From a virus: DNA of 25,481 nucleotides. The notes below the pieces were generated by a model, which ran no database searches, was not told the origin of the DNA, and was given only the letters and a program-made list of their open reading frames with translations. The stretch lies in the IMG/VR virus record IMGVR_UViG_3300006921_000133, positions 1 through 25,481 of that record; one strand, given 5' to 3'. Below are positions 1 through 25,481 of the stretch, one piece after another. How positions within the stretch are numbered: the stretch's first letter is position 1; each line of letters begins with the position of its first letter. Both the position numbers and the translations under genes were made by a program.

Positions 1-822
1 AACAACTTCTTTTAGATAAAGGTTGTTACCATTCGCCTTAACTCTTATACACGCTAAAGGGTGATTAATACCCCAATCAACTCCATAAAAAACGTGGTCA
101 TAATCTTGAATCTCATCTTTGTAAGTTGACCATTCAGGATAGATTATCTCTTTACCCTTAAACACTACCCCCCTACCATAGATAGACCACATACGCTCAT
201 CAGCAGTACCACTTGCTATGTTTATAGCAGTTGGTGCATAACCCTCAATTTCTTTGACTATTGAAGCTGGTAAGAATGGGTTGTCTTGAAACGTGCTTCT
301 ATACATCTTAACGTCTTCACGCTCTTCTAACTTATACACCCAGCTTTGAGGTGCTGATGGGTTGCAATCTAATATAAAACCCTCTTCACATCTTTGGTTT
401 AACTGTCTAAATGTATGTACATATGTGCTTACTACTTCATTTATGTAGAATAAGTCATTTCGTAACCCATAAACACGCATAGGGTCATCTAATAAGCCTA
501 TAAAGGTGATGTTATTGCCGTTTAGTGTAGCAGTCATATCACTTTTATTAATCTTTACGTTTGGTGCTAAAGCTGGAAAGCCAAAGCCACAACATAAATT
601 GGTAAAGTCTTTAAGGGTTGTACGCTTTAGATTAACCAAAGTGTCCCTACAAATAACTATCTCTTTACCAGTATTTTTAAGACAGTAAACAATTAACCAT
701 TGAATTGCTGATATAGTCTTAGATGACCTTGTACCACCTATTAAAACAATACCTCTATTGTTATAAATATTCTCTTCAATAAATTGGTAGTTGCTTGTTA
801 CTTCAATGTCTAATTTAGCCAC
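1..822 (-). CDS. terL: Terminase large subunit, C-terminal part cut by window edge
   Basis: This is the ATPase-nuclease motor that packages phage DNA into the prohead. The visible 274 residues contain a Walker A motif GGTRSSKT at residues 29-36, a Walker B-like stretch DLFYINE at 123-129, a coupling motif DCNPS at 152-156, and the start of the nuclease domain with its first metal-binding Asp in YGVDWG at 246-251. The frame is open to base 1, so roughly a third of a usual 420-450 residue TerL lies outside the window. The start is taken as GTG at 822: an in-frame TAA lies seven codons upstream and no ATG lies between. It is separated from the small subunit gene by a 74-residue gene with its own promoter, which is unusual. 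The terminase call is firm; the exact start is less so. Confidence 0.93.
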   Translation of the reverse strand, partial: MAKLDIEVTSNYQFIEENIYNNRGIVLIGGTRSSKTISAIQWLIVYCLKNTGKEIVICRDTLVNLKRTTLKDFTNLCCGFGFPALAPNVKINKSDMTATLNGNNITFIGLLDDPMRVYGLRNDLFYINEVVSTYVHTFRQLNQRCEEGFILDCNPSAPQSWVYKLEEREDVKMYRSTFQDNPFLPASIVKEIEGYAPTAINIASGTADERMWSIYGRGVVFKGKEIIYPEWSTYKDEIQDYDHVFYGVDWGINHPLACIRVKANGNNLYLKEVV

Positions 823-849
823 CTTTATAAGTGTTTGATTTTATATTAG

Positions 850-872
850 AAAGGGAGAATCTCACCCCCTTG
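850..872 (-). terminator. Hairpin between the 74-residue gene and terL
   Basis: On the minus strand AAGGGGG, a seven-base loop and CTCCCTT form a seven-pair stem with one G-U pair. It lies about 20 bases after the stop at 892 and 28 bases before terL. It belongs to a family of similar hairpins at 6539, 10425, 24740 and 25357. The T-rich tail is stronger on the plus strand side (TTGTTTTT), so it may act in both directions or be leaky towards terL. Confidence 0.5.
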
Positions 873-891
873 TTTTTATGCTATTTCGTTA

Positions 892-1116
892 TTATTCAAA
901 TGAGTTTAACCAATTCTTTAATTGCTTAAATGTATCAAAAGCTACACAACAACTATTGCTATCTAAACAATCATCTAAATTATCGCAACCATTAGCAATC
1001 CAAAAATTAGTGTTTACTCTTTGGTTAAAATCTCTTGATTCTATATGCCGACATATAAATGTCTCTTCTTTCCCTTTAACCTTGTAAATTCCTTTTGATA
1101 TTTTTGTAACCTTCAT
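892..1116 (-). CDS. Small protein of unknown function (74 aa), moron-like
   Basis: I do not recognise this protein. It begins MKVTKISKGIYKV, contains three cysteines near the C-terminus in CLDSNSCCVAF, and ends in a probable helix with a tryptophan (FKQLKNWLNSFE). A longer reading from a TTG at 1182 is possible, but it would run through the promoter at 1152-1183, so ATG at 1116 is preferred. That ATG is preceded by a leader almost identical to the leader of the gene at 10450-10815. The gene sits alone between terS and terL, with a strong promoter before it and a hairpin after it. This layout is typical of a moron, an accessory gene transcribed separately from its neighbours. A role in host takeover or anti-defence is only a guess. 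Confidence 0.75.
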   Translation of the reverse strand: MKVTKISKGIYKVKGKEETFICRHIESRDFNQRVNTNFWIANGCDNLDDCLDSNSCCVAFDTFKQLKNWLNSFE

Positions 1117-1151
1117 AATAATTAATTTAGTTTTTGTCGTTGTTGACACTT

Positions 1152-1183
1152 CAAATATAAGTAAACTATATAGTTCTACCAAA
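1152..1183 (-). promoter_or_regulatory. Bacteroidetes-type promoter for the 74-residue gene
   Basis: On the minus strand TTTG (1180-1183) is followed by 20 bases and then TATATTTG (1152-1159), matching the Bacteroidetes primary sigma consensus (TTG, about 19-20 bases, TANNTTTG). The stretch above the -33 box matches the one at 6826-6847, and the part from the -7 box to the ATG matches 10815-10858. The leader is about 35 bases long. Confidence 0.8.
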
Positions 1184-1272
1184 TAAATATATACTTTTTT
1201 TTAATGTTTTTTTTACTTTGTAGTGTTTACAAGGGTTATAGAGATAATTTTTTTTTATTTTTAGATAGTCAT

Positions 1273-1722
1273 TTACTCGCCCAGCTGGTAATTGTCTTTT
1301 TTATTGGTAATTACGTTAACATTCAACTCTGTTACCTTCTCTTCAACCTTTACCTCTTGCTTATCAGTTAAGCCATTTAGCCTTTGCGTAATAGATGCGT
1401 TGTATTGACCAACTGAGCCACCCTCTATTTGGTCATTCCTAATTTCATCAAGTATGCGCATACAGATACTACGATAGGCTTCGTATGAATTGTCTGTATT
1501 ATTAAAATAATGATGCACAGTAAAGCCTACTGTATGACAATACGCTCTAAAACCTGACAATGTTAATGGTCTTTCTAATAGTTCGTATTCGCTTCTTCCC
1601 TCCTTACCTACAAAGGTGTGTTTTTTTCGTGGGTTGTCCTTTACATCTTTACGATATACTTCAAACAACTCTAAAAGTTTTTCGGGAGTTTTTATGTACT
1701 TCTGCTTATTAGGTGGCTTCAT
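1273..1722 (-). CDS. terS: Terminase small subunit (gp3-like DNA-packaging protein)
   Basis: This is the likely DNA-recognition subunit of the packaging motor. The N-terminal half has the pattern I recall from the gp3-type DNA-packaging family: KYIKTPEKLLELFEVYRKDV, then NPRKKHTFVGKEG, then ERPLTLSGFRAYCHTVG. The length of 149 residues is normal for the family. Its start overlaps the stop of the upstream 67-residue gene in an ATGA arrangement (1719-1722), so the two are probably coupled in translation. It is the last gene of an operon of small genes that begins at 2986. TerL follows after an inserted small gene. The call rests on recalled family motifs plus the terL neighbour. Confidence 0.8.
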   Translation of the reverse strand: MKPPNKQKYIKTPEKLLELFEVYRKDVKDNPRKKHTFVGKEGRSEYELLERPLTLSGFRAYCHTVGFTVHHYFNNTDNSYEAYRSICMRILDEIRNDQIEGGSVGQYNASITQRLNGLTDKQEVKVEEKVTELNVNVITNKKDNYQLGE

Positions 1723-1922
1723 CGTTTCTTTTTAATGGTTTTTTCTTTTGCCCAGCCACTCTTATAGCTTTCTGCTCTTATCTCTTGCATTGCTAAATAA
1801 AGCATATTTTTAGCATCTTCAATGGTTAGAATGTCGTTTTTAAAGTCAGCTAACACACTTTTAATATCTTGACAGTTTTCTATCCTTCTATCTTTACGCT
1901 TCATTAGTTCTGCATACTTCAT
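1719..1922 (-). CDS. Small charged protein upstream of terS (67 aa)
   Basis: Function unknown. The protein is rich in Lys, Arg, Glu and Asp, looks mostly helical, and ends in a basic tail (KEKTIKKKR). It overlaps terS by four bases and starts nine bases after the membrane-protein gene at 1932, so it is part of the same operon. Its place next to terS allows a packaging or early accessory role, but nothing in the sequence shows one. Confidence 0.7.
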   Translation of the reverse strand: MKYAELMKRKDRRIENCQDIKSVLADFKNDILTIEDAKNMLYLAMQEIRAESYKSGWAKEKTIKKKR

Positions 1923-1931
1923 TTTTTTATT

Positions 1932-2150
1932 TTAAAGTAGTGAGTAAATAGTATAGATTAATCCTACAATGATAAACCTAATAATAATAGGTGTTAGTTC
2001 TTTGGCAGTCATTACTCTGCTCTCTAAGGCGTTTATTTTCATATGTGGTAAGAAAGCTATAATGAATCTATCTAAGTAGCTTACAGTTAGCTGGAGTACC
2101 ATTAAAACGATTCCTAAAAGTATTTGTGATATGTATTTTAATTTCTTCAT
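1932..2150 (-). CDS. Small membrane protein with two predicted helices (72 aa)
   Basis: Function unknown. Two hydrophobic stretches are visible: residues about 7-26 (ISQILLGIVLMVLQLTVSYL) and about 53-71 (LTPIIIRFIIVGLIYTIYSL), separated by a short polar loop. A basic N-terminus (MKKLK) suggests the first end stays in the cytoplasm. It lies in the early small-gene operon, far from the lysis genes, so it is not an obvious holin. Superinfection exclusion or membrane-targeted host takeover would fit but is not shown. Confidence 0.72.
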   Translation of the reverse strand: MKKLKYISQILLGIVLMVLQLTVSYLDRFIIAFLPHMKINALESRVMTAKELTPIIIRFIIVGLIYTIYSLL

Positions 2151-2166
2151 TTTGGTAAGATACTAA

Positions 2167-2367
2167 TTATTTTTCATTTATTTTAATTGGTCTTTCTATC
2201 CTATACTCTAAACTCTCCCTATTTATGGTTAGTTCAGAGCCTTGTGATGTGTTTATATAGAGTAAACCATCTATTGAATCTAAACACTTTGAATCATAAA
2301 CAAAATGCTTAACAAACAATTCATTTTTCACTTTATACTCAATTACAAACATTGCTTCATTTTCCAT
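2167..2367 (-). CDS. Small protein of unknown function (66 aa)
   Basis: I do not recognise this protein. It looks like mixed beta strands (FVIEYKVKNELFVKHFVY at the N-terminal end) and ends in IERPIKINEK. It starts three bases after the stop of the winged-helix gene at 2371 and is followed closely by the membrane-protein gene, so it is co-transcribed with them. Confidence 0.65.
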   Translation of the reverse strand: MENEAMFVIEYKVKNELFVKHFVYDSKCLDSIDGLLYINTSQGSELTINRESLEYRIERPIKINEK

Positions 2368-2370
2368 ATT

Positions 2371-2727
2371 TTATCTATTTAGTTGATAATGTAAACTATC
2401 TCTAACAGTTGTAATTGAGTTAATTCTTTCATCTAATGACTTTATGTAGTCACTTATCTCTATACTATCATTAGACACATAATAACCTCTGCTGGTAGCT
2501 AACAATAAAGGTATAATATTGTTTGCTCTTATGTAGTGTATTATTTTTCTTAATCTTACATCTGAAATTTTATATCCCATTGCTTTTAACGCTTTACAAA
2601 TAGCACTATTGGTTATAGCTTTGTCTTTACCTTGTTTGGTATTTAAGCCTTTTACAACAATAGGTAATAATGTATCTAATTCGTATTCGTTTAATTCTTT
2701 TGTTCTGTCCTCAAAATTAGTTATCAT
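2371..2727 (-). CDS. Winged-helix-like protein (118 aa)
   Basis: Probably a small DNA-binding protein. After an N-terminal region with LNEYELDTLLPIVVKGL there is a helix-rich block (SAICKALKAMGY and ISDVRLRKIIHYIRANN) followed by a beta hairpin with RGYYVSND, an order typical of a winged helix-turn-helix fold. A helix with SLDERINSITTVRD closes the protein. Similar proteins are, from memory, common and unassigned in Bacteroidetes phages. I chose ATG at 2727 rather than 2796, since the longer reading overlaps the upstream gene by 59 bases and adds a stretch unlike the rest. The DNA target is unknown. Confidence 0.75.
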   Translation of the reverse strand: MITNFEDRTKELNEYELDTLLPIVVKGLNTKQGKDKAITNSAICKALKAMGYKISDVRLRKIIHYIRANNIIPLLLATSRGYYVSNDSIEISDYIKSLDERINSITTVRDSLHYQLNR

Positions 2728-2737
2728 AGCTTTTAAT

Positions 2738-2986
2738 TTAAAATAAATCCCAGCAAAATATGGGAGTAGACTCTCCAACATAAATTGAATGTACATTATA
2801 ATTAAAGTATTCTAACGCTTCTTCTTTAATCATAAAATTCAATTTTTCGTTTATTATCTCTATACATTTAGCTACTGAATAAATCAATCTCATAGAATGC
2901 TCATCTATTCCTATTATAGCACCATCAAAACCATCTGCTTTTAGTAACTCTTGTCCTTCGTATAATTCTATTAATTTTTCTAACAT
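2738..2986 (-). CDS. Conserved small phage protein of unknown function (82 aa)
   Basis: I recall this type as recurring in phages of Bacteroidetes, with the pattern ADGFDGAIIGIDEHSMRLIY, then a helix, EEALEYFNYNV, and YVGESTPIFC near the end. No function is known to me. It is the first gene of the operon that leads to terS. Its start lies only five bases below the T-run of the terminator hairpin at 2992-3025, leaving no room for a promoter, so its expression must depend on transcripts that read through that hairpin. Confidence 0.8.
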   Translation of the reverse strand: MLEKLIELYEGQELLKADGFDGAIIGIDEHSMRLIYSVAKCIEIINEKLNFMIKEEALEYFNYNVHSIYVGESTPIFCWDLF

Positions 2987-2991
2987 AATTT

Positions 2992-3025
2992 AAAAAAAAA
3001 TGCCCTCACTATTTAAAGTAAGGGC
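2992..3025 (-). terminator. Rho-independent terminator after the SSB gene
   Basis: On the minus strand an eight-pair stem (GCCCTTAC with GTGAGGGC, one G-U pair) is followed by nine T residues. It starts seven bases after the stop of the gene at 3032-3364. The T-run ends five bases before the next start codon at 2986, so it can also be read as a leader attenuator for the following operon. Confidence 0.88.
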
Positions 3026-3031
3026 GTATTA

Positions 3032-3364
3032 TTAAAATGGTAATCCTGAGCCATCATCTACAATAGGTGTAGATTGTTCTACCTTGTCACATCTCCAATG
3101 ACTTAAATTATTATAGATTTTTCCGTTGTACTCTTTGCCTCGTATTGAAAACTCTACTTCTACATTATCCCCTACTTTATTATACGAAATAAAATTGTCA
3201 ACGTGTTCTGCATACTCTGCTTTGTTGTACATATTAAAGCTATACGGTGTAGTATATCCGTTGTCACTTGTTTCAGTTACTGTGTAGTCTAAAACAACTG
3301 CTCCGTTATCTAATGTTTTCTTCTCTCCTATCTTCGTGATAGTTCCTTTCATTTTGTAATTCAT
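3032..3364 (-). CDS. ssb: Single-stranded DNA-binding protein, DUF3127-like
   Basis: Likely binds and protects single-stranded DNA during replication and recombination. The 110 residues form a beta-rich body of OB-fold size (GTITKIGEKKTLDNGAVVLDY, VEVEFSIRGKEY, NLSHWRCDKVE) and end in an acidic tail DDGSGLPF. That tail resembles the DDDLPF-type tip of bacterial SSB, which recruits partner enzymes. From memory, DUF3127 proteins of Bacteroidetes have this layout. It is followed by a strong terminator and lies in the recombination region downstream of the exonuclease and ERF genes. The assignment rests on the tail, size and context. Confidence 0.75.
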   Translation of the reverse strand: MNYKMKGTITKIGEKKTLDNGAVVLDYTVTETSDNGYTTPYSFNMYNKAEYAEHVDNFISYNKVGDNVEVEFSIRGKEYNGKIYNNLSHWRCDKVEQSTPIVDDGSGLPF

Positions 3365-3392
3365 TTTGTTTAACTTTTTATCGGTTATTTGC

Positions 3393-3400
3393 TAAATATA
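3393..3400 (-). promoter_or_regulatory. Possible weak promoter before the SSB gene
   Basis: The minus strand has TATATTTA 29 bases above the SSB start, one base from TANNTTTG. No TTG box is seen at 19-20 bases upstream. The 88-base gap between the ABC-GNAT and SSB genes holds no other clear signal. Confidence 0.25.
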
Positions 3401-3452
3401 AGCATTTTATTTTAAACTATTATTTGTTTTTGTTTATGATTTAAAATTGTTT

Positions 3453-4631
3453 TTAAAACATACTGATTTGATTTTGAGCAACTTCTTTATAGGCATTCGC
3501 ATTAAAAGTTAATATATTTATGTTCTTTTTGTGTTCTTGTCCAATATACTTGTAACTTTTAGTTACGCTTTCCTTTCTTAATTTTAAACCATTATCTTTT
3601 CCTTCTTCTAATAGTTTTTTGTTTGTTTTTTTTATTTGATTAATATTATTATTTTGATTTGTTAAAAGCCAATTATTATCATTTCTAACCATACCTTTAA
3701 ATAAAGAAGGATTTGAAGTTTTTATATATAGTGTTTTATTATCTTTTTTATACATAGAGCCAAAAATATTAAGTATTTTAATACCTATACCTAAACCTTG
3801 AAAGTCAGGTAAAACTACTAATCTGCTAACTCTAAAAGCGTTTTGTATTGTTCCACTTGGCATTGGTAATATAGCAATAAAAGCAGCTGGTTTATCATTA
3901 AACAACATTAAAAAACATTTAGCCGCTTTATTTAAATCTTGACTTAAATAATGATGTTGCTTGAATATATCCCAAGTTTCATATCTACATCGAAATACCT
4001 GTAATTCAATTTTTGGTCTTTGCCTTCGACAAGACGCTTTCTCAAGACGCCCTTTTAATGGTGAATAAGTCCAATCTGGTAACAACCATTCCATAATATC
4101 AAAATGACACGATGCAAGTATTATTTTTTTATTGTATTTTCTAATATACTTTTGTAAAGCGTTACTCATTGCTTTTGCTACATCTCTATCAACCACACTT
4201 GTAAATTCATCAATTAAAATAACTTCGTTTTCAGAGGCTTTCCCAACTTTATAAGCCAAAGAGGCTCTATATTGTTCGCCATTACTTAATAAACTAAATG
4301 GTCTTAACCAAGTTGGTACAGAAGCCAAACCCATTGCAGATAATAAAAATGTAGCTTCTTTAGGTTCTAACCAATCAAAATTACTAATTAAAGGCTTATT
4401 TTCATCAAATTTATCAATAGTTAAACTACCAAATTCTTTTAATAAAGTAGTTTTACCAGTTCCAGAACCGCCATAAATAACACCTATATTCCAATCAAAT
4501 GTTTTACATTCACTAAAGTTAATAGGTATTTTTACACTTGTCTCTTCTTTGTTTTGTATATCAAATGCTTCGTAAACATATTCAGTATATTTGTCATTTA
4601 TTATCTTATTTTTTCTTTCAATATATTTCAT
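3453..4631 (-). CDS. ABC-type ATPase fused to a GNAT acetyltransferase-like domain
   Basis: A two-domain protein of 392 residues. Residues about 1-195 form an ABC-type ATPase: Walker A GGSGTGKT at 54-61, signature-like LLSNGEQYR at 114-122, Walker B VILIDE at 137-142, D-loop-like SVVDRD, and a switch His in SCHFD at 174-178. Residues about 206-320 look like a GNAT acyltransferase, with the acyl-CoA-binding motif LVVLPDFQGLGIG at 271-283. The last 70 residues are Lys and Asn rich. No membrane segments or transporter partner are present, so this is not a transport ATPase. It resembles the soluble class described as ABC-type ATPase fused to an acetyltransferase (COG2401 type), whose substrate I do not know. 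It sits between the exonuclease and SSB genes, which hints at a nucleic-acid task such as modification or recombination. The substrate is open. Confidence 0.85.
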   Translation of the reverse strand: MKYIERKNKIINDKYTEYVYEAFDIQNKEETSVKIPINFSECKTFDWNIGVIYGGSGTGKTTLLKEFGSLTIDKFDENKPLISNFDWLEPKEATFLLSAMGLASVPTWLRPFSLLSNGEQYRASLAYKVGKASENEVILIDEFTSVVDRDVAKAMSNALQKYIRKYNKKIILASCHFDIMEWLLPDWTYSPLKGRLEKASCRRQRPKIELQVFRCRYETWDIFKQHHYLSQDLNKAAKCFLMLFNDKPAAFIAILPMPSGTIQNAFRVSRLVVLPDFQGLGIGIKILNIFGSMYKKDNKTLYIKTSNPSLFKGMVRNDNNWLLTNQNNNINQIKKTNKKLLEEGKDNGLKLRKESVTKSYKYIGQEHKKNINILTFNANAYKEVAQNQISMF

Positions 4632-4635
4632 CGTT

Positions 4636-5418
4636 TTATTTTAAAGTATTATAGTACACTCTTGCTAACTCAACTTTCTCTTTAATACGTTTTATGTCTT
4701 CACCACATAATGTTACATCAAATGATTTTACACGCTCCCAAATTGGGATAGCTGATAAATCAAAATAGGCTCTAACCTCATCTTCAACCTCTTGGCTTAC
4801 CTCTCCAGCTTCGCCACGTTTCCAGCTTACTCTTCTCATTTCATCTAATATAATCATCTCAGGAGTAGGTACAAGACAATAGCTTAAATAGGCTTGATGT
4901 ATGTTTGTGAGCCAACAGTATGCTTTTAGTTGCCATTTGTAATTAGTGTTCTTTAATTCATTATCAAAGAATGGGAATGTTGATGCACTCCAGCTTGTTT
5001 TAACATCAATAATAAATTCATCGGTTATTACATCGGGAGTACCTTTTACATAATCGTTTTCAAAGTGTTCATTGTTCTTGTAAAGACATTCTTTATCCAT
5101 CATAGTCTCAACCAACTCAATACTCAAATGTTCTACTTCATTTCCCTTATCAAAGTATTTTGAATTAATCTCTTTTTTGACACCATAATTATTTTCTAAC
5201 CATAACTCTTTAATGTAAGTCTTAGCACCAATAGATAGTTCAGGCTTTGCATCTCTTTTTTCAATTAACGAATCTCTTAACTCTGCTTGTTTGTCAGTCA
5301 ACTTAATTTTAGATAGCAACCCCTCTAACGTGAGAAGTTGCTTATCTGTAATTTTATTCTTTGCATCATCTGACATTATTTTACCTAACTGCGATGCTCT
5401 TATTTTTAGTTCTGCCAT
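4636..5418 (-). CDS. YqaJ/lambda-type recombination exonuclease
   Basis: Likely a 5'-3' double-strand exonuclease of the PD-(D/E)XK superfamily that makes single strands for the annealing protein. The core is visible: an acidic helix KGNEVEHLSIE at about 91-101, GTPD at 126-129, the active-site IIDVKT at 136-141, and the following helix with Gln (WQLKAY at 162-167) typical of YqaJ-type nucleases. The N-terminal 60 residues are a helical extension. At 260 residues it is close to the family's usual size. It lies in a tight operon: ERF at 5613, a 63-residue gene, this nuclease and then the ABC-GNAT gene, with gaps of 1-4 bases. Pairing with ERF gives a two-component recombinase like lambda Red. 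Confidence 0.88.
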   Translation of the reverse strand: MAELKIRASQLGKIMSDDAKNKITDKQLLTLEGLLSKIKLTDKQAELRDSLIEKRDAKPELSIGAKTYIKELWLENNYGVKKEINSKYFDKGNEVEHLSIELVETMMDKECLYKNNEHFENDYVKGTPDVITDEFIIDVKTSWSASTFPFFDNELKNTNYKWQLKAYCWLTNIHQAYLSYCLVPTPEMIILDEMRRVSWKRGEAGEVSQEVEDEVRAYFDLSAIPIWERVKSFDVTLCGEDIKRIKEKVELARVYYNTLK

Positions 5419-5419
5419 C

Positions 5420-5611
5420 TTATAATTCTTTAAGTTTTAAAATTATTTCAATGTCTTCATTACTTAACTTTGAGTAAATATCAAATAGTTTACTTCTAAA
5501 TCCTAAAGGCTCTTTTTTACATATACCATCATCAAATAAGGTAGCCTTTCGGTATAAACTTGTATCAATTAAAGTTAATTTGTTTATTAATCTATTTCTT
5601 TTTTCTGACAT
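5420..5611 (-). CDS. Small protein between ERF and exonuclease (63 aa)
   Basis: Function unknown. The protein is mostly helical and ends in LSNEDIEIILKLKEL. It is separated by a single base from each neighbour, so it is translated within the recombination operon. A role as an accessory of the ERF/exonuclease pair is suggested only by position. Confidence 0.68.
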   Translation of the reverse strand: MSEKRNRLINKLTLIDTSLYRKATLFDDGICKKEPLGFRSKLFDIYSKLSNEDIEIILKLKEL

Positions 5612-5612
5612 C

Positions 5613-6206
5613 TTATAATAGTTTTAATGATGCTTTTTGTACATCACCTAATTCAAAGCCTTCTAACATCTTTAAAAATGCCTCTTTAGTTATGTCTCCG
5701 TCTTGCACCTTATCAATACCTTTCTGAAATCTACCTTTTGAAATAGCTGGTTTATCTTTGCCATAGTTATTTAAACCAACGCTCACTTTGTTTGGTATTT
5801 GTTCGCCACTTGCATCGTTATCTAAGTCTGTCACTATACCCAAAATCGAACTCAATGAGTACCTTTTTAAATAAGTCACGGCACTACCCAAAACTTGAAA
5901 ATCATTCATTTTAGCTAACTTAACGTCTTGTGGTATATCTGTAATACTTTTAATTGTTTCACCAGTTTCAACGTGGAATAAAATAGTTTCTATTGTCTTA
6001 CCATTTAGAAGTTGCGTAAAGCCTAAACCATTCTTTTTAAGTAGTGGATTAATTACCTTAAAAATAGTCGGTAAGTCGCTGTAAGTATATCCGTAACCTT
6101 TAGTTGCTTTGTGGATAGTTGGACACTCTTGTTGAAAGTTAGCAAGGCTTTTATAGATGCTTTGTTTTCTGTCCTCTAAAATTGATTCAAATGTTTCTTT
6201 ACTCAT
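5613..6206 (-). CDS. erf: ERF-family single-strand annealing protein
   Basis: Likely anneals complementary single strands in phage recombination. The N-terminal part matches the ERF superfamily: a helix with LANFQQECPTIHKA, GYGYTYSDLPTIFKVINPLL, then the diagnostic GSAVTYLKRYSLSSILGI followed by an acidic DLDNDA. The C-terminal tail of about 60 residues is variable, as in the family. Length 197 residues is normal. The gene opens the run of recombination genes and starts five bases after the small ribbon-helix-helix-like gene at 6212. Confident call. Confidence 0.92.
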   Translation of the reverse strand: MSKETFESILEDRKQSIYKSLANFQQECPTIHKATKGYGYTYSDLPTIFKVINPLLKKNGLGFTQLLNGKTIETILFHVETGETIKSITDIPQDVKLAKMNDFQVLGSAVTYLKRYSLSSILGIVTDLDNDASGEQIPNKVSVGLNNYGKDKPAISKGRFQKGIDKVQDGDITKEAFLKMLEGFELGDVQKASLKLL

Positions 6207-6211
6207 AATTT

Positions 6212-6391
6212 CTAAATTTTATTTTTGTTAAACTCTTTTAAATCGGCTTCAATCTCTTTGGCTATTATGTCTACTGCATAATTAACTGCCGTTGTATTAT
6301 TTGATTTTAACCCCAGAACTTTCATCTCTTTTTTAATGATGTCTAAGTTCCTCTGACTTGGTGCGTATAAACGCATTTTTTTGTTTTCCAT
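6212..6391 (-). CDS. Small ribbon-helix-helix-like protein (59 aa)
   Basis: A 59-residue reading frame in an otherwise unexplained gap. It starts MENKKMRLYA and continues with two probable helices, LDIIKKEMKVLG and TTAVNYAVDIIAKEI. A short strand followed by two helices is the layout of ribbon-helix-helix DNA-binding proteins such as Arc. It stops five bases before the ERF start, so it probably belongs to that operon and could control it. The family call is by shape only. Confidence 0.6.
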   Translation of the reverse strand: MENKKMRLYAPSQRNLDIIKKEMKVLGLKSNNTTAVNYAVDIIAKEIEADLKEFNKNKI

Positions 6392-6413
6392 TTTTACTTT
6401 GTTTTTGTTTATA

Positions 6414-6524
6414 TTATTGAAATCCTAAATTCATATCCTTTTCCTCTTCTGACATTTCTTCTATCTGCTCTTCTGTAAATCCGTTACACAAAAGCAATGT
6501 TTCATAATACTCTTCTTTACTCAT
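6414..6524 (-). CDS. Acidic micro-protein (36 aa)
   Basis: A 36-residue reading frame that starts MSKEEYYETLLLCNG and carries eleven Glu or Asp residues in its C-terminal two thirds. It lies between the hairpin at 6539-6557 and the ribbon-helix-helix-like gene. Its start context (AAAACT before ATG) is like that of neighbouring genes, and its spacing fills the operon neatly. The first three codons match those of the ERF gene (ATGAGTAAAGAA). No known function; it may be the first gene of the recombination operon. Confidence 0.5.
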   Translation of the reverse strand: MSKEEYYETLLLCNGFTEEQIEEMSEEEKDMNLGFQ

Positions 6525-6538
6525 AGTTTTAAAATTAT

Positions 6539-6557
6539 GGGAGGAATTTCACCTCCC
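6539..6557 (-). terminator. GGGAGG/CCTCCC hairpin after the 61-residue gene
   Basis: A perfect six-pair stem GGGAGG with CCTCCC around a TGAAATT loop, nine bases after the stop at 6567. On the minus strand it is followed by ATAATTTTAAAAC; on the plus strand by TTTGTTTT. It is nearly identical to the hairpin at 10425-10442. It probably works as a terminator, perhaps in both directions. Confidence 0.6.
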
Positions 6558-6566
6558 TTTGTTTTG

Positions 6567-6752
6567 TTACTTAAATAGATGTTTGTTTTCCTCCCACCAC
6601 TTTTTAGCTTCAGATTCTGATTCAAACTTTTTGTAAGGCTTTCCACTTCCTGTTACTACATTTGGAGCTTTTCCTAAAGAGCCTAAATCAAGAATTCCAA
6701 CTAACAGCTCGTAATCTCCGTTTTTTCTTTTTGTTACTGTTCCTGTATTCAT
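6567..6752 (-). CDS. Small protein with own promoter (61 aa), moron-like
   Basis: I do not recognise this protein. It starts MNTGTVTKRKNGDYELLVG, looks beta-rich at first, and ends in a tryptophan-containing helix (SEAKKWWEENKHLF). It has a private strong promoter at 6798-6829 and a hairpin behind it, between the NinG gene and the recombination operon. This is the second copy of the promoter, small gene, hairpin unit seen at 850-1183 and 10425-10880. The C-terminal helix loosely resembles the ends of the other two cassette proteins. Function unknown. Confidence 0.75.
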   Translation of the reverse strand: MNTGTVTKRKNGDYELLVGILDLGSLGKAPNVVTGSGKPYKKFESESEAKKWWEENKHLFK

Positions 6753-6797
6753 ATTAATAGTTTTTATTATACCATATCATTCGTTCAATGGCATACA

Positions 6798-6829
6798 CAA
6801 ATATATATATACTTTTTCGTTCTACCAAA
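6798..6829 (-). promoter_or_regulatory. Bacteroidetes-type promoter for the 61-residue gene
   Basis: On the minus strand TTTG (6826-6829), 20 bases, TATATTTG (6798-6805). The upstream stretch AAAAAAAGTATATATTTATT before TTTGGTAGAAC is shared with the promoter at 1152-1183, and the spacer end GAAAAAGTATATATATATTT is shared with the promoter at 10851-10880. The leader to ATG 6752 is about 40 bases. Confidence 0.82.
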
Positions 6830-6850
6830 TAAATATATACTTTTTTTCAA

Positions 6851-7369
6851 TTATTTTAAAAGTTTTTTGTACTTCTCAATAATAGCAAGTAGTTCAGAGC
6901 GTAAATATTTTTTAGTAATATGCCGATTTTCTTCTAAATACTCTACTTTTTCTATTCCTATCTTTTCGATTAAGTTAATCCGATACTCTAATAAATTACC
7001 ACTAAGAAAGGTATTACAGTATTCACATTGCAAGTGAACGTTATGCTCGTTAAAAGTTAGAAATTTACTTTTCCCTGATGCTATATAGTGACCAGCGTTA
7101 ACTTTTTTAGGTGTAGGATTCTTGCAAGAGATACAAGGTTGTCCAGCATCACGCTTTCTTATCCAAGAATTAAACACTATTTGGGTAGACTTCATTAAAG
7201 ATTGTAAAGTTTCAGCTTTCTTTTTTTTTGATTTAGTTTCTTTTTTAACTCTCTTAAACATCTGAGCCTTTAAAAACTCAAAGTATAAATCATTACACTC
7301 ATCTTTGGTGCAGTATTTTCTATTGAATTGTCTTGGCTCAAAAACTACTTTACAATTCTTACACTTCAT
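6851..7369 (-). CDS. ninG: NinG/Rap-type recombination protein
   Basis: Similar to lambda NinG (Rap), a structure-specific nuclease that resolves branched recombination intermediates. The N-terminus has a zinc-finger pattern (CKNC at 3-6, then YC and C at about 19-25). The C-terminal half has the NinG core: CISCKNPTPKKVNAGHY, SKFLTFNEHNVHLQCEYCN and LSGNLLEYRINLIEKIG, with the Cys and His residues of an HNH-like zinc fold. Length 172 residues is near the usual 160-200. The gene starts with a one-base overlap with the 89-residue gene upstream and lies just behind the helicase, as in many phages. Confidence 0.88.
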   Translation of the reverse strand: MKCKNCKVVFEPRQFNRKYCTKDECNDLYFEFLKAQMFKRVKKETKSKKKKAETLQSLMKSTQIVFNSWIRKRDAGQPCISCKNPTPKKVNAGHYIASGKSKFLTFNEHNVHLQCEYCNTFLSGNLLEYRINLIEKIGIEKVEYLEENRHITKKYLRSELLAIIEKYKKLLK

Positions 7370-7638
7370 TAGCTTAGTATTTTCATCATTTTTTTAATAG
7401 ATAACATACCTTGACATTCGTTAAAAGTATATTCTGCTAACTTCATATAATTTAAGTCAGATTCGTAAAACTTCAATAGGAGCGTTTTAAGACACTTTCT
7501 CGCACTCAATGGTAGTAATATACTCCCAAATCTATTACGTATCTTAAAATGGCTCTTATGTATCTCTAAATGGCTTATAAGTAGTTCGTAACTATAAACC
7601 TCATAATGAACGTCTGTTATTTTATTAAAAGTTATCAT
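7369..7638 (-). CDS. Protein of unknown function between helicase and ninG (89 aa)
   Basis: Function unknown. It has alternating strands at the N-terminus (FNKITDVHYEVYSYELLISH) and a helical basic C-terminus (YTFNECQGMLSIKKMMKIL). The start overlaps the helicase stop by 14 bases and the end overlaps the ninG start by one base, so all three are probably translated from one transcript. Confidence 0.68.
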   Translation of the reverse strand: MITFNKITDVHYEVYSYELLISHLEIHKSHFKIRNRFGSILLPLSARKCLKTLLLKFYESDLNYMKLAEYTFNECQGMLSIKKMMKILS

Positions 7639-8569
7639 TGTGTTTTATTTTAATTTGTTTTTCGATTAATGGCTCGGCTTCATATCTAAATCCGTTTTTA
7701 AATTCGTAGTATTGCCCAGTTTTTACATCGTAGCTTAGTGATGTTGCACCTCTTATTCCCACTATCTTTGGCTTTGCTTTCGCTATAATTATAGAACTGC
7801 TATTACTATTAAAATCTCTATCTACAATTATGATACTTTTACCATTGTTACCCCATTCTGAGCCACCCTTTAAACTATGTATGTCGGGTGCTATTGTTTT
7901 ACCCTCTTTGTCTTTTCTTGCTTTTGTTGGGTGTATTACAGTATGAAAGTGCATCTTTGAGCGTTCTGCTAATTCATTTCTAAAACTTAACGTGTCTTCG
8001 AGCCATTTGTCTTCCCTTGCAAAACCCTCAACATCGTGGCGCATATAATTCCAGCTATCAATTACTGCTGAAAATACACCCAACTCTTTTTGGTTGTCAA
8101 CGCTGAACTGCCAAAACTCTTTAGGTGTTAATGCTTTTGAATTAGTTTTTTTTTTAGGGTCTAAAATCTTAAAGTATTCCATCACTATTGGTAGATAATG
8201 TGCTATTTCACTCTCACTAACTCTATCTTGAATTAGCACTCTTTCACCTAAATCATTATAGTAAAACTCATCAAATTGCTTACCACTTAGCTTGTGAATT
8301 AATTGACCAACAACCTCCTCAATAGTACCAGCATCAGGCATATGTATTAGATGCTTATGTCTATAATATCGTGAACAATTTTTTAGTAAGTCTAACAATA
8401 ACTCGGTTTTACCACTACCAGCGTACCCAGTCCAATCAGTACAACCACCCTCTTTTATTGAGTAGTGTTTAGCTAATGACTTGTAACCTACAAAGTACGT
8501 TTTACCCCCACCATTCAAGTAAAAATTCATTAATCTATCTTTAATTTCTCCCTCTTTTACAATGTCCAT
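7625..8569 (-). CDS. Replicative DNA helicase, DnaB/RecA-fold, without N-terminal domain
   Basis: Likely unwinds DNA at the phage replication fork. The 314 residues hold only the RecA-fold motor: Walker A GYAGSGKTE at 48-56, a Walker B strand VFSAVIDSW, and late motifs resembling DnaB (FHTVIHPTKARKD, then APDIHSLKGGSEWGNNGKS and IIVDRD). A separate primase-interaction domain of the usual bacterial DnaB is missing, so it is shorter than the 440-470 residue norm. It overlaps the putative loader gene by one base (TAATG) and the next gene by 14 bases. Together with the DnaA-like and loader-like genes it forms the replication block. Confidence 0.85.
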   Translation of the reverse strand: MDIVKEGEIKDRLMNFYLNGGGKTYFVGYKSLAKHYSIKEGGCTDWTGYAGSGKTELLLDLLKNCSRYYRHKHLIHMPDAGTIEEVVGQLIHKLSGKQFDEFYYNDLGERVLIQDRVSESEIAHYLPIVMEYFKILDPKKKTNSKALTPKEFWQFSVDNQKELGVFSAVIDSWNYMRHDVEGFAREDKWLEDTLSFRNELAERSKMHFHTVIHPTKARKDKEGKTIAPDIHSLKGGSEWGNNGKSIIIVDRDFNSNSSSIIIAKAKPKIVGIRGATSLSYDVKTGQYYEFKNGFRYEAEPLIEKQIKIKHNDNF

Positions 8570-9189
8570 TATTGTTGTGTTTTAATAATTTCTAATTTTT
8601 TTTGCCCTAATTCCCATTGCTCTAAGTCTGTCAAATCTTTAGCTTGTTGTTTAATTGGGTATTGTTTTTTTAGCCAAGTGTTTGCAGTTAAATATAAGCT
8701 GGTGTACTTATTATTCTTAGCAAAGTTTTCAATAGCATCTAAAATTTCATTAATTTGAATTTTTGACCAATGTACACTTAATTTTTTAATCTCTTTTTTA
8801 CTTATGCTTAAATGTTTAAACGCTCTGTATATATCTTTATCTTTAACATTATCTTTAACATTAACATTATCAGGTTTTTTAGGTTTGATTAGGTTATTTT
8901 TTAACCCAATAGGTTTTTTAGGTTTTTTTTGTAGTGGTGGTCTACCTCCCAGCTTTCCATTTTCCCTACTTTTTTCTGCTCTAACCTCCCACTTTTTTAA
9001 ATCACGCTTTAGATTTTGCTTAACTGACTCAAAAGCAATGTCTATAATTAGGTTTTTTGTCGTTGGGTTTTGGTCGTTAATATATCTTAAATAATGCTTG
9101 AAAAATTCCCCAGCAGTTTCATTATCCATTTTTTCGATTGTATGGATAATGTCGCAATAAAGCAAGACCGATTTTTTGTTTTCTGCCAT
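8569..9189 (-). CDS. Putative replication initiator/helicase loader, DUF6291-like
   Basis: Probably brings the helicase to the origin. The first 90 residues (VLLYCDIIHTIEKMDNETAG, FFKHYLRYINDQ, KWEVRAEKSRENGKLGGRPP) resemble the DUF6291-type domain that I recall from phage replication proteins. Next comes a low-complexity linker rich in Lys, Pro, Asn, Val and Asp (about residues 87-120), then a C-terminal helical domain with ANTWLKKQYPI. The linker codes for direct repeats in the DNA that may be the origin (see 8833-8930), as in lambda gene O. It overlaps the helicase gene by one base. The loader role is inferred from position and layout. Confidence 0.72.
   Translation of the reverse strand: MAENKKSVLLYCDIIHTIEKMDNETAGEFFKHYLRYINDQNPTTKNLIIDIAFESVKQNLKRDLKKWEVRAEKSRENGKLGGRPPLQKKPKKPIGLKNNLIKPKKPDNVNVKDNVKDKDIYRAFKHLSISKKEIKKLSVHWSKIQINEILDAIENFAKNNKYTSLYLTANTWLKKQYPIKQQAKDLTDLEQWELGQKKLEIIKTQQ
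8833..8930 (-). repeat. Repeat cluster inside the loader gene, possible replication origin
   Basis: Read on the plus strand, ATCTTTAACATT occurs twice back to back (8839-8850 and 8851-8862), preceded by ATCTTT at 8833. AGGTTTTTTAGGTTT occurs at 8872-8886 and again 39 bases on at 8911-8925. Between them lies the palindrome GGTTA-TTTTTT-region-TAACC (8892-8906). The whole block is extremely AT-rich and falls in the linker-coding part of a replication gene, the place where lambdoid phages carry their iterons and origin. Confidence 0.45.
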
Positions 9190-9197
9190 AATGTTTT

Positions 9198-9524
9198 TTA
9201 ATATTTTAGTTCTAAAAAAGTTTTAATGTCACGAATGTTATTTCTATAAACCTTATCTCCAGTAATCGTTAAATTGTGATGACATTTTATACCATAAATA
9301 ACTGTTGCGTGGTCACGATTAAACATTAATCCTATCTTAGTAAAAGATAGTTTTGTATTTTCCTTTAAAAACCACATCAGGTAGTAGCGTTGATGCACTA
9401 AATACTGCTTTCTGCTTTTTTTTCTAAAATCCTCCAAGTCTATTATCTCGCATATTCTTGGAATCCAATTTGTTTGGCGTTTATACTCTGCGTATGTCAT
9501 TGTTTTAATATCGTTTGCTTCCAT
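9198..9524 (-). CDS. Stand-alone DnaA domain IV-like DNA-binding protein
   Basis: The C-terminal part matches the DNA-binding domain IV of DnaA: a helix RKQYLVHQRYYLMWFLKE, then LSFTKIGLMFNRDHATVIYGIK at about 59-80, closely following the DnaA signature in which RDHSTV and a following helix contact the DnaA box. There is no AAA+ ATPase, so at 108 residues this is a domain IV-only protein. It lies directly before the loader-like gene with its repeats and before the helicase. It may recognise the phage origin or compete with host DnaA. Its start overlaps the stop of the 82-residue gene by one base. Confidence 0.85.
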   Translation of the reverse strand: MEANDIKTMTYAEYKRQTNWIPRICEIIDLEDFRKKSRKQYLVHQRYYLMWFLKENTKLSFTKIGLMFNRDHATVIYGIKCHHNLTITGDKVYRNNIRDIKTFLELKY

Positions 9525-9772
9525 TATATTTCTACGTTTATTTTATTTACTAACTCATCTATCTCAAGTACTATCGAATTAAAATAGTCTTGCTCTTCTT
9601 TGTCCATTAAACGACCAATAATATTCAATTTTGATTCTATTGTTTTAAGATAGTTATTTGTCTTTTGTTTTAACTCTTGTTTAAAAATAACTGCTTCTGA
9701 AAGTTCATCAATGGAGTGTATCAGACTTTGGAGCTGGATAAATATTTTTAAAGTTGTTTTAATGTCTTTCAT
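9524..9772 (-). CDS. Helical/coiled-coil protein (82 aa)
   Basis: Function unknown. Nearly the whole sequence is predicted helical, with heptad-like hydrophobics (LKIFIQLQSLIHSIDELSEA, and later YFNSIVLEIDELVNKI), so a coiled coil is likely. Its ATG overlaps the stop of the 59-residue gene upstream (ATGA), and its stop overlaps the DnaA-like gene start by one base. It is part of the replication operon. Confidence 0.7.
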   Translation of the reverse strand: MKDIKTTLKIFIQLQSLIHSIDELSEAVIFKQELKQKTNNYLKTIESKLNIIGRLMDKEEQDYFNSIVLEIDELVNKINVEI

Positions 9773-9948
9773 TTTTTTAATTGTTTTATAGATTTTGGTT
9801 TTAGTTGTTCTCTTATGTTTTCTGCAATCTCGTTAAATGTACTTGGCTTAACGTGTACTGTACTTTTAACCTTTGGAACATATACATTTTCTAATGTACT
9901 TTCTTTCTGCGTATTAAACGCTCTTTGAATTTTAAAGTTTGTATTCAT
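9769..9948 (-). CDS. Small basic protein (59 aa)
   Basis: A 59-residue reading frame in the gap upstream of the replication genes. It starts MNTNFKIQRAFNTQ, has VENVY-like strands in the middle, and ends in a basic Lys-rich tail (QLKPKSIKQLKK). It is linked to the next gene by an ATGA overlap at 9769-9772, and it lies three bases after the stop of the micro membrane-protein gene. The close packing supports it as real. Function unknown. Confidence 0.62.
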   Translation of the reverse strand: MNTNFKIQRAFNTQKESTLENVYVPKVKSTVHVKPSTFNEIAENIREQLKPKSIKQLKK

Positions 9949-9951
9949 CTT

Positions 9952-10032
9952 TTAGCTTATTAAAATTATTATTGATATAGCTATTCCTAAAATAATAGCT
10001 GTCACTACTTGTATTTTGTCGAATGTACTCAT
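9952..10032 (-). CDS. Micro-protein with one membrane helix (26 aa)
   Basis: A 26-residue reading frame made of a short head (MSTFDKI) and one hydrophobic helix (VVTAIILGIAISIIILI). Its ATG overlaps the stop of the acidic 122-residue gene by ATGA (10029-10032), and its stop is followed after three bases by the next start. Both couplings and the clean membrane helix support it as a real gene. It may be a small inner-membrane effector; nothing more can be said. Confidence 0.58.
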   Translation of the reverse strand: MSTFDKIQVVTAIILGIAISIIILIS

Positions 10033-10397
10033 AAAATCTCATTATATAGTTCTTGTGCTTCATTCTCAGCGATTCTCTCAATCTCGTAAACAATGTCATC
10101 TTTAAGTTTTTTGCTTACGTTAAGACTATCTAAAGACTCTCCCTCGACCCAAATGTCTTGTATGTCATAATCAACATATCTTTCGCTCTTATCAAAAGAA
10201 AGTTCAAAATCAACTGAATATTCTTTGCCACTTTCATCAATGAATGTCAATAGTCTCTTATTGTCGCTTGTTTCAATGTCAACATCGTAACCTTCTATTA
10301 GTTCGTGTGACTTAACTATGTACCGAGTGCCTATTGCATTTAGAACTGCCAAGTCGTGGTTTTCGTAATATTTTCCGTTAACTGAATAAATTTGCAT
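10029..10397 (-). CDS. Acidic protein of unknown function (122 aa)
   Basis: I do not recognise this protein. About 29 of its 122 residues are Asp or Glu against about 12 Lys or Arg, giving a strong negative charge. It is beta-rich in the middle (GKEYSVDFELSFDKSERYVD) and ends in a helix (IVYEIERIAENEAQELYNEI). It heads the chain of coupled genes 10397 to 9198 and follows the hairpin at 10425-10442. The charge would fit a DNA-mimic inhibitor, but many unrelated small phage proteins are acidic. Confidence 0.75.
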   Translation of the reverse strand: MQIYSVNGKYYENHDLAVLNAIGTRYIVKSHELIEGYDVDIETSDNKRLLTFIDESGKEYSVDFELSFDKSERYVDYDIQDIWVEGESLDSLNVSKKLKDDIVYEIERIAENEAQELYNEIL

Positions 10398-10424
10398 AAT
10401 AGTTTTTTTAAGTTTAAAAATTAT

Positions 10425-10442
10425 GGGAGGCTTTCACCTCCC
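10425..10442 (-). terminator. GGGAGG/CCTCCC hairpin after the 121-residue gene
   Basis: A perfect six-pair stem GGGAGG with CCTCCC around a TGAAAG loop. It is followed on the minus strand by ATAATTTTTAAAC and then, about 25 bases on, by the start of the next gene. It is almost identical to 6539-6557 and 24740-24760. It is probably a terminator; read-through would feed the replication operon. Confidence 0.6.
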
Positions 10443-10449
10443 TTTGTTT

Positions 10450-10815
10450 TTATATTAATTTTAAGTATTTATTAAATAAATTCTTTGCGTGATTTTCGTC
10501 TTTACACGACAATTTCATAACCCATTGTGGCACTATTAATCTAACGGTATCTTTACCAATGTTTTCTAAAAGCCAATCAGTTTTTTCATTGTCTAATATT
10601 AATTCATAACCAACCCATTTGTCGTTTTCGGAAATTGTCATAGACATTACGTTATGTTCCCAATAAGTATAAACTGCCATATATAAACCCTCAATATCAG
10701 CATAAGATTGATAGCTACCTATAAGATTAGAAGCAGTATTTAAAATTGTTTTCTTTGTGATATGACCAGAGTTTTCTTCCCATTCCTCATTTAAAAATTC
10801 TCTAACGTTTTTCAT
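10450..10815 (-). CDS. Protein of unknown function with own promoter (121 aa), moron-like
   Basis: I do not recognise this protein. It starts MKNVREFLNEEWEENSGHIT, has aromatic-rich strands in the middle (LYMAVYTYWEHNVMSMTI, DKWVGYELILDNE) and ends in a helix DENHAKNLFNKYLKLI. ATG at 10815 is chosen over a GTG at 10848, because the latter would lie in the leader shared with the 74-residue gene at 892-1116. The gene carries the same promoter and leader as that gene and the same trailing hairpin as 6539-6557. It stands between the metallophosphoesterase and the replication operon. Confidence 0.76.
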   Translation of the reverse strand: MKNVREFLNEEWEENSGHITKKTILNTASNLIGSYQSYADIEGLYMAVYTYWEHNVMSMTISENDKWVGYELILDNEKTDWLLENIGKDTVRLIVPQWVMKLSCKDENHAKNLFNKYLKLI

Positions 10816-10850
10816 AATAATTAATTTAGTTTTTGTCGTTATTGACACTT

Positions 10851-10880
10851 CAAATATATATATACTTTTTCAATAAACAA
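10851..10880 (-). promoter_or_regulatory. Bacteroidetes-type promoter for the 121-residue gene
   Basis: On the minus strand TTG (10878-10880), 19 bases, TATATTTG (10851-10858). From the -7 box to the ATG it is the same as the leader at 1116-1159 except for one base. Two inverted repeats lie just upstream at 10909-10942. Confidence 0.8.
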
Positions 10881-10908
10881 CACTTATTAACAAAAAAGAT
10901 GCATTTAT

Positions 10909-10942
10909 TTACAATTTAATTTGTAACTACTTGATAATCAAG
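10909..10942. promoter_or_regulatory. Two adjacent inverted repeats, possible operators
   Basis: TTACAA (10909-10914) and TTGTAA (10921-10926) form one inverted repeat with a six-base gap. CTTGAT-A-ATCAAG (10930-10942) is a perfect six-base inverted repeat around one A. They lie 30-60 bases above the promoter at 10851-10880 and just below the terminator at 10946-10972, so they would suit a regulator of that promoter. Confidence 0.35.
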
Positions 10943-10945
10943 CAT

Positions 10946-10972
10946 AAAAAAACCTCATTAAATTAATAATAA
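10946..10972 (-). terminator. Probable terminator after the metallophosphoesterase gene
   Basis: On the minus strand CTTATTA pairs with TAATGAG across a short AT loop (one G-U pair), followed by GG and seven T residues. The stem is AT-rich and therefore weak. It lies 28 bases after the stop at 11001. Confidence 0.45.
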
Positions 10973-11000
10973 GACTCTTTTTGTTTATGATTAGAGTAAT

Positions 11001-12044
11001 TTAGAATAAATGAGTAAGCCTTGCTATTTGTCCGTTACTCTTTGAATGAATAAATGCCTCGACTGCTTCAGGAGAAATATATCCGTTTCTATTATGCCAC
11101 GAATCACTTACGCTTGGACTTCTTAAACTTTCAACTGTTACATTTATGTAGTCTTTAGCAGTTTTATGATGTATGTGATGCGTATAATAATATCTGTGTT
11201 CGGATTTTACCCACATATCTTTAGCTTCAATACTCATTAAATTACCCAAGTCTTTTTCCTTTGCTCCATCTCCGTGAGTAGTACCTATTAATGAGTTCCC
11301 ATATAAAGTATATTTTCTATGAGAAATAGAACAGTCAAAAGTTACATTTTTAGATAGTCTAAAATGAGATTCTATTAATTGTGCCAAGAAAAACCCACTT
11401 TGATAATCGTGGTTACTTGGGTTAAATATAAAATGCACATCAGCAACTTGCATAAGCATTTCAATTAAATCAATATAGAGGTGTTTAGCAACTAAAAAGT
11501 TATCATACCACATTCCATCGGTGTCTTGTGATGTTCCTGATGTAGTTTGTCGTTTTGGATTGTCAGTATGTAAAATGTCATTTCCTGCAATAAAAATAAT
11601 TTTATCAATAGAAAACCCACTTGATTTATCTAAAAGACCTTGTACACCACTTAAAACTCTTTTAACTGCTATTTGTTGATTGTAATCTTTACCCACCTCA
11701 AATTTACTACAAAGTTTCCCTAAGTGAATGTCTGCTGGGTCAACTACTAAACAATGACTATTTTTTGATTGCTTTCGTTTTATAGTTGGGTATTTAGGAG
11801 AGTAGTTTTTACATTCTTTTACAATGTCATTAAAAAGACTTTCAATCTTTAACTCTTCAACTGTTTTGAAATTTGGATTTTTAACAAATAAACTTGCTTC
11901 ATCTGTTTTTATCCACGCTTGTTTTACGCTTCTTGGGTCTAACCCATTTGCTTCAGCCTCTTCTTTTAATCTTCTATAATTATTCAAAGCATCTAACTCA
12001 TCGGCTTTTAGTCTTGGTCTATATTCCTTTTTTTTCTTATTCAT
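11001..12044 (-). CDS. Calcineurin-type metallophosphoesterase (347 aa)
   Basis: A metal-dependent phosphoesterase. The motifs of the superfamily occur in order: DIHLGK at 105-110, a GNDILH block, NPSNHD, GTTHGD and THHIHHK. Together these provide the Asp, His and Asn ligands of a two-metal centre. The first 100 residues contain basic helices (MNKKKKEYRPR, DPRSVKQAWIKTDEA) that may bind DNA. Such enzymes occur in many phages, where a nuclease (Mre11 or SbcD-like) or phosphatase role is possible; the substrate is not shown. ATG at 12044 is preferred to an earlier ATG at 12101, because the longer version would translate the terminator hairpin at 12075-12107. It has a promoter of its own at 12152-12181. 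Confidence 0.85.
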   Translation of the reverse strand: MNKKKKEYRPRLKADELDALNNYRRLKEEAEANGLDPRSVKQAWIKTDEASLFVKNPNFKTVEELKIESLFNDIVKECKNYSPKYPTIKRKQSKNSHCLVVDPADIHLGKLCSKFEVGKDYNQQIAVKRVLSGVQGLLDKSSGFSIDKIIFIAGNDILHTDNPKRQTTSGTSQDTDGMWYDNFLVAKHLYIDLIEMLMQVADVHFIFNPSNHDYQSGFFLAQLIESHFRLSKNVTFDCSISHRKYTLYGNSLIGTTHGDGAKEKDLGNLMSIEAKDMWVKSEHRYYYTHHIHHKTAKDYINVTVESLRSPSVSDSWHNRNGYISPEAVEAFIHSKSNGQIARLTHLF

Positions 12045-12074
12045 AATTTTAACAATTATTTTTCGTAATATAAT

Positions 12075-12107
12075 AAAAAAACCCCTCACAAAAAAATGCA
12101 AGGGGTT
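12075..12107 (-). terminator. Terminator hairpin in the leader of the metallophosphoesterase gene
   Basis: On the minus strand AACCCCT and AGGGGTT frame a loop and are followed by seven T residues. It lies about 70 bases after the u-spanin gene and 30 bases before ATG 12044, but below a promoter-like TATATTTG at 12152. It either ends the lysis transcript or attenuates the next gene. Confidence 0.82.
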
Positions 12108-12151
12108 AAAACTAAAATTATGAAAATCTAATTAGAACAATTAGACGTTCA

Positions 12152-12181
12152 CAAATATAATGCTTTTTTTTTAATAATTAA
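12152..12181 (-). promoter_or_regulatory. Possible promoter before the metallophosphoesterase gene
   Basis: TATATTTG at 12152-12159 on the minus strand matches TANNTTTG. A TTA, rather than TTG, lies 19 bases upstream at 12179-12181. It overlaps the end of the u-spanin gene. The leader of roughly 100 bases contains a terminator hairpin. Confidence 0.5.
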
Positions 12182-12594
12182 CGTCTAATCAAAAAAATAA
12201 AAAATATTCCCACTAAAAACCCAATAATAAACAATAACACATACACTTGCCAACCCCCTCTTTTGTTGGTTTGTCTTGTTTTTACTCGCTCGTTTTTTGC
12301 TTCTGATTTTATTACCTTAATATTCTCTTTTGATTTTAAACGTATCTCTTGCCTTGTTTTAGGGTTTTTGATGTACTTGTACTTAAATTGTATTAAAGTG
12401 TCTGTCGTGGTCTTAAAATAGGTGTAGCGTACAGTATCGTTAACTACATAAGGAATAGAGTCTATTGTAGCTATTGTTATCGTATCAGTTATAGTTTTTT
12501 CTTGCAAAATTTCAGGTTTTTTTTTAATTGCTTTCTTTAAGTGGAATGTACTTGAGCAACTTGATAATAAAAATACAACTATTAAAAATCTCAT
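12178..12594 (-). CDS. Probable unimolecular spanin (lipoprotein with C-terminal membrane helix)
   Basis: Likely the last lysis protein, fusing inner and outer membranes. The N-terminus is a short signal peptide with a lipobox (FLIVVFLLSSC, modified Cys at about residue 13). A periplasmic region of about 95 residues follows, rich in Thr, Ile and Lys (ITDTITIATIDSIPYVVNDT). Near the C-terminus lies one membrane helix (VYVLLFIIGFLVGIFFIFLI), then RR. A lipid anchor at one end and a membrane helix at the other is the layout of u-spanins such as T1 gp11. Its ATG overlaps the amidase stop by one base (TAATG), so it follows holin and endolysin directly. Sequence similarity to known spanins was not tested. 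Confidence 0.78.
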   Translation of the reverse strand: MRFLIVVFLLSSCSSTFHLKKAIKKKPEILQEKTITDTITIATIDSIPYVVNDTVRYTYFKTTTDTLIQFKYKYIKNPKTRQEIRLKSKENIKVIKSEAKNERVKTRQTNKRGGWQVYVLLFIIGFLVGIFFIFLIRR

Positions 12595-13160
12595 TATTTT
12601 AGTTTTAAAATACCATTAAAGATAGCTTGTGATATTCTATCTTGCTCTGTCATTAATATTCTACACTCTCTTTCATTAGTCATAAATGCACACTCAATTA
12701 ATACTGCTGGGCAATATGTTTTTTTTATTATGTAAAAGTTAGCTTCTTTTATGCCTCTATCTTTAAATTCAATCATTTCTTTAATATATTCAGAATGAAT
12801 GATTTTAGCAATTTTATCTGACTTTGTTTTTCCCTTAGAAGTAAATATTTCAAATCCGTTTGCCGATTCTTTTGTAAATCCGTTTGCGTGAATAGAGATA
12901 AGTATAGCTTCTTTATTTTTAGAGTAGATTTTATTTACTCTTTTAACCCTTTCACTTAAACTAATATCTTCGTTTTCGGGAACTAAAATAGTGCTATCAA
13001 TGTTGTTATTTTCGCATAGATTTTTAACTCTTAAAACTATTTCTCTATTAAATACTCCCTCAAATAGTTGTGTGCCATCTGACCAAATTGGTGAGCGTTT
13101 ACCTGATGTTAAATATACACCATCAACTTTGCCACTATGCCCATTATCTAAGATAATCAT
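12594..13160 (-). CDS. N-acetylmuramoyl-L-alanine amidase endolysin (Amidase_3 type)
   Basis: Cuts the amide bond between N-acetylmuramic acid and L-alanine in host peptidoglycan. The zinc ligands of the Amidase_3 fold are visible: His in DNGHSG at residues 5-10, Glu in FEGVFNREI at about 33-41, His in LISIHANGF at about 88-96, and the catalytic Glu in VLIECAFMTN at about 153-162. The protein has 188 residues, is catalytic domain only, and lacks a signal peptide or wall-binding domain, so release depends on the holin. It overlaps the holin stop by four bases (ATGA) and the spanin start by one base. Confidence 0.92.
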   Translation of the reverse strand: MIILDNGHSGKVDGVYLTSGKRSPIWSDGTQLFEGVFNREIVLRVKNLCENNNIDSTILVPENEDISLSERVKRVNKIYSKNKEAILISIHANGFTKESANGFEIFTSKGKTKSDKIAKIIHSEYIKEMIEFKDRGIKEANFYIIKKTYCPAVLIECAFMTNERECRILMTEQDRISQAIFNGILKLK

Positions 13161-13600
13161 TTAAGCATTTTTTTAACGTCTTTTGCTTTGATTATGATAG
13201 CTTTTATCTTATCAATAAAACTACACCCTTTTACAGATTTATAGCTTTCATCAATGCTTTTTATCTCAATTGAAATCATCGCTAAAGCTATAAATTTGGT
13301 ACTTATATAATCAACATCAACTGCTAACATAGTCAAATCGTTAATAATAAAAACATCACTCGCATAAACAAGCATAATAGCACCAACATAGCTTACTAAT
13401 TTAGGCACTAATCCAAATCTTATTTTTTTAGATGTAATGTCTTCTTTTAGTTTGTTAGCTTTCCATAAACCAGCAATTGTATCTAAAATGGTTGACAATG
13501 CAACTAAGATTATTATTCCCGAAATAGGTGAAAAAAAGACTGTAATAACTTTTAAAAAAGTAGCTAAGTAATAGATGATTATGTCTTTCATTTTTTGCAC
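13157..13600 (-). CDS. Phage holin
   Basis: Likely forms the inner-membrane hole that times lysis. Several hydrophobic segments are seen: about residues 9-38 (LATFLKVITVFFSPISGIII and on), a segment with LVPKLVSYVGAIMLVYASDV, and a third with STKFIALAMISIEI. The piece ILDTIAGLWKANKLKEDITS followed by KKIRFG is typical of the phage_holin_4-like class that I recall from Gram-positive and Bacteroidetes phages. The tail is basic. The start may be GTG at 13600 or ATG at 13591 (residue 4). It overlaps the endolysin gene by four bases and has a promoter-like TATCTTTG just upstream. Confidence 0.85.
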   Translation of the reverse strand: MQKMKDIIIYYLATFLKVITVFFSPISGIIILVALSTILDTIAGLWKANKLKEDITSKKIRFGLVPKLVSYVGAIMLVYASDVFIINDLTMLAVDVDYISTKFIALAMISIEIKSIDESYKSVKGCSFIDKIKAIIIKAKDVKKMLK

Positions 13601-13613
13601 TTGTTCTATCTTA

Positions 13614-13621
13614 CAAAGATA
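13614..13621 (-). promoter_or_regulatory. Possible lysis-cassette promoter (-7 box)
   Basis: TATCTTTG on the minus strand matches TANNTTTG and equals the box at 24672-24679. No good TTG lies 19-20 bases upstream. It is in the 48-base gap between the last tail gene and the holin gene, so a separate lysis transcript is possible. Confidence 0.45.
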
Positions 13622-13648
13622 AGGTTTTTAGTTGTTAAAAATTTAACA

Positions 13649-14479
13649 TTAATATAATTTATTAAGTATTGATTGGCTCGTGTAAATTTGGTCATTCGTT
13701 TCAAGGTTTACAAATTCCCAAGTTACACTCAAAGTATTGTCTATTGTAGTATTTATTGTTTCGTTGTCTTGGAATAAAAACCCACAAATTAAACGGGGGT
13801 TGCTATCTCTTGGATGAGTGAAATTCGCATTAGTCATAATTGTACCACTTGCTCCAATAGTTCTAATCACAAAATCAATTTCAAGTTGCCAAGGTAAATT
13901 AGTTGCGTGTTCTCCCAAAACTAAACCTGAATCAGCCAAAATAGTTGCTCCGTTTTTAATTCTAACTTGCATCGTTGTACGATTACCACCACCAGTTAAA
14001 TGACACAACCCACCTAACTTTAAGTGGTAAGTGCTACCAACTTCTAAAGTGTTTGCTGGTATTAATAAAGACCCAACCCCAACACCTAACAAGTCTTGCT
14101 CTGTTGTGTTGTTAATCGTTGTGCCTTGTGCCGTTTGTGAGAATAAACCATAACCAACATTGGTTAACGCTCCAGTTTGACTAAACTGCCCTAAAATTGA
14201 AGCTAAGTAGGTTTCTAAAGCATCAGCAGAAGTAAAAGCTGACCCAGTCCTAAAATCTAAAATATCAGCGAATGGAAAGTTGTTCCTATCTAAACCTATA
14301 ATATTTGTATTTAAAGCTAACGTAGTATTACCATTTGGTTGTTTAGGATAAAAACTAAATACATCATTCTCATCTCTAAAATATTTTATACTATCCAAAC
14401 TTTCGCAGATATACATTACATCGGTAGCACTTTCAACTACTGTAAAAAAATTACCTATTGCTCTAAAATTAACTGCCAT
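13649..14479 (-). CDS. Probable tail fibre or receptor-binding protein (276 aa)
   Basis: Likely a distal virion protein. The second half is beta-rich and Gly/Thr/Asn-rich with a jelly-roll-like pattern (LEVGSTYHLKLGGLCHLTGG, MQVRIKNGATILADSG, LPWQLEIDFVIRTIGASG), similar to the C-terminal domains of many phage fibres. The N-terminal part (FRAIGNFFTVVESATDVMYI) may attach it to the tail. It overlaps the preceding 286-residue gene by one base (TAATG) and is the last gene before the lysis cassette, a common place for fibre genes. Receptor specificity cannot be read. Confidence 0.65.
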   Translation of the reverse strand: MAVNFRAIGNFFTVVESATDVMYICESLDSIKYFRDENDVFSFYPKQPNGNTTLALNTNIIGLDRNNFPFADILDFRTGSAFTSADALETYLASILGQFSQTGALTNVGYGLFSQTAQGTTINNTTEQDLLGVGVGSLLIPANTLEVGSTYHLKLGGLCHLTGGGNRTTMQVRIKNGATILADSGLVLGEHATNLPWQLEIDFVIRTIGASGTIMTNANFTHPRDSNPRLICGFLFQDNETINTTIDNTLSVTWEFVNLETNDQIYTSQSILNKLY

Positions 14480-15339
14480 TATTTTTTATTGTAAAATGAT
14501 TTATCCGTTTTTCTTCTATCACCAAAAATAGCAGTTATTCTTGCTCTTCTATCTTTAGTTATATATTCAACCTCTGCACTTTCTTCAAGAACAACTGGTT
14601 TATCTAAAATTAAATAATCGTGATTGTATCGGTTGTGGTCGCTTATAAAACAAGTGTCTTCTGTTAGCAAATGAAAATCTAAAATACGTCTACTAATACC
14701 TATTGTCAATGGGTCAGTTAATAGCGTGTATGTGTTTAGGTTTTCTCTCGTTGCCTTAACAACACTTCGCCCTTTATCAATAAAATTAACAATGTCAGTC
14801 TTTGGCTCTCTATTCCCAAAAAATGCGTTAAATCTTACTGAATCTCTATGATTTGAGTTGGTAAAGTCTAAATTTAAAGGTTGAAAAAAACTATTGAAAT
14901 TTGAGTAAATTCTAACAGTACCTTGAGCATTGTCTATTGAATAGCTTTTTAACTCATAACTTCCCCAAGTAAAACCAGCAGTAATACCAGCTATTGTGTA
15001 GTTTATTTTTACAAAATACTTACCTATTCCGTATGTTGTTAAAACTTTTTTCCACTCATATATAAAGCCTTGTGCTAAATTGTCCTCAGGATAACTACCA
15101 GCTTCTCCTAAATTAGTCAATGTATTACCATTGCAATCTTCCATTGAGATAGTAATAATATCACTTGCATCAGATTTTTTTATAACTACTCCTAAGACAT
15201 CGTTTTTATAGCTTTCGGACTCCGTTAAATGTGCTAAAACCAATGTAGGCTCACAACAACTTTTAACACCTCTATTCTCTTCCTCAAAGCCTTTAGGTAT
15301 TCGTATTACGTTTAAATTTTGTTTAAATCTGTTGTTCAT
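14479..15339 (-). CDS. Probable tail/baseplate protein (286 aa)
   Basis: I do not recognise a named family. The protein has a cysteine pair near the start (GVKSCCEPTLVLAHL) and many short strands (YFVKINYTIAGITAGFTWGSY, GTVRIYSNFNSFFQPLNLDF). It joins its neighbours on both sides by one-base TAATG overlaps, so it is translated with the 1037-residue protein and the fibre-like protein. A structural role at the tail tip is inferred from that placement. Confidence 0.65.
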   Translation of the reverse strand: MNNRFKQNLNVIRIPKGFEEENRGVKSCCEPTLVLAHLTESESYKNDVLGVVIKKSDASDIITISMEDCNGNTLTNLGEAGSYPEDNLAQGFIYEWKKVLTTYGIGKYFVKINYTIAGITAGFTWGSYELKSYSIDNAQGTVRIYSNFNSFFQPLNLDFTNSNHRDSVRFNAFFGNREPKTDIVNFIDKGRSVVKATRENLNTYTLLTDPLTIGISRRILDFHLLTEDTCFISDHNRYNHDYLILDKPVVLEESAEVEYITKDRRARITAIFGDRRKTDKSFYNKK

Positions 15340-18300
15340 TAGAATATAGAATAAAAGTTATTTGTGTTCGTTTCAATGAATGATTGACTCGCTGATTTAT
15401 CTGCTCTATAATGTATTAATTCTTGCATCATTCCACTATGAAGTAAATTAGATAATCCATTATTTTTTAAACCTAAAGTGGTTAGTTTTGCTGGTGTTCC
15501 TATCGCATAATTAACAACACCAACATCAGTACCATTTCTACGCATTGTGACATTGTTATTTAATGACTCTCTTCGTGTTGTTAGTAAAAAATCACCACTA
15601 TTTGTTTGGGTTGTTGCGTGTTCATTACTTCCTGAGTCTTCCATTCCTGAAAGCATTGAGTTATCACTTGACCACAACATACAAAATGGATTTGCACTAA
15701 CATTAGAGCCTAATGATAAACTTGTTATTCCAGCACTCAATCTATCAAATACAAATGACTCGTAAAAATCTTGACCTACACTTACACCATTATCTAAAGA
15801 CAAATAATCATCTGCAAAACTAACTGCTGGTAAACCATTTGATGATAAAATAACACTCCCAGCGTTCATTATCATAGGTTGGTCATTTTGCTCTGTCATC
15901 GTTGCATTGTTTCCGTTACCACTTTGGTCATACCATTTAGTTACATACGCCCTAACATCACCATCTGTACCAGTAAATGCGTACATCTCTTCTAAATCTA
16001 ACACATTACTTGTTGAAAATGGAATGTCTTGCTCTGTGTTATCTGAACTTCTCCTAACTCTAATACAAGCACCACTATATATAGCACTACTTGCCACTCT
16101 TCTTAGTGAATAAGCAACCTCTGCCTCTTTACTCAGATTTAATATTTGTCCCCCAGTATTTGCATCTGAGTAAATTCTTGTAGATACACTAACCTTATCT
16201 ACATCAATATAGTTAGTGTCTATTTTACATTTTGCAGTTGCAATATTTCCAACTATTTGTAAATCTAATGCAGTTGCTCCAGCAATAGGCTTTAATGGAT
16301 TTGGTACTATGCCACCTTGATTTAAAACTGAACTGATAACCCATCTATTGCCACTTTCAAAATCTTCAATTGTAACCTCTCCCCACGCATTTAAATAGTT
16401 GTAATTCCAAATGTTTACGCTTGTCATTGTGTGTATTTGGTCATCTAATAAACTCGTAGAATTTTGACCTAAAGAATCAATTAAGAAAGTGTTTATAGTT
16501 GTTACATTTGTGTCATCTTCATATGTTCTTATACCAGCTTCATAGTTATTAAAATCCTCAACACCATTTACGCTTGTATAATAAGATACTCTAATAATCC
16601 AATTACCACTATTAGAATAGTGTTGCCAATCTTTGTTAAATCCGTTATTTGATTGTGTGATGTTAAAAAAGTCATTATCTACACCACTTTGTGCTAACCA
16701 ATATCTCCAATCATTTAGATAGCCATACTTTAATTGTATTCCATACTTTCCTGAAATGTCTAAACTTGGTTTTCGTTTTAATTCTATGGTATTTCTGTCG
16801 GTTGTTGGTGGCAAATTAAACCCTCTATTTAAAGTGAAATTAGGTTGAAATTGTCCATTAATATTTACGACATTAGCAAAGCTAAAAAAGTTGTTTTCAA
16901 GTGTAAACTCTTCATTTGTTACTGTATTATATGCAAATATTCTTGTTCTTATACCTTCGTAATCTACGTTATCAATTAAACGAAAATCAGAAGTGTAAAG
17001 CATATCATCTTCAGTAGTTGTTTGTGGCGAAGATTGAAGCGTTATATTATTGTTGTTATGGTCAAATAAAGACTGACTTACAACATCGGGTATTTGCACT
17101 CCTTTAATTGGAGCATCTATGTTGTCAGAATTAAATATCTGTAAACTTACTCTGTCAGAAAATTGACCAGCACCAGTATTAAAATTATACAAACTAACCC
17201 ATATAGTGGTAAGTCTTTCGCCATCGGGAAATTGACTAAAATATGCTTCAGCATTTGCATTTGGTTTAACAGTACCACTTACTGTTAATGTGCCTGAGTT
17301 TTGAGTAAATTGTAAATTTGTTAAATCCCAACCAGCACCAGCACTATTTTCATAGCTTGAGTAAATTGTTAAGTCGGGTGTAGTTGAATGTGTAAAGTCA
17401 ACTTCAGGAGCATTTACTATTAAGTTTTGACCTAAATTAGTGTTAAGATTTTGATATACACTACCATCAACTGGTCTGAATAACATACCTATTCTATACT
17501 TACTTAGTGTAGTGTTTTGAACTGATTGAGTTATAGTAGCAACAAAATTTGAACTATTAGAATAATCTACTGCATCAATAACATTGCCTAATAAATCTGT
17601 CCAAACAATTGATGTTGTAGCATAGTTGTTTACACCTCCGTTAAAATTCTCATTAAACCCACCAGTATTAGCTTCTATATTTGAACTTTGACCACTTAAC
17701 ACACCATTAGGGTTTCCATACTGAGCAAATGATTTAACCTTTACAAAGGGTGCTAAACAATTTGTGTTATCATAGTAGTTAGGCTCTGAAAATCCGTCTT
17801 TAATAACTCCCCATTGAAACATTGTATAACTTATTTTCCAATCTTTCCAACCATCGTTACCATTTGCTACATATTCAAGCGTTATGTCTTTTAGTAAACC
17901 ACCTGATTTGTCACCTAATTGCACCATAGACACAACATCAGTAACACTCATTGTGTTTACTGTTGGATAATGTAATCTATTCGTACTACCATCAATTACA
18001 GAGTTAGCTGAAGTAGTCCCGTTTTGTGTTAAATTTATAAAAGTTTCTATCGCATCAGGTACTTTATCAGCAATTATAGACATTCCAGTACGCACACCAT
18101 TTGTAGGGAAAACTTGATTATCTGCATTACTTGGCAATGGAGTAGTTATAAATAAATTATTCCCATTAACGAAGTCTATTACCCTTGAATAAGTAGAATT
18201 AACACCACTTTGTATTGCAGTCCAATTAATATCTATTGTGTCCCCAGCAACGAATCCTAACGCTCCAAAATCAACCCCTTGTGAAGTAATAAAATGTTGA

Positions 18301-18452
18301 GTTCCAGTAGTTGTATATGTAAATGTTGATGATGTCCCACTACCAACTTGAAATCTCGTAGAAAATTCAAATGTGCAATCAATCCAATCACCAGCATTTG
18401 CATAAAGTGAGCCTAAAGTGTTGTAAGTTTCGTTGGTTACTAATAACGGCAT
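15339..18452 (-). CDS. Large tail protein with concanavalin/arabinofuranosidase-like C-terminal region (1037 aa)
   Basis: Probably a large tail-tip or fibre protein that meets the cell surface. Most of the chain is Asn, Thr and Ser-rich beta structure with repeated short strands. From about residue 785 to the end it resembles the concanavalin-like fold of arabinofuranosidase B or LamG-type domains: YSLRRVASSAIYSGACIRVR, VRAYVTKWYDQSGNGNNATM, and LSSNGLPAVSFADDYLSL. In phages this module more often binds than cuts sugars. It follows the 66-residue gene with no gap and overlaps the 286-residue gene by one base. A role in glycan recognition is inference. Confidence 0.75.
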   Translation of the reverse strand: MPLLVTNETYNTLGSLYANAGDWIDCTFEFSTRFQVGSGTSSTFTYTTTGTQHFITSQGVDFGALGFVAGDTIDINWTAIQSGVNSTYSRVIDFVNGNNLFITTPLPSNADNQVFPTNGVRTGMSIIADKVPDAIETFINLTQNGTTSANSVIDGSTNRLHYPTVNTMSVTDVVSMVQLGDKSGGLLKDITLEYVANGNDGWKDWKISYTMFQWGVIKDGFSEPNYYDNTNCLAPFVKVKSFAQYGNPNGVLSGQSSNIEANTGGFNENFNGGVNNYATTSIVWTDLLGNVIDAVDYSNSSNFVATITQSVQNTTLSKYRIGMLFRPVDGSVYQNLNTNLGQNLIVNAPEVDFTHSTTPDLTIYSSYENSAGAGWDLTNLQFTQNSGTLTVSGTVKPNANAEAYFSQFPDGERLTTIWVSLYNFNTGAGQFSDRVSLQIFNSDNIDAPIKGVQIPDVVSQSLFDHNNNNITLQSSPQTTTEDDMLYTSDFRLIDNVDYEGIRTRIFAYNTVTNEEFTLENNFFSFANVVNINGQFQPNFTLNRGFNLPPTTDRNTIELKRKPSLDISGKYGIQLKYGYLNDWRYWLAQSGVDNDFFNITQSNNGFNKDWQHYSNSGNWIIRVSYYTSVNGVEDFNNYEAGIRTYEDDTNVTTINTFLIDSLGQNSTSLLDDQIHTMTSVNIWNYNYLNAWGEVTIEDFESGNRWVISSVLNQGGIVPNPLKPIAGATALDLQIVGNIATAKCKIDTNYIDVDKVSVSTRIYSDANTGGQILNLSKEAEVAYSLRRVASSAIYSGACIRVRRSSDNTEQDIPFSTSNVLDLEEMYAFTGTDGDVRAYVTKWYDQSGNGNNATMTEQNDQPMIMNAGSVILSSNGLPAVSFADDYLSLDNGVSVGQDFYESFVFDRLSAGITSLSLGSNVSANPFCMLWSSDNSMLSGMEDSGSNEHATTQTNSGDFLLTTRRESLNNNVTMRRNGTDVGVVNYAIGTPAKLTTLGLKNNGLSNLLHSGMMQELIHYRADKSASQSFIETNTNNFYSIF

Positions 18453-18653
18453 TTATTTGTAGGTTTTAATTATTTCTTCAGCTTGTTCTTTGATTCTTTT
18501 AGGGTCAGTTTCAATGATTGCATTTTGTATTTGCTCTAATTGTTCTGTGCTTATTTCTGCTAAAATCTTATTATCATTTAAAACAGATTTCAACAAAGAA
18601 TTTCCCTTTGTTATTTTGCTTAAAATTTCAGTTATTTCGTTCTCTTTAAACAT
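18453..18653 (-). CDS. Small helical protein in the tail operon (66 aa)
   Basis: Function unknown. It is wholly helical by composition (ITEILSKITKGNSLLKSVL, TEQLEQIQNAII) and ends in a charged helix. The start overlaps the 572-residue tail gene by eight bases, and its stop lies directly against the ATG of the 1037-residue gene. It may be a chaperone or linker for one of these large proteins. Confidence 0.68.
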   Translation of the reverse strand: MFKENEITEILSKITKGNSLLKSVLNDNKILAEISTEQLEQIQNAIIETDPKRIKEQAEEIIKTYK

Positions 18654-20364
18654 TGATAGCTATTGTTTTCACGTTAAATGCTTCGTTACTTTCAATTGAA
18701 TATTGAATTTCAGCACTTTTAGATTCGTTTATAAATGCAAAGGTACTAATTTTAAGGCTATTCCCTTGCATATCTTGAATGAAATTACTATTTAGCAACG
18801 CTTCAAAGTTAGAAGTGCTAAATGGAACAGTAGCGTTATATATTCGTTTGAAATTTTCTTTTACTTGGTTTGCTTTGTGAAATTTTTGATAGATAGCATT
18901 GGCACCTATTATCTTATCAAAATTTAACGCTTGTTTTCCCCCAGTTGTATAGATTAATTTAGTCTGAGTGTAGTATTGTTGGCTTATTTGAACAACACCT
19001 ATCCTACCCTTAACCTTTGCTTGTAAATCACTATCACCACCAAAAAAATTAATCACATCATCAGCTAAAGTTGCAAAAGGAATACACGCTCTTTCAACTA
19101 TTGTTAACTCTTTTTTAGGTATTCCAAATGCAAAAGGGTAGCTAATGTCTACAAGTCCTTTAATGGTAGTTAAATCTGCATTAACAGTTGTTACTGGCTC
19201 TGTGCTATATTCGCAATCAGTAGCCTCTATTTTGTCTAATGTGTGTATATCACTTGCATCTGTTTGATAGTGGCAATAGTACCTTTTCCAGCTTTCCCCA
19301 GTATTGTATGTCCATTGATTTTCTCTTGCATCTTGTAAATTCAAAGTATTTGTAATTGTAACACCTGACTGACTCGCCCAAAAGTCATCACTTTCTAAGT
19401 AAACAACATTATCAATTATTCTAAAATTTGATTGACTCCAATTTTCTAAGAAATTAAGTAAGCTACCTAACGTGGATACACTATCGTTTGCAGTTGGATA
19501 GCCTTTTGTATAGCTTCCATTATCTAAAGTTAATAGATTGGTAAAAATAGAGTTATTTTCTTTTGAAAGTGGTACTGGTAAAATAGTTAATTGTGAAAAT
19601 TCATTTAATAAAGTGCTTGAAAATGTGTACCCTAATTTGGCGCAACCTTTTTGCATTAATTCAATAACTTTTGTTGCTTTTAAATATCTCTTTATAGGAA
19701 AAATTAACTCTAATATTTGCTTACTTAATTTAATTAAAGCAACAAGTAACCCAGCTACATATATCAACCTCGCAATTAATTTTACAGTAGCAGATAAAAA
19801 GTCACCTAAATTGAAGTTCATACCTATGTTAATCGTTTGTAAGAACTCAGCAAATGACACCTCTAAGTCTCTTATTCCTTCATCTAAAGCCTTTTGTAAA
19901 ACGTAAACAGAGATAGCCATAGTTATTAGCAACTCTAATTGATTGTCTTTAATAATTAAATAAGGTACATTAATTGTGTTTATTGCGTTGTGTTTGTTTA
20001 TAACCTCAAAACTTAACCCATCAGCTTGTTCTCTAAACCAATTAATTGCTTTTCTACGTTTAATTTTGACCTCAATTGTGCTATTACCAGCATCACTAAA
20101 TAATGGGTTGTCTGTTAAGTCGATATAGTAATCTAAAGTAACCCCACCAACCTCAACAGTTAATGGAATTCCCTCGTGAAATCCTAAAGTTTGAGAGTGG
20201 TCAATAACCATTTGTTTAGCTTCATTTGCTAAAATAACACTATCAATGGTTAACTCGGCTTCTGCCCAACCTTTTGTGAAATCCATCTTAAAGCCAATTT
20301 CATCAGCATTAACTGGTCTTATTTCAATCCCATTAATAAAGTACCTTGTTTCGATTATACTCAT
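18646..20364 (-). CDS. Tail-tip/baseplate-type protein (572 aa)
   Basis: Probably a distal tail or tail-hub protein, from its place directly behind the tape measure gene, where siphoviruses keep Dit and Tal-type proteins. The first 110 residues are beta-rich (ETRYFINGIEIRPVNADEIG, IPLTVEVGGVTLDYYIDLTD). In the middle lies a hydrophobic segment (LIARLIYVAGLLVALIKLSK) that could enter a membrane. The C-terminal half is mixed, with many aromatics (ENQWTYNTGESWKRYYCHYQ). It joins the tape measure stop by a one-base TAATG overlap. No exact family recognised. Confidence 0.68.
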   Translation of the reverse strand: MSIIETRYFINGIEIRPVNADEIGFKMDFTKGWAEAELTIDSVILANEAKQMVIDHSQTLGFHEGIPLTVEVGGVTLDYYIDLTDNPLFSDAGNSTIEVKIKRRKAINWFREQADGLSFEVINKHNAINTINVPYLIIKDNQLELLITMAISVYVLQKALDEGIRDLEVSFAEFLQTINIGMNFNLGDFLSATVKLIARLIYVAGLLVALIKLSKQILELIFPIKRYLKATKVIELMQKGCAKLGYTFSSTLLNEFSQLTILPVPLSKENNSIFTNLLTLDNGSYTKGYPTANDSVSTLGSLLNFLENWSQSNFRIIDNVVYLESDDFWASQSGVTITNTLNLQDARENQWTYNTGESWKRYYCHYQTDASDIHTLDKIEATDCEYSTEPVTTVNADLTTIKGLVDISYPFAFGIPKKELTIVERACIPFATLADDVINFFGGDSDLQAKVKGRIGVVQISQQYYTQTKLIYTTGGKQALNFDKIIGANAIYQKFHKANQVKENFKRIYNATVPFSTSNFEALLNSNFIQDMQGNSLKISTFAFINESKSAEIQYSIESNEAFNVKTIAINV

Positions 20365-23300
20365 TATTTTACTTTAAATTTAGAAGTAGTTGTACCTTTA
20401 GTGCTTTCGACTCTTTTGTTTAAAATCATATAGCTTTGGGTAATTTCTCCAAGTTCAATATTTGGTACTGGCTTGTCTTGTATAGCCTTAGTCACTTGGT
20501 CAAGTTTACTTTCAACATTCATTAATTTATTCACCATTTCGTGACTTCCAAAACCTAACATAATTTGACTATCAGGCATTAATTTACCCAACCTATGTTT
20601 TTCCATAATAGATGCAACCTCATCATTAGAATAGTTACCTATCATATCGTTTTGCTTTGATGTTAGTACACGCTCGTTTTGGTGTAGAACTGCGTGAAAA
20701 CCTCCCTTACCATCTATATTTTGACCAGCACCACTCTTAGATGTGTTTTCTGTACCCTCTAAGAAAGCTGGTAGCGCATTAATAAACTGAGTTATTAAAG
20801 TTGTTGATGTCAACGCTTTAGTTAACGCTTCTGTATTTGTATCACCATTTGCAAGATTTGAGTTATACGATTGTAAAACTGAACTCGCTAATAAAATACG
20901 TTGCTTTCTTTTCTCTTCACGTTCACGTTTTGCGTTGGCTTCTGCAATTATTTTGTTTTGCTGGGCTAAACTTTCTTTTGCTGATATGTTGCCACTTTCG
21001 GCAAGTCCACGAAATAAATCAGCTTTCTTTTTTTCTGCATCAATCTCTTCATTAATTTTAGATATTCGCTCATCTGCTGACTTAATGAATAGTTGTGTAG
21101 TTGTTTCAATAGATTGTTTTATTATATCATACTTATCAACTTCATTGTCTATTATTAAGTTATTTATAGCTTTTTGTGCTTTTAAATCAATTACTTGTTG
21201 CTCTGCTAAAGATTTACCCAATTTGTCTAATTCAGCTTGTGCTAAAATTTTCTTTTTTCTTAACTCGTTTAGTTCCTCTTCACTTTTAACCCCTTCTGCT
21301 AATAGTATGTTGTACTCAGCTTCTAAAACATTGCGAGTTAAACGCTCTTTATTTGAGTCTGTAATATTAGGGAAGTTGATTCTACCAATATCAACTAACT
21401 TTACTCCATTAATCTCTTTTTTTCTGCGAAAAATTGAAGTTAAAACCTCAAGTTGTTTTTCTAAATTAACAGTAACTTCTTCTGAAACTACCCCCTCGTT
21501 ATTTAAACCTATTTCTATATTTACTAACTCTTGGTTAAAAACACCTATCTCATCGTTATATAAAGTTTGAACTTCTAATAAAGATTTTAATTCATTCCTA
21601 ATTAATAACAAGTTGTTTTGTTCATTACCTAAAGCTATGGCTCTTTCTACTGCGTTACCAACAAAACTTTTACCGAATTGGTCAACTAAACCAACGCCCA
21701 CGTTACTCTGTGCTTTATCTACAATTTTTTGTTGTTCTCTTTTTTCTCTAAATAACTCTTTTATACGCTCATCTACTAATTTCTTTTGTGTTTTTAGAGC
21801 TTCGTTTGCGTTTTGTTTTACTGCTTTTATTTCTTTGTCCTTTTCCTCTCTTGACTTTTTAGTTAACTCTATTTCATTTATTTGCAATTGTACTTTTTCT
21901 CTTAATTTTTTTAGATTTTCTTCAGCAAAAGTTCTACCTCTTCCCGTTGCTTTGTTTAACTCATCAACCTCAAATCTCGCTCTTTGCGCACCACTCGCAA
22001 CGTCCCATAAAGCACTTGCAAACTCAACAAATACAACCAATAAACCAGCAAGACTAATACTTTTAATTGCAGTACCTAACGCTCTCGCTGAAACACTCGC
22101 AGTTTTTGCACTTGTACCTATTGATTTAAACCCAGCAACTAACCCTTTTAAACCTCCTATGCTTTGGCTAAATCTAATAGCTTTCATTGCTATCTTAAAC
22201 GTAATTAAAGCCTTAACAACTCGACCTAAAGTAGATAAGATAGACTCAAAATTATCAGCTAAAAATTTAATACCCTTTCGTAGTTTTTCACCAACACCAC
22301 CAGCTTCATCCATCTTTAAAATAAACCCTTCAAATGCTGATTGAAGTAACTTTAAAGAGCCACCTAAAGTGTTTCTTTGAGTTTCTGCCATTTTCTTAGC
22401 AGACTCCTCACTATCTAATAGTTTTTCAGTTAAATTAGCTACATCTCCAGCAGTTTCCGAAAGTATCACACCAGTAGTTGCTCCACGTTTACCAAACAAC
22501 TCTAAAGCAGTTTTATTTTTGTCAGTAGATGCGTTAATTTCTGCCATTGCCTCCTCGAATGTCATACCACTCTTAGAAAGTTCTAAGAAAACATTTCTAA
22601 GACTTGTACCAGCAGTTGAAGCATCCAAACCTCTATCAGTTAAAGTACCTAACAATGCAGTAGTTTGTTCTATATTAAGACCAGCAGTCTTTGCAACTGG
22701 TGCAACTGCTCTCATCGCAACTGCGAATTTCTCCATATCTAATGAACTGCTACTAAAAGACTTTGCCATTACATCAACAACTCTTTGCGTTTCAGTAGAA
22801 TCTAAACCAAACGCTCTAAGTGTTGACCCAGTAACTTCAGCAGAACGTGCTAAGTCTGTACCAGTAGCTTCGGCAAGTAACAAAGTGGCTTCTGTTACAT
22901 TCTCAATTTCTTTTTGTGTAAAGCCTAATTTTGCGTATTCTTTTTGAAGTTCAGAAACCTGAGATGCAGTAAATGTAGTTGTTGCTCCTAACTCTTTAGA
23001 TTGCTCTGTAAGTTTTGACATTTGCTCAGTAGTTACTCCTAATACCGAAGCTAAATTTGCTTGTGCTTGTCCAAAATCTCTAACTACATTAAAAGACTTT
23101 CTAAGAATAGCAAACACACCAAACGCTAAACCTAATTGACCTAATGCACCTCTAAGTTTTCCTAATGCACTACCATAGTTACCTATGTTTATTTTCTGCT
23201 TACCTAAAGCTGAAGCATTCTTTTGTATTACCTTATTATTTTTGTCTAATTGTTTGTTAATTTCTTTTAAACGCTTCGCTCCTTTTGTCGTAGTGATGTT

Positions 23301-23714
23301 TAAATTATTACGCTCTTTTACTAACTTTTTACTCTCTGCTCTTAATCTATTTAAGCTACCTATTTGCGTTTTTTCAAGTGCTACCTCTTCTTTAAGTAGC
23401 TTGTTTCTTGCGCTCGTTTGTTGCTTTAAACGCTCTTGTTCTTTTAATAGTTGTTTGTTTATAGTTAGCTTATTTTTAGCTAATTGATTCGCACGTTGGG
23501 TTTGCTTATTTAATTCGTTTTGTCCTTTTACTGTGGTTGGTGACCCACCAGTTTTTGGTATCTTAGATTTAACTTCTTTGCTTAATGTTACAACTGCTTC
23601 TAATGCCTTTTTAAGCAAGTCTACCGATGCTTTAGCTTCCTTTGCTCCCTGAGTTAAGTTATCTAACGCACCCTTTGCTACTAAGTCGTTTTTTTCAATT
23701 CTTTTAATTGCCAT
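20364..23714 (-). CDS. Tail tape measure protein (TP901 type)
   Basis: Sets tail length and is threaded through the tail tube. The N-terminal 170 residues are a long charged coiled coil (QLLKEQERLKQQTSARNKLL). The TP901-type core follows at about 205-450, with QAQANLASVLGVTTEQMSKL, ATTTFTASQVSELQKEYAKL and APVAKTAGLNIEQTTALLG. A hydrophobic region lies around 480-570 (LGRVVKALITFKIAMKAI, SLAGLLVVFVEFASALWDV), and a second coiled coil at about 590-960. Near the end GGFHAVLHQNERVLT, a stretch I recall from other tape measure proteins, is visible. At 1116 residues and about 1.5 angstroms per residue, a tail of very roughly 160-170 nm would be expected. It overlaps its neighbours by one base on each side. 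Confidence 0.95.
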   Translation of the reverse strand: MAIKRIEKNDLVAKGALDNLTQGAKEAKASVDLLKKALEAVVTLSKEVKSKIPKTGGSPTTVKGQNELNKQTQRANQLAKNKLTINKQLLKEQERLKQQTSARNKLLKEEVALEKTQIGSLNRLRAESKKLVKERNNLNITTTKGAKRLKEINKQLDKNNKVIQKNASALGKQKINIGNYGSALGKLRGALGQLGLAFGVFAILRKSFNVVRDFGQAQANLASVLGVTTEQMSKLTEQSKELGATTTFTASQVSELQKEYAKLGFTQKEIENVTEATLLLAEATGTDLARSAEVTGSTLRAFGLDSTETQRVVDVMAKSFSSSSLDMEKFAVAMRAVAPVAKTAGLNIEQTTALLGTLTDRGLDASTAGTSLRNVFLELSKSGMTFEEAMAEINASTDKNKTALELFGKRGATTGVILSETAGDVANLTEKLLDSEESAKKMAETQRNTLGGSLKLLQSAFEGFILKMDEAGGVGEKLRKGIKFLADNFESILSTLGRVVKALITFKIAMKAIRFSQSIGGLKGLVAGFKSIGTSAKTASVSARALGTAIKSISLAGLLVVFVEFASALWDVASGAQRARFEVDELNKATGRGRTFAEENLKKLREKVQLQINEIELTKKSREEKDKEIKAVKQNANEALKTQKKLVDERIKELFREKREQQKIVDKAQSNVGVGLVDQFGKSFVGNAVERAIALGNEQNNLLLIRNELKSLLEVQTLYNDEIGVFNQELVNIEIGLNNEGVVSEEVTVNLEKQLEVLTSIFRRKKEINGVKLVDIGRINFPNITDSNKERLTRNVLEAEYNILLAEGVKSEEELNELRKKKILAQAELDKLGKSLAEQQVIDLKAQKAINNLIIDNEVDKYDIIKQSIETTTQLFIKSADERISKINEEIDAEKKKADLFRGLAESGNISAKESLAQQNKIIAEANAKREREEKRKQRILLASSVLQSYNSNLANGDTNTEALTKALTSTTLITQFINALPAFLEGTENTSKSGAGQNIDGKGGFHAVLHQNERVLTSKQNDMIGNYSNDEVASIMEKHRLGKLMPDSQIMLGFGSHEMVNKLMNVESKLDQVTKAIQDKPVPNIELGEITQSYMILNKRVESTKGTTTSKFKVK

Positions 23715-24175
23715 TATTTAGTCTTTTGTTGTTTTTTAATTTGGTCGCTTTCTTTTTTCATCTCTCCCAGCATTGTATAAAGTTCTAAAACAGTCGTTTC
23801 ACGCTCTCTAACGCTACTTCCTATCCATTTGGTAATATGTATCAAAGCAGTAGTTAAATCGCCCTCAGACTTCTTATTTAGCAATTCTAACAACTCAGCT
23901 TCTAATCTCCTAATGTGATTTAAAATAAAATTGTCATCGTTAATAACAAAATCACATTGAAATAATGCTATTTGTTTACGCAATTCTAACACCCTCTCAA
24001 AGTCTTTGCCTAATCCAAAACGAGCATAATAGCTATCCATTATTAACTCCCAAGCTAAAATATCATTGGCTTTATTACCAGCTTTGTTTTTACGAGTAAA
24101 GGTTAAATCACCCTCTTGACATTTTCGCCAATTGTACACGCTCAATTCATCTATGTTAGTTAGATAGTCTTTCAT
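23714..24175 (-). CDS. Tail-assembly-type protein before the tape measure (153 aa)
   Basis: Function not certain. The protein starts with an aromatic motif (LSVYNWRKCQEGDLTFTRK) that I recall from proteins next to tape measure genes in Bacteroidetes phages, then continues as long helices (FERVLELRKQIALFQCDF, ILNHIRRLEAELLELL) and a basic tail. It overlaps the tape measure gene by one base and the upstream gene by 20 bases. By position it could be a tail assembly chaperone, which usually sits directly before the tape measure. No frameshift signal was recognised. Confidence 0.65.
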   Translation of the reverse strand: MKDYLTNIDELSVYNWRKCQEGDLTFTRKNKAGNKANDILAWELIMDSYYARFGLGKDFERVLELRKQIALFQCDFVINDDNFILNHIRRLEAELLELLNKKSEGDLTTALIHITKWIGSSVRERETTVLELYTMLGEMKKESDQIKKQQKTK

Positions 24176-24590
24176 TTATTTCTTTTATGTATTTTCTTTT
24201 CAACATTTGAATTAATACCATTGTATTTTCTTCAGTTAATCCTAAAATATCTAACCCATAAGTAGTGGTTAACGGAACATCGTAAAGGCTCGTGTCATCA
24301 ACTGCTATAAACATTCCGAAATTATCCACCTTAACTCTAAATGATTGGTAAAAATGCCCAGTATCTTTAAGTGTTATATGCCCAGCTCGTTTACCAAACA
24401 CCTCAACTGATGTTTGTGAGTAGTCAGGTAAAGAAGTTCCGTCTGAACGCATACCCTCGTTAAATAGTTGGTCTTCTGTATTTAGTCGTATTATTTCAAA
24501 TTGAACTTCTCTATCAATCACTTGAAACCAAATTACACTCTCATTTAGAGTAGATATTTTATTAAGATATGTAGTTAAGCTATCAAACAT
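24156..24590 (-). CDS. Conserved tail/virion assembly protein (144 aa)
   Basis: Probably a tail completion or minor virion protein. The central pattern (LFNEGMRSDGTSLPDYSQTS, then AGHITLKDTGHFYQSFRVKV) and the late YGLDILGLTEENTMVLIQML look like a family that I recall from Bacteroidetes phage tail modules. The start is taken as ATG at 24590; a TTG at 24596 would lie in the T-run of the terminator at 24595-24627. It overlaps the next gene by 20 bases. Its leader holds a promoter-like box at 24672 and a terminator hairpin. Confidence 0.75.
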   Translation of the reverse strand: MFDSLTTYLNKISTLNESVIWFQVIDREVQFEIIRLNTEDQLFNEGMRSDGTSLPDYSQTSVEVFGKRAGHITLKDTGHFYQSFRVKVDNFGMFIAVDDTSLYDVPLTTTYGLDILGLTEENTMVLIQMLKRKYIKEINERLSN

Positions 24591-24594
24591 AAAC

Positions 24595-24627
24595 AAAAAA
24601 ACTCCCCAACAAATTAACGTGGGGAGT
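24595..24627 (-). terminator. Terminator hairpin directly before the 144-residue gene
   Basis: On the minus strand ACTCCCCA and TGGGGAGT form an eight-pair perfect stem followed by seven T residues. The run ends four bases before ATG 24590. A promoter-like TATCTTTG lies upstream at 24672, so this hairpin is inside the leader of the tail operon. Confidence 0.85.
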
Positions 24628-24671
24628 CCAAAAAGTAGAAATTATGAGTAGGTGCAAAAAAACACTTATTA

Positions 24672-24679
24672 CAAAGATA
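24672..24679 (-). promoter_or_regulatory. Possible tail-operon promoter (-7 box)
   Basis: TATCTTTG on the minus strand matches TANNTTTG and is the same as the box before the holin gene. TTT rather than TTG lies 19 bases upstream, inside the T-run of the previous terminator. Both TATCTTTG boxes precede late genes, while the TATATTTG boxes with good TTG elements precede the small cassette genes. Confidence 0.5.
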
Positions 24680-24694
24680 GTAAATTTTTAGCAC

Positions 24695-24727
24695 AAAAAA
24701 AATACCCTAACAATTTGATAGAGTATT
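24695..24727 (-). terminator. Rho-independent terminator after the 183-residue gene
   Basis: On the minus strand AATACTCTA and TAGGGTATT form a nine-pair stem with one G-U pair, followed by eight T residues. It lies about 50 bases after the stop at 24779 and just behind the hairpin at 24740-24760, giving two stop signals in a row. Confidence 0.83.
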
Positions 24728-24739
24728 TATTTAAAATTA

Positions 24740-24760
24740 TAGGAGGCTTTCACCTCCCAT
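24740..24760 (-). terminator. GGAGG/CCTCC hairpin, fourth copy
   Basis: A GGGAGG-TGAAAG-CCTCC hairpin with the same loop and flanks (TGGGAGG before, TATAATTTT after) as that at 10425-10442. It lies 19 bases after the stop of the gene at 24779. A classical terminator follows it. Confidence 0.55.
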
Positions 24761-24778
24761 TTTTGTTAGTTAGTTTTT

Positions 24779-25330
24779 TTAGAAACTTGGGTCGTGGTAT
24801 TTTTCCATTGTTCCAAAAATAATTGATATTGGACTGTAATTCTTATAAACTTTGGTAATACCTTTCACAAGTTTCATTTTACTATAATACCTTCCGTTCT
24901 CCTCATATTTTTCAAATAAATCTTCAGAAATCATACCATTAGGAAAAACCCAATTATTCCAATTCCAACCGTATAAATCTGTATATTTTTTACTTAATGA
25001 TTTTTGTAACTCAATAGTTTCGCTGTATCTACACCAACCTTTTTTTGGATGCCATTTTAAAGTTTTGCCTTCGCCTTCTGTAGATGTAAAGTCCCATTCT
25101 TGTTGACCGTAGATACCATCTTTATTTTTGATTTTTGCATTCATCCTACGGATTTGACATTCATTACCATCTTCACTTACTGATAAAACCTCGTATGGAT
25201 TTCTATCGGAGTACATTAACTCTGTCGCTCCCTCTCCTACTTTTGGCTCTGTTGAATTGTTTCCCATCATCTGATTTACAAATCCTCCTGCAACTCCTAC
25301 TTTTCGATATTGTCTTTTTTCTGTTTTCAT
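24779..25330 (-). CDS. Conserved phage protein of unknown function (183 aa)
   Basis: No function known to me. The sequence GGFVNQMMGNNSTEPKVGEG, followed by ATELMYSDRNPYEVLSVSED, is of a kind I recall in many Bacteroidetes phages. Tryptophans in KTLKWHPKKGWCRYSE and YGWNWNNWVFPNG suggest a compact domain. The end (YKNYSPISIIFGTMEKYHDP) is also distinctive. The gene has hairpins on both sides (25357-25372 before, 24740-24760 after), so it resembles the cassette units, but no promoter of its own was found and it probably shares a transcript with the gene cut at the right edge. Confidence 0.78.
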   Translation of the reverse strand: MKTEKRQYRKVGVAGGFVNQMMGNNSTEPKVGEGATELMYSDRNPYEVLSVSEDGNECQIRRMNAKIKNKDGIYGQQEWDFTSTEGEGKTLKWHPKKGWCRYSETIELQKSLSKKYTDLYGWNWNNWVFPNGMISEDLFEKYEENGRYYSKMKLVKGITKVYKNYSPISIIFGTMEKYHDPSF

Positions 25331-25356
25331 TTTATTTGTTTTAAGTTTTTAAATAA

Positions 25357-25372
25357 GGGGACTTGCATCCCC
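25357..25372 (-). terminator. GGGGA/TCCCC hairpin after the edge gene
   Basis: A five-pair stem GGGGA with TCCCC around a TGCAAG loop, 11 bases after the stop at 25384. It is followed on the minus strand by TTATTTAAAAACTT and then ATG 25330. The layout is that of the other hairpins, but the stem sequence differs. Confidence 0.4.
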
Positions 25373-25383
25373 ATTGTTTTTTA

Positions 25384-25481
25384 TTAACAAGATTTTCTTT
25401 CTGCTTCTAATTTGTCTAATACTTTAAGCATCATATTAACCTCTCTTCCTACCCCCTCTTCTCCTTCAATATAATCTAAAT
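25384..25481 (-). CDS. C-terminal end of an unidentified protein, cut by window edge
   Basis: An open frame of 32 codons runs in from the right edge and ends in TAA at 25384-25386. The visible end is acidic at first (LDYIEGEEGVGREVN) and then helical (MMLKVLDKLEAERKSC). It may instead be a short gene starting at the ATG pair near 25432. Function unknown. Confidence 0.5.
   Translation of the reverse strand, partial: LDYIEGEEGVGREVNMMLKVLDKLEAERKSC

Follow-up and report, generated by a model that had tools for sequence, protein, structure and literature searches.

Candidate cargo slots at operon heads of a probable flavobacterial phage, edged by shared promoter, leader and hairpin parts

Three places in a 25,481-nt viral DNA (the window, meaning the whole stretch analysed), probably from a tailed phage with a marine flavobacterial host, carry a small gene between a predicted promoter and a hairpin, and we asked whether these are self-contained insertions or parts of the operons around them. 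An initial annotation had described three units with common control parts and read them as moron cassettes that might share a regulon, with cargo genes as candidates for host takeover or anti-defence. The positions (853-1183, 6539-6829 and 10425-10880, all minus strand) were confirmed, and each unit consists of a single TTG-N19/20-TATATTTG promoter, a single orphan gene (of 74, 61 and 121 aa, in that order) and a single hairpin (Table 1). Sharing of control parts exceeds chance, and the parts recur in other phages. The strict promoter pattern occurs three times in both strands of the window, against a mean of 0.07 (maximum 1) in 100 dinucleotide shuffles; under the looser TTG-N17-23-TANNTTTG, the unit promoters are three of five minus-strand matches, and the plus strand holds four further ones. 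With spacers of 20 (unit 1), 20 (unit 2) and 19 (unit 3), they agree with the Bacteroidota sigma-A consensus as described in PMC6847099 and PMC9723704 (-33 TTTG, -7 TAHHTTTG), unit 3 having TTG, not TTTG, at -33.

Table 1. Features of the window in and around the three units
Feature	Position	Strand	Remark
TerL, 5' part	1..822	-	begins with GTG at 822; core gene following unit 1
Unit 1 hairpin GGGGGTGAGATTCTCCC	853..869	-	between cargo and TerL; imperfect, G-U pairs
Unit 1 cargo gene, 74 aa orphan	892..1116	-	
Unit 1 leader, type I	1117..1151	-	AATTATT just 5' of ATG
Unit 1 predicted promoter, TTTG-N20-TATATTTG	1152..1183	-	upstream part like unit 2 promoter region
Terminase small subunit (terS)	1273..1722	-	core gene before unit 1
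Exonuclease	4636..5418	-	possible ERF partner
ERF-like single-strand annealing protein	5613..6206	-	candidate driver of exchanges
36-aa ORF (MSKEEYY) after unit 2	6414..6524	-	same site in L004 and L008
Unit 2 hairpin	6539..6557	-	ATAATTTT tail
Unit 2 cargo gene, 61 aa orphan	6567..6752	-	
Unit 2 leader, type IV	6753..6797	-	with inverted repeat
Unit 2 predicted promoter, TTTG-N20-TATATTTG	6798..6829	-	
NinG	6851..7369	-	core gene before unit 2
122-aa core gene (MQIYSVNG)	10029..10397	-	after unit 3
Unit 3 hairpin	10425..10442	-	GAAA tetraloop in fold
Unit 3 cargo gene, 121 aa orphan	10450..10815	-	
Unit 3 leader, type I	10816..10850	-	
Unit 3 predicted promoter	10851-10880	-	spacer 19
Unit 3 promoter block, 150 nt	10851..11000	-	95% identical in L234, genes either side unmatched
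Fourth hairpin copy with tail	24730..24768	-	after ORF 24779-25330

Across 56 nt spanning the leader and -7 box, identity between units 1 and 3 is 93%, and the promoter regions of units 1 and 2 agree at 79% over a stretch of 73 nt. Exact direct repeats in the window reach 30 nt, compared with at most 19 in 100 shuffles. All three leaders have A at -3, -6 and -12, positions described as favourable in F. johnsoniae (PMC6847099). Sharing beyond the boxes, in leader and promoter DNA, and the fourth hairpin are absent from the initial annotation.

At unit 3 (site B), relatives of the 122-aa core gene were found in six distinct phages (27-77% identity; L139-L141 taken as one phage), of which five carry a different cargo and one (L161/L240) none. 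The latter, a distant relative (MPE 62%), has a promoter-like stretch with TATCTTGC, short of the full consensus, and then the 122-aa gene. Alignment of the window with L234 shows sharp break points: 143 of 151 columns (95%) are identical in a 150-nt stretch that stops exactly at the -7 box, identity is 45% in the leader and 34% in the cargo (20 shuffled controls: mean 31%, maximum 34%), and it resumes at the hairpin, with 89% from hairpin to ATG and 74% in the next gene. Upstream of the block, the window's MPE has no match in L234, where the gene is, by eye, another phosphoesterase-like ORF.

At unit 2 (site A, after NinG), seven phages were compared, the window plus the six relatives closest to it (NinG identity 59.5% or more); their first genes are all unrelated, and five of the seven have the -7 box. 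First genes across 52 assessed loci fall into 25 clusters, and 38 of these loci have no box. In the cargo-free L014, L015 and L018, which are distant (NinG 48-49% identical), NinG is followed by the TATATTTG box and then ERF. At these two sites, then, the small gene differs between related phages or is missing from them while the flanking genes keep their order, as anticipated for cassettes. Because a promoter-like box stands directly before the first core gene in cargo-free relatives, the favoured reading of units 2 and 3 is that of slots in which cargo is placed after promoters resident in the operons; these promoters appear to belong to the operons. Between hairpin and next core gene start we found no box.

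At the third site, between terS and terL, the only close relative (L002) is 99.9% identical and has the same cargo. terS and terL adjoin in most distant relatives examined, the gap being below 100 nt at 76 of the 92 other loci (TerL 22-37% identical). The box string is present in 13 of the 92 junctions, six times before an endonuclease-like gene (L087 group); the junction therefore accepts insertions. With a promoter half like that of unit 2, a leader matching that of unit 3 and a position between terS and terL, unit 1 looks like a copied mobile cassette.

Leaders are also reused between phages. We distinguished four families, each in two different slots, type III matching over 15 nt and type IV having a pattern written from its own two members. 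Type I has loose matches elsewhere too, one of them (L049) with TATGTTTG ∼12 nt 5' of the match. A type II scan returned nine stretches, three of them slots (L004, L008, L221) and six non-slots, and the type II core also occurs in an unrelated phage group.

How far, then, does the moron reading hold? Morons are defined as single coding regions with promoter and terminator between genes adjacent in related phages (PMC4378225), and the classical kind, known from lambdoid and Mu-like phages, is self-contained and transcribed, from the prophage, apart from the surrounding operons. All three units do comprise a predicted promoter, one gene and a hairpin, if with a weak tail, and each is inserted where other phages have two adjoining genes, at terS-terL and, judged from distant relatives, at the two other sites. 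The description is a good fit for unit 1, in line with the endonuclease-like genes of the L087 group, and a relative (43%) of the L222 cargo in L108/L109 appears, on visual inspection, to form a free-standing promoter-gene-terminator unit. Units 2 and 3, however, do not look self-contained: a promoter-like box is kept in their cargo-free relatives, the promoter block is common to a phage with other cargo (L234), the core operon would be left without a second promoter box, and the hairpin tails lack long U runs. Unlike in morons, the control parts form families shared across several slots. Unusual composition, a usual though not strict mark of morons, was not found either, as cargo GC (0.28, 0.344 and 0.287) lies within the range of small core genes (0.224-0.367; mean 0.293, sd 0.034). 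Classical morons are therefore an unlikely description of the set.

A degenerate pattern written from the unit hairpins occurs four times in the window and never in 100 shuffles. Predicted folding energies for units 1-3 are -8.9, -11.5 and -13.7 kcal/mol, with tails UUUCUAAU or AUAAUUUU; two comparison hairpins in the window (3002-3025 and 12080-12107) reach -15.7 and -16.5 kcal/mol and have long U runs, which the U-poor, AUAAUUUU-like unit tails lack. Equally good folds arose in 27 of 200 shuffles for unit 1, one of 200 for unit 2 and none of 200 for unit 3, so that unit 1, like L230 (19/200) and L008 (14/200), is not clearly above shuffles; in units 2 and 3 the folds of plus and minus strand are of similar quality. 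Neither Rfam, at gathering scores, nor a tRNA scan matched anything in the window. Scanning for hairpin plus tail identified 14 viral stretches, six of which are slot units (L002, L008, L219, L221, L222, L225); among the other eight, L003 has a comparable hairpin between genes of a 141-kb contig, and seven have no such unit in the 700 nt inspected before the match. With the stricter tail applied to host genomes, six viral stretches (five units) were found, compared with two in 84,980 genomes. A host origin of the hairpin was rejected on this count, and the two stretches, from Burkholderia and a Desulfobulbaceae bacterium, were taken for chance because of their taxonomy. As the hairpin is present at two of 52 NinG-site loci and four of six at site B, it is optional. 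We regard it as probably leaky.

The U-poor tail would also suit a structured 5' element of the next gene, serving processing, stability or translation of the core mRNA rather than termination, and hairpin, tail and stretch to the next ATG are indeed kept as a block in slot B (89%). Yet the hairpin sits close behind the cargo stop and follows unrelated genes, the next genes differ (L219, L221, L222, L238), and those in L004, L239 and L242 have no hairpin, which together make such a role improbable. Ordinary mosaicism, in which turnover of small genes close to operon starts would be general, promoters and terminators would be kept because they are needed and control parts would undergo no special exchange, is a shade more improbable still: the many first-gene clusters and box-less loci after NinG would fit it, as would mycobacteriophage module boundaries, described in PMC3029335 as mostly without identifiable shared sequence, but the 150-nt promoter block outdoes the adjacent core gene (95% vs 74%) with the genes on either side unmatched, four leader families are reused across slots, and units within one genome have leader and promoter stretches in common.

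The cargo genes themselves appear unrelated to one another, as had been judged by eye for the three of the window: an all-against-all phmmer comparison of 11 cargos and ORF 24779-25330 gave no convincing match (best E 0.019 within this small set). Using tblastn at E 1e-4, we found no match for the cargos of units 1-3 (U1-U3) in 239 loci (near-identical L002/L059 and the window piece L001 left out); tblastn likewise gave none for U1, U2, U3 and the L008 and L222 cargos in 50,697 phage records and none for U3 in plasmids. At curated cut-offs Pfam matched neither U1-U3 (best U2, E 0.0072, 16.1 of 24.5 bits) nor eight other cargos. For ten cargos each, PHROGs (best E 0.019) and NCBIfam (best E 0.026) yielded nothing significant, and PADLOC, whose models are of defence, not anti-defence, no match up to E 0.1 for the ten in the PHROGs scan; the family scans left out the second L238 cargo, and of the known anti-defence families they covered those included in Pfam, PHROGs and NCBIfam. 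PDB sequences had no match for U1 and U2, and the best for U3 was at E 0.054. AlphaFold2 without alignment reached pLDDT 61 (U1) and 46 (U3), which is too weak for a fold search. A DNA search of isolated phages with window positions 10000-11000 returned 41 records, the best 20 of 41 being short matches of at most 8% of the query. The 50,697 phage records contained no close isolate (one phage matched 4% of the window; NinG below 60%), and a literature search of partial coverage found no description of such slots in flavobacterial phages.

Overall, we consider it fairly probable that swappable cargo sits behind resident promoters and before a leaky hairpin, that exchange takes place at the control parts and that unit 1 is a copy. 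A resident sigma-A type promoter (TTTG/TAHHTTTG) would drive a swappable small first gene at the head of a core operon, through a leader apparently built for strong Bacteroidota-type translation. The short G+C-rich hairpin with its weak U tail would end part of the transcripts, and read-through would supply the core operon, that is, the operon of the 122-aa gene or the NinG-ERF region. Cargo would pass between phages at the two edges of the slot, the -7 box/leader and the hairpin, with the ERF-exonuclease annealing system of the phage itself as the probable agent, and may serve accessory, perhaps counter-host, functions. It is conceivable, if on balance doubtful, that marine flavophages have here a recombinase-driven plug-in system without integrase, in which promoter blocks, leaders and hairpins double as ERF-exonuclease crossover sites, any small gene with these ends would fit first behind any early operon promoter, and the hairpin would set a high cargo-to-core expression ratio.

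Several known systems resemble parts of this arrangement. Accessory hotspots or regions of genomic plasticity (Pseudomonas Mu-like phages; P2/P4) also combine fixed core flanks with variable small genes, many of them described as without known function (PMC4378225; PMC9122126); here, in contrast, the slot edges are the -7 box and leader and, in some phages, the hairpin, and such parts are found again in other slots. Start Associated Sequences of cluster K mycobacteriophages, a 13-bp GGGATAGGAGCCC-type repeat 3-7 bp before the ATG of several non-structural genes and rare or absent in host genomes (PMC3203893), are similarly short, placed just 5' of gene starts and scarce in hosts. That repeat is absent from the three leaders, and the repeat here extends over promoter and leader, has a hairpin as its partner beyond the gene, and goes with cargo that changes between phages. 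In the linker model, crossovers are proposed to take place in short DNA shared by module borders (PMC3029335), whereas the linkers here are recognisable control parts. The slots can be read as a variation on the known moron and accessory-slot theme.

Since the small gene is replaced while the promoter, and sometimes the hairpin too, is kept, such switches may be plug-in points for accessory genes. To our knowledge, few host-takeover or anti-defence genes are known from Bacteroidota phages. If the slot reading is true, leader families, hairpin with tail and fixed flanks would offer a sequence handle for early-expressed accessory genes in these phages, and the slots would be a concrete example of control elements as linkers of phage mosaicism. 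They would also point to the genes that are made first and most after infection.

The initial annotation had described three dispersed units, each with a promoter, one small gene and a hairpin, an observation that is confirmed and proved stronger than claimed. Promoter spacers of 20, 20 and 19 nt in units 1, 2 and 3 precede small "cargo" genes of 74, 61 and 121 aa, each with a hairpin at its 3' side. In 100 dinucleotide shuffles of the window, the promoter form (three copies) occurred on average 0.07 times, the hairpin pattern (four copies) 0 times, and the longest exact repeat (30 nt) reached at most 19 nt, so that all three lie far from chance. Two shared regions had been missed: 56 nt spanning the downstream promoter element (-7 box) and the leader, the stretch between this box and the cargo ATG, with 93% identity between units 1 and 3, and 73 nt of promoter region with 79% identity between units 1 and 2. 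As its leader region is common with unit 3 and its promoter region with unit 2, unit 1 is a composite of a unit 2-like promoter half and a unit 3-like leader. A stretch like the part common to units 1 and 2 (TTGAAAAAAAGTATATA) also lies 3' of NinG in the viral loci L004, L008 and L006/L239, suggesting that the promoter part of unit 1 was probably derived from the NinG site. Such sharing within one genome recurs in L238 (on the contig also holding L219), where two such units have leaders alike by eye.

All identified genes of the 25,481-base virus record are on the minus strand, and its promoters agree with TTTG/TAHHTTTG, the Bacteroidota sigma-A consensus (PMC6847099, PMC9723704). TerL matches phages of Bacteroides and Flavobacterium (all <60%), NinG matches many phages, including those of Flavobacterium, at <60%, and one window gene (4% of the query) has a DNA match to a Nonlabens phage, which together make a flavobacterial host likely. 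The ATPase-GNAT fusion gene shows 86% DNA identity over 875 nt to Nonlabens phage P12024S, and megablast of window positions 1-25000 gave no other match to this phage. A 61% identical protein is encoded downstream of NinG in L007, and recent horizontal exchange of the gene is suggested.

Site A, which contains unit 2, is flanked by NinG and the MSKEEYY ORF. Of 57 loci taken, 5 offered too short a sequence, leaving 52 for assessment with the first ORF chosen by rule. In the seven close phages (window, L004, L008, L242, L005, L006 and L007; NinG at least 59.5% identical, a line drawn post hoc with L058 just under it at 59.1%), the first genes encode seven different proteins, no pair of which matched at E 1e-4. 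Five of the seven have a -7 box after NinG and two have a hairpin; across all 52 loci there are 14 boxes, 2 hairpins and 25 clusters of first genes. When the window or L004 is aligned with L008, the sequences stay alike up to and including the end of NinG, diverge in the promoter or after the leader, and match again from the hairpin or from the following ATG. Since ERF directly follows the box in L014, L015 and L018 (the first two seemingly identical over this stretch), the slot is empty there. In L242 (3160-4040; sequence G009), the NinG slot holds by eye an HNH homing endonuclease-like gene, followed by a unit 2-like promoter and a 63-aa gene.

Site B precedes a 122-aa core gene (unit 3), relatives of which were found in 14 of 239 loci searched. 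With the window these make six distinct phages (window, L234, L235, L236, L240 and, at only 27%, L241), L139-L141, which seem identical in the compared stretch, being counted once. Cargo is present in five of the six: one gene in four phages, and in L241 three small genes, read by eye and all left out as search queries. In L240 cargo is absent and a promoter-like stretch runs directly into the 122-aa gene relative; a hairpin occurs in four of the six. Window and L234 are identical in 143 of 151 columns over the 150 nt ending at the -7 box. This block follows a different phosphoesterase-like ORF in L234 (by eye), with no tblastn match between the window phosphoesterase and L234, and leads into unrelated cargo (34% identity; mean 31% and maximum 34% in 20 shuffled controls) after a leader of 45% identity. 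From hairpin to ATG identity is 89%, and in the next gene 74%. Recombination at a shared linker would produce this pattern, in which a control segment is more similar than the adjoining core gene and the sequences beyond it on either side have been exchanged.

At site C, the terS/terL junction (unit 1), the gap is below 100 nt in 76 of 92 other loci with both genes and larger in 16, seven of which were read by eye and hold other small genes. Thirteen of these 92 junctions contain the -7 box string, some of them being too short to hold a gene. In the six-locus L087 group (L087, about 6400-7000, was read by eye; the other five share its gap size), a TATATTTG box lies 5' of an endonuclease-like gene, which points to box-driven insertions at terS/terL in other phages too. 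Unit 1 is likely an insertion between terS and terL, a reading based on distant comparison, since the relatives compared are distant (TerL 22-37%) and the only close one, L002 (99.9% identity over 6,745 nt), is the same phage. The initial annotation had suggested that the three units are moron cassettes, which related phages should carry or lack while the flanking genes keep their order. At sites A and B the first genes do differ or are absent in relatives, but at site C L002 carries the cargo unchanged. The moron reading is partly supported: it suits unit 1, whereas for units 2 and 3 a cargo slot downstream of a resident promoter is the better description.

Four leader families each occur in two different slots (table). 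The leader III match is exact over 15 nt, and leader IV was searched by a pattern built from its own two members. With up to 4 substitutions allowed, type I had 11 further matches in a scan of 251 sequences, and no -7 box immediately preceded any of them; in L049, TATGTTTG lies about 12 nt upstream of the match. Type II also had matches in phages L243, L245 and L248, where no box accompanies it. In the unrelated phage group L243-L247, the string TTGGTCTCAGATAACAACAC is conserved within an intergenic block of higher G+C content. In each of the three leaders of the window, positions -3, -6 and -12 relative to the ATG are A, which is reported to promote initiation in F. johnsoniae (PMC6847099).

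Control parts, neighbouring features and leader families
Feature	Position	Strand	Occurrence or remark
Unit 1	853-1183	-	site C
Unit 2	6539-6829	-	site A
Unit 3	10425-10880	-	site B
Fourth hairpin	24730-24768	-	missed in the initial annotation
183-aa ORF	24779-25330	-	
ATPase-GNAT fusion gene	3453-4631	-	
Fourth TATATTTG	12152-12159	-	
Terminator hairpin	12080-12107	-	
Leader I			units 1 (site C) and 3 (site B)
Leader II			L004, L008 (site A) and L221 (site B)
Leader III			L006 (site A) and L230 (site B)
Leader IV			unit 2 (site A) and L162 (site B)

By our own reading of the sequences, a GNRA string (GAAA, GAGA or GCAA) follows the first loop U in 12 of 12 hairpins, aligned with stems out of register; the stems differ (GGGAGG/CCTCCC, GGGGG/CCCCC, GGGGA/TCCCC). 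RNAfold gave a tetraloop only in unit 3 and the fourth copy, whereas the four remaining folded hairpins have 7-nt loops. For unit 1, L230 and L008, folding was not clearly better than that of their shuffles (27, 19 and 14 of 200 as good). A scan for hairpin plus tail gave 14 viral stretches, six of them such units; a stricter form was found in six of the 14 (five units) and in 2 stretches in 84,980 bacterial and archaeal genomes. A similar intergenic hairpin and tail lies in L003 (7040-7067), whose 141-kb contig also carries a gene that by eye resembles ribonucleotide reductase. The 183-aa ORF, with weak matches in L244 (28%) and to phrog_33370, sits between hairpins near 25360 and near 24740, the latter being the copy of the unit hairpins. 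Downstream of a fourth minus-strand TATATTTG lies a strong terminator hairpin; no ORF is listed between it and the phosphoesterase start, and 12075-12160 possibly specifies a short leader RNA.

The 69, 42 and 52 nt that separate the cargo stop from the following core start in units 1-3 contain no promoter-like box, and several relatives without cargo or without hairpin retain a box, so the unit promoter would most likely also drive the core operon. The unit hairpins have weaker stems and U-poorer tails than the two canonical terminators of the window, so they would most likely let part of the polymerases pass. With a shared promoter and a leaky hairpin, the cargo would be made first and in the largest amount. 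Among the phage's own proteins are an ERF-like annealing protein and an exonuclease, and these two could mediate exchange at short common sequences. Cargo proteins were orphans in the searches made, with the sole exception of the L222 cargo, 43% identical to a gene in L108 (4770-5200) and L109 that lies between other genes in a seemingly autonomous promoter-gene-terminator unit; roles of cargo against host defences are a guess. The moron and accessory-slot theme is already known, and slot edges assembled from control parts that can be reused appear to be a novel variation on it.

Follow-up and report, generated by a model that had tools for sequence, protein, structure and literature searches.

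An ABC ATPase-GNAT fusion gene in a phage recombination gene cluster: a candidate DNA-modification enzyme that trades places with Mom in other phages

The stretch of DNA analysed here (the window) is a virus record of 25,481 bases. Its minus strand carries, at positions 3453-4631, an open reading frame of 392 amino acids plus stop that encodes an ABC ATPase fused to a GNAT domain; the plus strand over the same positions is rich in stops. A preliminary description of this DNA had given these coordinates exactly, and the strand can now be added as minus. Directly upstream, only 4 bases apart, lies the gene of a YqaJ/RecE-like exonuclease (4636..5418, minus strand; phrog_5715, E 7.8e-48). The gene of an ERF single-strand annealing protein (5613..6206, minus strand; PF04404, E 1.6e-22) and that of NinG (6851-7369) are found further upstream. 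Directly downstream is the gene of an SSB-like DUF3127 protein (3032..3364, minus strand; phrog_4932, E 3.9e-12; PF11325). The matches to phrog_5715 and phrog_4932 bear out the earlier placement of the gene between an exonuclease and an SSB gene. The ABC-GNAT gene is co-directional with the ERF, exonuclease and SSB genes.

Two hairpins suggest the borders of a single transcription unit around these genes, although both are consensus matches only. A terminator-like hairpin 3' of the SSB gene (3002..3025, minus strand) could mark the end of the unit, and a bidirectional terminator-like hairpin (6539..6557, without assigned strand) its upstream border. The latter belongs to a 39-base repeat that contains a hairpin (GGGAGG..CCTCCC) and occurs three times in the window (6529-6567, 10414-10452 and 24730-24768); the copies are likely bidirectional terminators. 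A different repeat of 56 bases (1112-1167 and 10811-10866, 93% identity) covers the starts of two otherwise different minus-strand genes and is probably a shared promoter and leader.

The ABC ATPase half of the product (residues 1-200; 4032..4631, minus strand) carries the complete set of motifs. On the minus strand these are Walker A (GGSGTGKT, residues 54-61; 4449..4472), the ABC signature (LSNGEQ, 115-120; 4272..4289), Walker B (VILIDE, 137-142; 4206..4223) and the switch histidine H176 (4104..4106). Among 59 diverged sequences, residues G54, S56, G57, G59 and K60 of Walker A, L115, S116 and G118 of the signature, D141 and E142 of Walker B, and C175, H176 and D178 around the switch are invariant. 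The earlier positions of Walker A, Walker B and the switch histidine were correct; the signature starts at residue 115 rather than at 114.

The GNAT half (residues 201-392 plus stop; 3453..4031, minus strand) gave a canonical GNAT fold in its own AlphaFold2 model. It contains an HHYL motif (226-229; 3945..3956, minus strand) and the stretch R270-G283, RLVVLPDFQGLGIG (3783..3824, minus strand), which ends in GNAT motif A, the CoA pyrophosphate loop, here QGLGIG (278-283). H227, Y228, R270, P275, D276 and G279 are invariant in the 59 diverged sequences, and conservation is 90% or higher at W220, F223, L229, V272, G281, G283 and W321. The Pfam model Acetyltransf_1 matches this half with 22.0 bits, above its cut-off of 20.7. 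Together with the complete ABC motifs, this match upholds the description of the protein as a fusion of a GNAT-like domain with a soluble ABC ATPase.

The reading frame is confirmed as a real gene rather than a chance one by three results. The profile of phrog_11143 (annotated as 'unknown function') covers residues 3-368 (E 4.6e-143), the homologue in Nonlabens phage P12024S, the closest cultured relative, is ~71-74% identical along its entire length, and the AlphaFold2 model of the full-length protein has a mean pLDDT of 89.5 (pTM 0.83). PADLOC returned only weak, generic ATPase matches for the protein.

Relatives are widespread. A tblastn search matched the window protein in 68 phage records, with hosts among Bacteroidota, Proteobacteria, Firmicutes, Actinobacteria and Leptospira. 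A scan of viral contigs gave at least 593 confirmed relatives, and 372 stretches of a prokaryote genome set encode relatives, many of them from Planctomycetota and Bacteroidales. Terminase genes near many of the relatives in the prokaryote set indicate that many are prophages. Throughout the family (phrog_11143; COG2401-type according to the preliminary description), the domains and their order agree with the window protein over the full length, and the window protein shows the family traits: a soluble ABC cassette with all motifs is followed, in the same chain, by a C-terminal GNAT domain that carries motif A. The member in Tenacibaculum phage pT24 is 59.5% identical to the window protein over residues 1-317. 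In a phylogenetic tree, the window protein falls within a clade of 23 rows (SH-aLRT 99), in none of which a ParB gene lies directly upstream. The window gene thus differs from the family at large in belonging to a ParB-less clade and in lying within a recombination gene cluster.

Some members depart from the single-chain arrangement. An in-frame stop interrupts the GNAT part in pT24 (L005, 5001-6173; after ...WNGVPV) and in two further loci (L042, 1934-2785; L057, 1823-2698; TAG), which could reflect decay, error or recoding. In Firmicutes phages, ABC and GNAT are separate reading frames in -1 phase (L008, 4600-4663; L004, 6420-6546; L146, L147, L148 and L317). In Streptococcus homologues, no start codon lies near the GNAT frame; the ABC/GNAT junction holds a slippery heptamer, which reads A AAT TTA, with T TTA AAC likewise found in P335. 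This suggests that a programmed -1 frameshift may yield the fusion in these phages. It does not serve as a general rule for Firmicutes phages, because the -1 arrangement is constant but the classic heptamer occurs in some only; it is absent from L150, L318, L319, L320 and L321.

Outside the window's clade, the most common companion of the family is a ParB-like gene directly upstream. It was found in 51 of 69 cellular, 45 of 45 Pmp13-like and 6 of 6 Firmicutes loci, compared to 1 of 136 window-like loci; these sets were picked by similarity and include near relatives, so the counts do not represent independent events. In the window, the upstream neighbour is the YqaJ gene and not a ParB-like gene. 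Likewise, ParB_N was not found in the complete genomes of P12024S, pT24 and Porphyromonas gingivalis phage 011a. At one locus (L212), ParB, ABC and GNAT form a single reading frame.

The same type of partner accompanies Mom, the DNA modification enzyme of phage Mu. In the Antuna-like Mom subfamily, ParB lies upstream in 65 of 78 loci and one gene further in 4 more, and the ParB proteins of ABC-GNAT and Mom systems are up to 69% identical. The ParB neighbours match the N-terminal part of the phrog_498 DNA methyltransferase. ParB-like proteins are known from other modification systems: ParB-like DpdB accompanies established DNA-modification enzymes (PMC12839542), and ParB-like proteins occur at CmoX loci and in methyltransferase fusions (PMC12783734). 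DpdA/DpdB and CmoA/CmoX/CmoY resemble the ABC-GNAT systems in combining a DNA base modification with a nearby ParB-like protein (PMC12839542, PMC12783734), but their catalytic folds, i.e., transglycosylase, methyltransferase-like and amide ligase, differ from ABC-GNAT.

In two phage groups that are unrelated to each other, the same locus is occupied by ABC-GNAT in some members and by Mom in others. Ten Mu-like phages of P. gingivalis share the same tail locus. At their right end, four carry mom (012a-015a), five carry ABC-GNAT (006a-009a and 011a) and none carries both; the sequence of the tenth, 010a, stops before the right-end cassette could be scored. The DNA of phages 011a and 015a is 92% identical as far as the tail genes extend, and the final 91 bases are 83% identical. 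Between these flanks, 011a has ABC-GNAT plus a formyltransferase gene, and 015a has mom. In Arthrobacter phages, EastWest is collinear with L432, L435 and L438, with 71-83% DNA identity on both sides. The flanks consist of an upstream gene and a ParB gene on one side, and of DNA-binding and sliding-clamp genes on the other. Between them lies ABC-GNAT in EastWest and Mom in L432, L435 and L438. Both of these clean cases lie outside the window's clade, so that occupancy of the mom locus is a property of relatives and not of the window phage itself.

Other phages qualify this pattern. Enterococcus phage Q69 has Mom directly after the DNA polymerase gene, and phage 9184 has no Mom and carries ABC-GNAT near the 3' end of its polymerase gene; this pair is suggestive of an exchange, although the two sites are not the same. 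The ABC-GNAT module of 9184 splits the polymerase gene, with the last part of the polymerase following the GNAT domain in the same reading frame (L320, 2205-3762). The two systems are not strict alternatives, since the Aeromonas phages AsFcp_1 and PX29 carry ABC-GNAT and Mom genes together. Moreover, the right end of Mu-like phages may hold varied cargo, so that two genes swapped there need not share their chemistry.

In contrast to the shared position, the sequences show no significant relation to Mom. The search against PHROG profiles gave no match between the window protein and phrog_1384 (Mom), BLASTP against Mom gave nothing meaningful, and hhalign of the GNAT half against Mom was not significant (E 0.047, probability 1%). 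The GNAT half as a Mom homologue was therefore ruled out at the sequence level. The weak hhalign alignment pairs HHYL with HYS of Mom. This is the sole motif in common: when the Mom motifs HYS, ELxR, SFAD, YxAxN and the C-terminal RY were sought in the window protein, HY alone was clearly shared, and SFAD and YxAxN were not seen. Mom (PDB 8bv8, phrog_1384) belongs to the GNAT fold family and has its HY motif near the domain start, as in ABC-GNAT. It is exchanged with ABC-GNAT relatives at the same genome position, and one Mom subfamily has the ParB-like partner. However, Mom has no ABC domain, and the QxxGxG that is kept by the GNAT half is absent from the Mom alignment; the donor is probably another one than that of ABC-GNAT.

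The modification of adenine in DNA by Mom involves a glycyl group that requires tRNA-Gly (PMC12908700). Because of this use of tRNA-Gly, tRNA genes linked to ABC-GNAT were sought; scattered tRNAs were found near relatives only and none in the window. In Microbacterium phage Antuna (L310, 3469-4728), the ParB, Mom and tRNA-Gly genes adjoin, which fits the reported tRNA-Gly dependence of the Mu modification.

How might the window enzyme work? We think it probable, judging from sequence comparisons, that it is a soluble acyltransferase gated by ATP, and that it modifies a base in the DNA of the phage itself, which would thereby be protected from host restriction nucleases. The grounds for reading it as a DNA modifier come from relatives: the replacement of Mom at the same locus, the ParB-like partner common to both systems outside the window's clade and, in addition, the ASCH/DUF3850 and formyltransferase genes that recur directly downstream. 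Upon ATP binding, two ABC halves would close into a clamp on DNA. The clamp would bring a base to the active site of the GNAT domain (H227-Y228, R270), where acyl-CoA bound by QGLGIG would donate its acyl group to an exocyclic amine, and ATP hydrolysis would then free the DNA. DNA as the substrate, the clamp action, acyl-CoA as the donor and protection as the purpose are what we infer. In the window's lineage, the enzyme would work without a ParB partner. The position of the gene, close to and co-directional with recombination genes, suggests that it may act while the DNA replicates. ABC-GNAT would thus be Mom-like in place and probably in purpose, while not being a member of the Mom family.

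An alternative explanation might be that the enzyme acetylates a protein, such as RNA polymerase or a replication protein, and redirects the host like the phage GNATs of the Rac type, with the ABC half providing ATP-dependent targeting. Such GNATs have been described (PMC7824862), and the GNAT half has the CoA loop. The predicted structure of the GNAT half can also be cited for it. In the full-length model, the ABC half (residues 1-202) is similar to common ABC cassettes, for instance that of MJ0796 (Z 14.4, 175 residues, 3.3 Å). The model of the GNAT half alone (pLDDT 87.0, pTM 0.83) has as its best match among those listed 1y9k (Z 12.3, 132 residues, 2.7 Å), followed by 6ao7 (Z 11.7), 1yvk (Z 11.6) and the peptide acetyltransferases Naa50 and RimI (both Z 11.6). 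The GNAT half is thus predicted, by this comparison and by a Foldseek search, to have a canonical GNAT fold resembling ordinary acetyl-CoA GNATs, and Mom structure 8bv8 was absent among the matches listed for either model, full-length or GNAT-only.

These matches name no substrate, however, as the listed Z-scores of the predicted GNAT fold (12.3-10.6) are mostly tied across many GNATs. RimI and Naa50 are among the nearest solved folds on this footing, and they lack an ABC domain, act on peptides and have a genomic context unlike that of ABC-GNAT. Protein acetylation also leaves the Mom exchange and the shared ParB partner unexplained. Hence, nucleic-acid modification appears better supported, and we regard protein acetylation as unlikely. 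The earlier suggestion of an ATP-driven nucleic-acid modifier gains from the swaps and the common partner, and loses from a predicted GNAT fold whose nearest listed matches are common acetyl-CoA GNATs, RimI and Naa50 among them; a fold closest to peptide or ribosomal-protein acetyltransferases was one half of the refuting condition named in the preliminary description. Its comparison with Mom holds as an analogy of role and fails as kinship, since the sequences are not significantly related and the CoA-binding loop of the GNAT half is absent from the Mom alignment.

A second alternative is that the enzyme acylates RNA. TmcA, which combines an ATPase and a GNAT domain, produces N4-acetylcytidine in tRNA, and TmcA/NAT10 thereby resemble our proposal in coupling an ATPase to a CoA-type GNAT domain that acts on nucleic acid. 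In this case, the ASCH proteins encoded next to ABC-GNAT would act as erasers or readers of the modification. A DUF3850/ASCH reading frame lies directly downstream of ABC-GNAT in 13 of 250 loci, compared to 2 ASCH frames among 3491 other reading frames, both located two genes downstream. The p-value of this enrichment (4e-14) overstates independence, because the loci are related, although several distinct lineages are involved. For instance, the Streptococcus phages Javan141 and MismyG have an ASCH gene 3' of the GNAT reading frame. The ASCH protein YqfB hydrolyses N4-acylcytosines (PMC6972931). Yet, the ATPase of ABC-GNAT is of the ABC type and not a helicase as in TmcA/NAT10, whose substrate is RNA. 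Furthermore, no link to tRNA genes was found, and the Mom exchange and ParB linkage point toward DNA. RNA acylation therefore seems improbable, somewhat more so than protein acetylation.

The surroundings of the window gene, between exonuclease and SSB genes, might also indicate a recombination factor, i.e., a small ABC protein of the Rad50 kind that would process DNA ends together with the exonuclease and SSB and whose GNAT half would be regulatory. This idea agrees with phmmer matches to Rad50, which are weak (E 0.07). In contrast, most relatives outside the window's clade adjoin ParB and terminase genes instead of recombination genes, and even the close homologue of P12024S follows a primase gene and is separated from ERF and YqaJ. 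The GNAT residues are, moreover, conserved as strongly as the ABC residues, which makes a recombination factor very improbable. Finally, a component of an ABC transporter, as annotated in several records, including those of Streptococcus and Oenococcus phages, is suggested by the ABC motifs but is almost certainly wrong, given that the NCBIfam transporter models shown all scored far below cut-off (at best 27.8 against 254.85 bits) and that no permease gene was identified beside ABC-GNAT at the loci surveyed.

Returning to DNA-base acylation, a further neighbour gives a hint about the chemistry of the mark. Of the 69 cellular loci, 12 have a formyltransferase gene (Formyl_trans_N) after ABC-GNAT, as does P. 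gingivalis phage 011a. The proteins are PurN/Fmt-like with the catalytic motifs HPSPLPYGRG and DxGD, and are encoded beside ABC-GNAT (L006, 6032-6505) or fused to it (L271, 1245-2849). PurN/Fmt-like formyltransferases act on primary amines. Speculatively, and with low odds of being right, the GNAT step might put an amine-bearing, aminoacyl-like acyl group on the base, which the adjacent or fused formyltransferase of Bacteroidales phages would then N-formylate. Readers or erasers of the product would be the ASCH proteins encoded beside ABC-GNAT in other lineages. This would amount to a layered acyl-amide DNA mark that no known enzyme makes.

The idea of DNA-base acylation is not new. It has already been predicted from sequence for the ABC-GNAT family, with the pT24 relative named (PMC7824862), where Iyer et al. 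2013 is cited as the original prediction. The earlier statement that the function of COG2401-type fusions is not known thus has to yield to a prediction in print, and stands insofar as the literature searched contained no measured function for the family. The window gene adds a member to a known family. What appears to be new, compared with the literature searched, are the same-locus swaps, the formyltransferase fusion, the clade without ParB and the sharing of a ParB partner between Mom and ABC-GNAT, although some of these may stand in the 2013 paper.

The family is carried by many phages and prophages. Its natural exchange with Mom provides matched phage pairs, such as P. gingivalis 011a and 015a, or Arthrobacter EastWest and its Mom-bearing relatives. 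If our interpretation is true, these phages would have an acyl-type modification of their DNA that is powered by an ABC ATPase, which would offer a route of restriction evasion and possibly a sequencing tool.
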